Assembly: GCA_031253795.1 (NCBI GenBank)
Contig: JAIRVR010000026.1
Coordinates: 1 to 55,512, forward strand
Origin: Burkholderiaceae bacterium
Lineage (GTDB): Bacteria > Pseudomonadota > Gammaproteobacteria > Burkholderiales > Burkholderiaceae_C
Direction: 5' to 3'
Length of the DNA: 55,512 nt
Position 1 is the stretch's first letter, and every line of letters starts with the position of its first letter. The position numbers were made by a program, and so were the translations under genes. The notes under the pieces were generated by a model. The model was given only the letters and a program-made list of their open reading frames with translations. It was not told the DNA's origin and ran no database searches. Positions 1-55,512 of the stretch are shown here, in pieces.

Positions 1-585
1 TTCTGGCGCACCGGCACGCTGTGGTCGGTGGAGAACTTCGGCGTCAAGCCCGACGTGCTGGTCTTCGCCAAGGCGCTGACCAACGGCCTCAACGCCCTGT
101 CGGGCCTGTGGGCGCGCGAAGAGCTGATCAACCCCACCATCTTCCCGCCGGGATCCACGCACTCCACCTTCGCCTCCAACCCGCTGGGCACGGCCCTGGG
201 CCTGGAAGTCATGAAGATGACCCACGAGATGGACTTCGGCCGCCAGGTCCGCGAATCGGGCGCCTACTTCCTCGAAGGCCTCAAGGAGCTGCAAAAGCGC
301 CACAAGGAAATCGGCGATGTGGACGGCCTGGGCCTGGCCCTGCGCGCCGAGATCTGCACCGACGACGGCTTCACGCCCAACAAGGCCCTGCTGGACAAGA
401 TGGTGGACATCGGCCTCGAAGGCGGTCTGGAGTACCAGGGCAGCAAGCGCGGCCTGGTGCTGGACGTGGGCGGCTACTACAAGAACGTGATCACCTTCGC
501 GCCCTCGCTGATGATCTCGCGCCCCGAGATCGACGAGGCCATGGTGCTGCTCGACCAGTTGCTCACGAAGGCAAAGGCCGCCTGA
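1..585 (+). CDS. Class III PLP-dependent aminotransferase, C-terminal part (5' end outside window)
   Basis: The reading frame is open from base 1, so the gene starts upstream of the window. The 194 visible residues carry the class III (ornithine/diaminobutyrate/GABA type) PLP-lysine segment PDVLVFAKALTNG, followed by the conserved STFASNPLGTALGLEVM helix region and the small C-terminal domain. Family members move an amino group between an omega- or alpha-amino donor and a keto acid or aldehyde in the cytoplasm. The stop is only 4 bp before the start of the next gene, an N-acyltransferase, so the two are very probably co-transcribed with the arginase-fold and methyltransferase genes. Substrate is unknown. 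The assignment to the class is firm; whether it feeds the putative lipid/export cluster is inference. Confidence 0.85.
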   Translation, partial: FWRTGTLWSVENFGVKPDVLVFAKALTNGLNALSGLWAREELINPTIFPPGSTHSTFASNPLGTALGLEVMKMTHEMDFGRQVRESGAYFLEGLKELQKRHKEIGDVDGLGLALRAEICTDDGFTPNKALLDKMVDIGLEGGLEYQGSKRGLVLDVGGYYKNVITFAPSLMISRPEIDEAMVLLDQLLTKAKAA

Positions 586-589
586 AGGC

Positions 590-1666
590 GTGATGCCCCC
601 GGACCGTCTGCACAACCAGCTCGAACCCCGGGGCCTGCTCGCGCAGTTCGAGGCCCATCCTCCCGAGGGCTTCGGCCTGCTGCGCGGCTGGCCGGCGCCG
701 GCCTTCACGGCGCCGTTCGATCTCCTGACCACGGCGGACGACGCGCTCAAGGCGCGTCTTTCGGCCATGCCGGGCGGCGCCTGGCTGTCGCGCCGGCTGC
801 GCCTGTCCACCGATTTCGTGGGCACGACGGTCAGCGAGTACGCCGTGCTGCCCCAAGGCCCTTCGCCCGCCGGGCAGGCCGCGGCGCTGCGCGCCTGCGC
901 AGGCCGGCGCATGCTGACCATCGTCAAGGACCTGCCCCAGGATTCGCCGCTGCTGCCGGCCGCGGACAACGCCCATGCCCGGGAACTGGCACAGGCCCTG
1001 CAGGCGGCGGGCTTCATCCTGGTCGAGGGCCAGGCCCTGGCCTACGTGCCCATCGATTTCTCCAGCCTCGACGACTACCTCGCCCGCCTGTCCAAAAGCC
1101 GGCGCCAGAACCTGCGGCGCAAGCTGCGCAGCCGGGCGCAGCTGCAGGTGCAGCGCGTCCCGACGGGCGCGGCCTATGCCGAGGATGCGCGCGTCGATGC
1201 CTGCTACGCCCTGTTCGATGCGGTGTACGCGCAAAGCGAAATCCATTTCGACAGGCTCACGCGCGATTTCTTCGCGGCCCTGCTGCGCGACGCGGACAAC
1301 GGCGGCGTGGTGTTCGAGTACCGCGCCCTGGATGCGGAAGGTGTGCCCGGCGACCTGCTGGGCTGGAACCTGTGCTTCGAGCACGATGGCAAGCTCATCG
1401 ACAAGTACATCGGCCTGTCCTATCCGGCCGCGCGCGAGGCCAATCTCTATTTCGTGAGCTGGATGGTCAACCTCGAGTACGCCATCGAGCGCGGCCTGTC
1501 GCACTATGTGGCCGGCTGGACCGACCCCGAGGTCAAGGCCCAGCTGGGCGCCAGCTTCACCTTCACGCAGCACGCGGTCTTCATCCGCAACCCCCTGCTG
1601 CGTGCCCTGGGCCGACGCTTTGCCGGCCATTTCGAAAGCGATCGCCAATGGAGCGAACAGAACTGA
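590..1666 (+). CDS. FemAB/GNAT-like N-acyltransferase
   Basis: This 358-residue soluble protein has a central segment around residues 150-185, YLARLSKSRRQNLRRKLR, typical of the FemAB-like / Acetyltransf_6 branch of N-acyltransferases (COG3146-like). A C-terminal stretch (LIDKYIGLSYPAAREANLYF) belongs to the acyl-donor-binding half of the fold. Such enzymes transfer an acyl or aminoacyl group to an amine. The start is GTG at 590 followed directly by ATG at 593; either is possible, with AAGGCG just upstream. It follows the aminotransferase by 4 bp and overlaps the next gene by 19 bp, so translation is likely coupled. No signal peptide is visible. Acceptor and donor are unknown; an amine made by the neighbouring aminotransferase would be a natural acceptor (inference). 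Confidence 0.7.
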   Translation: MMPPDRLHNQLEPRGLLAQFEAHPPEGFGLLRGWPAPAFTAPFDLLTTADDALKARLSAMPGGAWLSRRLRLSTDFVGTTVSEYAVLPQGPSPAGQAAALRACAGRRMLTIVKDLPQDSPLLPAADNAHARELAQALQAAGFILVEGQALAYVPIDFSSLDDYLARLSKSRRQNLRRKLRSRAQLQVQRVPTGAAYAEDARVDACYALFDAVYAQSEIHFDRLTRDFFAALLRDADNGGVVFEYRALDAEGVPGDLLGWNLCFEHDGKLIDKYIGLSYPAAREANLYFVSWMVNLEYAIERGLSHYVAGWTDPEVKAQLGASFTFTQHAVFIRNPLLRALGRRFAGHFESDRQWSEQN

Positions 1667-2553
1667 ATCCCGTGGTGCTGGATGTGGACGGCTCGGTCGG
1701 CCCGCTGACCGGCGAGCTGCGCCTGCCGCTGCAGCACTGGCAGGAGCAGGTGCGCTTCGGCTGCGGCCTGCGCCGCTTCGCGCGCTTTCGCGCGGCGCTC
1801 GATGCCCTGATGCCGGCAACCCACGGCACGGCCCTGATTGGCAGCGGTGACTTCCACCACCTGAGCTGGCCCCTGATCGAGCGCTGCATCGAGGCCCGAG
1901 CCCTGTCGGCAGGCCGGCCGCTGCGCGTGGTCGTGCTCGACAACCACCCCGACAACATGCGCTTTCCCTGGGGCGTGCACTGCGGTTCCTGGGTGCGCCG
2001 CGTGGCCCTGCATCCGGCCGTCTCGCATGTGCACGTGGCCGGCATCACCTCGAACGACATAGGCCGCGGCCACGCCTGGGAAAACTACCTGACCCCGCTG
2101 CGCGCAGGGCGGCTGAGCTACTGGAGCGCAGGCGTGGACACGGCCTGGGCGCAGCGCCTGGGCGTGGAGGCGGCCTTCCGCAGCTTTGCCAGCGTGGCCG
2201 ATCTTTCGCGCACCCTGGCCCGCATGCTGCACGAGCAGCCCCAGCCCACCTATCTGAGCATAGACAAGGACGTGTTCGCGCCCGAGGTGGTGCGCACCAA
2301 CTGGGACCAGGGCCGCATGCAGGAGGAGGAAGCCGTGGACATCATCGCCGCGCTGACCGGCCAGATCGTGGGCAGCGACATCACGGGCGACGTATCCTCG
2401 TGGCGATACACCACCTGGTGGAAGCGCTGGATGAGCGCGGGCGACGGCCAGGACACGCAGATCGACGCCAAGACCCTGGCATGCTGGCAGCTGGGCCAGC
2501 ATGCCTTCAACGAAAGACTGCTGGAGCACATCGCCACCCACAGCAGCACATAA
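1648..2553 (+). CDS. Arginase/ureohydrolase-fold protein with divergent metal motifs
   Basis: A 301-residue protein resembling the arginase/agmatinase/formiminoglutamase superfamily. The three metal-ligand regions can be aligned but are unusual: GSGDFHHLS replaces GGDHS, LDNHPDNM replaces the DAHxD motif, and SIDKDVFAP replaces SxDxDxxDP. The Asp/His ligands needed for a binuclear metal site are largely kept, so a C-N hydrolase acting on a guanidino, amidino or amide group is plausible, but arginase activity itself should not be assumed. The start ATG at 1648 lies inside the end of the upstream gene (19-bp overlap), typical of translational coupling. It sits between an N-acyltransferase and a cyclopropane-synthase-like methyltransferase. 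Confidence 0.65.
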   Translation: MERTELNPVVLDVDGSVGPLTGELRLPLQHWQEQVRFGCGLRRFARFRAALDALMPATHGTALIGSGDFHHLSWPLIERCIEARALSAGRPLRVVVLDNHPDNMRFPWGVHCGSWVRRVALHPAVSHVHVAGITSNDIGRGHAWENYLTPLRAGRLSYWSAGVDTAWAQRLGVEAAFRSFASVADLSRTLARMLHEQPQPTYLSIDKDVFAPEVVRTNWDQGRMQEEEAVDIIAALTGQIVGSDITGDVSSWRYTTWWKRWMSAGDGQDTQIDAKTLACWQLGQHAFNERLLEHIATHSST

Positions 2554-2601
2554 GACCCCACGCCCGCGCAGCGCGGCGGACCGAACGACAGGAGACACAC
2601 C

Positions 2602-3927
2602 ATGATCGACCGGCTGACCGAAAACCTGCTGCAGCGCAGCTTCACCCCGCTGGTGCGCGAGGGCCGGCTGGAGATCGGCCTGCCCTGGGGACGCACGCTG
2701 TGCTTCGGCGATGGCGGACTGCCCCAGGCGCGCCTGCGCTTCACGGACCGGCGCGCCCTGTGGGCCGTGATGCGCGATCCGGACCTGAACTTCGGCGAGA
2801 TGTTCATGCAGCAGCGCCTGTGCGTGGAGCAGGGCAGCATCTACGACGTGCTGGAGCTGCTGCTGCGCGGTGCCCGGGATGTGCCCGTATCCGCCAGCGT
2901 GCGCCTGCTGGATTCCTGGCGCATGCGCCTGAAGCCGCTGCTGCAGCACAACCTGCGCGGCAGGTCCCGCGCCAACGTGGCCCACCATTACGATCTGGAC
3001 GACCGGCTCTACGCCCTGTTCCTCGACGCGGAGCGCCAGTACTCCTGCGCCTACTTCGAGCAGGGCGACGAAAGCCTGGAGCAGGCGCAGCGCGCCAAGA
3101 TGCGCCATATCGCCGCCAAGCTGCTGGTCGATCCCGGCCACAGCGTGCTCGACATAGGCTGCGGCTGGGGCGGGCTGTCGCGCTATCTGGCCGAGGTGGC
3201 CCAGGCCGGCCATGTCACGGGCATCACCCTGTCGCAGGAACAGTTCGCCGGCGCGCGCGGACGCGCCGGCGCATCGCCCGCAGCGGACCGGCTGGAATAC
3301 CGGCTGCAGGACTACCGCGACACCCGGGGCCGCTTCGACCGCATCGTCTCCGTCGGCATGTTCGAGCATGTGGGCACACGCTTTCACGATGCCTTCTTCC
3401 GCCAGTGCAAAGAGCTGCTGGCCGACGACGGCGTGATGCTGCTGCACTTCATCGGCAACAGCGACGTGCCCGACTTCAACAACCCCTGGATCGAGCGCTA
3501 CATCTTCCCCGGCGGCCACATTCCCTCGATGTCGGAGTTCACGCCCGCCATAGAGCGCGCCGGCCTGGTGGTCACCGACATCGAGGTGCTGCGCCTGCAC
3601 TATGCGCGCACGCTGCGGCTGTGGCGCGAGCGCTTTCTCGCGCGGCGGGACGAGGCCGCACGCCTGTACGACGAGCGCTTTTGCCGCATGTGGGAGTTCT
3701 ATCTGTCCATGTCGGAAACGGCATTCCGCTACCAGGACATCGCCATCTTCCAGGTGCAGCTGGCGCGGCGCCAGGAAGCCGTGCCGCTGACACGCAGCTA
3801 TGTGGAGCAGCGCAGCCAGGCCTTGCGCGCACGGGAGGCAGGACCCGGTGCGCAGCAGCCAGGGGCCGGGCCCGGTGCCACGCCTGCGCTCAGGCCGAGG
3901 CGGACGACCGTGCCCGCAGCAGGCTGA
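2602..3927 (+). CDS. Cyclopropane-fatty-acyl-phospholipid synthase family methyltransferase
   Basis: A 441-residue SAM-dependent methyltransferase of the CFA/mycolic-acid synthase family. The N-terminal ~120 residues form the lipid-binding domain; the Rossmann methyltransferase begins near VAHHYDLDDRLY and has the SAM motif LDIGCGWGG at about residues 183-191, preceded by the family hallmark YSCAYFEQGDESLEQAQ. The family adds a methylene or methyl group to unsaturated acyl chains of membrane lipids at the inner face of the membrane. A clear ribosome site (AGGAG, 10 bp upstream) supports the start. The last ~30 residues are Pro/Ala/Gly-rich and dispensable-looking; they overlap, tail to tail, the 3' end of the DegT aminotransferase by 38 bp. 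It may be the ordinary Cfa or a cluster-specific lipid tailoring enzyme. Confidence 0.85.
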   Translation: MIDRLTENLLQRSFTPLVREGRLEIGLPWGRTLCFGDGGLPQARLRFTDRRALWAVMRDPDLNFGEMFMQQRLCVEQGSIYDVLELLLRGARDVPVSASVRLLDSWRMRLKPLLQHNLRGRSRANVAHHYDLDDRLYALFLDAERQYSCAYFEQGDESLEQAQRAKMRHIAAKLLVDPGHSVLDIGCGWGGLSRYLAEVAQAGHVTGITLSQEQFAGARGRAGASPAADRLEYRLQDYRDTRGRFDRIVSVGMFEHVGTRFHDAFFRQCKELLADDGVMLLHFIGNSDVPDFNNPWIERYIFPGGHIPSMSEFTPAIERAGLVVTDIEVLRLHYARTLRLWRERFLARRDEAARLYDERFCRMWEFYLSMSETAFRYQDIAIFQVQLARRQEAVPLTRSYVEQRSQALRAREAGPGAQQPGAGPGATPALRPRRTTVPAAG

Positions 3928-5116
3928 CCAGGGCCTCGAAGCGCAGATCGTCGAGCCAGGGGCTGTTGCCCACGGCCACCAGACGCTGCGCCCAGTCGCG
4001 CGCCCGTGCCACACCGTCCTGGCGCGCCAGGCCCAGCACATGGTCGTAGCGCCCATAGTCGGGCAGCACATGGACGAAGGGCAGGGACAGGCCCCAGCCC
4101 TGCCCCCACTGCGCGGCCAGCAGGGCATCGCGCGCCTTCGCGCTGGCCAGCCTCAGCAGCAGCACGGGCCAGACGCCCCGGGCGCCGGCCACGGCATCGC
4201 CCACCACCTCCACGCCTTCGATGGCCTGCAGGCGGGCGCAGCGGCGCAGGGCCCGGTCGGCCCCCGCCTGCTGGAAGTCCGCCAGCCGCCGCAGCGCGCG
4301 GCGGCCCACGCGGCGGCGCCAGGCGCCGAGCTCATGGCGCGGTATGGCATCGTCGAAATCATCGCCCGCAGCCTCCACCCAATCGCCGCGCTTCAGCGCG
4401 GCGCGCAGCGGCCGGCCATAGGCCAGGCCCAGGCCCCCAGGCCGGTACAGGGCGGCATAGCCCAGCAGTTCCAGGCTGCGGCGCAACTCCCAGCCTGCAT
4501 CCTGGCGCACGCTGGCTGCATGGGTGTCTCGAAGCGCCTGGCGCAACACCGGGTCGCGGGCCAGCAGCACTCCGCCTTCGAACGTGGTCAGGCCCTTGCC
4601 CACGGCCAGGCTGTAAAAGCCCACATCGCCCTGCCAGCCCACGGGCTGGCCTCCAACGCGCGCACCCAGGGCCTGGGCCGCATCCTCGACCACCCAGGCG
4701 CCCACGGCACGTGCGCAGACCAGGGCCGTGCCCACATCGGCCACGCGCCCGCACAAATGCGTGGGCAGCACGGCCAGGGTGCGCTCTGTGCACAGGGATT
4801 GCAAATGGGCGGGGTCCATGTCCAGCGCATCGGGCCGCAGGTCGCACAGGCGCAGCTGCAGACCGCACTGGGCGATGGCCAGTGCCACCAACGGGCAGGT
4901 GTAGGCAGGGGCGACCACCTCGCCACGGCCCGGCGCCAGCCGGCGCAGGGTGTCCAGCGCCACCATCAGCGCCGAGGTGCCCGAGCATTCCAACTGTACG
5001 GCCGGCACGCCCAGCCATGACGCCAGGGCCCCCGCCAGATCGGCACTGCCCCAGGGCAGCAGATCGGCCGCGCGCAGCGGCAGACCTGCCGTGGGCGGCA
5101 GCATGCGTTCAGCCAT
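3890..5116 (-). CDS. DegT/DnrJ/EryC1/StrS-family (ArnB-like) aminotransferase
   Basis: About 408 residues if ATG 5116 is used (alternatives at 5131 and 5197). Typical fold-type I sugar-aminotransferase features are seen: SGTSALMVALDTL near the N terminus, PAYTCPLVALAI, the PLP-contacting Asp in VVEDAAQALGA, and the PLP lysine in SLAVGKGLTTFEGG (about residue 174 from the 5116 start). The family transaminates keto-sugars, often on nucleotide or lipid carriers, as ArnB does for UDP-4-keto-arabinose. The start overlaps the end of the preceding EamA gene by 8 bp, and it is the last gene of the nine-gene minus operon. The pairing with two half-size EamA transporters recalls arnB/arnE/arnF, but no arnC, arnA or arnT homologue lies in the window. 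Confidence 0.8.
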   Translation of the reverse strand: MAERMLPPTAGLPLRAADLLPWGSADLAGALASWLGVPAVQLECSGTSALMVALDTLRRLAPGRGEVVAPAYTCPLVALAIAQCGLQLRLCDLRPDALDMDPAHLQSLCTERTLAVLPTHLCGRVADVGTALVCARAVGAWVVEDAAQALGARVGGQPVGWQGDVGFYSLAVGKGLTTFEGGVLLARDPVLRQALRDTHAASVRQDAGWELRRSLELLGYAALYRPGGLGLAYGRPLRAALKRGDWVEAAGDDFDDAIPRHELGAWRRRVGRRALRRLADFQQAGADRALRRCARLQAIEGVEVVGDAVAGARGVWPVLLLRLASAKARDALLAAQWGQGWGLSLPFVHVLPDYGRYDHVLGLARQDGVARARDWAQRLVAVGNSPWLDDLRFEALVSLLRARSSASA

Positions 5117-5603
5117 GGCGGGCCGGGGCATCGGGCGAGGCCGCCAGATGGGCCGCGCCCGCGCTGGCCGACCCTGCGCCGGGATGGCCGCCGGCATGGC
5201 CTGGCGCGTCGCCGCCCGTGCCGTCGGCCGCAGCCTCCTGTGTTTCGCTGACGGCCAGGCAACCTATGCCGGCGACGATGAACAGGCAGCCGATGATCTG
5301 GGGCCAGCCTATCTGCTCGTTGAACAGCCAGTAGGACAGGGCCAGGACGGACAGGATTTCCAGGTGCGATGCCGCGAAGGCCGGCCCTATGGGTGCGCGC
5401 TTGAGCAGGGTCATCCAGGAAAAGAAGGCACCGATATAGCCCACGAAGGCACCGTAGATCCAGGGCTGGCCGAAGACGCGCGCCAGCCAGTCCACCGAGA
5501 ACTCCAGCGGCAGCGCCGCGTTGCCGGCCTGCTTGAAACTGAGCTGGGCCAGGGTATCGAAGGCCATGAGCACCAGAAAACCAATGACGTAAAAACGCTT
5601 CAT
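5109..5603 (-). CDS. EamA/SMR-type half-size transporter (ArnE/F-like) 1
   Basis: A 164-residue integral membrane protein with four hydrophobic segments (roughly residues 4-20, 48-66, 72-92, 96-116), the size and layout of drug/metabolite-transporter half proteins such as EmrE or ArnE/ArnF. Residues after about 118 form a hydrophilic Gly/Ala/His/Pro-rich tail that is not part of the usual fold; its coding end overlaps the start of the DegT gene. A second half-size protein of the same kind lies immediately upstream in the operon, so the two probably form a heterodimer, as ArnE and ArnF do when they flip undecaprenyl-phosphate-aminoarabinose. A flippase role for an amino-modified lipid is inference from this context. 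Confidence 0.75.
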   Translation of the reverse strand: MKRFYVIGFLVLMAFDTLAQLSFKQAGNAALPLEFSVDWLARVFGQPWIYGAFVGYIGAFFSWMTLLKRAPIGPAFAASHLEILSVLALSYWLFNEQIGWPQIIGCLFIVAGIGCLAVSETQEAAADGTGGDAPGHAGGHPGAGSASAGAAHLAASPDAPARHG

Positions 5604-5662
5604 CTCAATGATCCATTACGCCACGCCATCCACTGGGCCGAAGCGGCCGGGACGGCCTGCCC

Positions 5663-6031
5663 TCAATGCAAACCCACCACGGCCACGCCGATGGACACCA
5701 GCACGATGCCGGCCACGCGCATGGGTGCCAGCTTTTCACGGAACAGCAGGCGGCCCGCAATCATGATGGCCACGATGTTGATCGACCCCAGCAGCACGCC
5801 TTCCGACAGCGGCACCAGGGACAGAAAGGCCAGCCACAGCACGAACTCGGCCACATAGCAGCCCACGCCCAGCCAGAGCCAGGGGCGTGCCGCCATGAAG
5901 CGCCAGCGCGCCAGGCCATCGAGCTCGCCGGGCTCGCTGGCCGCGGCCTTGAAGGCCAGCTGGCCGCCGCTGTCGACCAGCACATTGAGCACCCACAGCA
6001 CGATGACCAGCGGCGAAAGCTCACTGCCCAT
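5663..6031 (-). CDS. EamA/SMR-type half-size transporter (ArnE/F-like) 2
   Basis: A 122-residue, four-helix membrane protein. It starts MGSELSPLVIVLWVLNVLVD, has the motif GQLAFKAAA in the first helix region, and ends with two helices including LLGSINIVAIMIAGRLLFREKL, typical of the SMR/EamA half-transporters. Its start overlaps the end of the serine hydrolase gene by 11 bp, and 59 bp separate it from the second half-transporter. Length and topology match ArnE/ArnF and paired SMR proteins. Substrate is unknown; the two proteins differ enough in sequence to be fixed-orientation partners rather than duplicates. Confidence 0.75.
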   Translation of the reverse strand: MGSELSPLVIVLWVLNVLVDSGGQLAFKAAASEPGELDGLARWRFMAARPWLWLGVGCYVAEFVLWLAFLSLVPLSEGVLLGSINIVAIMIAGRLLFREKLAPMRVAGIVLVSIGVAVVGLH

Positions 6032-6983
6032 GCGCCACGGCCTCCCGGGTCTGGCGGCCGCGCGGCGCCGCCGTGCTGGCGATGCGGGCGACGAATTCCG
6101 TCATGCGTGCGATGACGGTGCGCCGGTCGCGGTCGATGGTGATCATGTGGTAGCTGTTGTCCAGCAGCACCAGCTCGACATGGGCCTGGGTGGCGCCATG
6201 CACGATGTCATGGGCGTTGCCCACCGAGGAGATGTCGTCGTGGCGCGCATGGATGACCAGGCAGGGAGAACGCAGCTGGGACAGGCGCGACAGCACATGG
6301 GCCGACAGCCGGCGCAGCTCGATGATGGTCCACCAGGGGTTGCCGGGCAGGCCCGCGGCCGCGCTGTCCCCCGAGTGCATCTGCTCGACCACCCGAGCGC
6401 GCAGGGCCTCGTCCTTGATGCCGTAGGGCGGCTGCTCCATGAACACGCTGCGCCGGCCTATGCCCAGGGCGCGGAACAGGGGCAGCAAAAAGGCCAGGCG
6501 TGTGTAGAAGGGGATGCTCCAGCCGTCGTAGCGGAAGGTGGTGGACAGGGAGCAGACCCCGTCGACCTTGTCGGGATGGCGTTCGGCCACGGCCAGGGAC
6601 AGCACGGCGCCCATGGACAGGCCGCCGACCACCACATGGTCCATGTGGCGGGACAGGCGCTGCAGCCCGGCCTCCACGCTGGCCAGCCAGTCAGGCCAGC
6701 GCGTATCCACCAGGTCTTCCATGCTGCCGCAATGGCCGGCCAGTTGCACCGCATAGACAGTGAAGCCCTGCTTGTTCAGGCCCTTGGCCAGCAGGCGCAT
6801 TTCGGCGGGCGTGCCCGTCATGCCATGGACCAGGAGCACGCCGGTGCGCGCGGCCGCGCCCGTGCCCGGCATGACGAACTCATTCTCGGTCACGCAGATG
6901 CCGGCCAGCGCCTGTTCATCGATGCCCGCCGCGTCGGCCGGCTCGCTGCGCTGCACGGCCTCGAATCCGTCTGCCAGGTTCAT
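6021..6983 (-). CDS. Alpha/beta-hydrolase (carboxylesterase/lipase-like)
   Basis: A 320-residue alpha/beta-hydrolase. The oxyanion-hole region is LLVHGMTGTP (residues 50-59), the nucleophile elbow is GGLSMG with Ser123, and the likely acid and base are Asp249/250 in HARHDD and His279 in NSYHM. This arrangement matches monoacylglycerol-lipase/carboxylesterase proteins acting on acyl esters or thioesters. No signal peptide is seen, so it is probably cytoplasmic. The start ATG 6983 overlaps the stop of the HAD phosphatase gene (ATGA overlap at 6980-6983), and its own end overlaps the next transporter gene. Placement among lipid/export genes suggests acyl editing or chain release, which is inference. 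Confidence 0.8.
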   Translation of the reverse strand: MNLADGFEAVQRSEPADAAGIDEQALAGICVTENEFVMPGTGAAARTGVLLVHGMTGTPAEMRLLAKGLNKQGFTVYAVQLAGHCGSMEDLVDTRWPDWLASVEAGLQRLSRHMDHVVVGGLSMGAVLSLAVAERHPDKVDGVCSLSTTFRYDGWSIPFYTRLAFLLPLFRALGIGRRSVFMEQPPYGIKDEALRARVVEQMHSGDSAAAGLPGNPWWTIIELRRLSAHVLSRLSQLRSPCLVIHARHDDISSVGNAHDIVHGATQAHVELVLLDNSYHMITIDRDRRTVIARMTEFVARIASTAAPRGRQTREAVAHGQ

Positions 6984-7684
6984 GCGGCCACCTCCAGCCC
7001 CAAAACCACCTTGTCGAGCAGGCACGTGGCCTGGGCAAAGGACTCGAAGGGCGCATGGGCGATGCCCTGGCTTTCGCAGTGGGCGATGAGCTTGTACTTG
7101 GCCAGCACGAAGTCGGCACGGCCCGAGACGCAGAAGTCCGAAGTGCTGTCGCCCACGTAGAGCACGCGCCCGTGCACGTTCTGCTGCTCGGCCAGCCGCT
7201 CGCACTTGCAGTTGCCGCTGGCACGCGCGCAGCGCGCGCTGGCCCAGGGCGACTCCAGGCGCCAGCTGCGCTCGCCGGTCTGCACCAGGCGGTTGGCGAT
7301 GACCTCCAGGTGGCTCAGCCCGTGGCGGGCCAGCACATGGCGGATGGCGTAGTCGATGCCGTCGCTGACCACCTGCACCACCATGCCATGGGCCTGGGCG
7401 GCGGCCACGAAGCCCGCAAAGCCCGGGTCGATGGCGATCGTGTCCAGGTGCTCGCGCAGCTCGGCCTCGTCCATGTCCAGCAGGGCCACCTGGCCCTTCA
7501 TGCATTCGCGCGAGCCGATCTCACCGCGCTCCCAAGCATCCTCCAGCGCCTGCCAGCCCGGCTTGCCGAAGCGGTTGAGCAGGGTATCGGTCACGTCCAG
7601 CACGCTGATCGTGCCGTCGAAATCGCTTTGCACCATCCAGCCGGGTGCGGAGGTGTCCAGATAGAGGGGAATGCGCTTATTCAT
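6980..7684 (-). CDS. MtnX-like HAD-IB family phosphatase
   Basis: A 234-residue HAD-superfamily phosphatase. Motif I is DFDGTI (Asp21 nucleophile, Asp23), motif II is VVSDG with Ser107, and motif IV is GDSTSDF (Asp179, Asp183). A cysteine cluster, SGNCKC around residues 156-161, resembles the Cys-rich insert of MtnX-like proteins. MtnX itself dephosphorylates a methionine-salvage intermediate, but no methionine-salvage genes accompany this copy; the operon instead carries export and amino-transfer genes. Removal of phosphate from a lipid or sugar precursor is therefore as plausible. It overlaps both neighbours (8 bp with the adaptor gene, 4 bp with the hydrolase gene). Confidence 0.75.
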   Translation of the reverse strand: MNKRIPLYLDTSAPGWMVQSDFDGTISVLDVTDTLLNRFGKPGWQALEDAWERGEIGSRECMKGQVALLDMDEAELREHLDTIAIDPGFAGFVAAAQAHGMVVQVVSDGIDYAIRHVLARHGLSHLEVIANRLVQTGERSWRLESPWASARCARASGNCKCERLAEQQNVHGRVLYVGDSTSDFCVSGRADFVLAKYKLIAHCESQGIAHAPFESFAQATCLLDKVVLGLEVAA

Positions 7685-8666
7685 GGAATTGCACCCTTAC
7701 GTTCTGGCCCACGCGCACGGCGGCGGCGGGGGCCTGGTCGAAAGCCAGCACGCATTCGATGACGCGCACCGGTCCACGCTGCTGGTCGTCCTGCAGCCGC
7801 GCCGTGCCATAGACGGGGCTGATGCGCAGCACGCGCGCCGAAGGCAGCTGCTGGGGCGCAGCGCCATCGGCGTCCAGCGTCACCGTGGCCTGCATGCCTT
7901 CGCGCACGGCGGCCGCGAAGCTTTCATTGATTTCGGCGCGCACCTGCAGCGGCCGCTGGGGCAGCAGCACCACGGCTGGCGTGCCCGCCACGGCCTGGCT
8001 GCCCACATGGGTGGCCAGGCGCACCACGGTGCCGGCCTCGGGGGCACGCAGCTCCTGGCGCTTGTGCTGGGCGCGCAGCTGTTCCAGCTTGCTCTGGGCC
8101 ACCTGGGCCTCGGCCGCGGCCACGTCGATCTCGGCCTGGGCATCGCGCAGGGCCTGCGCCGCCTCGTCCACACCCTGGGCATCGGCCGCGCCATCGCGCG
8201 CAGCGGCCTGCCAGCGCGCCAGGGTCTGCCTGAGCTGGGGCAGACGCGCGGCGCGCGCCTTCTGGCGTGCCTTGGCCAATTGCGCCTCGGACTCGGCCAC
8301 GGCCAACTCGGCGCGCAGCTGGTCGTCTGCCAGGCGCAGCAGCAGCTGGCCACGCTGCACGGACTGGCCTTCCTTGACGGCCAGCTGGTGCACCGTACCG
8401 GCCACGGACGGCGACAAATCGAGCAGGCCGCCTTCGACCTCGATCTTGCCGCGCGCCACGGCCACCGTGCCCGCCGGCTGCGACCGGGACCCCGTAGCCG
8501 CGCCCGCCGCATTGGCGGACGCATCGTGCGAAGGTCCGCAGCCCGCCAGCAGCGCGGCCACGGCCACGGCAGCCAGCAGGGCGGCCGGCGTACGGGCGGC
8601 CGGCGTACGGGCAGCCGGCGCCGGACCTGCGGGGCAAGCGGCGAAGCCGCTCAGGGGGTGCTTCAT
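7677..8666 (-). CDS. HlyD/DevB-family periplasmic adaptor lipoprotein of ABC exporter
   Basis: A 329-residue membrane-fusion protein. After a long N-terminal region comes a lipoprotein signal ending VAALLAGC (lipobox, Cys about residue 43), then a lipoyl-like half (GGLLDLSPSVAGTVHQLAVK), a long alpha-helical hairpin rich in Ala/Gln/Arg (about residues 110-210), the second lipoyl half (LRAPEAGTVVRLATHVG) and beta-barrel domains. Such adaptors link an inner-membrane ABC transporter to TolC; the partners are the next three genes upstream. The extra-long signal-peptide n-region is encoded by a 15-bp tandem repeat and by a palindromic element also found downstream of pckG, so the true N terminus may be shorter or the element may have inserted into the gene. 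Confidence 0.85.
   Translation of the reverse strand: MKHPLSGFAACPAGPAPAARTPAARTPAALLAAVAVAALLAGCGPSHDASANAAGAATGSRSQPAGTVAVARGKIEVEGGLLDLSPSVAGTVHQLAVKEGQSVQRGQLLLRLADDQLRAELAVAESEAQLAKARQKARAARLPQLRQTLARWQAAARDGAADAQGVDEAAQALRDAQAEIDVAAAEAQVAQSKLEQLRAQHKRQELRAPEAGTVVRLATHVGSQAVAGTPAVVLLPQRPLQVRAEINESFAAAVREGMQATVTLDADGAAPQQLPSARVLRISPVYGTARLQDDQQRGPVRVIECVLAFDQAPAAAVRVGQNVRVQFHE
8581..8620. repeat. 15-bp tandem repeat (2.7 copies) in adaptor signal-peptide region
   Basis: The unit gcggccggcgtacgg occurs exactly at 8581-8595 and 8596-8610 and is followed by a partial third copy at 8611-8620 with one change. Read on the minus strand it encodes PAART twice and then PAA just before the hydrophobic core of the lipoprotein signal peptide. 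Being in phase with the codons, copy-number change would alter only n-region length. Confidence 0.85.
8637..8658. repeat. Palindromic REP-like core inside adaptor gene
   Basis: The minus-strand 22-mer reads CCCCCTGAGCGGCTTCGCCG followed by CT and contains the hairpin AGCGGC-ttc-GCCGCT. It matches the 22 bp directly after the pckG stop (24239-24260) at 21 of 22 positions. Here it encodes residues PLSGFAA near the N terminus of the lipoprotein adaptor. Elements of this look are commonly intergenic in Comamonadaceae (recollection, not checked), so a coding location is unusual. Confidence 0.6.
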
Positions 8667-8671
8667 TTTCT

Positions 8672-9409
8672 TTATTCCTTGATCGTGGCCGACTGGCGCC
8701 AGTCGCTGCGGATGGCGCCGTCCTCCATGCCCAGCACGCGGTCGGCATGGCGCACCAGACGCGGGTCATGGCTGACGCACAGCACCGTCGTGCCGTGGTT
8801 GCGTGCCGCGCGGTGCAGGATGTCGATGACGCGCTGGCCGCTCTCGGCGTCCAGCGCACTCGTGGGTTCGTCGGCGAACAGCAGCTGGGGCGCCTTGGCC
8901 ATGGCCCGGGCAATGGCCACGCGCTGCTTTTCGCCGCCTGACAGTTCGGCCGGCCGCATATGGGCGCGGTGGGACAGGCCCACCTCGTCCAGGGCCTGCT
9001 GGGCGCGGCGCAGGGTTTCGGCACTGCGCAGGCCCATGTAGCCCAGAGGCAGCTGCACCTGCTCCAGCGCCGTGAGCGCGGGAAACAGGTTGAAGCCCTG
9101 AAAAACAAAGCCCGTGTGGCGCAGGCGGAACTTCTCCAGCGCGCGCGTGCCCAGCTTGGCCAGGTCCTCGCCCAGTGCCACGGCATGGCCGCTGTCGGGA
9201 GCCTGCAGGCCCGACATCAGGGACAGCAGCGTGCTCTTGCCGCAGCCCGATGGACCGGAGATGAGACTGAGTTCGCCCGGGTACAGGGTCACGGACAGGC
9301 CTTGCAGCACCTGCACGCGCACCATGCCGGACAGAAAGGACTTGCACAGGCGCACCGCTTCGAGGCTGGGTGCGGGACGGGCGCTGGAGGGCAGGTTCAT
9401 GGCGTTCAT
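8672..9409 (-). CDS. ABC transporter ATPase (DevA/LolD/MacB-type)
   Basis: A 245-residue ATPase with Walker A GPSGCGKST (residues 52-60), Q-loop in FVFQGFNLFPAL, signature LSGGEKQRVAIARAM (from residue 156), Walker B LLFADEPTSALD (Asp180/Glu181) and switch His214 in CVSHD. This is the subfamily that drives FtsX-like permeases (LolCD, MacB, DevCA), consistent with the permease gene 9 bp upstream in transcription and the adaptor gene 5 bp downstream. Start is ATG 9409 or the in-frame ATG three codons later. It powers export of a hydrophobic or envelope substrate through the adaptor and TolC-like protein. Confidence 0.9.
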   Translation of the reverse strand: MNAMNLPSSARPAPSLEAVRLCKSFLSGMVRVQVLQGLSVTLYPGELSLISGPSGCGKSTLLSLMSGLQAPDSGHAVALGEDLAKLGTRALEKFRLRHTGFVFQGFNLFPALTALEQVQLPLGYMGLRSAETLRRAQQALDEVGLSHRAHMRPAELSGGEKQRVAIARAMAKAPQLLFADEPTSALDAESGQRVIDILHRAARNHGTTVLCVSHDPRLVRHADRVLGMEDGAIRSDWRQSATIKE

Positions 9410-9418
9410 GGCGGCCCC

Positions 9419-10564
9419 TCAGCGCAGCAGGGTGGCCGGATCGGCGCGCAGCAGGCTGCGCATGGCGCCCAGGCCCGACAGCAGGGACAGCACGGCCACC
9501 AGCACGCCGCAGGCGACGATGGCCGACGTATTCAGCGCCACGGGAACGCGGTAGGCCGTGGCCAGGCTGAGCAGCACGGCGCTGGCCGCGCCGGCCAGCA
9601 CAAAGCCCAGGCCGCCGATCCAGCAGGCCTGCTCCACCACCACGCGGCCCAGGGCCGCGCGGCTCACGCCCAGGGCGTTGAGCACGGCGTATTCACGCGA
9701 GGAGGCCGCCACCACGGCCTTGAGCGACTGGCTGGTGACCACCGAGCCCACGAGGCAGACGATGAGGGCCATGAACAGCACGCCGGCGCCGGCGCCGGTG
9801 TCGAACATCCAGTAGCGCTGGGAACGGCGTGCGAACTCCTTGGCCGTCCAGGCCTCATGGGGGCCGAAGCTGGCCGTGGGCTGATTCAGGCGCTGCTTGA
9901 CGGCCTTGCGCGAGGCACCCTCGCGCACGCGCGCCACGAAATAGGTACTGCCCTGGGACAGATCGACGCCGCCGATTTCGCGCGCCGTCGCCAGCGAGGC
10001 CAGCACGTTCACCCCCCCCAGGCCGCGCAGGCCGTCCACGGCGGCCACCACCTGCACGCGGTGGTTGTTGATCCAGGCCACGCCGCCTTCCTCCACGCCC
10101 AGCTGGTGCAGGTCGGCACGGTCCACGACGACGGCGCCCGGCTCGCGCAGGCGCAGGCGCTGCCAGGGCTGGAGCAGGCGGGCGAAGAGCAGGGCGGAGG
10201 CATCGGTGGCGATGCCCGACAGGTAGACGGACACGCCGCCGCCGGCCTCGGCGCCCACGGCACCCGAACGCCAGTCGCCATCGACCCAGACATAGGGCTC
10301 GACGGCAGCGATGTCGGGGTCGGCGCGCAGGCGCATTTCCACGTCGCGGCCGACAGTGCGGCCGAAGTTCACGCTCTGGGTGCCCGGATAGCCGACCCAG
10401 ATGTCGGCCGTGGAGGCCGTCACGTACAGCGCGGCCGAGCCGAAGATGCCCAGCACCAGGGCGGCCTGCATGGCCAGCAGCACCCCCGAAAATCCCACGG
10501 CGAACACGGAAGGGATGAACCGGCGCCACTCATGGACCAGGGTCTTGCGGGCCAGCGCGATCAC
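9419..10564 (-). CDS. FtsX-like ABC exporter permease (DevC-like)
   Basis: A 381-residue permease with one N-terminal membrane helix (about 18-40), a large periplasmic domain beginning TASTADIWVGYPGT, and three C-terminal helices (about 255-280, 310-335, 345-370). The first-helix/periplasmic layout and the motif for a 'DIWV' segment after helix 1 are like DevC of the DevBCA glycolipid exporter. The gene overlaps the TolC-like gene by 4 bp (ATGA) and precedes the ATPase by 9 bp. In heterocyst-forming cyanobacteria DevBCA-TolC exports glycolipids; applying that substrate class here is inference. Confidence 0.85.
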   Translation of the reverse strand: MIALARKTLVHEWRRFIPSVFAVGFSGVLLAMQAALVLGIFGSAALYVTASTADIWVGYPGTQSVNFGRTVGRDVEMRLRADPDIAAVEPYVWVDGDWRSGAVGAEAGGGVSVYLSGIATDASALLFARLLQPWQRLRLREPGAVVVDRADLHQLGVEEGGVAWINNHRVQVVAAVDGLRGLGGVNVLASLATAREIGGVDLSQGSTYFVARVREGASRKAVKQRLNQPTASFGPHEAWTAKEFARRSQRYWMFDTGAGAGVLFMALIVCLVGSVVTSQSLKAVVAASSREYAVLNALGVSRAALGRVVVEQACWIGGLGFVLAGAASAVLLSLATAYRVPVALNTSAIVACGVLVAVLSLLSGLGAMRSLLRADPATLLR

Positions 10565-12012
10565 GAGGCGGCCCCCTGTGCGGCGGGCACGTCACCGCCC
10601 TGCGGGGGCGCATCCTCGGGCGGCAGGGGAGCGCCGCCCAGCGCCTTGTACAGGGCCACATAGGCCAGGGCATGGGCGGCCAGGGCCGTGGTCTGCTCGC
10701 TGCGCGCCTGCAGGGCGGCACGGCGCCCTGCCAGGCCGCCGAATTCGCTGTCCAGGCCCAGCTGCAGGCGGCGCGCCTGGGCCTGTTCGCGTTGCTGCAG
10801 CAGCTGCTGCGAAGCCTGCAGCGCGGCGATCCGCTCGCGCTGGGCCGACAGGGCAGCCAGGGCCGATTCGACCTCGGCCACGCTGTCGAGCACGCTCTGG
10901 CGGTAGGCCTGCACCGAAGCCTGCAGGGCCAGCTCGCTGGCATCGGCCTGGGAGCGGCGGCGGCTCCAGTCGAACAGCGGAATGTCGATCTGCGGGCCGA
11001 AGGTGGGCGCGTTGTCCTGGGTGGTGCGCAGGTTCTGCGTGATGTTGTAGGAATACAGCAGCGAGCCGCCGATCACGAAGCGCGGGTACAGGGCAGAGCG
11101 GGCCATGCCCAGATCGGCCGCGGCACGCTCCACGCCGGCCTCGGCGATCTGGATGTCGGGCCGCGTGCGCAGCAGGTCGGCAGGCAGGGCGGCCACGGCC
11201 AGGGCGTCGGGCCCGGGCAGGGCCGCACCGGCATCGGCCTGCAGCCATTCGGAATCGGGGCGTGTGCGTCCCAGCAGGGCAGCCAGGCCATGGGCTGCGC
11301 GGGCCTGGGCCTCGCGCAGCGCGGCCTGCTGGGCCGCGATCTGGGAGGACTGCAGCCTCAGCTGCTGCACGGCCTCCAGGCTGCCCAGGCGCTGTTCGCG
11401 GCGCACTTCGGCCAGTTGCACGGCGCGCGTGTCGAGCCGGGCCTGCTCGTCGAGCAGGGCCCTCTGGCGCTGGGCCATGCGGATGTCCAGGTAGCGGTGG
11501 ACCACGTCGGCGACCAGGGCCACGCGCGCGGCCTGCAGCCGGCCGCCGGCATCGAGCACGCCGGCCGCGGCACTGCGCAGGCCGGCTTCGCGGGCTCCGA
11601 ACAGTCCGAGGTCCCAGGCCACGTCGATGCTGGCGTGGAAGTACGAGTCGATGGCCGCGATGTCCTGCAGCGTGCGTGCGCCCGCCGTCAGCACGGGCCG
11701 GTAGGCCGCATCCGCCGTACCGGCCAGCAGGCGCTGCTGTCGCAGCCGCGACTGGGCCTGCGCCAGGTCCAGGTTGGCGGCCAGGGCTTCGTCGACCAGC
11801 CGGTCCAGCGCCTCGTCGCCCCAGGCCTTCCACCATCCGCGCAGATCCGCCGTGGCGGCGCCGGGCGCCGCCACGGGCAGGGACTGGGTCCAGGTCTGCG
11901 GCACCGTGCCGTCCAGCTGTGCAGGGGCGGGCGAGGAGCAGCCGGCCAGCGCCAGGACGGCAGCCAGGCACAGGCAGGAGAGGCGGTGCGTCGCGTCGGC
12001 AGTGGTTTTCAC
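10561..12012 (-). CDS. NodT/TolC-family outer-membrane efflux lipoprotein
   Basis: An RND/ABC-type outer-membrane factor of about 483 residues. GTG 12012 gives a normal lipoprotein signal (VKTTADATHRLSCLCLAAVL then ALAGC, lipobox Cys); an in-frame ATG at 12072 would add 20 residues before it, so the GTG start is preferred, although neither has a good ribosome site. Two OEP repeats of long Ala/Gln/Arg-rich helices are evident, with the conserved LRTRPDIQIAEAGVERAAADLG segment shortened here to its start. It is the promoter-proximal gene of the nine-gene operon and its 3' end overlaps the permease. Divergent to a BaeR/AdeR-like regulator with shared repeats in the spacer. Confidence 0.85.
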   Translation of the reverse strand: MKTTADATHRLSCLCLAAVLALAGCSSPAPAQLDGTVPQTWTQSLPVAAPGAATADLRGWWKAWGDEALDRLVDEALAANLDLAQAQSRLRQQRLLAGTADAAYRPVLTAGARTLQDIAAIDSYFHASIDVAWDLGLFGAREAGLRSAAAGVLDAGGRLQAARVALVADVVHRYLDIRMAQRQRALLDEQARLDTRAVQLAEVRREQRLGSLEAVQQLRLQSSQIAAQQAALREAQARAAHGLAALLGRTRPDSEWLQADAGAALPGPDALAVAALPADLLRTRPDIQIAEAGVERAAADLGMARSALYPRFVIGGSLLYSYNITQNLRTTQDNAPTFGPQIDIPLFDWSRRRSQADASELALQASVQAYRQSVLDSVAEVESALAALSAQRERIAALQASQQLLQQREQAQARRLQLGLDSEFGGLAGRRAALQARSEQTTALAAHALAYVALYKALGGAPLPPEDAPPQGGDVPAAQGAAS

Positions 12013-12087
12013 AGTCGGTCGGAAGGGGCGGTGGGCAAGGAAAAAGCGGGGAACATGTCCCAAGCCTTGCATTTAAAGACAACAAGC

Positions 12088-12128
12088 TTGCGCTCGAATG
12101 CAGGCTTTATGGAGGGAATATGGAGAGC
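12088..12128 (+). promoter_or_regulatory. Copy 1 of 41-bp direct repeat, probable response-regulator box
   Basis: This segment matches 12232-12272 at 34 of 41 positions, in the same orientation. It holds ATGGAG at 12109 and 12120, exactly 11 bp apart, the spacing of OmpR/PhoB-family dimer sites. On the other strand the half-site reads CTCCAT followed by AAAGCC, which resembles the BaeR box core of E. coli (CTCCATDATTGGC, from memory). It lies just upstream of the TolC-like gene. The 12013-12368 spacer holds only these two boxes and probable promoters. Confidence 0.6.
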
Positions 12129-12231
12129 ATCCCCCTGTCGCGTGCCCGCCCGGACGCCCCGCCAGGCAGCGCGCCGGCGGAATGGGACTGCTGCCCCTCC
12201 GCAAAAACCCGGGGATTGGACTGCCACTGTC

Positions 12232-12272
12232 TTGCGCCAGATTGCAGGCTTCATGGAGCGAATATGGAGGCC
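12232..12272 (+). promoter_or_regulatory. Copy 2 of 41-bp direct repeat, probable response-regulator box
   Basis: Second copy, with ATGGAG at 12253 and 12264 (11 bp apart). It ends next to the expected -35 position of a CATAAT -10-like hexamer at 12295-12300 that would serve the response-regulator gene; the -35 itself is poor, as expected for an activator-dependent promoter. Autoregulation by the two-component system is the natural reading. Confidence 0.55.
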
Positions 12273-12368
12273 TGCAGCGCGGCGGCCATCGCCCCATAAT
12301 GCGTTTTTGACGCCATGCGGTGCGGCCCGACAATGCCGGCCGGCCATGGCCTTGCCGGCTTTTGCGCC

Positions 12369-13094
12369 ATGAATTCCTCTGTACAGCCAACGACAACCAC
12401 ACCCCTGGTGCTCGTCGTCGAAGACGAGCCCGGCATCGCCAGCATACTGACGGCCTACCTGGAGCGCGACGGGCTGCGCACACGCCTGGCCCAGGACGGC
12501 CAGGAGGCCGTGCAGCTGTTCCGCCAGCTGCGCCCCGACCTCGTGCTGCTGGACATCCACCTGCCCGGCATGGACGGCATCGACGTGCTGCGCGCCATCC
12601 GCGACGAGGGCCAGACGCCCGTCATCATGGTCACGGCCCTGGCCGACGATGTGGACAAGTTGCTGGCCCTGCGCCTGGGCGCCGACGACTACGTGGTCAA
12701 GCCCTTCAATCCGCCCGAGGTCGTGGCGCGCGTGCGCGCCGTGCTGCGCCGCACCCAGGCGCGCAAGAGCCCGGCGCCCGCCCCCATCCGCGTGGGCCCC
12801 ATCGAGATCGACGCCGAAGCCCACAGCGCCGTCGTCTACGACGACGCGGGCCGCTCCATGCCCCTGCCGCTGACCCTGACCGAATTCCGCCTGCTGGCCT
12901 GCCTGGCTGCCCAGCCCCGGCGCTGCTTCTCGCGCGCCCACCTGATCGAGCACTGCCTGCCGGAAAGCGATGCGCTGGAGCGCGTCATCGACTCCCACCT
13001 GTCCAAGCTGCGCCGCAAGCTGCAGCTGGCCGGCCAGGAGGGATTGATCGAAACCGTGCGCGGCATAGGCTACCGGCTATGGCCCTGGGACTGA
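12369..13094 (+). CDS. OmpR-family response regulator (BaeR/AdeR-like)
   Basis: A 241-residue regulator: receiver domain with acidic pocket Glu18-Asp19, phospho-acceptor Asp62 (VLLDIHLPGMDG), Thr89 and Lys111 (DDYVVKPFNPPEV), then a winged-helix DNA-binding domain (residues ~140-238; LTLTEFRLLACLA, LRRKLQ, GIGYRLWP). The ADDVDKLLALRLGADDYVVK stretch is characteristic of BaeR/AdeR. ATG 12369 puts the receiver near the N terminus; an upstream in-frame ATG at 12315 would add 18 residues. It is divergent from the export operon and overlaps the kinase gene by 16 bp. It probably binds the two 41-bp repeats. Confidence 0.9.
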   Translation: MNSSVQPTTTTPLVLVVEDEPGIASILTAYLERDGLRTRLAQDGQEAVQLFRQLRPDLVLLDIHLPGMDGIDVLRAIRDEGQTPVIMVTALADDVDKLLALRLGADDYVVKPFNPPEVVARVRAVLRRTQARKSPAPAPIRVGPIEIDAEAHSAVVYDDAGRSMPLPLTLTEFRLLACLAAQPRRCFSRAHLIEHCLPESDALERVIDSHLSKLRRKLQLAGQEGLIETVRGIGYRLWPWD

Positions 13095-14257
13095 GCTTCA
13101 ACCGCATCTGGGTGCGCTTCGGCCTGTGGATCACGGCCACCGTGCTCAGCACCATCGCCCTGCTGGCCATCGGCGTGCTGGTGTTTTCCGAAATCCAGTA
13201 CCGGGATTTCTACAGCAGCCTGCCACCGGCCGTGCAGGTCGAGCTGGACCAGCTCAACGCGCAGTCGCTGGAAGACAGTCCGCGCGCCATGGAAATCTAT
13301 GGCCAGTACTGGACAGGCGATCTGCTGTTCGGTGAAAAATGGTCCCTGGTCATCGGCCTGCTGATCTGCCTGCCTTTCGGCCTGGCCGTGGGCTTTTGGG
13401 TGTCGCGCCTGGTCACGCGGCCGCTGGCCTCCATGGTCGAGGTGGCCAAGCGCGTGGAACAGGGCGACTTCAGCGCACGCGCCCTGCCCGGCAAGGCCCA
13501 TGGCGAGCTGGCCGAAATGGTCGAGGCCTTCAACCGCATGATCGATGCGCTGGAAACCCTGGAGGCCGAGCGCCGCGCCACGGCCGCGTCGATTTCGCAC
13601 GAGCTGCGCACACCGCTGACCGTGCTGCAGGCTCGCCTGCATGCCATCTGCGACGGCGTGATCGCGGCCGATGAAGGCGAGCTCCATGCCCTGCTGTCCC
13701 AGGTCGAGCACCTGGGCCGTCTGGTCGGCGACCTGCACACCCTGTCCATGGCCGATGCGGGGCAGCTTTCGCTGCAAAGGCAGCGCCTGGATCTGGCGGC
13801 CCTGGTGGCCGACATGCTGGACCAGCTCCACCCCCAGCTGCAGCAGCATGGCATGCAGCTGGACCTGGCCCTGCCCGCGCCCACGGATGAGGGCCTGACC
13901 GACATCCGCGCCGATGCCGACCGCATGCGCCAGATCGTCTCCAACCTGGTCAGCAATGCCATGCGCCACGCGGCCAGCGGCCAGTGGCTGGGCGTGCACC
14001 TGACGGTGGAAAGCCATGCCGGCGACCGCCCCATGGTGACGCTGCGCATCAGCGATGCCGGCCCCGGCCTGCCCAGCGAGCTGCGCGCCCACCCCTTTCA
14101 GCGTTTTGCCCAGGTGCCTGGCAAGCGCCGCCGCGAAGGCTCGGGCCTGGGCCTGTCCATCGTCCATGCCCTGACCACCTCCCAGGGCGGCAGCGTGGAC
14201 GCGGGCGACTCCACGCGCGGCGGCACCTGCTTCACGCTGCGCTTTCCCCCGGCCTGA
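13079..14257 (+). CDS. Sensor histidine kinase (BaeS/AdeS-like)
   Basis: A 392-residue inner-membrane kinase: helix 1 about residues 14-36, a short periplasmic loop of ~50 residues, helix 2 about 88-110, a HAMP domain (LVTRPLASMVEVAKRVEQGD), the phospho-accepting His174 in SISHELRTPL, and an ATPase domain with N box (IVSNLVSNAMRHA), G1 (DAGPGLP) and G2 (GSGLGLSIV). The small sensor loop suggests a membrane-near or envelope-stress signal, as in BaeS. Start ATG 13079 overlaps the regulator stop. The 3' end overlaps the convergent TetR gene by 26 bp. Confidence 0.9.
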   Translation: MALGLSFNRIWVRFGLWITATVLSTIALLAIGVLVFSEIQYRDFYSSLPPAVQVELDQLNAQSLEDSPRAMEIYGQYWTGDLLFGEKWSLVIGLLICLPFGLAVGFWVSRLVTRPLASMVEVAKRVEQGDFSARALPGKAHGELAEMVEAFNRMIDALETLEAERRATAASISHELRTPLTVLQARLHAICDGVIAADEGELHALLSQVEHLGRLVGDLHTLSMADAGQLSLQRQRLDLAALVADMLDQLHPQLQQHGMQLDLALPAPTDEGLTDIRADADRMRQIVSNLVSNAMRHAASGQWLGVHLTVESHAGDRPMVTLRISDAGPGLPSELRAHPFQRFAQVPGKRRREGSGLGLSIVHALTTSQGGSVDAGDSTRGGTCFTLRFPPA

Positions 14258-14930
14258 TCCCGGACTGCGGCGCCGGGGGCGGCTGCACGGCCTCGCGCAG
14301 CAGGGCATGGACGGCCCAGCCCAGCGGTGCGCGCAGGCCGGCCGCTCCCTGCTGCGGCCCCAGCGCCAGCAACGACTGCGAAACCCAGCCATAGGTGAGC
14401 GTGTGCAGCAGCCGCGCCAGGGGCAGCCCATCGGCGCGCGGCGGCGCGCCGGCGGGCTCCAGCGCCAGGGCCCACAGCTGCACGTAGGCCTGGTAATGGC
14501 GCCGGAAGGGCTCGGGCGTGGAGACCTTGCGCTCCAGCATGAACAGGGCGGCCCACATGGGCGCCTCGCGCGCGATGCCATCGGCCAGCACGTCGAGCAG
14601 GGCGTCCACGCGCACCGCCAGCGGTGCGCCGGACTGCTGCTGCAGCACGGCCCGCCCCCGGTCGTGCAGGGCCCGCACCTGCCGATGAATGCACATGGCG
14701 GCCAGGGTGTCCATGTTGCCGAAGTACTCATAGAAGGTGCCCAGGCCCACACCGGCCACGGCCGCCACCTCGCGCACCGTGGTGCGCTCGTAGCCCTGGT
14801 CGATCACAAGCCGAACAAAGGCGTCCTGCAGGGCCTGGGAAGTGGCCTGCGCGCGCGATTGCAGGGGGCGGCGCCGCACCTGGGGCGGCTGAGGCCGCTG
14901 CTTTGAAACCCGAACACCTTTGCTGGGCAT
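14232..14930 (-). CDS. TetR/AcrR-family transcriptional regulator
   Basis: A 232-residue regulator. The helix-turn-helix lies at about residues 30-75 (ALQDAFVRLVIDQGYERTTV and VAAVAGVGLGTFYEYFGNMD), followed by a ligand-binding domain without recognisable sequence signature. ATG 14930 gives a basic N-terminal tail (MPSKGVRVSKQRPQ). It is divergent from the acyl-CoA dehydrogenase gene with only 45 bp between starts, so it very likely regulates that gene and the following acyl-CoA ligase, with an acyl-CoA or fatty acid as the probable ligand (inference from arrangement). Its last 26 bp overlap the histidine kinase gene tail to tail. Confidence 0.85.
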   Translation of the reverse strand: MPSKGVRVSKQRPQPPQVRRRPLQSRAQATSQALQDAFVRLVIDQGYERTTVREVAAVAGVGLGTFYEYFGNMDTLAAMCIHRQVRALHDRGRAVLQQQSGAPLAVRVDALLDVLADGIAREAPMWAALFMLERKVSTPEPFRRHYQAYVQLWALALEPAGAPPRADGLPLARLLHTLTYGWVSQSLLALGPQQGAAGLRAPLGWAVHALLREAVQPPPAPQSGIRPGESAA

Positions 14931-14975
14931 TTTTCCTAGACTTTTGCGATGGGACCAACGACCAAGGAGACCGAC

Positions 14976-16643
14976 ATGGACACGGCACAGACATGGCAAA
15001 CGCACGAGGTCCTGAACCAGTTCGACGAGTTCAGGGATTTCCACCTGCTGGAGGCCGACCCCGCCCTGGGCGAGGCCCTGCGGCGCAACGGCGCACACGC
15101 CCATGTGGATTCGCTGTCGCGCTATGCCCGGCAGCTGGGCCGCGGCGAGACCTGGGACCTGGCCGAGCAGGCCAACCGCCACACCCCCGAGCTGCACCGC
15201 TTCGATGCGCGCGGACGCATCATCGATGCCGTGGAATTCCACCCCAGCTGGCATGCGCTGATGGGACTATACCGGCAACAGGGGCTGATCTCCCTGCCCT
15301 TCGAGGACAGCCGCCCGGGCCGCTGGAGCGCCTGGGCCGCGGGCTTTTACATGCATGGCCAGGTCGAGCAGGGCACGCTGTGCCCTGCCACCATGACCAC
15401 GGCCGCCATACCCCTGCTGCAAAAGGAACCGGTCCTGTGGCAACAGCTGCGGGACAAGCTGTACAGCCCTGTCTACGATGCGCGCGATGTGCCCGTGCAC
15501 GAGAAGGCGTCCATCTGGCTGGGCATGGGCATGACCGAAAAGCAGGGCGGCTCGGACGTGCGTGCCAACACCACGGTGGCCATGCCCGTATCGGCGGGCG
15601 GGCGTGGCGGCGAATACCTGCTGCGCGGCCACAAGTGGTTCTACTCGGCCCCCATGTGCGACGCCCACCTGGTGGTGGCGCGCATGGGCGAGGGCGGTGG
15701 CCAGGCCTGTTTCTACGTGCCGCGCTGGCGGCCCGATGACAGCCGCAACGCCGTGCGCGTGCAGCGCCTCAAGGACAAGGTGGGCAACCGCAGCAACTCC
15801 AGCAGCGAGGTGGAATTCGAGGATGCCTGGGGCATTCTGATGGGCGAGGAGGGCCGCGGCATCCCGACCATCATCGAGATGGCCACCTACACCCGTCTCA
15901 ATTGCGTGCTGGGCAGCGCCGCCATACTGCGCTCGGCCACCACCCAGGCCCTGGCCTATGCGCGCCGGCGCCAGGTCTTCGGCCGCCTGCTGGCCGAGCA
16001 GCCGCTGATGCGCAGCGTGCTGGCCGACCTGGCGCTGGAAAGCGAGGCCGCACTGCAGATCGCCATGCGCCTGGCCCAGGCCTACGAGGGCGACGCGGAC
16101 CCGCTGGACCGCGCCTGGAAACGCATCATGACGCCCGCCGCCAAATTCTGGGTCTGCAAGCGCACCGTGGAGCTGGCGGGCGAGGCCATGGAGGTGCTGG
16201 GCGGCAACGGCTATGTGGACACCGGCGTGATGGCGCGCCTGTTCCGCGAAGCGCCCGTGAACTCGATCTGGGAAGGCTCGGGCAATGTCATGTGCCTGGA
16301 TGTGCTGCGCGCCATCGCACGCGATCCCGACAGCGCACAGGCCCTGCTCGGGGATTTGCTGGACATGGCGTCCGGCGACGCCCTGCTGCAGGCCCGGGCG
16401 CATGCGCTGGCCCGGCGCCTGTCGGGACCGCCCGAGGCCCTGGAAGCCCAGGCGCGCCGCCTGGTCCAGGACCTGGTGCTGCTGGCCCAGGCCTGCCTGC
16501 TGCGCCGCCATGGGCCGGCCGCCATGGCCGACGGCTTCACGGCCACGCGCCTGGGTGACAGCCAGGGCGCCATGGTGGCCGGGGCCTTCGATCCCGCGGG
16601 CCTGGACATCCAGGCCATTTTGCAGCGCTGCCTGCCGGCCTGA
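14976..16643 (+). CDS. AidB-like acyl-CoA dehydrogenase
   Basis: A 555-residue flavoprotein of the AidB branch of acyl-CoA dehydrogenases. The long N-terminal domain with ELHRFDARGRIIDAVEFHPS, the FAD-binding GMGMTEKQGGSDVRANTT, RLKDKVGNRSNSSSEVEFED and EVLGGNGYVDTG are all AidB signatures. E. coli AidB is linked to the alkylation response and shows isovaleryl-CoA dehydrogenase activity; homologues beside acyl-CoA ligases are more likely catabolic. AAGGAG 7 bp upstream fixes ATG 14976. It is divergent from a TetR gene and 38 bp upstream of an acyl-CoA synthetase gene, suggesting one fatty-acid-related operon. Confidence 0.85.
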   Translation: MDTAQTWQTHEVLNQFDEFRDFHLLEADPALGEALRRNGAHAHVDSLSRYARQLGRGETWDLAEQANRHTPELHRFDARGRIIDAVEFHPSWHALMGLYRQQGLISLPFEDSRPGRWSAWAAGFYMHGQVEQGTLCPATMTTAAIPLLQKEPVLWQQLRDKLYSPVYDARDVPVHEKASIWLGMGMTEKQGGSDVRANTTVAMPVSAGGRGGEYLLRGHKWFYSAPMCDAHLVVARMGEGGGQACFYVPRWRPDDSRNAVRVQRLKDKVGNRSNSSSEVEFEDAWGILMGEEGRGIPTIIEMATYTRLNCVLGSAAILRSATTQALAYARRRQVFGRLLAEQPLMRSVLADLALESEAALQIAMRLAQAYEGDADPLDRAWKRIMTPAAKFWVCKRTVELAGEAMEVLGGNGYVDTGVMARLFREAPVNSIWEGSGNVMCLDVLRAIARDPDSAQALLGDLLDMASGDALLQARAHALARRLSGPPEALEAQARRLVQDLVLLAQACLLRRHGPAAMADGFTATRLGDSQGAMVAGAFDPAGLDIQAILQRCLPA

Positions 16644-16681
16644 ACCCGGCACCGCACCACACAACGACAAGGAGACACAGC

Positions 16682-18205
16682 ATGCACCTGCTCGACGCTT
16701 TCGACAGCGCCGTTCGCAAGACCCCCGGCAAGGCCTTTGTGCGCGACCGCGGCAGCTCAATCAGCTATGCCGACATGCAGCGGCGCTCGCGGTGCGCAGC
16801 CGCCGTGCTGCAGGCCCAAGGCGTGGGTCGCGGCGATGCCGTGGCCCTGATGTGCCTGAACACGCCGGGCTTCATCGAGGCCCTGCTGGGCGCCTGGCGC
16901 CTGGGCGCAGCCGTGGTGCCCGTCAACCACAAGCTGCAGGCACCCGAGCTGCAGTTCATCCTGGACCACGCGCAGTGCAAGGCCCTGGTATTCGATGCGG
17001 CCCTGGCGCCTGTGGTCGCGGCCGCGCCGCATGCCTGCGTGCGCCTGGCCACCGAAGGCGCGGCGCCGGCGGCCGGTTCCCAGGACTGGGACGCCCTGGT
17101 CGCTGCCGCCCGGCCCCTGGAGGGCCTGAGCCCCGGTGACGCGGAGATCGCCGAAGTGCTCTACACCTCGGGCACCACGGGCCGCCCCAAGGGCTGCCTG
17201 CTCAGCCACCGGGCCGTGACGCTGGCGGCCGTCACGGCGGCCCTGGGCCTGTCCATCACGCGCGATGAGCGCACGCTGATGGCCATGCCCCTCTGGCATT
17301 CCTCGCCGCTGAACAACTGGTTGGGCGGCACGCTGTACATGGGTGGCACCGTGGTGCTGCTGCGCGAGTACCACCCCCAGCATTTCCTGCAGGCCGTGCA
17401 GGACGAACGGGTGACGCTGTACTTCGGCGCCCCGGTCTCCTACTCCGCGCCGCTGCAGATGCTGCCCGACTTAGCGCGTTATGACCTCTCCACCGTGCGC
17501 GCCTGGATCTACGGCGGCGGGCCGATCAGCGCCGACATGGCGCGCAGGCTCGCGGCCGCCTACCGCAGCGACCGCTTCTACCAGGTCTATGGCATGACCG
17601 AAACCGGCCCCACGGGCAGCACGCTCTACCCCGAGGAACAGGTCGAGCGCGCGGGCTCCATCGGCCGCGTGGCCCTGCCCGGCGTGGACATGCGCGTGGT
17701 GCGCAGCGATGGCGCCGACGCGCAGTCCGGAGAGACCGGCGAGATCTGGCTGCGCACCGGCAGCGTGATGGACGGCTACCTGGGCGACCCCGAGGCCACG
17801 GCCGCGGCCTTCGCGCCCGGGGGCTGGTACCGCACGGGCGATATCGCGCGCCTGGACGATGCCGGCTACCTGTACATCGTGGACCGCGCCAAGGACATGG
17901 TGATCACGGGTGGCGAAAACGTCTATTCCAAGGAGGTGGAGGACGCGATCGCGGCCCATCCCCAGGTGGCTGACGTGGCCGTGGTGGGCCGCCCCCATCC
18001 CGAATGGGGCGAGACCGTCATCGCCCATGTGGTGGTGCGCGGAGATGTCCCTCCCGAAGCCCGGGACCTGCAGCAATTCCTGGCCGACCGGCTGGCGCGC
18101 TACAAGATCCCGCGCGAGTTCGTCTTCGCCGCCAGCCTGCCGCGCACGCCCACGGGCAAGCTACAGAAATTCCTGCTGAGAAAGCAGGCCTGCACCACCT
18201 CCTGA
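16682..18205 (+). CDS. Acyl-CoA synthetase / AMP-dependent ligase
   Basis: A 507-residue ANL-superfamily enzyme. The P-loop YTSGTTGRPKG is at residues 160-170, the A5 region YQVYGMTETGPTGS near 300, the hinge GWYRTGDIARLDDAGYLYIVDRAKDMVITGGENV near 380-420 (only fragments quoted), and the catalytic lysine in TPTGKLQKFLLR at the C terminus. Such enzymes activate a carboxylic acid to the acyl-CoA with ATP. The ribosome site AAGGAG is 9 bp upstream of ATG. It follows the AidB-like dehydrogenase by 38 bp, so it probably supplies that enzyme's substrate. The chain-length preference cannot be read from the sequence. Its end is 12 bp from the convergent siderophore reductase gene. Confidence 0.88.
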   Translation: MHLLDAFDSAVRKTPGKAFVRDRGSSISYADMQRRSRCAAAVLQAQGVGRGDAVALMCLNTPGFIEALLGAWRLGAAVVPVNHKLQAPELQFILDHAQCKALVFDAALAPVVAAAPHACVRLATEGAAPAAGSQDWDALVAAARPLEGLSPGDAEIAEVLYTSGTTGRPKGCLLSHRAVTLAAVTAALGLSITRDERTLMAMPLWHSSPLNNWLGGTLYMGGTVVLLREYHPQHFLQAVQDERVTLYFGAPVSYSAPLQMLPDLARYDLSTVRAWIYGGGPISADMARRLAAAYRSDRFYQVYGMTETGPTGSTLYPEEQVERAGSIGRVALPGVDMRVVRSDGADAQSGETGEIWLRTGSVMDGYLGDPEATAAAFAPGGWYRTGDIARLDDAGYLYIVDRAKDMVITGGENVYSKEVEDAIAAHPQVADVAVVGRPHPEWGETVIAHVVVRGDVPPEARDLQQFLADRLARYKIPREFVFAASLPRTPTGKLQKFLLRKQACTTS

Positions 18206-18217
18206 GGCGCGGGCCTG

Positions 18218-19327
18218 CTACGTCCGGGCCTTGAATTGCGACTCGCTCATGCCGCGGCGCCAGTAGGCCACGACCAGTTGTTCGTGCTTGGCCAGTCCGC
18301 AATCCTCGCGTGCCCAGTGGCGCACGGCCTGGGCGGTATCGAACTCCGCGCCAACCCAGACAAAGCGGCTGGCGGGCTCCTGCGCGGCATCGGGCCAGGG
18401 CAGGGCGCGCAAGGCATCGGGCAGCAGCGTGCCGGTGCCGGGCGCAGCCTCCCCCCGGTGCAGCCAGTGCCAGCGCAGGCCTGCTGGCGTGCGCACGGGC
18501 AGCTCGTCCTGCGGGCCCTGGACTTCGGCGAAGACATGGCCGCGCACATGGGCGGGCAGGGCGGCGGCGATGCGCAGCATGGCCGGCAAGGCCGTATCGT
18601 CGCCGGCCAGCACCATCCAGTCGGCCGGGGTGGCCGTGCGCCCGCCGGGGCCGGTCATGCCGATCACCTGGCCTGGTTCGGCGCTCGCGGCCCAGGCCGA
18701 GCCCGGGCCAGCATCCTCGTGGACCACGAAGTCCACATCGATCCAGCCCCCCGGACCCTGGGCATCGCGGCCCGTGGCGCTCATGGTGTAGGTGCGCATG
18801 TCCAGGCGCCGCTCGCCTTCGGGCAGGCGCAGCAGGCCGCTGGCCGACAGCGTGGGCCATTCGGGGTCGCCGACGCCGGGCTGGGGAAAGAGCAGCTTGA
18901 CGTGGATATTTCCGTCCTGGGCGTAGCGGTCGATGTCGTCGCAGGCCAGGCGCACGCGGCGCAGATGGGGCGTGAGCGCGCGCACGGCCTGCACCCGCAG
19001 CAGGCGGAAGGCCGGCGGGCGCTGCAGTTCGGCGCCATCGCCCTGCCAGGCCAGGCCGGCCTCGGACGAGCCCAGGGCCTCCAGCAGCAGATGGGCCAGC
19101 ATGAGCTTCATGTCCTGCAGCAGCTCCACGCCGGGCGCGGCGACCTCGGCGTGCAGCTGTCCGTCCGCGTGCCACAGCTGGCCACGCCCGCCCTCGTAGT
19201 CGGCCACCCAGCGCCCGCCTTCCTGGCGCACGGCAATGTCGTGCTCACGCATGTGTTCGACGACGGCATGCATGGTTTCCCGGGCCTGTTCCATGCGCAC
19301 CGAGGTGCGCGCCTGTAGCAAGGTCAT
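18218..19327 (-). CDS. Siderophore-interacting ferric reductase with N-terminal DUF2218 domain
   Basis: A 369-residue two-part protein. Residues 1-~100 match the DUF2218 type (VVEHMREHDIAVRQEGGRW, then ELLQDMKLMLAHLL), and the rest is a ViuB/SIP-type flavin reductase with FAD-binding MRTYTMSATG and a C-terminal region ending VAYWRRGMSESQFKAR, the SIP hallmark. SIPs release iron from ferri-siderophores in the cytoplasm using NAD(P)H or ferredoxin. ATG 19327 is preceded by GAAAGGA. It lies 85 bp downstream of a PchR-like AraC gene on the same strand, with a Fur-box-like site before that gene, so iron-repressed expression is likely. No siderophore receptor is present in the window. Confidence 0.85.
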   Translation of the reverse strand: MTLLQARTSVRMEQARETMHAVVEHMREHDIAVRQEGGRWVADYEGGRGQLWHADGQLHAEVAAPGVELLQDMKLMLAHLLLEALGSSEAGLAWQGDGAELQRPPAFRLLRVQAVRALTPHLRRVRLACDDIDRYAQDGNIHVKLLFPQPGVGDPEWPTLSASGLLRLPEGERRLDMRTYTMSATGRDAQGPGGWIDVDFVVHEDAGPGSAWAASAEPGQVIGMTGPGGRTATPADWMVLAGDDTALPAMLRIAAALPAHVRGHVFAEVQGPQDELPVRTPAGLRWHWLHRGEAAPGTGTLLPDALRALPWPDAAQEPASRFVWVGAEFDTAQAVRHWAREDCGLAKHEQLVVAYWRRGMSESQFKART

Positions 19328-19412
19328 TCGGCATTGTCCTTTCGTTGTCCGATTGCAGCACCGGCCGGCACCCGCGTGGTTTGCGGCAGGCCCGGCGATG
19401 TTTGCGCGGCGG

Positions 19413-20438
19413 TCAAAGCCTGGCGCGCACCAGCTTCGGAGAGATGCCGAAGCGGCGCTTGAAGGCCGTGGAGAAATTGGCCGCGCTCGTATAGCCGGCG
19501 GCGTGCGCGACCTCGGACACGCTGCAGCCCGTCTGCTCCAGCGAGGCCCAGGCCTGCTCCAGCCGCTGCTCGCGGCGGTACTCGTCGATGCTCGACCCAT
19601 AGGCCTGGCGGAACTGGCGCTGCAACGCGCTGGCGCTCAGGCCGACTTCGCGCGCGATCTCGGCCAGCGTGCGGCAGCCGTCGCCACCGCTGTCGAGCAA
19701 GGCCTTGAGCCGCGCCATGCGCCGGTGATCGCGCACGCCCAGCACGGTCTGGGCCGCCTCGGGCGCGGGCGCGGGCGCATCCAGCGATTGCAGCGCCTCG
19801 TGCACCAGCTCCAGCGTGCGGCTGACCAGCAGCACGGGGGCCGAGCCTTCGCGCGCCAGCTGGATCAGCTGCTCGGCCAGCGCCACCGCGCGCGGCGAGG
19901 GCTGCCAGGGGTGCATGGCCAGCTGCTGCTGCTCCATCCAGTGCCTGAGCAGGGGCGGGGCGGCCATGGGCAGGGTCTGGGCCGCGAACCACTGCGGCTG
20001 CACGGTGATGCTGAGCTTGCGTTCGAACTTGCCGCGACGCCAGTGCCGCATGAACATATCTCCGGGACGCGAATGGATGACCGCGCCACAGGCCTGGGCC
20101 GGGGTTCTGGCGCCATCGCCGGGGGCCACCTGCAGCTGCAGGCCCTGGTGGCCGAAGGCCACATCCACGCTGCCCTCCAGCAGCACCACCAGATGCAGGC
20201 CGGGCACGGCCGGGGAACGCGTGCTCATGGTGCGCAGGTCCCGCGCCTCCACACCGTGAAGCCACAGGCCAGGCTGCACCTGCCAGGCCTGCACATGGCC
20301 GGCCAGCAGCGCATCCTGGGCCGTGACCTCGGCATCGAGGATGCGGTAGTCGGGGCCGCTGAAGTCGCAGGCACGCAACGTGCCGCGCCCCAGCCAGCGG
20401 GGGGAGCGATGAGATGTCGGGGCAGAGGAGGAGGCCAT
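19413..20438 (-). CDS. AraC-family regulator (PchR-like)
   Basis: A 341-residue regulator. The C-terminal ~100 residues form a double helix-turn-helix (LAEIAREVGLSASALQRQF; VSEVAHAAGYTSAANFSTAF; FGISPKLVRARL). The N-terminal part contains the cupin-like effector domain with LHLVVLLEGSVDVAFG and MHPWQPS-type linker, as in PchR, which senses ferri-siderophores. ATG 20438 has no obvious ribosome site. A Fur-box-like sequence lies 31 bp upstream. Gene order with a siderophore-interacting reductase supports a role in iron acquisition. Confidence 0.82.
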   Translation of the reverse strand: MASSSAPTSHRSPRWLGRGTLRACDFSGPDYRILDAEVTAQDALLAGHVQAWQVQPGLWLHGVEARDLRTMSTRSPAVPGLHLVVLLEGSVDVAFGHQGLQLQVAPGDGARTPAQACGAVIHSRPGDMFMRHWRRGKFERKLSITVQPQWFAAQTLPMAAPPLLRHWMEQQQLAMHPWQPSPRAVALAEQLIQLAREGSAPVLLVSRTLELVHEALQSLDAPAPAPEAAQTVLGVRDHRRMARLKALLDSGGDGCRTLAEIAREVGLSASALQRQFRQAYGSSIDEYRREQRLEQAWASLEQTGCSVSEVAHAAGYTSAANFSTAFKRRFGISPKLVRARL

Positions 20439-20468
20439 GGCCAGCCGGAGCGGTACGCATCCACAAAC

Positions 20469-20487
20469 AAGAATGATTCTTATTTTA
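20469..20487 (-). promoter_or_regulatory. Fur-box-like site upstream of AraC/SIP genes
   Basis: The minus-strand 19-mer TAAAATAAGAATCATTCTT agrees with the E. coli Fur consensus at 13 of 19 positions by hand alignment and includes the symmetric core AAGAATGATTCTT. It is AT-rich within a GC-rich stretch and sits 31 bp before the AraC start codon. The context (siderophore regulator and reductase) makes Fur control likely. Confidence 0.6.
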
Positions 20488-20598
20488 AAGCTTCATGCCC
20501 AGGCCACGGCGGCGCCCGGAAACATGCCGGGAAATACGGGGGACATACCGCGCGCCGGGCTGCAGACCGGGGCGGTCCGCCATGCGCCACAATGCACC

Positions 20599-21798
20599 AT
20601 GCTCAGCCTTCAAGACATACAGAACGCCGCCGACCGCCTGCGCGGCGCCGTGCTCGACACGCCCTGCGTGGAATCCCGCACGCTGTCCCAGCTCACGGGC
20701 GCCCAGGTCTATCTCAAGTTCGAGAACCTGCAGTTCACGGCGTCCTTCAAGGAGCGCGGCGCCCTGAACAAGCTGTCCCAGCTGGCACCGGCCGAACGTG
20801 CGCGCGGCGTGGTCGCCATGAGTGCCGGCAACCATGCCCAGGGCGTGGCCTACCACGCCCAGCGCCTGGGCGTGCGTGCCGTCATCGTCATGCCACGCTT
20901 CACGCCCGGCGTGAAGATCGAACGCACGCGCGGCTTTGGCGCCGAGGTGGTGCTGCACGGCGACTCCCTGGCCGAGGCCCGCCAGCATGCCTACACCCTG
21001 GCCGAGCAGCAGGGTCTGTGCTTTGTCCACCCCTATGACGATGAGCAGATCGCCGCGGGCCAGGGCACACTGGCACTGGAAATGCTGGCCGAGCAGCCCG
21101 ATCTCGAGCAACTGGTCGTGGCCATCGGCGGCGGCGGACTGGTGGCGGGCGTGGCCACGGCTGCCAAGGGCCTGTCGCCGGGCATCGAGATCATCGGTGT
21201 GCAGACCCAGCGCTTTCCCTCCATGTTCAACGCCGTGCGCCATGCCGAGCTGCCCATGGGCAGCTCCACCATCGCCGAAGGCATTGCCGTCACCCAGCCC
21301 GGGGCCATCACCCAGGAGGTGGTGACGCGTCTGGTGGACGACCTGGTGCTGGTCGACGAGGGCGACATCGAGCAGGCCGTGCTCATGCTGCTGGAAATCG
21401 AGAAGACCCTGGTCGAGGGCGCGGGTGCCGCGGGCCTGGCGGCCCTGCTGCGCCATCCGCAGCGCTTCGCGGGCAAGAAGGTCGGCCTGATCCTGTCGGG
21501 CGGCAACATCGACCCCCTGCTGCTGGCAGCCATCATCGGACGTGGCATGGTGCGCTCGGGCCGGCTGGCGCGCATCAAGGTCAGCGCACGCGACGTGCCC
21601 GGCGTGCTGGCCCGCATCACGGCCACCGTGGCTGCCGCGGGTGCCAACATCGAGGAAGTCCATCACCAGCGCGCCTTCACCATGCTGGCCGCGCAAAGCG
21701 TGGAGATCGAGCTGGTGCTGCAGACGCGCAACAAGGCCCATATCGAGGAGGTGATGACCGCCCTGCAGGCCGAAGGCATGCAGGTCAACGCCGTCTGA
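20599..21798 (+). CDS. ilvA: Threonine ammonia-lyase (threonine dehydratase) with ACT domain
   Basis: A 399-residue PLP enzyme of the fold-type II family that converts threonine to 2-oxobutyrate and ammonia, the first step to isoleucine. The PLP lysine is Lys51 in FTASFKERGALNK; SAGNHAQGVA and the phosphate-binding GGGGLVAGV follow. The C-terminal ~75 residues (IKVSARDVPGVLARITATVA onwards) form a single ACT domain. The length is close to the ~400-residue biosynthetic/catabolic short form, not the ~510-residue IlvA with two ACT-like domains, so tdcB-like annotation is an alternative. ATG 20599 is the first start that leaves the N terminus conserved. It is divergent from the iron regulator and probably unrelated to it. 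Confidence 0.88.
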   Translation: MLSLQDIQNAADRLRGAVLDTPCVESRTLSQLTGAQVYLKFENLQFTASFKERGALNKLSQLAPAERARGVVAMSAGNHAQGVAYHAQRLGVRAVIVMPRFTPGVKIERTRGFGAEVVLHGDSLAEARQHAYTLAEQQGLCFVHPYDDEQIAAGQGTLALEMLAEQPDLEQLVVAIGGGGLVAGVATAAKGLSPGIEIIGVQTQRFPSMFNAVRHAELPMGSSTIAEGIAVTQPGAITQEVVTRLVDDLVLVDEGDIEQAVLMLLEIEKTLVEGAGAAGLAALLRHPQRFAGKKVGLILSGGNIDPLLLAAIIGRGMVRSGRLARIKVSARDVPGVLARITATVAAAGANIEEVHHQRAFTMLAAQSVEIELVLQTRNKAHIEEVMTALQAEGMQVNAV

Positions 21799-21899
21799 GC
21801 AGGCGTCCGGGGCGGGCCTGGCATCATGGCTTTCCCCGAAGCCGCGGACGTCGGCCGCTGCCTACAATGGCCCATCCCCATGGAGCCAGGAGGCATTGC

Positions 21900-22049
21900 A
21901 TGACGCACGATCCCGCAGCGAACCAGGCCGATCAGCCGGCCAGCGACGACGCCGCCGAAGCCGTCGTGCCCTACATCCCCTATATCCTGCCCCTGGCCGG
22001 TGCCGTGATGATGTTTCTGCTGGCCTTCATTGCCGTGAGCATGGCCTGA
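21900..22049 (+). CDS. 49-residue single-pass membrane peptide, function unknown
   Basis: A short open frame with a good ribosome site (AGGAGG 5 bp upstream) and an intrinsic terminator 27 bp after its stop, which argues for a real gene. Residues 1-24 are acidic and Ala/Gln/Asp-rich; residues ~25-48 are hydrophobic (VPYIPYILPLAGAVMMFLLA) and would span the membrane once. A TACAAT -10-like hexamer is at 21863-21868. I do not recognise a family. Confidence 0.65.
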   Translation: MTHDPAANQADQPASDDAAEAVVPYIPYILPLAGAVMMFLLAFIAVSMA

Positions 22050-22075
22050 AACCGGCCCTGGCGCCCCCCTCCGAA

Positions 22076-22098
22076 AGCCCCGCGATGCGGGGCTTTTT
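22076..22098 (+). terminator. Rho-independent terminator after the small membrane peptide gene
   Basis: Perfect 8-bp stem AGCCCCGC / GCGGGGCT (22076-22083, 22087-22094) with loop GAT, followed by a T run (TTTTT). Confidence 0.9.
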
Positions 22099-22129
22099 GC
22101 TGCCTGCATTCGCAGCAGATTTCAGCGTC

Positions 22130-22161
22130 AATGCGCATACTTCAATGCATAGAATGCATAG
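22130..22161 (+). promoter_or_regulatory. AATGCATAG tandem repeats upstream of pckG promoter
   Basis: AATGCATAG occurs twice without a gap (22144-22152 and 22153-22161), and a related AATGCGCATA is at 22130-22139. The block ends 17 bp before the -35 hexamer of the pckG promoter, a typical activator location. The recognising protein is unknown. Confidence 0.5.
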
Positions 22162-22178
22162 TTTTTGCCATTCGTTTG

Positions 22179-22207
22179 CTGACAAATTCGTGACCCCTCC
22201 CTAGAAT
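22179..22207 (+). promoter_or_regulatory. Sigma-70-type promoter of pckG
   Basis: -35 CTGACA (22179-22184) and -10 TAGAAT (22202-22207), each 5 of 6 to consensus, are separated by exactly 17 bp. Transcription would start near 22214, giving a leader of about 160 nt. Confidence 0.7.
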
Positions 22208-22334
22208 TGAATCCCCAGCCGGTGCGCCGCCAGCTTGTGCCAGCGCCCTTCGCCACCCCTTGAAGAGCTTTCTTCGCGCGCCGCCTGACGAAAGCCTGTT
22301 TCTCAAAGATGGCGTGGCGGTCCCAGCGTCCCCT

Positions 22335-22360
22335 TTGAAAAACTGGTTTTTTCAATTGAA
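22335..22360 (+). promoter_or_regulatory. Dyad just upstream of the pckG start
   Basis: TTGAAAAA (22335-22342), loop CTGG, TTTTTTCAA (22347-22355) make an AU-rich hairpin, and TTCAATTGAA (22351-22360) is a second palindrome overlapping it. The ribosome site GAAGGAAG follows immediately. It could be an operator or an RNA structure affecting translation. Confidence 0.4.
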
Positions 22361-22372
22361 GGAAGCTCCGCG

Positions 22373-24238
22373 ATGAACGCACCCGTCATGCAAGGCCTGA
22401 ACATCCAGGCCCCCGCCTACGTCAAGAACCACCGCCTGATTGCCTGGGTGGCCGAGATGGCCGCCCTGTGCAAGCCCGCACGCATCCACTGGTGCGACGG
22501 CTCCCAGGAAGAGTACGAGCAGCTGGGCCAGCAGCTCGTCGATGCCGGCACCTTCAAGAAGCTCAACCCCGCCAAGCGTCCCGGCAGCTACCTGGCCTGG
22601 TCCGATCCCTCGGACGTGGCGCGCGTCGAGGACCGCACCTATATCTGCTCGGCCCGCAAGGAAGACGCCGGCCCGACCAACAACTGGATGGAGCCGGCCG
22701 AAATGCGCGCCACGCTGCAGCCGCTGTTCGACGGCTGCATGGCCGGCCGCACCATGTATGTCGTGCCCTTCTCCATGGGCCCCCTGGGCTCGCCCATCGC
22801 CCACGTCGGCGTGGAGCTGTCCGACAGCGCCTATGTGGCCGTGAACATGAAGATCATGACGCGCATGGGCCGCGCCGTGTACGACGTGATCGGCACCGAA
22901 GGCGAATTCGTGCCCTGCATGCACACCGTGGGCGCGCCCCTGGCCGCCGGCGAAACGGACCAGACCAGCTGGCCCTGCAACAAGACCAAGTACATCGTCC
23001 ACTACCCCGAAACGCGCGAAATCTGGAGCTATGGCTCGGGCTACGGCGGCAACGCCCTGCTCGGCAAGAAGTGCTTTGCGCTGCGCATCGCCTCCACCAT
23101 GGGCCGCGACCAGGGCTGGCTGGCCGAGCACATGCTCATCCTGGGCGTGAGCAACCCCGAAGGCAAGAAGTACCACGTGGCAGCGGCCTTCCCCAGCGCC
23201 TGCGGCAAGACCAATTTCTCCATGCTGGTGCCGCCCAAGGTCTTCGAAGGCTGGAAGGTCACCACCATCGGCGATGACATTGCCTGGATCAAGCCCCAGG
23301 CCGACGGCTCGCTGCGCGCCATCAACCCCGAGGCCGGCTATTTCGGCGTGGCCCCGGGCACGAACTACCACACCAACCCCAACTGCATGGCCAGCCTCGA
23401 CAGGAACGTGATCTTCACGAACGTCGCCCTGACCGATGACGGCGACGTGTGGTGGGAAGGCATGGAAAAGGACACGGGCAGCCTGCCCGACCACCTGGTG
23501 GACTGGCAAGGCAAGGACTGGACGCCCCAGATCGCGCGCGAAACCGGCGCCAAGGCCGCCCACCCCAATGCCCGCTTCACCGTGGCCGCGACTAACAACC
23601 CCGCGCTGGACGAAGCCTGGGACGACCCCAAGGGCGTGAAGATCGACGCCATCATCTTCGGCGGCCGCCGCTCCACCACCGTGCCCCTGGTCACCGAGGC
23701 CCGCAACTGGACCGAAGGCGTCTACATGGCCGCCACCATGGGCTCCGAAACCACGGCCGCCGCCTTTGGCGCCCAGGGCGTGGTCCGCCGCGACCCCTTC
23801 GCCATGCTGCCTTTCGCCGGCTACAACATGAGCGACTACTTCCAGCACTGGCTGACGCTGGGTGCGAAGATCGAAGGCCAGGGCGCCGCCCTGCCCAAGA
23901 TCTACACCACCAACTGGTTCCGCAAGAACGCCGATGGCAAGTTCGTCTGGCCCGGCTACGGCGAGAACATGCGCGTGCTCAAGTGGATGATCGACCGCAT
24001 CGAAGGCCAGACCGCAGGCCAGCAGACCGCCTTCGGCGTTGCACCCGCCTATTCCGAGATCAACTGGACCGGCCTGGACTTCTCGGCCGAGCAGTTCGCC
24101 AGCGTCACCAGCATCGACAAGGCCGCCTGGGCCGAGGAAATGCAGCTGCACGCCGATCACTTCGACAAGCTGGCCCACAAGCTGCCCCAGGAACTGCTGG
24201 CCACCAAGGCCGAACTGGAAAAGCGCCTGACGGCTTGA
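22373..24238 (+). CDS. pckG: Phosphoenolpyruvate carboxykinase (GTP)
   Basis: A 621-residue enzyme of the GTP-dependent PEPCK family (usual length ~600-620). It decarboxylates and phosphorylates oxaloacetate to phosphoenolpyruvate, the entry step of gluconeogenesis from TCA intermediates. Visible features: [13 protein letters not shown] and [15 protein letters not shown] substrate-binding regions, the P-loop with the reactive Cys277 in [12 protein letters not shown], the metal-site region GDDIAWIK, and the C-terminal [20 protein letters not shown] guanine-binding segment. ATG 22373 follows a ribosome site 8 bp away. It has its own strong promoter and a ~160-nt leader. In an organism rich in aromatic-acid and fatty-acid catabolism, it is the main route from acetate or succinate to sugars. 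Confidence 0.97.
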
Positions 24239-24267
24239 CCCCCTGAGCGGCTGCGCCGCTGCGGGGG
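24239..24267 (+). repeat. REP-like palindrome immediately after pckG
   Basis: Starts at the base after the stop codon: CCCCC-TG-AGCGGC-TGC-GCCGCT-GC-GGGGG, a nested hairpin without a T run. The first 22 bp match 8637-8658 (other strand) at 21 positions. It may stabilise the pckG mRNA 3' end or be a mobile palindromic element. The rest of the 329-bp gap 24239-24567 holds two terminators and no gene that I can see. Confidence 0.6.
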
Positions 24268-24401
24268 ACAACACCCTCGCTGCAGGGCGGTGCGGCCGGC
24301 CCGGGCCCTCGCTCGGTGTCCCCGGTTTGAGAAGGCGCCAGTTTCATGGACTGTGGACGATGCACAGAACAATGGATCCCTGAATAGCTTTCGACCCATA
24401 G

Positions 24402-24429
24402 AAAAGCCTCGCACTGCGAGGCTTTTTTT
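24402..24429 (+). terminator. Rho-independent terminator downstream of pckG
   Basis: 11-bp perfect stem AAAAGCCTCGC / GCGAGGCTTTT (24402-24412, 24416-24426) with loop ACT and a run of seven T. Confidence 0.9.
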
Positions 24430-24458
24430 GTGGCGTTGCAACGACGCCTCCAGACAAC

Positions 24459-24495
24459 AAAAAAAGCCGCGCCTTGTGGGAAGCGGCTTTTTTTT
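24459..24495. terminator. Bidirectional terminator between pckG and the membrane-protein gene
   Basis: AAAAAAAGCCGC (24459-24470) and GCGGCTTTTTTT (24483-24494) pair around a 12-nt loop, with T runs on both strands. It can stop transcripts from pckG and from the convergent minus-strand gene at 24568-24987. Confidence 0.85.
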
Positions 24496-24567
24496 GTGAA
24501 CAGCGCCAAAACTGGCGTGACCTAAAGCGAGAGACGCCGGGCAAGAGCCGCCTCGCGGCGGGGGAGC

Positions 24568-24987
24568 TCAGCTACCTTGCCTATCCATGGCCCGGGCCAG
24601 ATCGGCCATCAGGCGGGCGTCCTGCAGGGCAGCATTCCAGATGCGCTCGTCGGCGGCGGCCTGCTGGCGGCTTTCCAGCCAGGCACGGTAGCCGGCACGT
24701 GCCACCATGGCGGCGCGGCGGGCAGGGGCCGAGAACAGGGCCAGGCCCATGAAGGCGGCAACCCAGAGCACCACCCAGGCGCCCAGCATGTGGCCATCGG
24801 TCCAGTTGTGGGCGACTTCGTTGACGACCACCATCAGTGCAGCCACCAGGGCCGCCAGCAGCAGGGCGCTGGCGCCACGCTTGCCGGAAAAACGCCGGGC
24901 CGCGCCCTGGCGGGCTTCGTCGGCTTGATAAACATGCACCACACCAGGGTGCTCGACACAGTAGGAGTTGTAGATAAAGTTGCTCAT
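24568..24987 (-). CDS. Two-helix membrane protein, function unknown
   Basis: A 139-residue protein beginning MSNFIYNSYCVEHPGVVHVY, with a basic segment (RRFSGKRGA), two hydrophobic helices at about residues 40-58 and 68-86, and a hydrophilic Ala/Arg-rich C terminus (~90-139) that looks helical. It is not a family I recognise. It is divergent from a LysR gene; its probable promoter has an inverted repeat in the spacer, so it may be a target of that LysR protein. A bidirectional terminator lies 72 bp past its stop. Confidence 0.7.
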   Translation of the reverse strand: MSNFIYNSYCVEHPGVVHVYQADEARQGAARRFSGKRGASALLLAALVAALMVVVNEVAHNWTDGHMLGAWVVLWVAAFMGLALFSAPARRAAMVARAGYRAWLESRQQAAADERIWNAALQDARLMADLARAMDRQGS

Positions 24988-25044
24988 GGCAGATAAACCC
25001 AGGTAGATGACCGCTTTTGGCGGTATGGCGGGCGACTGGGTATA

Positions 25045-25073
25045 ACTATAGGGTTTACCCTAGAGAACTTCAA
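25045..25073 (-). promoter_or_regulatory. Promoter with inverted repeat in spacer, upstream of the two-helix membrane protein
   Basis: On the minus strand: -35 TTGAAG (25068-25073), 17-bp spacer, -10 TATAGT (25045-25050). The perfect inverted repeat TAGGGT-TT-ACCCTA (25049-25062) overlaps the -10 and most of the spacer, so a protein bound there would block RNA polymerase. Confidence 0.6.
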
Positions 25074-25122
25074 ATTTATATCTTGAATCTGTAGCATTCA
25101 CAGCAGTGATGACTCAGCTGCC

Positions 25123-26106
25123 ATGACGCCACTGAACTTCCATACCCTGGACCTGAACCTGCTGCGTGTGTTCGACGAAGTCATGTCCGAGCGCAGCCTG
25201 ACGCGCGCCGCACACAAGCTGTCCATCACGCAGCCGGCGGTAAGCAACGCGCTGCGGCGCCTGCGCGAGGCCCTGGGCGACGAACTGCTGGTACGCCGAG
25301 GCCAGGGCGTGGAGCCCACGCCGCGCGCGCTGGCCCTGTGGCCGGTGATACGCGAGGCCCTGCAGCAGTTGCAGGAAAGCCTGGCCCCCGGGCAGTTCCA
25401 TCCGGCCACGGACACCACCACCTTCGTGCTGGCCATGGCCGATGCCACGGCGGCCACACTGATACCCCCCATGTTCAGCCTGCTGGAGCGCGAGGCGCCG
25501 GGCATAGGCATACGCGTGCTGCCGCTGACCACGCGCGATCCGCGCGCCCTGCTCGAGGCCGGCGAAGCCGACATGGCCGTCGGCTATTTCCCCGCCGTGC
25601 TCGCCGATCTCACGGCGCGCGCCCAGTCGGGCGCCCTGGTGGCCTTCGACAGCCGGCGCCTGTACGAGGGCGAATACCTGTGCGTGATGCGCCAGGGCCA
25701 TCCGCTGGAACATGTGCCACTGACCCTGGACAACTACTGCGCCGCACGCCACATGCTGGTCAGCTTCTCGGGCCGCTCCTTCGGCTTCATCGACGAGGCC
25801 CTGGCCTCGCTGGGCCGCACGCGCCAGGTGGTGCTGACGGTCAACCAGTTCTTCACGGCCGGGCGCGTGGTCATGAACTCCAATCTGCTGACCATCCTGC
25901 CGCGCCATTTCGTGCCGGTGACCGGCATGGCCGACCGCCTGGTGCTGCGTGAGCTGCCCTTCGAGGTCCAGCCCGTGCACGTGGACGCGCTGTGGCGTCG
26001 CCGCGGCCCCCATCCCCAGGCCTATGACTGGCTGCTGCGCACGCTGACGCGGTCTGCCGAGGCCACCTTCCCCCATACGGGACAGGCCCTACACTTGGGC
26101 GCATGA
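25123..26106 (+). CDS. LysR-family transcriptional regulator
   Basis: A 327-residue LysR regulator with an N-terminal winged helix-turn-helix (LNLLRVFDEVMSERSLTRAA; LSITQPAVSNALRRLREALG) and a two-lobed periplasmic-binding-like effector domain from about residue 95. The N-terminal pattern is of the NodD/LeuO-like branch. Its start lies 135 bp from the divergent membrane-protein gene, and the inverted repeat TAGGGTTTACCCTA in between is a candidate site. The 3' end overlaps the metallophosphoesterase start by 4 bp (ATGA). Ligand and regulon cannot be read from sequence. Confidence 0.87.
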   Translation: MTPLNFHTLDLNLLRVFDEVMSERSLTRAAHKLSITQPAVSNALRRLREALGDELLVRRGQGVEPTPRALALWPVIREALQQLQESLAPGQFHPATDTTTFVLAMADATAATLIPPMFSLLEREAPGIGIRVLPLTTRDPRALLEAGEADMAVGYFPAVLADLTARAQSGALVAFDSRRLYEGEYLCVMRQGHPLEHVPLTLDNYCAARHMLVSFSGRSFGFIDEALASLGRTRQVVLTVNQFFTAGRVVMNSNLLTILPRHFVPVTGMADRLVLRELPFEVQPVHVDALWRRRGPHPQAYDWLLRTLTRSAEATFPHTGQALHLGA

Positions 26107-26993
26107 AGATCCAGCTGCTGTCCGACCTGCATCTCGAGGCCCATCCGCATTTCGTGCCCGAGCCGGCACCCGATGCCGATGTGCTGGTCCTGGCCGGTGA
26201 CATAGGCTCCTACCAAAGCGGCAGCCTGCTCGCCGGCGAACATTTCGGCCTGGAGCGCTTCTCTCCCCTGCCCCAGTACGCGGGCTGGCCCTGCCCCGTG
26301 GTCTTCGTGCCCGGCAACCACGAGTACGACATGCAGGACTTCGACGCTGCCCATGCGCGGCTGCGCGCCAGCTGCGAGCGCATGGGCATGGTCTGGCTGG
26401 AGCGCGAGTCCGCCGTGCTGGATGGTGTGCGCTTCGTCGGCACCACGCTGTGGAGCGACTACGACGCCATGTCCCGGCACGAAGGCGTGACCGATCTTGC
26501 GCGCCTGCTCAAGCTGCGCGAGAAAGCCTTTCGTGCGGCCAACTTCTACCTGCAGAAAACCGGTGGCACACGCCATGGCGAACCCTTTCTGGCCGAGCCC
26601 ATGCGCGAGCAGTCCCTGGCCTGCCAGCAATGGCTGCGCCAGGCGCTGGAGCCGGACTTCGACGGCCCCACCGTGGCCGTCACGCATTTCGCGCCCAGCC
26701 TGCGCAGCGCCGATCCGCGCTATGGCCTGGTGCCCGGCACGGCGGGCTTTTGCAATGTGCTGGACGACCTGCTGCCTTTCGCCGACCTCTGGCTGCATGG
26801 CCACCTGCATTCGCCCAGCGACTATGTGGCCCAGGGCCTGCACGACGACGGCAGCCCCTGGCGCTGCCGCGTGGTGGCCAATCCCCTGGGCTATGCGCGC
26901 AAGGGCGAACAACAGGGCTTTTTGCCACGGTCTACCATCGACGTGCCGGTTCCGGCGCCCGCGCTGGCGCACGGCGCAGCGGCCAGCGCTTGA
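26103..26993 (+). CDS. Calcineurin-like metallophosphoesterase
   Basis: A 296-residue cytoplasmic phosphoesterase with the full set of binuclear-metal motifs: SDLHLE (residues 7-12), AGDIGSY, PGNHEYD, VAVTHFAPS and HGHLH. Enzymes of this superfamily cleave phosphomonoesters, phosphodiesters or nucleotides; the specific substrate is not apparent. The start overlaps the LysR stop (ATGA), implying coupled translation, so the LysR protein may be linked to its function or the pairing may be incidental. The C-terminal ~20 residues are Pro/Ala-rich. Confidence 0.85.
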   Translation: MKIQLLSDLHLEAHPHFVPEPAPDADVLVLAGDIGSYQSGSLLAGEHFGLERFSPLPQYAGWPCPVVFVPGNHEYDMQDFDAAHARLRASCERMGMVWLERESAVLDGVRFVGTTLWSDYDAMSRHEGVTDLARLLKLREKAFRAANFYLQKTGGTRHGEPFLAEPMREQSLACQQWLRQALEPDFDGPTVAVTHFAPSLRSADPRYGLVPGTAGFCNVLDDLLPFADLWLHGHLHSPSDYVAQGLHDDGSPWRCRVVANPLGYARKGEQQGFLPRSTIDVPVPAPALAHGAAASA

Positions 26994-27056
26994 CATGGGT
27001 CAAGCCGCTCGCCGATGCCTGGGCTTAGTCTTGAGTCATTCCAAAGGAGGACCTTC

Positions 27057-27479
27057 ATGAACATCCTGCTCGCAGTCGACGGCAGCCCCTACACCCAGAA
27101 GATGCTGGCCTACCTGACCTCGCACCCCGAGATCCTGGGCTCGGCCCACAGCTACACCGCCATCACCGTCCAGCCCCAGTTGCCGGCACGCGCGCGTGCA
27201 GCCCTGGGCAAGGAAGTGGTGGACGAGTACTACGCCGAGGAATCGACCAAGGTGCTGGACCCCGTTTGCGCGTACCTGGCCGAGCACGGCGTCAAGGCCG
27301 AGCGCATCAGCAAGGTCGGGCCCATTGCCGATTCCATCATCAAGACCGCCGATGAAGGCCGGTTCGACCTGCTGATCATGGGCACCCATGGCCATGGCGC
27401 CCTGGGCCGCCTGGTCATGGGCTCGGTCAGCACCCAGGTGCTGGCCGGCAGCCAGGTACCCGTACTGCTGATCCGCTGA
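27057..27479 (+). CDS. Universal stress protein, UspA family
   Basis: A 140-residue single-domain Usp. It starts MNILLAVDGSPYTQ with the family Asp/Gly pattern, and carries the ATP-binding signature MGTHGHGALGRLVMGSVS near residues 110-127 (G-x2-G-x9-G-S). A very strong ribosome site, AAAGGAGG, is 6 bp before ATG 27057. The nucleotide-binding type is usually a stress-linked dimer in the cytoplasm. A strong terminator follows, so it is probably monocistronic. Confidence 0.92.
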   Translation: MNILLAVDGSPYTQKMLAYLTSHPEILGSAHSYTAITVQPQLPARARAALGKEVVDEYYAEESTKVLDPVCAYLAEHGVKAERISKVGPIADSIIKTADEGRFDLLIMGTHGHGALGRLVMGSVSTQVLAGSQVPVLLIR

Positions 27480-27546
27480 TCCGAAGCCGGTCCGCGCCTC
27501 CGACCAGAAAAAACAAAGCGCGGCTGACGACCGGCACCGCCACCAG

Positions 27547-27576
27547 GGCGGCTCCCGCAGGGGAGCCGCCTTTTTT
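27547..27576 (+). terminator. Rho-independent terminator after uspA-like gene
   Basis: GGCGGCTCCC (27547-27556), loop GCA, then GGGGAGCCGCC (27560-27570) with one unpaired G, and TTTTTT. Confidence 0.9.
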
Positions 27577-27650
27577 CATCCGGACCGGCCCTGCCCCGTC
27601 ACCAGACTGTCACACCCGGCTTTTACAGTCGCGCGATTTGTTACACCGGG

Positions 27651-30600
27651 ATGGTAAGCATGCGCATGATGACTTTGAAGGGGCAGCACAAGGCGATTGC
27701 AGCGGCCTGCCTGGCCCTGTGTGGCACGGCCTGGGCCCAGTCTTTCACACCAGGCAATCTGGTGGCCTACCGCGTGGGCACGGGCACGGGCGCCCTGCCC
27801 GTCTACCTCGACGAATACCGCGCCGATGGCACCCTGGTGCAGACGCTGGCGCTGTCGGGAGGCGCCACGCCGCTGACGGCCAGCAGCACGGCTTCTGAAG
27901 GCCTTCTCAACCGCTCGGCCAACGGCCAGTGCCTGACCGTGCCCGGCTATGCCGTGGCGCCGGGCGGCAGCGACCCCAAGGCCGGCGCCGCACGCGGCGT
28001 GGCCTTCGTGGGCTGGGACGCGGCCGTCAACAACCAGACGCGCCTGGGCGGCTCGGCCCTGGTGGGCGATGCCATGCGCGGCGCCATCAGCGACAACTGC
28101 GCCCGGGTATGGGCCAGCGGCGCCGGCAGCCCCAATGCCAACCGCGGCATCTGGTTCGTGGCCCGTGACGGCGCCAGCGCGGTCCAGCTCAGCAACAAGA
28201 ACACCCAGGGCATCACCATCGCCGACGGCCAGCTGTATGCAGCCTTCGCGGGGGGCGACACGGTCAACAAGGTCGGCACGGGCCTGCCGACCGCGCCCAC
28301 GCCCGCGGTGAGCGCGCTGCCGGGGCTGAGCGCCAACAACATGCGCGGCATCGCCTTTCTCGACCTGGATGGCACGCCAGGCGTGGACACGCTGTACGTG
28401 GCGGCCAACAACGACGGCAATGGCACGCTGCAGAAATACGCCTACGACGGCAGCACCTGGGTGGCCAAGGGCTCGGTCCCCCTGTCCGGCGTGCACGGGC
28501 TGTCGGCCCTGCCCATGGGTGATGGCGGCGTGATGCTGCTGGCCACGGCGGGCAACAACCAGATCCAGCGTCTGTTCGATACGGCGGGCCGCACGGGCAA
28601 CCTGACGGGCACGCCCCAGACCATGGCGACGGCCGGCGAAGGCGTGTTCTACGGCCTGGCCTGGGCACCCGAGGCAACCCCCCCGGCCAGCCTGCCGGCC
28701 ACGCCCACCGGCGTGACGGCCCAGGCCGCGGGCAACAGCGTGAATGCCCAATGGAATGCCGCCGTGGGCGCCGACTACTACCTGCTTGAGGTCTCGGCCG
28801 ACGACTTCGCCCACATCAGCCAGAGCCTGATCGTCTTCGGCACCAGCCAGACGGTGAACGGCCTGGCGGAAGGCAGCTACAAGCTGCGCGTGCGTGCGGT
28901 CAACAGCCTGGGTGGCGGCACGGCCGCGGCGTCCGCGGCGGTCAACACCAGCGCGCCGCCCACCACTTCCCTGCCCGCGATCACGGCCCTGTCGGGCGTG
29001 CTGGGCGACGCCAGCGACGCGCTGGCCACCACCGGGCTGGCCTTTACCGTCAACGATCCGGCCGCCACGGTCAGCGCCACGTCGGGCAACACCGCCGTGG
29101 TCGCCGCCAATGGCCTGGCCGCCAGCAACGTCCAGGGCAATGCCCTGCTCAGGATCACGCCCACGGGCGTGGGCTATGCCGACATCACGGTCACGCTGAC
29201 CAATGCGGGCGGCGCCTCGATCACGCGCACCATCAAGTACGCCGCCTCGGCCAATCCCGCGCCAGGCACCAGCCCCCGCTGGCTGGCCGGCCGCTCGGAC
29301 GCCTCCACGGCCATCGTCGTCGACGCCGCGACCCTGCTGGTCGGCGACGACGAAGCGCCCGCCCAGGACGCCTCGGGCAATGCACTGCCCGGCGGCAACT
29401 CCTTCTCGGCCTACGGCCCGGCCGGCGGCCTGCCCGTCAAGGCCCTGGCCCTGGACAAGACCGCCCTGGGCCTGGGCGATCCCAATGCCTGCACCCAGCC
29501 CGGCATCACGGGCCTGGACAGCTGCAAGAGCGACGAGGAAATGGACATCGAGGCCAGCTTTTCGCTGGGTTCGCGTGTCTATGGCACGGGTTCCCACTCC
29601 AACAACAAGAACGGCAAGTCCCGCACCGACCGCTGGCGCCTGTTCGCCTTCGATGTCGCGGGCTCGGGCGCCACGACCACGCTCACGCCCCAGGGCGACT
29701 ACCGCTGGCTGCGCGAGGACCTGCGCAGCTGGGACGCAGTGGCGCGCGACGGCCGCGTGGCCAACTACTTCGGCCTGGTGGCCAGCTCGGACGGCGGCCC
29801 CACCAAGGCCCCTGAAAGCGAAACGCGCAGCGGCTTCTCCATCGAGGGCATGTCCACCAGCCCCGACGACTCGGCCGCCTGGCTGGGCTTTCGCGCGCCC
29901 CTGGTGTCCGCCCCGGGCGGCCCCGCCGTCACCGCCGACAATGCGGCCAACCGCACGCATGCGCTGATCCTGCCCGTCAACAACTTCACGGCCCTGCCCA
30001 CCGCCAACGGCGGCAGCCCGGGCCAGGCGCAGATAGGCCAGCCCATACGCCTGAACCTGGGCGAGCGCGGCATCCGCGAAATCCGCAAGAACGCCGCCGG
30101 CCAGTACCTGATCATCGCCGGTCCGTCCACCAGCGCCACGGGCGTGGCACCGCGCAACTTCCAGCTGTACTCCTGGGATGGCCGCGTCAGCGGTACGGGC
30201 GAGGCCCTGAACCTGCGCCCGCGCGGCGATGCCCTCGCCGCCATCACGGTGCCCAACACCGCCTGCTCTGCCGAAGGCATAGGCACCATGCCGGCCCAGC
30301 TGGATGCGGGCGGCAGCGTGGACATCATCAGCGACTGCGGCGACGCCGACTTCTACGGCGACGGCCAGGCCGCCAAGGACCTGCCCTACGCGGCCTGGAA
30401 GAAGGCCCGCCTGGACAGCCTGCCCATCCCGGCCCTGTCCACCGTGGTTCTGGCCACCCAGACCGTGGACCAGACCTCGGCCACCGTCACTGCCACCCCC
30501 AGCCAGAGCGGCACGCTGCGCGCCGTGGCCCTGCCCGTCAGCGCACCCACCCCCAGCTGGGAACAGGTCATGGCCGGCCTGGACGCCAGCGGCCAGCCGG

Positions 30601-31310
30601 CACCGGCCAGCAACCTGGTCCAGGCCCTGGCAGGCACGCCCGCGGGCCTGTCCTTCACCGGCCTGGATCCCCAGCTCGCCTACCGCGTCCACGCCATCAA
30701 CCTGCCGGCCACGGGCACGGCCAGCGCGCCCGTGGCCCTGTCCCTGGTCAAGCCCCAGCCCATAGGCACGCAGATCGGCTCGGGCAGCAACACGGCCGGC
30801 GTCAGCAACGGTGCGGGCAACGTGGGTGCCGACCAGTGGCAGTTCGCCTCGAACTCCGAAGGCTTCGGCACCGCGCCTGCAACGGGCAGCCTGCCCGCCA
30901 ACCTGCGCCTGCCCTATGGCGCCCTGAGCTTCGTGCTCGTGGGCGGAACGCCGGGCTCCACCGCCACCCTGCGCATGGACCTGCCCGAGGCTGCGCCCGC
31001 CCAGGCCACGCTGTGGAAATACGGCCCCACGACTGGCACGCCCACCGCGCACTGGTATGCGCTGGATGCTTCGGCCTACCGCTTCGCGGCCGACCGCCGT
31101 TCGGTGAGTTTTGACATCACCGACGGCCAGACCGGCGACAGCGACCTGGCCGTGAACGGCGTCATCGTCGACCCCGTGGCCCTGGCAGCGCCAGCGGCCG
31201 TGCCGCCGGTCGCCACGGCCACGCCGGTGCCCGGCCTGTCTGCGCTGGGCCAGGCCTTGCTGGCCCTGGGCCTGGCCGGTGCGGCCGCGCTGCGCCGACG
31301 CCGCCGCTGA
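27651..31310 (+). CDS. Large exported protein with FN3, choice-of-anchor-U-like and CTERM sorting regions
   Basis: A 1219-residue exported protein. A signal peptide ends AWA at about residue 29. The N-terminal third is beta-rich with repeats of short Gly/Thr/Asn stretches; residues ~345-435 look like a fibronectin type III domain (PTGVTAQAAGNSVNAQWNA). Residues ~535-910 resemble the phytase-like/DUF3616 type (SRTDRWRLFAFDV; SGFSIEGMSTSPDDSAAWLG). Residues ~1043-1185 (WYALDASAYRF and VNGVIVDP) look like the choice-of-anchor U domain. The C terminus VPGLSALGQALLALGLAGAA followed by RRRRR has the motif-helix-Arg layout of IPTL/PEP-CTERM proteins, which are processed by exosortases. Cell-surface or secreted role likely; ligand or activity unknown. 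Confidence 0.75.
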   Translation: MVSMRMMTLKGQHKAIAAACLALCGTAWAQSFTPGNLVAYRVGTGTGALPVYLDEYRADGTLVQTLALSGGATPLTASSTASEGLLNRSANGQCLTVPGYAVAPGGSDPKAGAARGVAFVGWDAAVNNQTRLGGSALVGDAMRGAISDNCARVWASGAGSPNANRGIWFVARDGASAVQLSNKNTQGITIADGQLYAAFAGGDTVNKVGTGLPTAPTPAVSALPGLSANNMRGIAFLDLDGTPGVDTLYVAANNDGNGTLQKYAYDGSTWVAKGSVPLSGVHGLSALPMGDGGVMLLATAGNNQIQRLFDTAGRTGNLTGTPQTMATAGEGVFYGLAWAPEATPPASLPATPTGVTAQAAGNSVNAQWNAAVGADYYLLEVSADDFAHISQSLIVFGTSQTVNGLAEGSYKLRVRAVNSLGGGTAAASAAVNTSAPPTTSLPAITALSGVLGDASDALATTGLAFTVNDPAATVSATSGNTAVVAANGLAASNVQGNALLRITPTGVGYADITVTLTNAGGASITRTIKYAASANPAPGTSPRWLAGRSDASTAIVVDAATLLVGDDEAPAQDASGNALPGGNSFSAYGPAGGLPVKALALDKTALGLGDPNACTQPGITGLDSCKSDEEMDIEASFSLGSRVYGTGSHSNNKNGKSRTDRWRLFAFDVAGSGATTTLTPQGDYRWLREDLRSWDAVARDGRVANYFGLVASSDGGPTKAPESETRSGFSIEGMSTSPDDSAAWLGFRAPLVSAPGGPAVTADNAANRTHALILPVNNFTALPTANGGSPGQAQIGQPIRLNLGERGIREIRKNAAGQYLIIAGPSTSATGVAPRNFQLYSWDGRVSGTGEALNLRPRGDALAAITVPNTACSAEGIGTMPAQLDAGGSVDIISDCGDADFYGDGQAAKDLPYAAWKKARLDSLPIPALSTVVLATQTVDQTSATVTATPSQSGTLRAVALPVSAPTPSWEQVMAGLDASGQPAPASNLVQALAGTPAGLSFTGLDPQLAYRVHAINLPATGTASAPVALSLVKPQPIGTQIGSGSNTAGVSNGAGNVGADQWQFASNSEGFGTAPATGSLPANLRLPYGALSFVLVGGTPGSTATLRMDLPEAAPAQATLWKYGPTTGTPTAHWYALDASAYRFAADRRSVSFDITDGQTGDSDLAVNGVIVDPVALAAPAAVPPVATATPVPGLSALGQALLALGLAGAAALRRRRR

Positions 31311-31347
31311 CGCGCCCGCCACCGCCTGCCGCGGTGAGCCTTGCCCC

Positions 31348-31383
31348 AAGCCCATGCACGGTCCGCCGTGCATGGGCTTTTTT
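31348..31383 (+). terminator. Strong rho-independent terminator before the HPC operon
   Basis: 14-bp perfect stem AAGCCCATGCACGG / CCGTGCATGGGCTT (31348-31361, 31366-31379), loop TCCG, and T run. It separates the surface-protein gene from the hpa promoter. Confidence 0.93.
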
Positions 31384-31415
31384 GCTGCGCCTGGGAAAAC
31401 CCTGAATCTGCGCGG

Positions 31416-31444
31416 TTGACGGCGGTGATTGCCATCACAATAAT
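31416..31444 (+). promoter_or_regulatory. Sigma-70-type promoter of the HPC degradation operon
   Basis: -35 TTGACG (31416-31421), 17-bp spacer, -10 AATAAT (31439-31444); both 5 of 6 to consensus. Transcription would begin about 31451, leaving only a ~18-nt leader before hpaG1, which has no clear ribosome site. Confidence 0.75.
31425..31438. promoter_or_regulatory. Dyad in the HPC promoter spacer, candidate HpaR operator
   Basis: GTGAT-TGCC-ATCAC is a perfect 5-bp inverted repeat lying entirely between the -35 and -10 hexamers. MarR-type repressors bind such short dyads over promoters; the MarR gene hpaR ends this operon. Confidence 0.5.
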
Positions 31445-31468
31445 TACCACGTTAACTAAATTCACGCC

Positions 31469-32149
31469 ATGCAGATTCAGCCCTTCCTCCTGGACGACGG
31501 TTTGCCGCTGGGCAGCGTCTACGGCACGCTGCTCAACGACAGCGCCACCGTGCAGCGCCTGTCGCCGCAATTCGACAGCGCGCCCTACAAGGCCGCTCCG
31601 CGCGCGCCCGTGCTCTACATCAAGCCCCGCAATACCTGGGCACATGCAGGCGTGGCCGTGGCAGTGCCCGCCGAGCCGGGGCAGGTGCGTGTCGATGCCA
31701 GCATCGGCCTGGTGATAGGCCGCAAGGCCAGCCGCGTTCGCGAGGAACACGCCCTGGACCATGTGGCGGGCTGGATCATCGCCAGCGACCTGACCCTGCC
31801 CCACGACAACTACTACCGCCCCGCCATACGCCAGCGCTGCCGCGATGGCTTTCTGCCGCTGGGCCCCCTGGTGCGCACCACGGACTTCGATGCCACGGCG
31901 GCGCGACTTACGGTCTCGCTCAACGGCCAGCCCGCCTGGACACGTGGCTTCGCTCACCTGGTGCGCCCACCGGCGCGGCTGCTGGCCGATGTGACGGAGT
32001 TCATGACCCTGTCGCCCGGCGACGTGCTGCTGCTGGGCCCTGGCGAAGGCGCGCCGCTGGCGCGGCCCGGGGACCAGGTGTCCATCGACGTGACCGGCCT
32101 GGGCCGGCTCGCGCATTCGCTGGTGGCGGAACAGGGGGTGGAGCAATGA
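31469..32149 (+). CDS. hpaG1: HpaG1: fumarylacetoacetate-hydrolase-family subunit (HpcE N-terminal half)
   Basis: A 226-residue protein of the FAH family, corresponding to the N-terminal half of E. coli HpcE/HpaG (isomerase/decarboxylase). It contains VLYIKPRNTWAHAG, VDASIGLVIGRKAS and the SDLTLPHDNYYRP region. In the pathway, HpaG converts 5-oxopent-3-ene-1,2,5-tricarboxylate to 2-hydroxyhepta-2,4-diene-1,7-dioate and then to its oxo tautomer. Start ATG 31469 gives an almost leaderless mRNA; no ribosome site is seen. The stop overlaps the hpaG2 start by 4 bp, so the two halves, fused in E. coli, are coupled here. Confidence 0.87.
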   Translation: MQIQPFLLDDGLPLGSVYGTLLNDSATVQRLSPQFDSAPYKAAPRAPVLYIKPRNTWAHAGVAVAVPAEPGQVRVDASIGLVIGRKASRVREEHALDHVAGWIIASDLTLPHDNYYRPAIRQRCRDGFLPLGPLVRTTDFDATAARLTVSLNGQPAWTRGFAHLVRPPARLLADVTEFMTLSPGDVLLLGPGEGAPLARPGDQVSIDVTGLGRLAHSLVAEQGVEQ

Positions 32150-32907
32150 AGCACGGACGCATCCTCCATGAGGGGCAGACCCTGCGGGTCACCGAAGGCC
32201 CGGATGGCCAGGTACGGCTGCCCGACGGCCGCCTGATGCCCGAGGCCGCCGTACAGTGGCTGCCGCCGCTGGAATTCGGCACGGTGTTTGCCCTGGGCCT
32301 GAACTACGCCGACCACGCCAAAGAGATCGCCTTCCACAAGGCGCCCGAGGAGCCGCTGGTCTTCCTCAAGGGTCCGAACACCCTCAACGGCCACCGGGGC
32401 CGCACGTACCGGCCCGCCGACGTGGCCTACATGCACTTCGAATGCGAGCTGGGCGTGGTGATAGGCCAAACCTGCCGACACGTGCGCCGCGAGGACGCCT
32501 ATGGCGTGGTCGCCGGCTACTGCACGGCCAATGACTACGCCATCCGCGACTACCTGGAGAACTTCTACCGTCCCAATCTGCGCGTCAAGAACCGTGACGG
32601 CGCCACGCCCGTGGGCCCCTGGTTCGTCGATGCGGCCGATGTGCCCGACCCCATGAACCTGCGCCTGCGCAGCTGGGTCAACGGCGAGCTCAGGCAGGAC
32701 GGCAATACGCGCGACATGGTGCACGACATCCCCGCGCTGATCGCCCACCTGTCGGGCTTCATGACGCTCAACCCCGGCGATCTCATCCTCACCGGCACGC
32801 CCGACGGCGTGGCCGATTCCCGCGTGGGCGATGAAATCGTCACCGAAATCGAAGGCCTGGGCCGCCTGGTCAACACCATCGACGGCGATACGCCGCACGC
32901 CCCCTGA
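32146..32907 (+). CDS. hpaG2: HpaG2: 5-oxopent-3-ene-1,2,5-tricarboxylate decarboxylase / HHDD isomerase subunit
   Basis: A 253-residue FAH-family enzyme, the C-terminal half of HpcE. The metal ligands of the family are present: Glu99 and Glu101 in HFECELG, and Asp130 in TANDYAIRDY; RDMVHDIPALIAHLSGFMTL and LTGTPDGVA are also typical. With HpaG1 it decarboxylates the open-chain tricarboxylate. It overlaps hpaG1 by 4 bp and is followed by hpaE after 29 bp. The catalytic residues are intact, so this subunit is expected to be active. Confidence 0.9.
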   Translation: MKHGRILHEGQTLRVTEGPDGQVRLPDGRLMPEAAVQWLPPLEFGTVFALGLNYADHAKEIAFHKAPEEPLVFLKGPNTLNGHRGRTYRPADVAYMHFECELGVVIGQTCRHVRREDAYGVVAGYCTANDYAIRDYLENFYRPNLRVKNRDGATPVGPWFVDAADVPDPMNLRLRSWVNGELRQDGNTRDMVHDIPALIAHLSGFMTLNPGDLILTGTPDGVADSRVGDEIVTEIEGLGRLVNTIDGDTPHAP

Positions 32908-32936
32908 ACCGCAACGCATCGCCAAGAGAGAGACCC

Positions 32937-34394
32937 ATGCGCATCGACCATCTGATCAACGGCAAGGCCGTCGCCGGCCAGCAGTATTTCGAGACCGTCA
33001 ACCCCGCCACCCAGGAGGTGCTGGCCGAGGTGGCCGCGGGCGGCGAGGCCGAGGTCGAGGCCGCCGTCGCGGCCGCCAGGGATGCCTTCCCCCGTTGGGC
33101 CGGCACCCCCGCCACCGAACGCGCGAAGCTGGTGCGCAAGCTCGGCGACCTGATCGCGCAGAACGTGCCCGAGATCGCGCGCACGGAGACCAATGACTGC
33201 GGCCAGGTCATCGCCCAGACCGGCAAGCAGCTGGTGCCGCGCGCAGCCGACAACTTCTACTACTTCGCCGAGATGTGCACGCGCGTGGACGGCCACACCT
33301 ATCCCACGCCCACCCACCTGAACTACACGCTGTTCCACCCCGTGGGCGTGTGTGCCCTGATCTCGCCCTGGAACGTGCCCTTCATGACGGCCACCTGGAA
33401 AGTGGCTCCCTGCCTGGCCTTCGGCAACACGGCCGTGCTCAAGATGAGCGAGCTGTCGCCCCTGACGGCCGCGCGCCTGGGCGAGCTGGCGCTGGAAGCG
33501 GGCATTCCGCCCGGCGTGCTCAATCTGGTGCACGGCTACGGCAAGGACGCGGGCGAGCCCTTGGTGCGCCACCGCGACGTGCGCGCCGTCTCGTTCACCG
33601 GGTCCACCCATACCGGCAACCGCATCGTCCAGGCCGCCGGCCTCAAGAAGTTCAGCATGGAGCTGGGCGGCAAGAGCCCGTTCGTGATCTTCGACGACGC
33701 CGACTTCGAGCGCGCGCTGGACGCGGCCGTGTTCATGATCTTTTCCAACAACGGCGAGCGCTGCACGGCCGGCAGCCGCATCCTGGTGCAAAAGGGCATT
33801 TACGCGAAGTTCGTGGACCGTTTCGTGGAACGCGCCAGGAAGATCACCGTGGGCGACCCGCTGGACGAGCAGACTATCGTCGGCCCCATGATCAGCCCCA
33901 GCCACCTGGCCAAGGTGCGCCACTACATCGAGCTGGGCCGCAAAGAGGGCGCCAGCATGCTGTGCGGCGGACTGGACACGCCCGGCCTGCCCGAGCGCGT
34001 GCGCAACGGCAACTACGTGCTGCCCACGGTCTTCGCCGACGTGGACAACCGCATGCAGATCGCCCAGGACGAGATCTTCGGCCCCGTGGCCTGCATCATC
34101 CCGTTCAGCGACGAGGCCGAGGCCGTGCGCCTGGCCAACGACATCCAGTACGGCCTGTCCAGCTATGTCTGGACCGAGAGCGTGGGCCGTGCCCACCGCG
34201 TGGCCGCCGCCATCGAGGCCGGCATGTGCTTCGTCAACAGCCAGAACGTGCGCGACCTGCGCCAGCCCTTCGGCGGCACCAAGGCCTCGGGCACGGGCCG
34301 CGAGGGCGGCACCTGGAGCTATGAAGTGTTCTGCGAGCCCAAGAACGTGGCCGTCTCCCTGGGCTCGCACCACATACCGCACTGGGGCGTCTGA
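32937..34394 (+). CDS. hpaE: 5-carboxymethyl-2-hydroxymuconate semialdehyde dehydrogenase
   Basis: A 485-residue NAD-dependent aldehyde dehydrogenase. Catalytic Cys276 is in NNGERCTAGSR and the general-base Glu242 in SMELGGKSPF; the NAD-binding SFTGSTHTGNRIVQ precedes. Closest to HpaE, which oxidises 5-carboxymethyl-2-hydroxymuconate semialdehyde, the product of HPC ring cleavage. A ribosome site AGAGAGA lies 5-11 bp upstream. It sits between hpaG2 and a Bug binding protein gene, where HpaE is expected in HPC operons. Confidence 0.92.
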   Translation: MRIDHLINGKAVAGQQYFETVNPATQEVLAEVAAGGEAEVEAAVAAARDAFPRWAGTPATERAKLVRKLGDLIAQNVPEIARTETNDCGQVIAQTGKQLVPRAADNFYYFAEMCTRVDGHTYPTPTHLNYTLFHPVGVCALISPWNVPFMTATWKVAPCLAFGNTAVLKMSELSPLTAARLGELALEAGIPPGVLNLVHGYGKDAGEPLVRHRDVRAVSFTGSTHTGNRIVQAAGLKKFSMELGGKSPFVIFDDADFERALDAAVFMIFSNNGERCTAGSRILVQKGIYAKFVDRFVERARKITVGDPLDEQTIVGPMISPSHLAKVRHYIELGRKEGASMLCGGLDTPGLPERVRNGNYVLPTVFADVDNRMQIAQDEIFGPVACIIPFSDEAEAVRLANDIQYGLSSYVWTESVGRAHRVAAAIEAGMCFVNSQNVRDLRQPFGGTKASGTGREGGTWSYEVFCEPKNVAVSLGSHHIPHWGV

Positions 34395-34433
34395 GGCTGG
34401 CGCGAAAACACAGAAAGACCGAGGAGACACGAC

Positions 34434-35411
34434 ATGCAACGCCGCCATTTCCTGCAATCCACCGCCGCCTGCGCCAGCGCGCTCGCGTTCCCTGGCCTGG
34501 CCCACGCACAGTCCGGAACCTGGCCGACCAAGCCGCTGCGCATCATCGTGCCCTTCACGCCGGGCGGCACCACCGACCTCGTGGCGCGCCTGGTGGGCAC
34601 GGAACTCGGCAAGTCGCTGGGCCAGCCTGTCATCGTCGAGAACAAGCCCGGCGCGGGCACGGTGATCGGCGTGGACTATGCGTCCAAGCAGCCGGCCGAC
34701 GGCCACACCCTGGTCTGCGTGGCCAACAGCTTCACGGCCAACAGGACCCTGGTCAAGAACCTGCCCTACGACACCACGCGCGACCTCAGGCCCGTGGCGC
34801 TCATGGGCCTGTCCGAGCATGTGCTGGCCACCCATCCGGGCAGCGGCCTGAAGACGCTGGCAGACCTGCGCAGCCGTGCCCAGGCCAAGCCTGGCGAGCT
34901 CAGCTATGCCTCCTTCGGCAACGGCACCTCGGCCCATCTGTCGGGTGCCCTGCTGTGCCAGCAAATGGGCGTGGACATGGTCCACATCCCCTACAAGGGC
35001 CAGGGCCCGGCCCTGGCCGACCTGCTGGGCGGACAGGTGGACGTGATGTTCGGCAACTGGTCCGAGTTCCGCGGCCACGTGCAAAGCGGCAAGCTCGTGG
35101 CCCTGGGCATGGCCACGCGGCAGCGCTCGCAGTTCGCACCCCAGGTGCCCACGCTGGCCGAGCAGGGCGTGGCCCTGGAGTCCAATTCCTGGCAGGGCCT
35201 GCTGGCACCCGGCGCCACGCCCGACGCGCTGGTCCAGCGCATCAACGCGGCCGTGGTCAAGGCCCTGGCCGAACCCGCCGTGGTCGATGCCTTCGCGCGC
35301 GGCGGCATCGTCTCGCAGGCCGGATCGGCACCGCAGTTCGCGGCCTTCGTCCAGAGCGAAATCGCCAAGTACGCCGACATCATCCGCCGTGCCAACATCA
35401 CGCTCGGCTGA
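34434..35411 (+). CDS. Bug/TctC-family tripartite tricarboxylate transporter binding protein in the HPC operon
   Basis: A 325-residue periplasmic protein with a Tat-like/Sec signal (QRRHFLQSTAACASALAFPG; cleavage near AHAQSG) and the Bug-family pattern (PLRIIVPFTPGGTTDLVARL; GQPVIVENKPGAGTVIG; HIPYKGQGPALADLLGG). These proteins bind carboxylic or aromatic acids for TctAB permeases or sensing. No TctA or TctB gene is in this window, so partners must lie elsewhere. Its location inside the pathway operon suggests the ligand is an aromatic acid that feeds the route, such as 4-hydroxyphenylacetate or 3,4-dihydroxyphenylacetate (inference). GAGGAG is 8 bp upstream of ATG. Confidence 0.88.
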   Translation: MQRRHFLQSTAACASALAFPGLAHAQSGTWPTKPLRIIVPFTPGGTTDLVARLVGTELGKSLGQPVIVENKPGAGTVIGVDYASKQPADGHTLVCVANSFTANRTLVKNLPYDTTRDLRPVALMGLSEHVLATHPGSGLKTLADLRSRAQAKPGELSYASFGNGTSAHLSGALLCQQMGVDMVHIPYKGQGPALADLLGGQVDVMFGNWSEFRGHVQSGKLVALGMATRQRSQFAPQVPTLAEQGVALESNSWQGLLAPGATPDALVQRINAAVVKALAEPAVVDAFARGGIVSQAGSAPQFAAFVQSEIAKYADIIRRANITLG

Positions 35412-35441
35412 GGCCGCGAGACCACCGGCCCGGGAGATGCC

Positions 35442-35768
35442 ATGAGCCTGTACACCATGCAGAAATTCCTGTTCCAGCTCAACCGCGAGCCCGAGGTCCA
35501 GCGCCGCTGGCGCGAGGACCGTGCGGCGCTGCTGGCCGACTACGCCCTGGACGCCGAGGAGTACGAAGCCATGTTCCACGGCGATATCGGCAAGCTCTAC
35601 GTGCTGGGTTGCAACGGCCAGCTGCTGATGCATTTCGCGCCCCTGCTGGGCATGCCCTGGGCCGACTACCTGCAGGCCATGCGCGATGGGGTGCACAGGC
35701 ATGGGCCTGTCCGAGCGGGCGTTTACGCCATGACCACGGGCACGAACGAAAAGATTGCGGGAGTCTGA
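35442..35768 (+). CDS. LigA-like small (alpha) subunit of a class III extradiol dioxygenase
   Basis: A 108-residue protein matching the LigA helical domain (KFLFQLNREPEVQRRWREDR; GDIGKLYVLGCNGQLLMHFA; MPWADYLQAM). In protocatechuate 4,5-dioxygenase, LigA covers the LigB active site and is needed for activity. GGGAG lies 5 bp upstream of the ATG. It ends 1 bp before the LigB-like gene (stop 35766-35768, next ATG 35770). It is unusual that a HPC operon carries a LigA-type subunit (see findings). Confidence 0.85.
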   Translation: MSLYTMQKFLFQLNREPEVQRRWREDRAALLADYALDAEEYEAMFHGDIGKLYVLGCNGQLLMHFAPLLGMPWADYLQAMRDGVHRHGPVRAGVYAMTTGTNEKIAGV

Positions 35769-35769
35769 A

Positions 35770-36588
35770 ATGAGTCTGGTCTTTGCAGGCGTTTGCAGCC
35801 ACGCGCCCGGCATCACGGGCCGTGCCCACCTGGCCGATCCGGCCGCCAGGGATGCCTTCCACGCCGCTTTCCGCGACATGGGCGCACGGCTCGAAGCCGC
35901 GCGGCCCGATGCCGTCATCGTCATCGCGGCCGAGCACTTCGCCAACTTCTTCATGAACAACATGCCGGCCTATGCCATCGGCATGGCCGACGAATACGAG
36001 GGCCCCATCGAGGACCCGGCCTGGCTGGGCATAGAACGCCACCGCGTGCCCGGCAATGCCGGGCTGTCGCGGCGCCTGATCACCGAGGTCATGCAGACCG
36101 TGGATGTGGCCTTTGCCGAGGAGTGGAAGTTCGACCACGGCATCATGGTGCCGCTGCACTTTCTGACGCCGGCCTATGACAAGGACATCATCCCCGTCAA
36201 CATCAATTGCCAGGGCCCGCCGCTGACGCCGCTGCACCGCGCCTGGGCCTTCGGCGAGGCCTTGCGCCGCGCCTGCGACCAGGTGCCCGAGCGCATTGCC
36301 ATCGTGGGCACGGGCGGCATCTCGCACTGGCCGGCCACGCCGGACTCTGGCAAGGTCAACTGGGAATGGGACCGGCAGTTCATGGACCGCTGGTGCCGCA
36401 ATGACAAAAATGCCCTGCTGTCGTACACCGATGCCGATACCTACCGCGACGGCGGCCAGGGCGGCTTCGAGATCCGCAGCTTCATCGCCGTGGCGGCCGC
36501 CGCGCGCGGCGCGGGCCAGGTGCTGTACTGCCAGCCCATTCCCATCTTCGCCGTGAGCTGCACGGCGGCCACCATGGAGGTGGCCTGA
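35770..36588 (+). CDS. LigB-like catalytic (beta) subunit of a class III extradiol dioxygenase
   Basis: A 272-residue enzyme of the LigB superfamily (protocatechuate 4,5-dioxygenase, MhpB, HpaD). Fe(II) ligands match LigB: His11 (CSHAPG), His56 (AAEHFANFF) and Glu234 (GGFEIRSF); acid/base His123 (FDHGIMVPL) and His186 (TGGISHWP) are also in place. In this operon its expected reaction is meta-cleavage of 3,4-dihydroxyphenylacetate to 5-carboxymethyl-2-hydroxymuconate semialdehyde. It directly follows the LigA-like gene and directly precedes hpaF with no gap. An in-frame TTG at 35755 could add 5 residues but ATG 35770 is preferred. Confidence 0.85.
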   Translation: MSLVFAGVCSHAPGITGRAHLADPAARDAFHAAFRDMGARLEAARPDAVIVIAAEHFANFFMNNMPAYAIGMADEYEGPIEDPAWLGIERHRVPGNAGLSRRLITEVMQTVDVAFAEEWKFDHGIMVPLHFLTPAYDKDIIPVNINCQGPPLTPLHRAWAFGEALRRACDQVPERIAIVGTGGISHWPATPDSGKVNWEWDRQFMDRWCRNDKNALLSYTDADTYRDGGQGGFEIRSFIAVAAAARGAGQVLYCQPIPIFAVSCTAATMEVA

Positions 36589-37029
36589 ATGCCGCACGTG
36601 GTCATCCTCTACACGGCGCGCCTGGACGCGCACACCGACATGACGGCGCTGTGCCGCGCCCTGGCCGACACCATGCTCACGGTGCGCGCCGAGGACGGCG
36701 CCCAGGTCTTCCCCACGGGCGGCACGCGCGTCTTCGCCTACCCGGCGCCCCACAGCGCCGTGGCCGACGGAGGTGCCGCGGGCCGTGCGGCCGGCGGCGA
36801 TGGCGAATACGGCTTCGTCTACATCAACCTGCGCATGGGACGCGGCCGTTCGGCCGCCGTGCAGCAGCAGGCCGGCGACGCCCTGCTGGCCTGCGCACGC
36901 CACCACCTGCAGCCCCTGTTCGGGCAACGCCACCTGGGTCTGACCGTCCAGGTCGATGAAAGCCCGGGCCAGGTGTATGACGGCAAGCACAGCAGCCTGC
37001 ACCCCCTTTTCCAACGGATCACCCCCTGA
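36589..37029 (+). CDS. hpaF: 5-carboxymethyl-2-hydroxymuconate delta-isomerase
   Basis: A 146-residue protein of the CHMI (HpaF) family, tautomerase superfamily. After Met removal, the N-terminal Pro (MPHVVILYTARLD) would be the catalytic base. Typical features are YGFVYINLRMGRGRSAAVQQ and SSLHPLF at the C terminus. It isomerises 5-carboxymethyl-2-hydroxymuconate to 5-oxopent-3-ene-1,2,5-tricarboxylate, the HpaG substrate. Its ATG begins at the base after the LigB-like stop. It is ~20 residues longer than E. coli HpaF, due to a Gly/Ala-rich insert around residues 60-75. Confidence 0.87.
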   Translation: MPHVVILYTARLDAHTDMTALCRALADTMLTVRAEDGAQVFPTGGTRVFAYPAPHSAVADGGAAGRAAGGDGEYGFVYINLRMGRGRSAAVQQQAGDALLACARHHLQPLFGQRHLGLTVQVDESPGQVYDGKHSSLHPLFQRITP

Positions 37030-37109
37030 GTCGCTTCGCGCCTTTCCCGGTGCCTGCAGGTTGTACCGGGCCAGCGTCACACGCCTCCGACGATGCAGCA
37101 ACGCAATGA

Positions 37110-37952
37110 ATGACTGAAATGCTGACCCCAGAACTTCTTTCCCAGCTGGCACATGAGCTCGACCACAGCGAGAAGACGCGCGTACAGGTCGAGCACTTCT
37201 CCAAGCGCTTTCCCGGCATGACCGTGGAGGATGGCTACCGTGTCTCGCGCGAATGGGTGCGCATGCAGGTCGCGACCGGCCGCCGGGTGATAGGCCACAA
37301 GATCGGCCTGACCTCGCGCGCCATGCAGATCTCCAGCCAGATCGACGAGCCCGACTACGGCACCCTGCTCGACAGCATGCGCCACCAGTGCACGCCGGGC
37401 CAGGTGCTGGACATCCCCGCGGACCGCTTCATCGCGCCGCGCGTGGAAGTGGAGCTGGCCTTCGTCCTCAAGGCGCCGCTGCGCGGCCCCGGCCTTGCAG
37501 GCGGCCGCGAGCTCACGGTCCAGGACGTGCTGGATGCCACGGACTACGTGACGCCGGCCATCGAAATCATCGATGCACGCATCGAGCAGTTCGACCGCCA
37601 CACCAAGACCATGCGCAAGGTCTGCGACACCATCAGCGACAACGCCGCCAATGCCGGCATCGTGCTGGGCGCGGAACGGGTCGTCCCCCAGGCGCTTGAC
37701 CTGCCCTGGTGCGGCGCCATACTGCGGCAGAACGGCGTGGTCGAGGAGACCGGGCTGGCAGCCGGCGTCCAGGGCCATCCGGCCATCGGCGTGGCCTGGC
37801 TGGCCCACAGGCTGGCCCCCTGGGGCGAGGCGCTGGAGCCCGGGCAGATCGTGCTGGCCGGCTCGTTCACGCGCCCCGTGGCCGCACGCGCCGGCGATCT
37901 GTTCGATGCCGACTACGGCCCCCTGGGCCGCCTGCAGTTCCGTTTTGTCTAG
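37110..37952 (+). CDS. hpaH: 2-oxo-hept-4-ene-1,7-dioate hydratase
   Basis: A 280-residue hydratase of the HpaH/MhpD type, FAH-related. It has [31 protein letters not shown] and [14 protein letters not shown], with the Glu/Asp metal ligands in VEVELAF and EIIDARI. It adds water to 2-oxohept-4-ene-1,7-dioate to give the HpaI substrate. The gap from hpaF is 80 bp with nothing notable. A second in-frame ATG at 37119 is a possible start. Confidence 0.92.
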
Positions 37953-37980
37953 GGCCTTGCCCGCCCTCCTGGAGAATTCC

Positions 37981-39435
37981 ATGCCCATTGCACTTCGCGA
38001 TCCCCGCCTGCTCAAGAACCTGTGCCTGATCGACGGCCAGTGGCAGGCCGCCGATGACGGCACCCAGCTCGCCGTCCACAACCCCGCCACGGGCGATACC
38101 GTGGGCCAGGTGCCCCGCATGGGCGAGGCCGAGACGCAGCGCGCCATCGATGCCGCCGAACGCGGCTTCGCGCTCTGGAAGCAGCAGACGGCCGAAGCCC
38201 GCGCACGCCTGCTGCACCGCTGGTACGAGCTGATGATGGAGCACCAGGAAGACCTGGCCCTGATCATGACCAGCGAACAGGGCAAGCCCCTGGCCGAGTC
38301 GCGCGGCGAAATCGCCTATGCGGCCTCCTATGTGCAGTGGTTCGCCGAAGAGGCGCGCCGCGTCTACGGCTCCACCGTGCCCTCCCCCTGGGCCGACAAG
38401 CGCATCATCGTCACCAAGGAACCCGTGGGCGTGTGCGCCGCGATCACCCCCTGGAACTTCCCGGCCGCCATGATCACGCGCAAGGTGGCGCCGGCCCTGG
38501 CCGCTGGCTGCACCATCATCGTCAAGCCCGCGCAGCAAACGCCGCTGTCGGCCCTGGCCATGGCCGAACTGGCCCAGCGCGCCGGCATTCCGGCCGGCGT
38601 CTTCAGCGTGATCACAGGCTCGTCGCGCGCCATCGGCGGCGTGCTCACGGCCAGCATGGCCGTGCGCAAGCTGACCTTCACGGGATCCACCGAAGTGGGC
38701 CGCGTGCTGGCCGCGCAATGCGCGCCCACGCTCAAGAAGCTGTCGCTGGAACTGGGCGGCAACGCACCCTTCATCGTCTTCGACGATGCCGACCTGGACG
38801 CTGCCGTGGAAGGCGCGATGGCCTCCAAGTACCGCAACACCGGCCAGACCTGCGTGTGCGCCAATCGCCTGCTGGTGCAGGACGGCGTGTACGACGCCTT
38901 CATGGCCAGGCTCAAGGTGGCCGTGCAGGCCCTCCAGGTCGGAAACGGCATGGACGAAGGAGTGGGCCAGGGCCCGCTGATCGACCAGGCCGCCGTGGAC
39001 AAGGTCGAGGAACTGGTGGCCGATGCCGTGCAGCAGGGCGCCGACGTGGTCACCGGAGGCCGTCGCCACGCCCTGGGCGGCAGCTTCTACGAGCCCACCA
39101 TCCTGGGCGGCGCCACGCCAGCCATGCGCATCGCCAGGGAAGAGGTCTTCGGCCCCGTGGCGCCCGTGTTCCGCTTCCGCACCGAGGAGGAGGCCATCCG
39201 CATGGCCAACGACACCGAGTACGGCCTGGCCGCCTATTTCTACGCCCGCGACCTGGGCCGCGTATGGCGCGTGGGCGAGGCCCTGGAATACGGCATGGTG
39301 GGCATCAACAGCGGCATCATCAGCACGGCCGTGGCGCCCTTTGGCGGTGTCAAGCAGTCGGGCATGGGCCGCGAGGGCGGCGCCGCCGGCATAGAGGAAT
39401 ACCTGGGTACCAAGTACCTGTGCATGGGCCACTGA
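37981..39435 (+). CDS. gabD: Succinate-semialdehyde dehydrogenase
   Basis: A 484-residue aldehyde dehydrogenase with the GabD pattern: ITPWNFPAAMITRKVAPALA, FTGSTEVGRVL, catalytic Glu257 (LSLELGGNAPF) and Cys291 (NTGQTCVCANR with the SSADH-typical second Cys at 293). It oxidises succinate semialdehyde to succinate. Its place between hpaH and hpaI fits, since HpaI releases succinate semialdehyde and pyruvate. E. coli uses the unlinked Sad/GabD for this step, so the linkage here makes the operon self-contained. GGAG is 9 bp upstream of the start. Confidence 0.9.
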   Translation: MPIALRDPRLLKNLCLIDGQWQAADDGTQLAVHNPATGDTVGQVPRMGEAETQRAIDAAERGFALWKQQTAEARARLLHRWYELMMEHQEDLALIMTSEQGKPLAESRGEIAYAASYVQWFAEEARRVYGSTVPSPWADKRIIVTKEPVGVCAAITPWNFPAAMITRKVAPALAAGCTIIVKPAQQTPLSALAMAELAQRAGIPAGVFSVITGSSRAIGGVLTASMAVRKLTFTGSTEVGRVLAAQCAPTLKKLSLELGGNAPFIVFDDADLDAAVEGAMASKYRNTGQTCVCANRLLVQDGVYDAFMARLKVAVQALQVGNGMDEGVGQGPLIDQAAVDKVEELVADAVQQGADVVTGGRRHALGGSFYEPTILGGATPAMRIAREEVFGPVAPVFRFRTEEEAIRMANDTEYGLAAYFYARDLGRVWRVGEALEYGMVGINSGIISTAVAPFGGVKQSGMGREGGAAGIEEYLGTKYLCMGH

Positions 39436-39453
39436 GGACCTGACAATCTGACC

Positions 39454-40275
39454 ATGCAAACCCCTGTGAACCGCTTCAAGGCCGCCATCGCGGCCGACCA
39501 ACCCCAGATCGGCCTGTGGCTGGGTCTGGCCGATGCCTATGCGGCAGAAATCTGCGCCGGTGCCGGCTTCGACTGGCTCCTGCTCGACGGCGAGCACTCG
39601 CCCAACGACACACGCAGCCTGCTGGCCCAGCTGCAGGCCCTGGCGGCCTATCCCGACAGCCACGCGATCGCCCGCGTGCCCATGGGCCATGGCGAAATCG
39701 GCGAAATGCTGATCAAGCAGTATCTGGACCTGGGCGTGCAAACCCTGCTGGTGCCCATGGTGGACACGGCCGAACAGGCCGCGCGCATCGTGCGCGCCGC
39801 ACGCTATCCGCAGGCCGACGGCAAGGGCGGCATCCGCGGCATGGCGGGCGCGCGCGCCTCGGCCTGGGGCCGGCGCGCCAGCTACGGCGTCGAGGCCAAT
39901 GCCCAGGTCTGCGTGCTGGTGCAGGTGGAGACGCGCCAGGCCCTGGCCGATCTGGACGCCATCGCGGCCACCGAGGGCGTGGACGGCGTCTTCATCGGCC
40001 CGGCCGACCTGTCCGCATCCATGGGCCACATCGGCAACCCCGGCCACCCCGAAGTGCAGGAGGCCATTGCCGACGCCATCGCCCGCATCCGGCGCGCGGG
40101 CAAGGCGCCGGGCATACTCACGCCCAACGAGGCCATGGCGCGCAAGTACCTGGAACTGGGCTGCACCTTCACCGCCGTGGGCCTGGACACCCAGCTGCTG
40201 GTGCAGGCCACCAGCGCCCTGGCCGCGCGCTTTCGGCAGGCCAGCGCGCCTGCGCCGCAAAGCCAGACCTACTGA
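39454..40275 (+). CDS. hpaI: 4-hydroxy-2-oxoheptanedioate aldolase
   Basis: A 273-residue class II pyruvate aldolase of the HpaI family. Residues matching E. coli HpaI are all present: base His48 (DGEHSPND), Arg74 (ARVPMG), metal ligands Glu159 (VQVETRQAL) and Asp185 ([10 protein letters not shown]). It cleaves 4-hydroxy-2-oxoheptane-1,7-dioate to pyruvate and succinate semialdehyde; the latter is oxidised by the product of the previous gene. A hydrophilic Ala/Gln-rich tail of ~10 residues closes the protein. Confidence 0.94.
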
Positions 40276-40352
40276 GCAGCCGCAAGCGCCGCGCCGCACG
40301 CCCCGGGCCGCGCGGCGGCTGCATAGAATCCAGCCGACAGACGCTGCCGAAC

Positions 40353-40841
40353 ATGCCCCAGACTCCGCCATCTTCCGTTTCCCTGCCCCTGCGCGACTTC
40401 TCGCGGTCCCTGCCCATGGCCCTGCTGCGCGCGCGCGAATCGGTCATGGTGCGCTTTCGGCCCATGCTGCGTGCCCATGGCCTGACCGAGCAGCAATGGC
40501 GCGTGCTGCGCGCCATGGCATCGGCTGCGCACCGGCTGCGGCCCATGGAGCTGTCCCAGGCCACCTACATCAGCATGCCCAGCCTGTCGCGCCTGCTCAA
40601 GACCCTGGAAGGCCGCCAGCTGGTGGAGCGTTCGCGCCATGCCAGCGACATGCGTGGCGCGGAGTTCGAGCTCACGGCAGCCGGCCATGCCATCGTCGCC
40701 GAGATCGCGCCCCACTCCTCGGCCACCTATGCCGACATCGAGGACCTGGTGGGCCATGCCGAGATAGAGCAGCTCTATGCACTGCTGGGCCAGGTCGTAC
40801 AGCGCCTGGGCGCAGCCGACGGCAGCGACGTCGAGGAATAG
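40353..40841 (+). CDS. hpaR: HpaR: MarR-family repressor of homoprotocatechuate degradation
   Basis: A 162-residue MarR regulator. The winged helix carries LTEQQWRVLRAMASA, MELSQATYISMPSLSRLLKT and LVERSRHASDMRGAEFELTA, all typical of HpaR. Known HpaR proteins repress the meta-cleavage operon and are relieved by 4-hydroxyphenylacetate or homoprotocatechuate. The gene is 77 bp downstream of hpaI, on the same strand, with a TAGAAT -10-like hexamer at 40324; it may have its own promoter. The dyad at 31425-31438 is a candidate operator. Confidence 0.88.
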   Translation: MPQTPPSSVSLPLRDFSRSLPMALLRARESVMVRFRPMLRAHGLTEQQWRVLRAMASAAHRLRPMELSQATYISMPSLSRLLKTLEGRQLVERSRHASDMRGAEFELTAAGHAIVAEIAPHSSATYADIEDLVGHAEIEQLYALLGQVVQRLGAADGSDVEE

Positions 40842-40885
40842 CCGCCCCGCCAGGGCGGACAGGGCCGGGCGGGCACAATCGCCCC

Positions 40886-41521
40886 ATGCCACAGCCGATC
40901 GCCGTCATCGACTTCGAAACCACGGGCATGGCCCCCGCCCAGGGCGCGCGCGCCACCGAGGTGGCCATCGTGCTGATCGAGGGCGGCCGTGTCGTGGACC
41001 GCTTCCAGAGCCTGATGCGCACCGGCGCCTGGATCCCTCCCTTCATCACACGCCTGACGGGCATCACCAACGCCATGGTCGCCGCGGCGCCCGCGGCCGA
41101 GGATGTGATGCGCGATGCCGCGCGCTTCGTCGGCGACGCGCCGATGGTGGCCCACAACGCGGCCTTCGACAGCAAGTTCTGGCAGTCCGAGCTGGCCCTG
41201 GCCGGAGAGGCCGCGCCCCATCCCTTTGCCTGCACCGTGCTGCTGTCGCGCCGCATCTACCCCGACGCACCCAGCCACAACCTGGGTCGGATCACGGCCC
41301 ACCTGGGCCTGCCCGTGGCCGCGCGTGCCCACCGGGCACTGGCGGATGCCGAAATGGCCGCCGCCCTGCTGGCCCGCATGCAGCAGGATCTGTGCCTGCG
41401 CCACGCCCTGGCCTGGCCCGGGCATGGGCTGCTGATGCAGCTGCAGCGCTGCCCCCGTGCCCGCCTGAACCAGTGGCTGCGCGAGAATGCCGCGCCTGCG
41501 CAGATGGCGATGCCGCTGTGA
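40886..41521 (+). CDS. DEDDh 3'-5' exonuclease (DNA polymerase III epsilon-like)
   Basis: A 211-residue exonuclease. ExoI is VIDFETTG (Asp9, Glu11), ExoII VAHNAAFDSKFW, and ExoIIIepsilon HRALADAEMAA, so the catalytic residues are complete. It is shorter than DnaQ and lacks its polymerase-binding tail; related standalone proteins act in repair or nucleotide trimming. It is 44 bp after hpaR and is not functionally connected to the pathway as far as can be seen. Confidence 0.87.
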   Translation: MPQPIAVIDFETTGMAPAQGARATEVAIVLIEGGRVVDRFQSLMRTGAWIPPFITRLTGITNAMVAAAPAAEDVMRDAARFVGDAPMVAHNAAFDSKFWQSELALAGEAAPHPFACTVLLSRRIYPDAPSHNLGRITAHLGLPVAARAHRALADAEMAAALLARMQQDLCLRHALAWPGHGLLMQLQRCPRARLNQWLRENAAPAQMAMPL

Positions 41522-41667
41522 CCCAGGTGCGTGGCAAAGACCACCCTTGCAATGTCCCCATCGCCGCCGCGCCGGCACGGCAGCACCCATAATCTGCGGT
41601 TGCTGCCCGGCCCCGGGCGCCCGTTCCTCAGTCACAGCGGCATGCCGCTGCGCCGCTTTTTCCATTC

Positions 41668-42192
41668 GTGAATTCCGCTCTGCCCCCTGCTGCCCTGGCT
41701 CCCCAGGCCCCGTTCACGTCGCGCGACTTCCGCGATGCGCTGGGCCAGTTCGCCACCGGCGTGACCATCGTCACCGCGCGCAGCCCCCAGGGCCATCCGG
41801 TGGGCGTCACCGTCAGCTCCTTCAATTCGGTCTCGCTCACGCCGCCCCTGGTGCTGTGGAGCATGGCCTTGTCGGCCGCCTCGCTGCCGGTGTTCCAGCA
41901 CTGCTCGCACTACGCCATCCATGTGCTGGCAGCCTCGCAAAAGCCCCTGGCCGAGCTGTTCGCACGCAAGGGCGTGGACCGCTTCGCCCAGACCGCCTGG
42001 CGCAGTTCGGCCCTGGGCGTGCCCCTGCTGGATGCCGCGGCCGCCGTCTTCGAATGCCGCAACCGCGCGCGCCACGAGGAAGGCGACCACGTGATCTTCA
42101 TCGGCGAGGTAGAGCAATGCACGCACCAGCCCGGCCAGGCGCCCCTGCTGTACCACGGCGGCCGCATGCACACGGACGGCCTGCAGGGCTGA
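41668..42192 (+). CDS. Flavin reductase domain protein (HpaC-like)
   Basis: A 174-residue FMN-dependent reductase. Start is GTG 41668. The family pattern FRDALGQFATGVTIVTARSP, VTVSSFNSVSLTPPLVLWSM and the C-terminal HHGGRM-type end (YHGGRMH) are clear. Such enzymes supply reduced flavin to monooxygenases such as HpaB (4-hydroxyphenylacetate 3-hydroxylase). Given that it lies 0.8 kb after hpaR, an HpaC role is attractive, but no hpaB is in the window and the exonuclease gene intervenes. A CATAAT hexamer at 41587-41592 could be its -10. Confidence 0.8.
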   Translation: MNSALPPAALAPQAPFTSRDFRDALGQFATGVTIVTARSPQGHPVGVTVSSFNSVSLTPPLVLWSMALSAASLPVFQHCSHYAIHVLAASQKPLAELFARKGVDRFAQTAWRSSALGVPLLDAAAAVFECRNRARHEEGDHVIFIGEVEQCTHQPGQAPLLYHGGRMHTDGLQG

Positions 42193-42223
42193 GCCACACC
42201 CTGCGGCCCGGCCATGGCAGCCT

Positions 42224-42487
42224 TCAGCGCGAGGCGTCAGGCAGTTCGATCTTGACTTCGAGCACTTCCAGGTTTTCCTGGCGTTCCAGGTGCACCTTGA
42301 TGTCGTTGACGTCGATGTCCACGTACTTGGAAATCACCGCCATCAACTCCTTTTGCAGCGCCGGCAGGTAGTCGGGGCCGCCGCCATTGCCGCCCACGCG
42401 CTCGCGCGCGAGGATGATCTGCAGGCGCTCCTTGGCCACCGAGGCCGTCTTCTTCTTTTCTCCGAGCAGAAAGGACAGCATGGACAT
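42224..42487 (-). CDS. minE: Cell division topological specificity factor MinE
   Basis: An 87-residue MinE, last gene of minCDE. The N-terminal [20 protein letters not shown] contains the membrane-targeting and MinD-contact segment, and the C-terminal half ([20 protein letters not shown]) the topological specificity domain. It stimulates MinD ATPase and drives pole-to-pole oscillation. It is 6 bp from minD. The 3' end lies 31 bp from the convergent flavin reductase gene. Confidence 0.96.
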
Positions 42488-42493
42488 GGATGC

Positions 42494-43309
42494 TTACCTC
42501 CCGCCGAAGATGCGCTTGAAGAAGCCGGGCTTTTGCGCTTCGGTGAAGCGCATGGGCTTGTCCTCGCCCAGGAAGCGGGCCACCACGTCCTGGTAGGCCT
42601 CGGCCACGTCCGAGCCCTGCATGTGCACGGCCGGGATGCCCTGGTTGGAGGCCTGGAGCACGGTTTCGGACTCGGGCACGACGCCGATCAGCGGAATGCG
42701 CAGGATGTCCTGGATGTCCTCCAGCGACAGCATCTGGCCGTCCTGCACGCGGTGGGGGTTGTAGCGCGTGATCAGCAGGTGCTCCTTGACGGACTCGCCC
42801 CCGGCCACGGCGCGCGCGGTCTTGGAGCTGAGCATGCCCAGGATGCGGTCGGAGTCGCGCACCGAGGACACCTCGGGATTGGTCACGACCAGAGCCTCGT
42901 CGGCGAAATGCATGGCGATCAGGGCACCGCTCTCGATGCCGGCGGGCGAGTCGCAGATGATGAACTCGAAGTCCATGGCCGCCAGGTCGTCGAGGATCTT
43001 CTTGACGCCGTCCTGCGTCAGGGCATCCTTGTCACGCGTCTGGGAGGCCGCCAGCACGAAGAGGTTGTCGCACTGCTTGTCCTTGATCAGGGCCTGGTTC
43101 AGGTTGGCTTCGCCCTGGATGACATTGATCAGGTCGTAGACCACGCGGCGTTCGCAGCCCATGATCAGATCCAGGTTGCGCAGGCCGACGTCGAAATCGA
43201 TGACGGCGGTCTTGTGTCCGCGCAAGGCGAGGCCCGATGCGAAGCTGGCGCTGGTGGTGGTCTTGCCCACGCCACCCTTGCCGGATGTCACGACGACGAT
43301 TTTGGCCAT
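42494..43309 (-). CDS. minD: Septum site-determining ATPase MinD
   Basis: A 271-residue MinD. Deviant Walker A GKGGVGKTTTS (residues 10-20), switch region VIDFDVGLRNLDLIMG, Walker B IICDSPAGIESGA and the C-terminal amphipathic membrane anchor PGFFKRIFGGR are all present. It binds ATP and membrane, recruits MinC and is released by MinE, keeping division at mid-cell. ATG 43309 places the P-loop at the usual position; upstream in-frame ATGs would give an unneeded extension. Confidence 0.97.
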   Translation of the reverse strand: MAKIVVVTSGKGGVGKTTTSASFASGLALRGHKTAVIDFDVGLRNLDLIMGCERRVVYDLINVIQGEANLNQALIKDKQCDNLFVLAASQTRDKDALTQDGVKKILDDLAAMDFEFIICDSPAGIESGALIAMHFADEALVVTNPEVSSVRDSDRILGMLSSKTARAVAGGESVKEHLLITRYNPHRVQDGQMLSLEDIQDILRIPLIGVVPESETVLQASNQGIPAVHMQGSDVAEAYQDVVARFLGEDKPMRFTEAQKPGFFKRIFGGR

Positions 43310-43359
43310 GTTTTCACGGTTCCTTAAAGACTTGTTGGGCAAACGCGGATCCGGTGCCA

Positions 43360-44100
43360 TCACACCGGTTCGATGACGATTTTTTCCCCGTCCAGCCGGA
43401 CCTTGGCGGGCTTGGCAGCCACGTCGGCGGGCAGGTCGGTCTCGATTGTGCGGTAGATGCCGGCGATCGACAGCAACTGGGCTTCCATGCAGGTGCTGAA
43501 AATCCGGGCAGCCGTGTTGCCACGCGCGCCCGCCACCGCCCTGCCGCGCAGCGGCGCGTACACATGGACGTTGCCGTCGGCGATGACTTCGGCGCCGTAA
43601 CTGACCATGGCCAGCACCACGATGTCGGTTCCGCGCGCATACACGCGCTGCCCCGAGCGTAACGGTTTGTCCACGATGAGCGCGTCAGCCAAGGGCGCGG
43701 GAATCTCCCGCACCACCTCGACCTCGCGCACCACCTCCTGGACCTCGGGCACGGCGGCGCGCGCCGGCGCGGCCTCGGGCGCGGGCGCCAGGCCGGCGGC
43801 GCGCGCCGCCTCCATCTGGCCCGGGCTGCCGCCGCGCACGGCCACGGGCACGGTGCGGTGAAAGCGCAGCGCCTCGACCAGGGCCGCGAAGTCTATCTCC
43901 CCCTCGGCCTCGCGCACGTGGGCCAGGTCGATCAGGACGGGATCGTTGTCGAAGAAATCGGGGTCATCTGCCAGCCGCTGGGCCAGGTCGGCCACCAGCA
44001 CGCGCACATCGGTGTCCCGGAGCGCCACCGCCACAACGGGCAGCTGCGCGCTCTTGAGGTCGAAGCTGGGGCGGGCAATACTCGTCGTGTCAACGGCCAT
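43360..44100 (-). CDS. minC: Septum site-determining protein MinC
   Basis: A 246-residue FtsZ-polymerisation inhibitor. Residues 1-~105 are the N-terminal inhibitory domain, ~110-155 a Ala/Pro/Glu-rich linker, and ~155-246 the right-handed beta-helix C domain (QRVYARGTDIVVLAMVSYGA; NTAARIFSTCMEAQLLSIAG) that dimerises and binds MinD. ATG 44100 is the natural start; a longer frame goes upstream without coding character. First gene of the minus-strand minCDE operon; 224 bp to the next gene upstream with no clear promoter hexamers. Confidence 0.95.
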   Translation of the reverse strand: MAVDTTSIARPSFDLKSAQLPVVAVALRDTDVRVLVADLAQRLADDPDFFDNDPVLIDLAHVREAEGEIDFAALVEALRFHRTVPVAVRGGSPGQMEAARAAGLAPAPEAAPARAAVPEVQEVVREVEVVREIPAPLADALIVDKPLRSGQRVYARGTDIVVLAMVSYGAEVIADGNVHVYAPLRGRAVAGARGNTAARIFSTCMEAQLLSIAGIYRTIETDLPADVAAKPAKVRLDGEKIVIEPV

Positions 44101-44324
44101 GGGATTGCGGTGGATGGGAGAGCACAGGCTCTCGACGCGCAAAGTGTACTGTGTGTGCAGTCCATGGGCGCCCACTCCCGCGGGCAGGCCGCCGGCCGGG
44201 CGTGTCGATTTGTGACCGGGCCTGCCCCGGCACAAGGGGGCGGGCCGGCGGTTTGAGGATGCCCTTCACGCACCGGGCCCATCCGCAGATGCACGCACCG
44301 CAGGGACTCCGTGAAGAGCCTCCC

Positions 44325-45113
44325 TTACTGAAACCGCGGCTTACGTTTCTCCACGAAGGCCATCACGGCCTCGCGGTGGTCGGCCGTCTTGTGGGCCATG
44401 GCCTGGTAGCCGGCCGACAGCTCCAGCAGCGACTCCAGCGAGCTGTGCTCGCCCTCGCGCAGCAGGCGCTTGGTCATGCGCATCACGGCACCCGGATTGG
44501 CGGCGATTTTCTCCGCCAGGGCACGGGCCGTGGGCAGCAGCTGGTCCGCGGGCACGACGCGGCTGACCAGGCCGCAGGCCAGGGCCTCGCGGGCATCGAT
44601 GGCCTCGCCCGTGAACGCCATTTCGGCGGCCTTGGCCCGGCCCACGGCACGCGGCAGCAGCCAGGCGCCGCCGTCGCCGGGAACGATGCCCACGCGCACA
44701 AAGCTTTCGGCAAAGGTGGCCGTCTCGCTCGCCACGCGGATGTCGCACATGCAGGCCAGGTCCAGCCCCGCGCCGATGGCCGGGCCGTTGACGGCGCAGA
44801 TCACGGGCACATCCAGCTGGGTCAGCGCGCGCGGTATGCGCTGTATGCCCTGGCGGTATTCCTCGCGGATGGCATCGGGCGCGAGCGCCGGGTCGAAAAA
44901 GCGCTGCATGTCCTTGACATTGCCGCCCGAGCTGAAGATGGGCCCGGCGCCCGTGAGGATCACGGCCTTGACCGACGCATCGCGCCGTACCTGGTCGCAG
45001 ACCTGCACGAACTCCTCGACAGCCGTATTGCCCGTGAGCGCGTTGCGCGTTTCGGGCTGGTTCATGGTGAGGGTGAGGATGGCGCCGTCGCGCTCCTGGT
45101 GCAGAAAAGGCAT
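44325..45113 (-). CDS. Enoyl-CoA hydratase/isomerase family protein
   Basis: A 262-residue crotonase-fold enzyme. The oxyanion-hole segments are FSSGGNVKDM and AVNGPAIGAGLDLACMCDIR, and the catalytic-region segment is FAESFVRVGIVPGDGGAWLL, where Glu of AES and Asp of GDGG are plausible acid-base residues. It hydrates or isomerises an enoyl-CoA. AAAGGAG is 9 bp upstream of ATG. It is the last gene of the five-gene minus-strand operon with two acyl-CoA dehydrogenases, a CoA-transferase and a Bug protein; the order suits beta-oxidation-like processing of one acyl-CoA. Confidence 0.9.
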   Translation of the reverse strand: MPFLHQERDGAILTLTMNQPETRNALTGNTAVEEFVQVCDQVRRDASVKAVILTGAGPIFSSGGNVKDMQRFFDPALAPDAIREEYRQGIQRIPRALTQLDVPVICAVNGPAIGAGLDLACMCDIRVASETATFAESFVRVGIVPGDGGAWLLPRAVGRAKAAEMAFTGEAIDAREALACGLVSRVVPADQLLPTARALAEKIAANPGAVMRMTKRLLREGEHSSLESLLELSAGYQAMAHKTADHREAVMAFVEKRKPRFQ

Positions 45114-45128
45114 GGGGAAAGACTCCTT

Positions 45129-46151
45129 TCAGGCAGTCATGTCGGTGGTCGAACGGATGGCATCGAGGGTGCTGCCCTGGTGGCCGTGGACCAGGGCTTC
45201 GCCGGCCACGCCATGCCAATGGGATTCCGACCCTGCGGCCTGCCGCCAGGCATGCAGGCGGCGCGTGAACAGCTGCAGGTCGTATTCCTCGGTGAAGCCC
45301 ATGGCGCCATGGATGGCGTGGGCGGCCTCGGCCACGGCCAGCGCGGCCTGGCTGCAGCGCGCCTTGGCCACGGCCACGCGCAGGCGGTCGGGCACCAGGC
45401 CCTGCGCACGGGCCGCACAGCCCAGCCGGGCGGCCATGCGTGCGGCGAACACATGCTCGCTCATCACGGCCAGCTGGTGCTGTATGGCCTGGAATTTGCC
45501 GATGGGGCGGCCGAATTGCTGGCGCTCGTTCGCATACTGCAGCGTGCGCTGGAAGACTTCCATGAGCGCGCCCGCGAGCTGGGCCGCCAGCAGGCAGGCC
45601 TGCAGCGTGCGCAGGTCGGCCCCGTGGAACTGGTCCGGCGCCAGACTGCGCACCTCGGCCGCCGGCCAGCACAGGTCCGCGTCCAGGCAGAAGGCCGCCG
45701 GTCCGGATGCCGCCCGCGCCACGGGCAGCAGGCTCCAGCCCCGCCCGTGCTGCACCAGCACGCTATCGGCCACGGCGCCCAGGTGCACGGGCATGGCATG
45801 CAGGCTGCCATCGTTGCGCAGCCGTCCCTGGGCCAGGGCGATGCTGCCCTCGGGGCGGGCCATGCCGGCGTGGGCCAGCAGGGCCCGTGCCACCATGGTC
45901 TCGGCCAGCGGCACGGGCAGGGCATGGCTGCCGCACAGCGACCAGACGTCGAACAGCTGGGCCAGCTCCAGCCCCGGGCCGCCCTGGGCCTCGGGCACCA
46001 GGGCATCGGCAAAGCCGGACTGCTCCAGCGCGGCCCACAGTGCCCGGGGCGCGGCGCCGGCCTCGATGGCGCGCACGTGCGCCGGCGTGCACTCGCCCTG
46101 CAGCAGCTGGCGCACGGCGTCGGCAAACAAATCGCTTTCCTGCTCTTGCAT
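45129..46151 (-). CDS. Acyl-CoA dehydrogenase (short, second subunit-like)
   Basis: A 340-residue acyl-CoA dehydrogenase family member. N-terminal helices and the C-terminal helical bundle (QYANERQQFGRPIGKFQAIQ; HAIHGAMGFTEEYDLQLFTR) are typical, while the middle beta domain is reduced, as in FadE-type partner subunits. GGAG 8 bp before ATG 46151 favours this start over the ATG four codons earlier. It is 35 bp from the larger dehydrogenase gene; the pair may form a heteromer, as known for steroid and some branched-acid dehydrogenases (inference). Confidence 0.85.
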   Translation of the reverse strand: MQEQESDLFADAVRQLLQGECTPAHVRAIEAGAAPRALWAALEQSGFADALVPEAQGGPGLELAQLFDVWSLCGSHALPVPLAETMVARALLAHAGMARPEGSIALAQGRLRNDGSLHAMPVHLGAVADSVLVQHGRGWSLLPVARAASGPAAFCLDADLCWPAAEVRSLAPDQFHGADLRTLQACLLAAQLAGALMEVFQRTLQYANERQQFGRPIGKFQAIQHQLAVMSEHVFAARMAARLGCAARAQGLVPDRLRVAVAKARCSQAALAVAEAAHAIHGAMGFTEEYDLQLFTRRLHAWRQAAGSESHWHGVAGEALVHGHQGSTLDAIRSTTDMTA

Positions 46152-46186
46152 GTCTCTCTCCATTCACGAACCAAGGGCGCCTCGTG

Positions 46187-47344
46187 TCAACGAAGCCCCA
46201 ATCCTCTGGCGATCATTCCGCGCAGGATGTCCCGTGTTCCACCGCGCAGCGAGTACGAGGGCGCGACTTCGGTCACATAGCCCAGGGTGCGCAGCAGCTC
46301 CAGCGGCACTTCGTCGCCAGCGCGCGCGAACAGGTCGTCGGCGATGGCGGCGGGAATGAACTGCTCCAGCGTGGTGCCCAGCTCCTTGACGAGGGCGGCC
46401 TCGACGATGGGACTGCGGCCGCGCACCAGCTGGTCCTGCACGGCCACCGACATGGCGCGCAGCGGTGCCAATTCGCAAAAGACGCGGCCAGCCAGGCGCA
46501 GCGCGCTTTCGCTGCGGTCCCCGGACTGGCGCAGCCAGGCCAGCCATTCGTCGAACAGCACGATGCTGGAAAACAGCCGCTCGGGCCCGCTGCGCTCGAA
46601 GGCCAGTTCGGCCGTGACCTGCTCCCAGCCCTGCCCCTCCCGGCCGATGAGGGCATCGGGCGGCAACTGCACGTTGTCGAAGAAGACCTCGCAGAAATGG
46701 CTGTCGCCCGACAGGTCGGTGATGGGGCGCACGCTGACGCCGGGCAGGGACAGGTCCACGATGACCTGGGACAGGCCCTGGTGGCGGTCGGCAGGCTCGC
46801 CCGAGGTCCGCACCAGGGCGATCATGTAGTGGCAATGGTGGGCATTGGTGGTCCAGTTCTTCTGGCCGTTGAGCACGAAGCCCGCACCGTTGGCCACGGC
46901 GCGCGTGCGCACGCTGGCCAGGTCGGAGCCGGCGTTGGGCTCGCTCATGCCTATGCAGAAAAAGGCCTCGCCCCGGCAGATGCGCGGAAGGTAGAAGCGC
47001 TTTTGGTCTTCGCTGCCATATTTGAGGATGAGCGGCCCGCTCTGGCGGTCGGCGATCCAGTGCGAGCCCACGGGCGCGCCGCAGGCCAGGAACTCCTCGA
47101 CCAGTACATAGCGCGTGAAGGCGCTGCGCCCGCCGCCGCCGTACTCGCGCGGCAGGGTGACGCCTATCCAGCCCTTGCGGCCGAGCTGGCGGCTCAGCTC
47201 GGCGCTGTAGCCGCCCCAGGAGCGCGCGCGCACATGGGGCGGCAGCCCGCGGATGGCCTCGGCCAGAAAGGCGCGCACCTCGGCGCGCAATGCCTCATCC
47301 TCGGCGGGGATGCGCGTGAGGTTCAGGGAATCAAGCACGCTCAT
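46187..47344 (-). CDS. Acyl-CoA dehydrogenase
   Basis: A 385-residue FAD-dependent acyl-CoA dehydrogenase of standard length. Visible: GSHWIADRQSGPLILKYGSE, FFCIGMSEPNAGSDLASVRT (FAD/substrate-binding), ADRHQGLSQVIVDLSLPGV and the C-terminal YSLRGGTRDILRGMIARGLG, where the usual YEGT catalytic Glu position is RGGT as in FadE-like enzymes. It introduces an alpha,beta double bond into an acyl-CoA. AAGGAG is 6 bp before ATG. It overlaps the CoA-transferase gene by 4 bp. Confidence 0.9.
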   Translation of the reverse strand: MSVLDSLNLTRIPAEDEALRAEVRAFLAEAIRGLPPHVRARSWGGYSAELSRQLGRKGWIGVTLPREYGGGGRSAFTRYVLVEEFLACGAPVGSHWIADRQSGPLILKYGSEDQKRFYLPRICRGEAFFCIGMSEPNAGSDLASVRTRAVANGAGFVLNGQKNWTTNAHHCHYMIALVRTSGEPADRHQGLSQVIVDLSLPGVSVRPITDLSGDSHFCEVFFDNVQLPPDALIGREGQGWEQVTAELAFERSGPERLFSSIVLFDEWLAWLRQSGDRSESALRLAGRVFCELAPLRAMSVAVQDQLVRGRSPIVEAALVKELGTTLEQFIPAAIADDLFARAGDEVPLELLRTLGYVTEVAPSYSLRGGTRDILRGMIARGLGLR

Positions 47345-48588
47345 CCGAGCACTCCTTGTCGTTGCAGTTCATCGATGGCTTCGTGCGAAAGGCCCAGAGC
47401 GTCCCGCAGCACCTGCCCGGTGTGCTGGCCCAGTTGGGGCGGAGCGGTGCGGTACTGCACCGGTGTTCCCGACAGCCGCATGGGGCTGGCCACCAGGGGG
47501 ATGGGGCCGGCCTGGGCGTGGTCCATGGCGATCTGCATGCCGCGTGCACGCACCTGCGGGTCGGCGAAGACCTCGGCCACGGTGTGGATGGGGCCGCAGG
47601 GTACGGCATGGCGCTCCAGCAGAGCGATCCACTCGCGCGTGCCGCGCTGCGCCGTGAGTTCGCGCAGCAGCGCGATCAGCGTGCCACGGTGGGACAGGCG
47701 CGCGGCATTGGTGGCGAAACGCGGATCGGAGGCCCATTCGGGGTGGTCCACCGCATGGCAAAAGCGCGCGAACTGTCCGTCATTGCCGATGGCCAGGATC
47801 ATGTGGCCGTCGGCCGTGGGAAAGTCCTGGTAGGGCACGGTGTTGGGATGGGCATTGCCCATGCGCCGGGGCGGCGGTCCGTCGTAGAGGTGGTTCATGG
47901 CCTGGTTGGCCAGGCAGGCCACCTGCACGTCGAGCAGGGCCAGGTCGATGTGCTGGCCCCGGCCCGTGCGCTCGCGCGCCTGCAGCGCCGCGAGGATGGC
48001 CGTGCTGGCATACAGGCCCGTGAGGATGTCGGCCAGCGCCACCCCCACCTTGGCCGGTCCGGCACCGGGCACGCCATCGGGCTGGCCCGTGATGCTCATC
48101 AGTCCCCCCATGCCCTGGACCAGGAAATCGTAGCCGGCGCGGTGCGCATAGGGCCCGGTCTGGCCGAAGCCCGTGATCGAGCAATACACCAGGCGCGGGT
48201 TGAGCGCGGACAGGCTGTCGTAGTCCAGCCCGTAGGCAGCCAGCCCGCCGGTCTTGAAGTTCTCGATGACCACATCGCTGCGGGCCGCGAGCGCGCGCAC
48301 CAGCGCCTGGCCCGCAGGCTGCGTGAAGTCGATGGCCACCGATCGCTTGTTGCGGTTGGCACACAGATAGTAGGCCGAATCGCCCGTGGGCCGACCCTGG
48401 CCATCGGCCAGAAACGGAGGCCCCCAGGCGCGCGTGTCGTCCCCCGTGCCCGGGCGCTCGATCTTGGTGACTTCGGCTCCCAGGTCGCCCAGGGTCTGGC
48501 CGGCCCAGGGCCCGGCCAGCACGCGCGACAGGTCCAGCACCTTCACATGGGACAGCGCGCCCGGCGGCAGGGTGGCGGACAGGCTCAT
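47341..48588 (-). CDS. CaiB/BaiF-type (family III) CoA-transferase
   Basis: A 415-residue class III CoA-transferase. N-terminal VKVLDLSRVLAGPWAGQTLG, KRSVAIDFTQPAGQALVRAL, GFGQTGPYAHRAGYDFLVQG and HIDLALLDVQVACLANQ (Asp in LLDVQ as the candidate nucleophile) are standard. It moves CoA from an acyl-CoA, often succinyl-CoA, to a free acid. ATG 48588 overlaps the Bug gene stop and its own stop overlaps the dehydrogenase start (4 bp each). In this operon it probably activates the imported acid before dehydrogenation. Confidence 0.92.
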   Translation of the reverse strand: MSLSATLPPGALSHVKVLDLSRVLAGPWAGQTLGDLGAEVTKIERPGTGDDTRAWGPPFLADGQGRPTGDSAYYLCANRNKRSVAIDFTQPAGQALVRALAARSDVVIENFKTGGLAAYGLDYDSLSALNPRLVYCSITGFGQTGPYAHRAGYDFLVQGMGGLMSITGQPDGVPGAGPAKVGVALADILTGLYASTAILAALQARERTGRGQHIDLALLDVQVACLANQAMNHLYDGPPPRRMGNAHPNTVPYQDFPTADGHMILAIGNDGQFARFCHAVDHPEWASDPRFATNAARLSHRGTLIALLRELTAQRGTREWIALLERHAVPCGPIHTVAEVFADPQVRARGMQIAMDHAQAGPIPLVASPMRLSGTPVQYRTAPPQLGQHTGQVLRDALGLSHEAIDELQRQGVLG

Positions 48589-49565
48589 TGCAGCGGCACC
48601 TTCGCCTGGCTGACGATGCGTTTCCACAGCGCGATTTCGTTCTTCTGGAAGTCGCGCATCTGGGCGGGTCCGCCCGTCATGGGGCTGGCACCCAGGCGCT
48701 CGTAGAAGGCGCGTGTCTCGTCCATCCGGGAAATGGCGGTGAACCACTCGGCCAGCTTCGCGGTCTCGGCCGCGGGCGTCCTGGCGGCGACCATGGCGCC
48801 CACCCAGGTGTAGGCCTCGAAGCCCGGAAGGCCGGCCTCGGCGGCCGTGGGCACCTCGGGCGAGGATGGCACGCGCCGGTCGGCGGCCACGGCCAGGATG
48901 CGCAGGCGCCCGCCCCGGGCCAGTTCCTGCACGGCCGTGACTTCGGCAAAGGCATAGTCCACCGTGCCCGCCGCCACGGCCGTGGCGGTTTCGCCGGCCC
49001 CCTTGAAGGGCACGTGCACGGTCTGCACCCGGGCCACATCGTTGAGCAGTTCGCCCATGAGCTGGTAGCCCGCCGAGCCCGCGCCGAAGTTGACCTTGCC
49101 GGGGTGGGCCCGCGCATGGGACAGCAGGCCGGCGAGATCCCGGTAGGGCGTGTCGGGACCGACCACGACCATGGCCGGCGCGCGCATCATCATGGTCAAC
49201 GGCGCAAGGTCGACCGTGGGGTCGTAGGGCAGCTGCCGGAACAGGGCCGCATTCACGGCCAGCGTGGAATTGCTGCCGATGAAGACGGTATGGCCATCGG
49301 GCGGCGCCGACAGCACCTGCTTGACGGCCAGGAACCCGTTGGCCCCGGGCCGGTTTTCCACGACCACGGCCTGGCCGGCCAGCTCCTGCAGCTTGCGCGC
49401 GAAATAGCGTGCCGAGGTATCGGTACCGCTACCGGGCCCGAAGGGCACGACGAATTTGATGGGACGCGAGGGAAAGTCCTGGGCCAGGACCGGTGGCGTG
49501 GACGCGGCCCCCAGGGCCAGCAGGCTGGCGGCCAGGGTGCCCGCAAGGGATCGGCGGGTTGGCAT
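48585..49565 (-). CDS. Bug/TctC-family periplasmic binding protein of the acyl-CoA operon
   Basis: A 326-residue exported protein with a Tat-like signal (MPTRRSLAGTLAASLLALGA; cleavage near VLAQDF) and the Bug pattern (PIKFVVPFGPGSGTDTSARY; GQAVVVENRPGANGFLAVK; VHVPFKGAGETATAVAAG). CCAAGGAG lies 9 bp before ATG 49565. First gene of an operon with CoA-transferase, two dehydrogenases and hydratase, divergent from a LysR gene, so its ligand is probably the acid that the operon degrades. No TctA/TctB partner is in the window. Confidence 0.9.
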   Translation of the reverse strand: MPTRRSLAGTLAASLLALGAASTPPVLAQDFPSRPIKFVVPFGPGSGTDTSARYFARKLQELAGQAVVVENRPGANGFLAVKQVLSAPPDGHTVFIGSNSTLAVNAALFRQLPYDPTVDLAPLTMMMRAPAMVVVGPDTPYRDLAGLLSHARAHPGKVNFGAGSAGYQLMGELLNDVARVQTVHVPFKGAGETATAVAAGTVDYAFAEVTAVQELARGGRLRILAVAADRRVPSSPEVPTAAEAGLPGFEAYTWVGAMVAARTPAAETAKLAEWFTAISRMDETRAFYERLGASPMTGGPAQMRDFQKNEIALWKRIVSQAKVPLQ

Positions 49566-49673
49566 GCTGTGTCTCCTTGGCAGCCCTGTGTCGGGCCTTG
49601 GATGCACTCTAGCCAGCGTGCCTTGCGCGGTCTAATATTAAAAATCACGCAACCGATACTGTCTGGATATCAC

Positions 49674-50594
49674 ATGAACCTGCGGCAGCTGCGCCAGTTC
49701 GTCGCGCTGGCGGAGACCGGCAATTTCCATCGCGCGGCCGAGGCGCTGCACATGGCCCAACCGCCGCTGTCGGTGTCCATACGCAAGCTGGAAGAGGAGC
49801 TGGGGGCGCCGCTGTTCGAGCGCAGCTCCACCGGCGCCCTGCTCACGCCCGAAGGCCAGGCCATGCTGTCCGATGCGCGCCTGGCCCTTTTCCATGCCGA
49901 GCAATGCCGCCAGGCCGTGGCCGATGCCCGCCAGGGCCAGGGCGGCCTGCTGCGCCTGGGCATCATCGGCTCGGCCACCTATGCCCTGCTGCCGGGCCTC
50001 ATTCCGTCGCTGCGCGAGGCTTTTCCCAAGATCGAGCTGGAACTGACCGAGGCCACTTCCTCCGAAATCCTCGAAGGCCTGGTGTCGCGCCGCTTCGACG
50101 CGGGCCTGGTGCGCTATCCCGTGCTGGAGCCCGGGGGCTTCGAGCTGCTGCCGCTGGACCGCGACGATTTCGTGCTGGCCGTGTCCGAACGCAGCCCCCT
50201 GGCCGCGCTGGGGTCCATCGCGCTGTCGCAGGCGGCCGGCGAGCCCTTCATCATGTACCCGCAGGACAAGGTGCCCAGCCTCTGCGCCCTGGCGCTGATG
50301 CGCTGCCAGCTCTCGGGCTTTCGGCCGCGCGTGGCCCAGGAAGCCATGCAGGTGCAGACCATCATGAGCCTGGTGGCATCGGGCCTGGGCGTGGGGCTGG
50401 TGGCCGGCGTGTCGCGCCAGGTGCTGCCGCCCGGCGTCACCTGCCTGGAGCTGACCGACAACCCGCCGGACTTCCGTATTGGCATTGCGCTGGCGCGGCT
50501 GGCGGGCGGCAGCAACCGGCTGGTGGAGCGCTTCGCCGCCCATGCCCTGCACCACGCTCAGCACGCTGCCCGGGCGCCGGACCGGGCGGACTGA
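49674..50594 (+). CDS. LysR-family regulator of the acyl-CoA operon
   Basis: A 306-residue LysR regulator with winged HTH (MNLRQLRQFVALAETGNFHR; LHMAQPPLSVSIRKLEEELG) and an effector domain of the BenM/CatM-like type (GFVPR-like variant LGIIGSATYALLPGLI; IMYPQDKVPSLCALALM). Divergent from the Bug gene with 108 bp between starts, in which an AT-rich island (TAATATTAAAAATCA, 49633-49647) fits a LysR site. It probably activates the Bug/CoA-transferase operon in response to its acid or acyl-CoA. Confidence 0.88.
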   Translation: MNLRQLRQFVALAETGNFHRAAEALHMAQPPLSVSIRKLEEELGAPLFERSSTGALLTPEGQAMLSDARLALFHAEQCRQAVADARQGQGGLLRLGIIGSATYALLPGLIPSLREAFPKIELELTEATSSEILEGLVSRRFDAGLVRYPVLEPGGFELLPLDRDDFVLAVSERSPLAALGSIALSQAAGEPFIMYPQDKVPSLCALALMRCQLSGFRPRVAQEAMQVQTIMSLVASGLGVGLVAGVSRQVLPPGVTCLELTDNPPDFRIGIALARLAGGSNRLVERFAAHALHHAQHAARAPDRAD

Positions 50595-50618
50595 AACGCA
50601 CGGTCCGGTGCCCGGGGC

Positions 50619-52682
50619 CTAGGCGTCGCGGGCCTGCGCATGGCGGGCCGCAAAGCCCACATACCAGTCCAGGCAGCCGGGATTGGCCATGGCCTCCTTG
50701 TTGACCACCTTGTCCAGCGGCTGGCCCAGCATCAGCTTCTTGATGGGCAGCTCCTGTTTCTTGCCGCTGAGCGTGCGCGGAATCTCGGCCACCTGCACGA
50801 TGTCGTCGGGCACGAAGCGCGGCGACAGGGCCTGGCGGATGGCGGACTGCAGGCGCGCGCGCAGCGCCTCGTCCAGGGATACGCCGGGGCGCAGCACCAC
50901 GAACAGCGGCATATAGCTCTCGCGGCCCAGGTATTCGAGGTCCACCACCATGGAGTCCAGCACCTCGGGCAGGGCCTCGACGGCGCTGTAGATCTCGCTG
51001 GTGCCCATGCGCAGGCCGTGGCGGTTGATGGTGGCGTCGCTGCGGCCGTAGATGATGCAGCCGCCCTCGGGCAGGATGCGTATCCAGTCGCCATGGCGCC
51101 AGACCGGCCCCATGGCGGCCGGCCCGTCCCCGCCACCGGGCTGGCGGCCATGGCCTGGCGGGTACATGTCGAAGTAGCTGGACAGATAGCGCTTGCCGTC
51201 CGTGTCGCCCCACAGGTACAGAGGCATGGAGGGAATGGGCTGGGTGCAGACCAGCTCGCCCACCTCGTCGATGACGGGCTGGCCCTGCTCGTTCCAGGCC
51301 TCGACGGCCGCGCCCAGTTGGCGGCACTGCATGATGCCGGGCTCCTGGGGCAGCTCGCGGTGGCCGCCGATGAAGGCGCCCGCGAAATCCGTGCCACCGG
51401 AAATATTGTTCCACCAGATATCAGGATGCCCCATGCCTGCGAACTGCGCCGTGCCCCAGCTCTGCACCTCGGGTGACAGCGGGGAGCCCGTGGTGCCCAG
51501 GCTGCGGATGCGCGACAGGTCGCCGCACTGCGCCAGGTCCACGCCGGCCTTCATGCAGTTGGCGTAGAAGGCCGCGCCCGAGCCGAAGCTGGTCACGCCG
51601 GTCTCGGCGGCGAAGCGCCACAGCACGCCCCAATCGGGCTTTTCCTTGCTGCCGCCAGGGCTGCCGTCGAAGATCACGCAGGTCGTGCCGCCCAGCAGGC
51701 CGCTGACCTGGGCATTCCACATCACCCAGCCCGTGGAGCTGTACCAGTGGTAGCGCTCGCCCCAGCTGTTGGGGTGGTAGCTGCAGCCCACGTCGTTGTG
51801 CAGGGCCTTGAGCTGCAGGGCCACCAGCACCATGCCGCCATGGCCATGGACGATGGGCTTGGGCAGGCCGGTGGTGCCGCTGGAGTAGACGATCCACAGC
51901 GGATGGTCGAAGGGCAGCCATTGCGGCTCGAAGGCCGCCGTGGCGGCATCGTCGCGGGCCGTGACCTGCCCGTAGTCCGCCGCATCGGGAAGGCGGGCCG
52001 CCAGGTCCAGGTTGGGCACCAGCACCACATGCTCCACGCTGGGCAGCCCGGCACGCAGCTCGGCCAGCACGGCCATGCGGTCCATGTCGCGGCTGGCGTA
52101 GTGCACGCCGTCCACGGCGATCAGGGCCTTGGGCGCGATCTGGCGGAAGCGGTCGAGCACCGCATTGGTGCCCATGTCGGGGGCGCAGATGCTCCAGACG
52201 GCGCCCAGGCTGGCCGTGGCCAGGAAGGCGACCATGGCCTCGGGAATGTTGGGCAGGTAGGCGGCCACGCGGTCGCCACGGCCCACGCCCTGCTGCTTCA
52301 GGTGCAGGGCCAGGGCCGCGACCTGGCGGCGCAGATCGGGCCAGGACAGCTCGCGCTGGCGGCCGGCCTCGTTGCGGCTGACCACGGCAGGCATGCCCGC
52401 CGCATGGGCAGCGTCCACATGGCGCAGCACCTGGCGCGTGTAGTTGACCTGGGCGCCCGGAAACCACTGGGCGCCGGGCATGGTGTTGCGCGCCAGCACG
52501 GCGGTGTGCGGCGTGGGCGACTGCAGGTGGTTGTAGTCCCAGACGCTTTGCCAGAAGGCATCGAGATCGGTCACCGACCAGCGCCACAGCGCGTCGTAGC
52601 TGTCGAACTGCAGGCCGTGGCGCTCGCGCAGCCAGTCCTGGTACAGGCGGATCTGGGGGATGAAGGCAGGGTTGTGACTCAT
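50619..52682 (-). CDS. Acetoacetate-CoA ligase (acetoacetyl-CoA synthetase)
   Basis: A 687-residue ANL-superfamily ligase in the acetoacetyl-CoA synthetase branch. N-terminal LDAFWQSVWDYNHLQSPTPH, ATP motif SSGTTGLPKPIVHGHGG, WNNISGGTDFAGAFIGG, VWRHGDWIRI, DATINRHGLRMGTSEIY and C-terminal LSGKKQELPIKKLM are present. It activates acetoacetate for use via acetoacetyl-CoA, for example from PHB or ketone-body metabolism. At about residues 505-525 a Gly/Pro-rich insert (PPGHGRQPGGGDGPAAMG) separates DMYP from VWRHGDW, which I expect to be adjacent. Start ATG 52682; divergent from the NCS2 permease gene (195 bp). Confidence 0.9.
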   Translation of the reverse strand: MSHNPAFIPQIRLYQDWLRERHGLQFDSYDALWRWSVTDLDAFWQSVWDYNHLQSPTPHTAVLARNTMPGAQWFPGAQVNYTRQVLRHVDAAHAAGMPAVVSRNEAGRQRELSWPDLRRQVAALALHLKQQGVGRGDRVAAYLPNIPEAMVAFLATASLGAVWSICAPDMGTNAVLDRFRQIAPKALIAVDGVHYASRDMDRMAVLAELRAGLPSVEHVVLVPNLDLAARLPDAADYGQVTARDDAATAAFEPQWLPFDHPLWIVYSSGTTGLPKPIVHGHGGMVLVALQLKALHNDVGCSYHPNSWGERYHWYSSTGWVMWNAQVSGLLGGTTCVIFDGSPGGSKEKPDWGVLWRFAAETGVTSFGSGAAFYANCMKAGVDLAQCGDLSRIRSLGTTGSPLSPEVQSWGTAQFAGMGHPDIWWNNISGGTDFAGAFIGGHRELPQEPGIMQCRQLGAAVEAWNEQGQPVIDEVGELVCTQPIPSMPLYLWGDTDGKRYLSSYFDMYPPGHGRQPGGGDGPAAMGPVWRHGDWIRILPEGGCIIYGRSDATINRHGLRMGTSEIYSAVEALPEVLDSMVVDLEYLGRESYMPLFVVLRPGVSLDEALRARLQSAIRQALSPRFVPDDIVQVAEIPRTLSGKKQELPIKKLMLGQPLDKVVNKEAMANPGCLDWYVGFAARHAQARDA

Positions 52683-52802
52683 GACCGGCCACGGTACGCG
52701 CGCGCGGCGCACGAGCCCAGACGGGAAAGCCACTAGGCTGGCACCTGGGCGACAAAGTGCACCGCCCGGCCCGCGTATCTGCGCACAAACACTGGGAAAA
52801 AA

Positions 52803-52829
52803 TTTCCGGCCGCCCCTTCCTGCCGGAAA
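52803..52829. promoter_or_regulatory. Inverted repeat upstream of the NCS2 permease gene
   Basis: TTTCCGGC (52803-52810) and GCCGGAAA (52822-52829) form a perfect 8-bp dyad with an 11-bp centre, 49 bp before the permease start and just before a TAATAT -10-like hexamer (52841-52846). Its position over or upstream of the promoter suggests a repressor or activator site rather than an RNA element. Confidence 0.45.
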
Positions 52830-52877
52830 ACAAATGCCTCTAATATCGCGCCAATTTTTTACAAGGAGCGATGCCAA

Positions 52878-54185
52878 ATGGGCCTTTTCCAATGGACGGA
52901 GAAATCCGCCGACCAGCTGCAATCGGGAGGCGTCATCGGCCCCGACGAGCGCCTGCCCTGGCCCCAGACCGGGCTGATGGGCATTCAGCACGTGATCGCC
53001 ATGTTCGGCTCCACGGTGCTGGCGCCCATCCTCATGGGCTTCGATCCCAACGTGGCCGTGCTCATGAGCGGCATAGGCACGCTGATCTTCTTTCTGATCA
53101 CGGGTGGCAAGGTGCCCAGCTACCTGGGCTCGTCCTTCGCCTTCATCGGCGTGGTCATCGCCGCCACGGCCTATGGCGGCAAGGGACCCAATGGCAACAT
53201 CGGCGTGGCCCTGGGCGGCATCATCGCCTGCGGCGCGGTCTACGCCCTGGTGGGTCTGGTGGTGCAGATGGTGGGCACGCGCTGGATCGAGCGCTTCATG
53301 CCGCCCGTGGTCACGGGCGCCGTGGTGGCGGTGATCGGCCTGAACCTGGCGGCCATTCCCGTCAAGAACATGGCGGCCAACAATTTCGAATCCTGGATGC
53401 AGGCCCTGACCTTCGTCTGCGTGGGCCTGGTGGCCGTGTTCACGCGCGGCATGGTGCAGCGCCTGCTCATCCTGGTCGGCCTGATCGCTGCCAGCCTGCT
53501 GTACGGACTGTTCACCAACGTGCTGGGCATGGGCAAACCCGTGGACCTGTCGGGTGTCATCGGTGCCGACTGGTTCGGCCTGCCCCAGTTCCATGCGCCG
53601 GTGTTCAGCGGCCCGGCCATGGTGCTCATCGTGCCCGTGGTCATCATCCTGGTCGCCGAAAACCTGGGCCACATCAAGGCCGTGACGGCCATGACGGGCA
53701 AAAACCTGGACCAGTACATGGGCCGGGCCTTCATCGGCGACGGCGTGGCCACCATGGTCAGCGGCGCGGCCGGCGGCACCGGAGTGACCACTTACGCCGA
53801 GAACATCGGCGTGATGGCGGCCACGCGCATCTACTCGACGGCCGTGTTCTTCGTGGCCGCCGTGCTGGCCGTGCTGCTGGGCTTCTCGCCCAAGTTCGGC
53901 GCGCTGATCCAGGCGATTCCGCTGCCCGTGATGGGTGGCGTGTCCATCGTGGTCTTCGGCCTGATCGCCGTGGCCGGCGCCAAGATCTGGGTGGACAACC
54001 GCGTGGACTTCTCGCAGAACAAGAACCTGATCGTGGCCGCCATCACCCTGATCCTGGGCACGGGCGACTTCACGCTCAAGTTCGGTGACTTCGCGCTGGG
54101 CGGCATCGGCACCGCCACCTTCGGCGCCATCATCCTCTATGCGCTGCTGGACCGCGCCAAGGATGACCAATCTCTGACTCATTGA
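52878..54185 (+). CDS. NCS2-family uracil/xanthine permease
   Basis: A 435-residue, ~14-helix inner-membrane nucleobase symporter. Family signatures include QHVIAMFGSTVLAPILMGFD, SYLGSSFAFIGVVIA, the first Glu motif VVIILVAENLGHIKAVTAMT and the second GGTGVTTYAENIGVMAATR, matching the two conserved Glu of UraA-type uracil transporters. UraA or RutG-like uracil uptake is the best guess; xanthine is possible. AAGGAG is 10 bp before ATG 52878. A perfect inverted repeat and AT-rich promoter region precede it. Confidence 0.9.
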   Translation: MGLFQWTEKSADQLQSGGVIGPDERLPWPQTGLMGIQHVIAMFGSTVLAPILMGFDPNVAVLMSGIGTLIFFLITGGKVPSYLGSSFAFIGVVIAATAYGGKGPNGNIGVALGGIIACGAVYALVGLVVQMVGTRWIERFMPPVVTGAVVAVIGLNLAAIPVKNMAANNFESWMQALTFVCVGLVAVFTRGMVQRLLILVGLIAASLLYGLFTNVLGMGKPVDLSGVIGADWFGLPQFHAPVFSGPAMVLIVPVVIILVAENLGHIKAVTAMTGKNLDQYMGRAFIGDGVATMVSGAAGGTGVTTYAENIGVMAATRIYSTAVFFVAAVLAVLLGFSPKFGALIQAIPLPVMGGVSIVVFGLIAVAGAKIWVDNRVDFSQNKNLIVAAITLILGTGDFTLKFGDFALGGIGTATFGAIILYALLDRAKDDQSLTH

Positions 54186-54293
54186 ATGTGAGCACACGCA
54201 CACGTTGAAAAACCTTTGACTGCGCAGCAGGGCCTTTACGGGGAAACCCGAAGTGGTCCCGCAGCGCTGCTACCATCGGTTTCCGGAGATATG

Positions 54294-54320
54294 CCGCCCC
54301 CTGACGGGGCGGTTTTTTTT
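54294..54320 (+). terminator. Rho-independent terminator after the NCS2 permease gene
   Basis: CCGCCCC (54294-54300), loop CTGAC, GGGGCGG (54306-54312) and eight T. It separates the permease from the CoA-transferase gene; the rest of the 54186-54382 gap has no visible gene. Confidence 0.9.
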
Positions 54321-54382
54321 AGGCTTGCAAGCCAGCGCTCCGGCCCCTGCCGGCTGGCGCGAGCCGTCAGCCGGAGCCCCAG

Positions 54383-55512
54383 ATGTCCATCGCAGACCGC
54401 GTACGCTTTCCCGAATTCCTTTCGCGCACCATGACGGCCGAGCAGGCCGCCGCCCTGATCCCCCACGGCGTCAACGTCGGCATGAGCGGATTCACGGGCG
54501 CGGGCTATCCCAAGGCACTGCCCCAGGCCATCGCCCAGCATGCCAGGAACGAGCACGCGGCCGGCCGGCCCTACAAGATCAATGTCTGGACCGGCGCTTC
54601 CACGGCGGCCGAGACGGACGGCGCCCTGGCCGCGGCCGACGCCCTGGGCCAGCGCCTGCCCTTCAACACCGACCCAACCTGCCGCGCCAAGATCAATGCC
54701 GGCGAGATCGACTTCATCGACATGCACCTGTCCCATGTGGCCCAGCATGCCTGGTTCGGCTTCCTGGGCCCCATGAGCGTGGCCGTGGTCGAGGTGCTGG
54801 GCGTGACCGAGGACGGGCGCCTGATCCCCTCCACCGCCGTGGGCAACAACAAGACCTGGCTGGAAATCGCCGACAAGGTGATCCTCGAGGTCAACACCAA
54901 GCCGCCCCTGCAGATGGAGGGCATGCACGACGTCTACTACGGCACGGCCATCCCGCCGCGCCGCGTGCCCATCGCCCTGACCCATGCCGACGACCGCATC
55001 GGCGAGCCCTATCTGCGCGTGGACCCGGCCAAGGTGGTCGCCGTGGTGGAAACCCACAAGGGCGACCGCGACAACGTCTTCGCCCAGCCCGATGCCAACT
55101 CCAACCTGATCGCCGCCTCCATCATCGACTTCCTGGCGCATGAGATGAAGATGGGCCGCCTGCCCAAGGAGATGCTGCCCATCCAGTCGGGCGTGGGCAA
55201 TGTGGCCAATGCGGTGCTGGCCGGCCTGCTGACCGGCCCCTTCGAAAACCTGCTGGGCTTCACCGAGGTGCTGCAGGACGGCATGCTGGACCTGCTTCGC
55301 GCGGGCAAGATGAGCAAGGCATCGGCCACGGCGATCTCGCTGTCCGGCAGCGCATACCAGGACTTCGAGAAGAACATCGACTTCTACCGCGAGCGCATCA
55401 TCCTGCGCCCCCAGGAGATCAGCAACCACCCCGAGCTGGTGCGCCGCCTGGGCGTGATCGCCATGAACTCCATGATCGAGGCCGACATCTACGGCAACAT
55501 CAACTCCACCCA
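54383..55512 (+). CDS. Acetyl-CoA hydrolase / succinyl-CoA:acetate CoA-transferase (3' end outside window)
   Basis: The first 376 residues of a class I CoA-transferase of the Ach1/Cat1 type (full length usually ~500). N-terminal MTAEQAAALIPHGVNVGMSG, KINVWTGASTAAETDGALAA, GEIDFIDMHLSHVAQHAWFG, QSGVGNVANAVLAGLLTGPF and the segment FTEVLQDGMLDLL, whose Glu is the expected thioester-forming nucleophile, are present. It exchanges CoA between succinyl-CoA and acetate, or hydrolyses acetyl-CoA. ATG 54383 starts 63 bp after the terminator of the upstream permease gene. It may have its own promoter; no clear hexamers are seen. Confidence 0.9.
   Translation, partial: MSIADRVRFPEFLSRTMTAEQAAALIPHGVNVGMSGFTGAGYPKALPQAIAQHARNEHAAGRPYKINVWTGASTAAETDGALAAADALGQRLPFNTDPTCRAKINAGEIDFIDMHLSHVAQHAWFGFLGPMSVAVVEVLGVTEDGRLIPSTAVGNNKTWLEIADKVILEVNTKPPLQMEGMHDVYYGTAIPPRRVPIALTHADDRIGEPYLRVDPAKVVAVVETHKGDRDNVFAQPDANSNLIAASIIDFLAHEMKMGRLPKEMLPIQSGVGNVANAVLAGLLTGPFENLLGFTEVLQDGMLDLLRAGKMSKASATAISLSGSAYQDFEKNIDFYRERIILRPQEISNHPELVRRLGVIAMNSMIEADIYGNINST

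Follow-up and report, generated by a model that had tools for sequence, protein, structure and literature searches.

This locus raises the question of whether an exporter resembling DevBCA-TolC and a group of genes reminiscent of ArnB, ArnE and ArnF, packed together on one strand, belong to a single pathway and, if so, what this pathway makes. The stretch of DNA analysed (hereafter the window) covers positions 1 to 55,512 of a contig from an incomplete genome (59% complete) of a Burkholderiaceae bacterium. We see about an even chance that a block of approximately 15 genes constitutes a single regulon for making, flipping and exporting an amphiphile that bears an amine and would most likely be an amino-lipid, secreted or located in the envelope.

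The nine-gene operon announced by the original prediction was confirmed by an ORF and junction check: all nine reading frames are open, lie on the minus strand and are tightly packed; four junctions overlap, by 4, 8, 4, and 11 bp, and three leave gaps of 9, 5, and 59 bp. The names given to the genes also hold in Pfam and NCBIfam (FtsX, ABC_tran, OEP, HlyD, HAD, Hydrolase_4, EamA, DegT). On the minus strand, the order begins with four exporter genes: a NodT/TolC-type outer-membrane protein (TolC, 10561–12012; 202 against 210 bits for the NodT model), a DevC-like permease with an FtsX domain (9419–10564), an ABC ATPase of the DevA/LolD/MacB type (8672–9409), and a HlyD/DevB-like adaptor (7677–8666). 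They are followed by an MtnX-like HAD-IB phosphatase (HAD, 6980–7684), which passes the TIGR01489 subfamily cut-off (97 vs. 81.55 bits) and that of PF06888 (35.4 vs. 27 bits) but differs from MtnX proper, since its 77.3 bits are far below the 303.2 of the TIGR03333 equivalog. Next comes an alpha/beta hydrolase (Hydrolase_4, S33; 6021–6983) with no transmembrane-like segment in its hydropathy profile and no signal peptide by eye. Two half-size EamA/SMR-like membrane proteins, EamA1 (5663–6031; PF00892 27.6 bits, cut-off 28.2) and EamA2 (5109–5603; 32.7 bits, same cut-off), each have a conserved acidic residue and an invariant lysine (D20 and K28 in EamA1, D16 and K24 in EamA2), which is the acid–lysine spacing of EmrE. 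The last gene encodes a DegT/DnrJ/EryC1/StrS-family aminotransferase (DegT, 3890–5137) with a conserved K181 and an E151-D-A-A-Q motif; its start codon is uncertain (5104–5197) and it possibly overlaps EamA2. When positions 3600–12600 of the minus strand were scanned with a consensus, no sigma-70-like site was found, a negative result that is weak evidence for a possible single transcript. The grouping of the nine genes goes beyond chance, because their order and orientation recur in relatives of other genera and families.

The operon is as described, but it is only half of the system. A convergent operon (28–3927) and a two-component system (approximately 12369–14257) had been missed, and with them three core genes, which encode a class III aminotransferase, a FemAB-like protein and an arginase-like protein. 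The class III aminotransferase (AT3, plus strand, 28–585; Pfam) is represented by its C-terminal part, cut by the contig start, and its promoter is off the contig. Over this fragment, it is 98% identical to Delftia copies and 93–94% identical to those of two other genomes of the family (G142 and G147). When a full-length copy (L044:14553–15971) was compared with NCBIfam, none of the 25 best among 69 matching families reached its cut-off (best, 268 against 552 bits). The FemAB-like gene (plus strand, 590–1666; PF04339 42.8 bits, cut-off 27) encodes a 358-aa dual-GNAT-fold transferase with no transmembrane-like segment by hydropathy, whose structure model (pLDDT 90.7) has a fold closest to FemX/MprF transferases, with the streptothricin peptide synthases Sba18/Sbb17 as best match. 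The arginase-like protein (Argl, plus strand, 1651–2553; PF00491 27.6 bits, cut-off 22) shares with arginases, agmatinases and proclavaminate amidinohydrolase the ureohydrolase fold (model pLDDT 90.0), the PF00491 match and the metal ligands, which are complete and conserved (H69/H70, D97, H99, D101, D205, D207). Its top VIA match is proclavaminate amidinohydrolase, an enzyme of clavulanic acid synthesis, tied with arginases, and its identity to solved structures is 8–18% among the matches listed. The convergent operon ends with a cyclopropane-fatty-acid-synthase-like methyltransferase (CFA, plus strand, 2602–3927; PF02353 298 bits), narrowly under the NF053839 equivalog cut-off (577.4 against 600 bits). 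Beyond TolC and divergent from it lie genes for an OmpR-type, AdeR-like response regulator (plus strand, 12369–13094; Pfam/NCBIfam) and a sensor histidine kinase (plus strand, 13076–14257; HAMP, HisKA and HATPase_c in Pfam).

The conservation of this neighborhood was studied in a species-genome collection searched with a DegT alignment. The best 80 of at least 361 relatives were used, of which 63 loci have full 10-kb flanks and 17, with truncated flanks, were excluded; the counts derive from tblastn at thresholds set in the script, and gene calling by GC position yielded some false antisense ORFs. Among these 63 best loci, EamA1 and EamA2 were each found in 62, the alpha/beta hydrolase in 60, Argl in 53, the FemAB-like gene in 52, HAD in 46, and AT3 in 41. 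All seven of these core genes are present in 41 loci. The original prediction had named as its refutation a separation of the DegT/EamA/HAD genes from the exporter in most genomes; this was not seen, as 38 of the 63 best loci keep both, with three or all four exporter genes close to DegT. The exporter is nonetheless an accessory rather than a core part, because 25 of the 63 hold fewer than three exporter genes nearby (three of these retain the ATPase and adaptor only), among them all four loci of Stenotrophomonas and nine of the 10 of Dyella, two genera in which the core is complete or nearly so. CFA is likewise accessory (7 of 63 at the chosen threshold), and genes related to acyl chains, encoding ACP/KAS, CFA, desaturase or hydroxylase, recur in some lineages. 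When scores were compared across loci by Spearman concordance, the result mostly reflected phylogeny and was not used as evidence.

Co-occurrence was then examined in a same-family sample of 150 genomes, own genome counted. DegT orthologs covering most of the length occur in 11 of these genomes, and 25 more match partly (33–39%). The FemAB-like gene and Argl occupy an identical set of 12 genomes, i.e., the 11 with DegT plus G075, which has most other genes of the set and no DegT match. DevC is found in 14, namely 11 of these 12 and three genomes without FemAB/Argl (G096, G103, and G120). Nine of the ten DegT neighborhoods other than the window share its order as far as visible, and three of the nine (L034–L036) have CFA; three of the nine are split over contigs, with more genes of the set on other contigs (the AT3 of G148 left out). 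G135 is rearranged, with a haem-oxygenase-like, AMP-ligase and T_hemolysin trio between the halves and no DevC match. In a sample of 299 genomes of the phylum, Argl was found in 11, all of which also have the FemAB-like gene, itself present in 19.

The set is also carried on plasmids of Roseomonas, Xanthomonas, Bartonella, Rhizobium and Agrobacterium, and all 34 plasmid records with AT3 contain HAD as well (accession lists compared by eye). On the Agrobacterium and Rhizobium plasmids, the order is two-component system, HAD, AT3, Argl, EamA, alpha/beta hydrolase, FemAB-like, EamA. The version of Rhizobium acidisoli adds a fatty-acid desaturase and a CFA synthase, and that of A. salinitolerans is followed downstream by a four-gene exporter whose permease shares 44% and whose ATPase shares 55% identity with its counterpart in the window. 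An Aureimonas plasmid resembles them in its gene set but lacks an AT3 of this type. On Bartonella plasmids, DegT is present and the set is split, with AT3, FemAB-like and Argl genes of HY406 elsewhere on the plasmid. In the Agrobacterium, Rhizobium and Aureimonas versions, no DegT lies beside the core, and none was found in these genera when the plasmid collection was searched for DegT at 1e-25. On the basis of these versions and of G075, DegT was rejected as a core gene, and it is accessory. The presence of the same members in different layouts argues for one pathway.

A candidate regulatory site links the two operons. The intergenic region between the response regulator and TolC contains a direct repeat with an 11-bp period, CTCCATA-N4-CTCCATA (minus strand, 12108–12125), which is conserved in relatives, and a second copy whose second half-site is CTCCATG (minus strand, 12252–12269); both lie within a 39-nt duplication (12087–12125 and 12231–12269, 87% identical). 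On the TolC side, each of the 35 regions, which come from 31 distinct genomes including that of the window, matches the box at 11–14 of its 14 positions, and in no region did more than 2 of 100 single-base shuffles do equally well. Among the 46 regions upstream of AT3, L072 was too short and was left aside, 26 were at loci that had also yielded a response regulator–TolC region, and 19 were at loci that had yielded none of this type. A weight matrix built from the TolC-side sites alone finds a similar element on the same strand ahead of AT3 in the 26 paired loci, with p-values from 0 to 0.055 when 200 random 120-bp windows were drawn from each locus for comparison; the p-value does not exceed 0.02 in 19 of the 26 (17 of the 23 different genomes). 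Four genomes are present twice in the 35 regions and three in the 26 (L035/L058, L037/L064, L040/L081, L039/L071), one of which (L040/L081, p-values of 0.0 and 0.025) was counted as reaching 0.02 in the 17 of 23; with these duplicates and the relatedness of the loci, the box counts are not independent. In the other 19 AT3 regions, 8 are at 0.02 or below (L045, L046, L047, L065, L067, L114, L120, and L121, of which L045 and L046 are Delftia loci) and 11 are above; L114 alone reaches 0.02 among the Xanthomonadales loci (L088, L096, L097, L099, L109, L114, L117, and L123). Because one 11-bp-phased direct repeat precedes both operons in relatives, the two are probably one regulon. OmpR-type regulators bind phased direct repeats of such length, and the response regulator may bind this candidate box.

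These data also bear on whether the locus is merely a chance or loose neighborhood of unrelated operons. Such a reading could invoke the 22 of the 63 best loci in which one or more core genes lie farther than 10 kb off, are missing or score below threshold, but it is contradicted by the identical genome sets of the FemAB-like gene and Argl (12 of 150), the shared box and the several layouts, and we consider it extremely improbable.

The resemblance to the Arn system, from which the original prediction started, proved shallow. ArnBCADTEF, which modifies lipid A with 4-amino-4-deoxy-L-arabinose, is under two-component control, as is probably the case here, and both loci combine a DegT-family aminotransferase with two half-size EamA-type membrane proteins. 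However, the scores against the ArnB, ArnE and ArnF equivalogs are far below the cut-offs (61.7 against 631, 31 against 92, and 22.4 against 99 bits, respectively), although one Agrobacterium EamA half reaches 45.8 bits for ArnF and 42.2 bits for ArnE. Within the conserved set at the locus, neither the annotations nor the Pfam assignments include ArnA, ArnC, ArnD or ArnT. Membership in Arn was rejected for these two reasons. An Arn-like modification of lipid A could still be imagined, with DegT producing an amino sugar and the EamA pair flipping its undecaprenyl-phosphate carrier: DegT belongs to the sugar-aminotransferase superfamily, the EamA halves match ArnE/ArnF weakly, and in Roseomonas an undecaprenyl-diphosphate phosphatase gene adjoins DegT. 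Nevertheless, DegT is dispensable, as the versions examined in Agrobacterium, Rhizobium and Aureimonas do without it, and glycosyltransferases, nucleotide-sugar enzymes and an ArnT-like transferase lie outside the conserved set, which makes this explanation very unlikely.

The exporter assignment stands in part. As in DevBCA-TolC, an adaptor, an FtsX-type permease, an ATPase and a TolC-type channel are encoded in one operon, but all three Dev families of NCBIfam are under their cut-offs (DevA 222 against 295.8, DevB 52.9 against 129, and DevC 49.7 against 290.35 bits), and strict DevBCA membership was rejected. In addition, the adaptor and the channel both have lipoprotein-like N-termini by eye, and the cargo genes differ.

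The view that the locus encodes an amino-lipid export pathway is retained in so far as the unit is conserved and its content fits the flipping and export of a lipid-like product with an amine; what is lost is the Arn comparison, which was superficial. The substrates, the order of steps and the product are those that we infer from gene content. AT3 and the HAD phosphatase, plus DegT if present, would ready an amine-bearing head group, to which, in the cytoplasm, the FemAB-like dual-GNAT transferase would attach an acyl or aminoacyl group. Two hydrolases, the arginase-fold one and the alpha/beta one, might trim the intermediate. EamA1 and EamA2, as a putative heterodimeric flippase, would take the product across the inner membrane, and the TolC-DevCAB-like exporter would then take it further out. 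CFA-synthase, desaturase, hydroxylase or KAS/ACP genes may tailor or supply the acyl chain, lineage by lineage, and the two-component system would turn on both operons via the common direct repeat. The formation of serinol from DHAP by AT3 and HAD, an idea prompted by a paper on RtxA (PMC3222319), is not claimed.

Two forms of the amino-lipid pathway can be considered. In one, the FemAB-like protein would be an acyl-ACP- or acyl-CoA-dependent N-acyltransferase, like bacterial ceramide synthase, that gives a fatty-acyl amide of an amino alcohol, a tentative possibility. With bacterial ceramide synthesis, the locus has in common a PLP enzyme, a possible N-acyltransferase and, in some of its lineages, ACP; however, an enzyme of the serine palmitoyltransferase type was not seen in the conserved set, which has the class III aminotransferase and DegT instead. 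The other form would be a split MprF-like system with a tRNA-dependent route to lipids bearing ornithine, an amino acid that the genetic code does not directly supply. Here, the soluble FemAB-like enzyme would move arginine from arginyl-tRNA to a head group or lipid that AT3, HAD and partner enzymes would make, and the arginase-fold enzyme would strip urea from the attached arginine to leave conjugated ornithine; the EamA pair would flip the cationic lipid and the TolC-DevCAB-like machine would convey it toward the surface, under two-component control. The dual-GNAT synthase fold is shared with MprF/aaPGS (a likeness of fold only). In contrast with MprF/LpiA, the FemAB-like enzyme is separate, with no fused transmembrane flippase domain, and there is an extra aminotransferase, phosphatase and ureohydrolase. 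Moreover, unlike AcvB/VirJ, the hydrolase that accompanies MprF/LpiA (the subject of PMC13197417 and PMC13135905), the hydrolase here has by eye no signal peptide, which makes an AcvB-like role weak. We regard this second form, which would be a truly new mechanism, as improbable.

A different type of product, a small non-lipid secreted natural product such as a cationic amide, an antibiotic or a metal chelator, appears unlikely, albeit less so than an Arn-like modification. The EamA pair would then be an SMR-type exporter, the TolC-DevCAB-like machine a second export step and the acyl genes transient neighbors. A patchy distribution (11–12 of 150 family genomes) and plasmid carriage suit an accessory metabolite, as do the acidic residue retained in both EamA halves and the matches of the FemAB-like protein and Argl to antibiotic-pathway enzymes noted above. 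However, genes for ACP/KAS, CFA, desaturase and fatty-acid hydroxylase recur in different lineages, and no NRPS, PKS or siderophore-receptor gene is named in the annotated regions of the relatives examined.

The amino-lipid reading would describe a pathway of a known kind, for envelope or exported amino-lipids under two-component control, and it is plausible that this one is undescribed: a literature search, with preprints and most subscription papers outside its scope, found no published description of the gene set. The set is whole or largely present in Delftia, Comamonas, Acidovorax/Paracidovorax, Variovorax, Rhodanobacter, Dyella, Stenotrophomonas, Rhizobium, Agrobacterium and Roseomonas, and its core recurs across many soil, water and plant bacteria. 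Seven genes that recur in several arrangements, together with a candidate regulator site, can now be named. More generally, this pathway might account for unidentified aminolipids in the groups that carry it and, if its product is cationic, would bear on the resistance of these bacteria to membrane-active compounds.

The sequence match of the DegT aminotransferase in the window (3890-5137) to characterized proteins is restricted to its first half: the Pfam match covers positions 54-233 of 435, and the alignment by sequence with solved structures extends over only about 15-208 of 400 profile positions. The second half is kept within the enzyme's own family, yet has diverged from known sugar aminotransferases. 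The regulator box, the direct repeat CTCCATA-N4-CTCCATA between the response regulator and TolC genes, is present twice in the window as the result of a 39-nt duplication (12087-12125 and 12231-12269; copies 87% identical), and occurs as a single copy in the Delftia relative (L044).

Other genes lie within or beside the cluster in several relatives. At L043, where the cluster is rearranged, its two halves are separated by genes for a haem-oxygenase-like enzyme, an AMP-ligase, and a member of the thermostable-hemolysin family (16021-18879), and at L121 a VirJ/AcvB-family gene (PF06057; 13048-13974) adjoins the FemAB-like gene. MipA/OmpV-family genes repeatedly flank the cluster (L097, L137, L141, L153, and L156).

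Brevundimonas sp. SH203 (L067) carries a complete cluster with CFA and the exporter, 31-86% identical to the window, which was perhaps acquired through transfer between classes. The cluster is also present, in the Stenotrophomonas gene order, in a record titled Bacillus subtilis (L103, JAHREJ010000023.1); this assembly is probably contaminated or mislabelled.

Reduced versions were also identified. In L069 and L084, DegT and the EamA pair occur without other core genes within 10 kb, and in L084 a fatty-acid hydroxylase gene lies directly upstream. Diaphorobacter caeni (L059) has a DegT at 63%, but every other core gene is missing from the surrounding 10 kb; this gene is possibly a relic. Finally, in L161 and L162, half-size EamA genes adjoin distant FemAB-like genes, the rest of the set being absent there, and this pairing may represent a minimal module.
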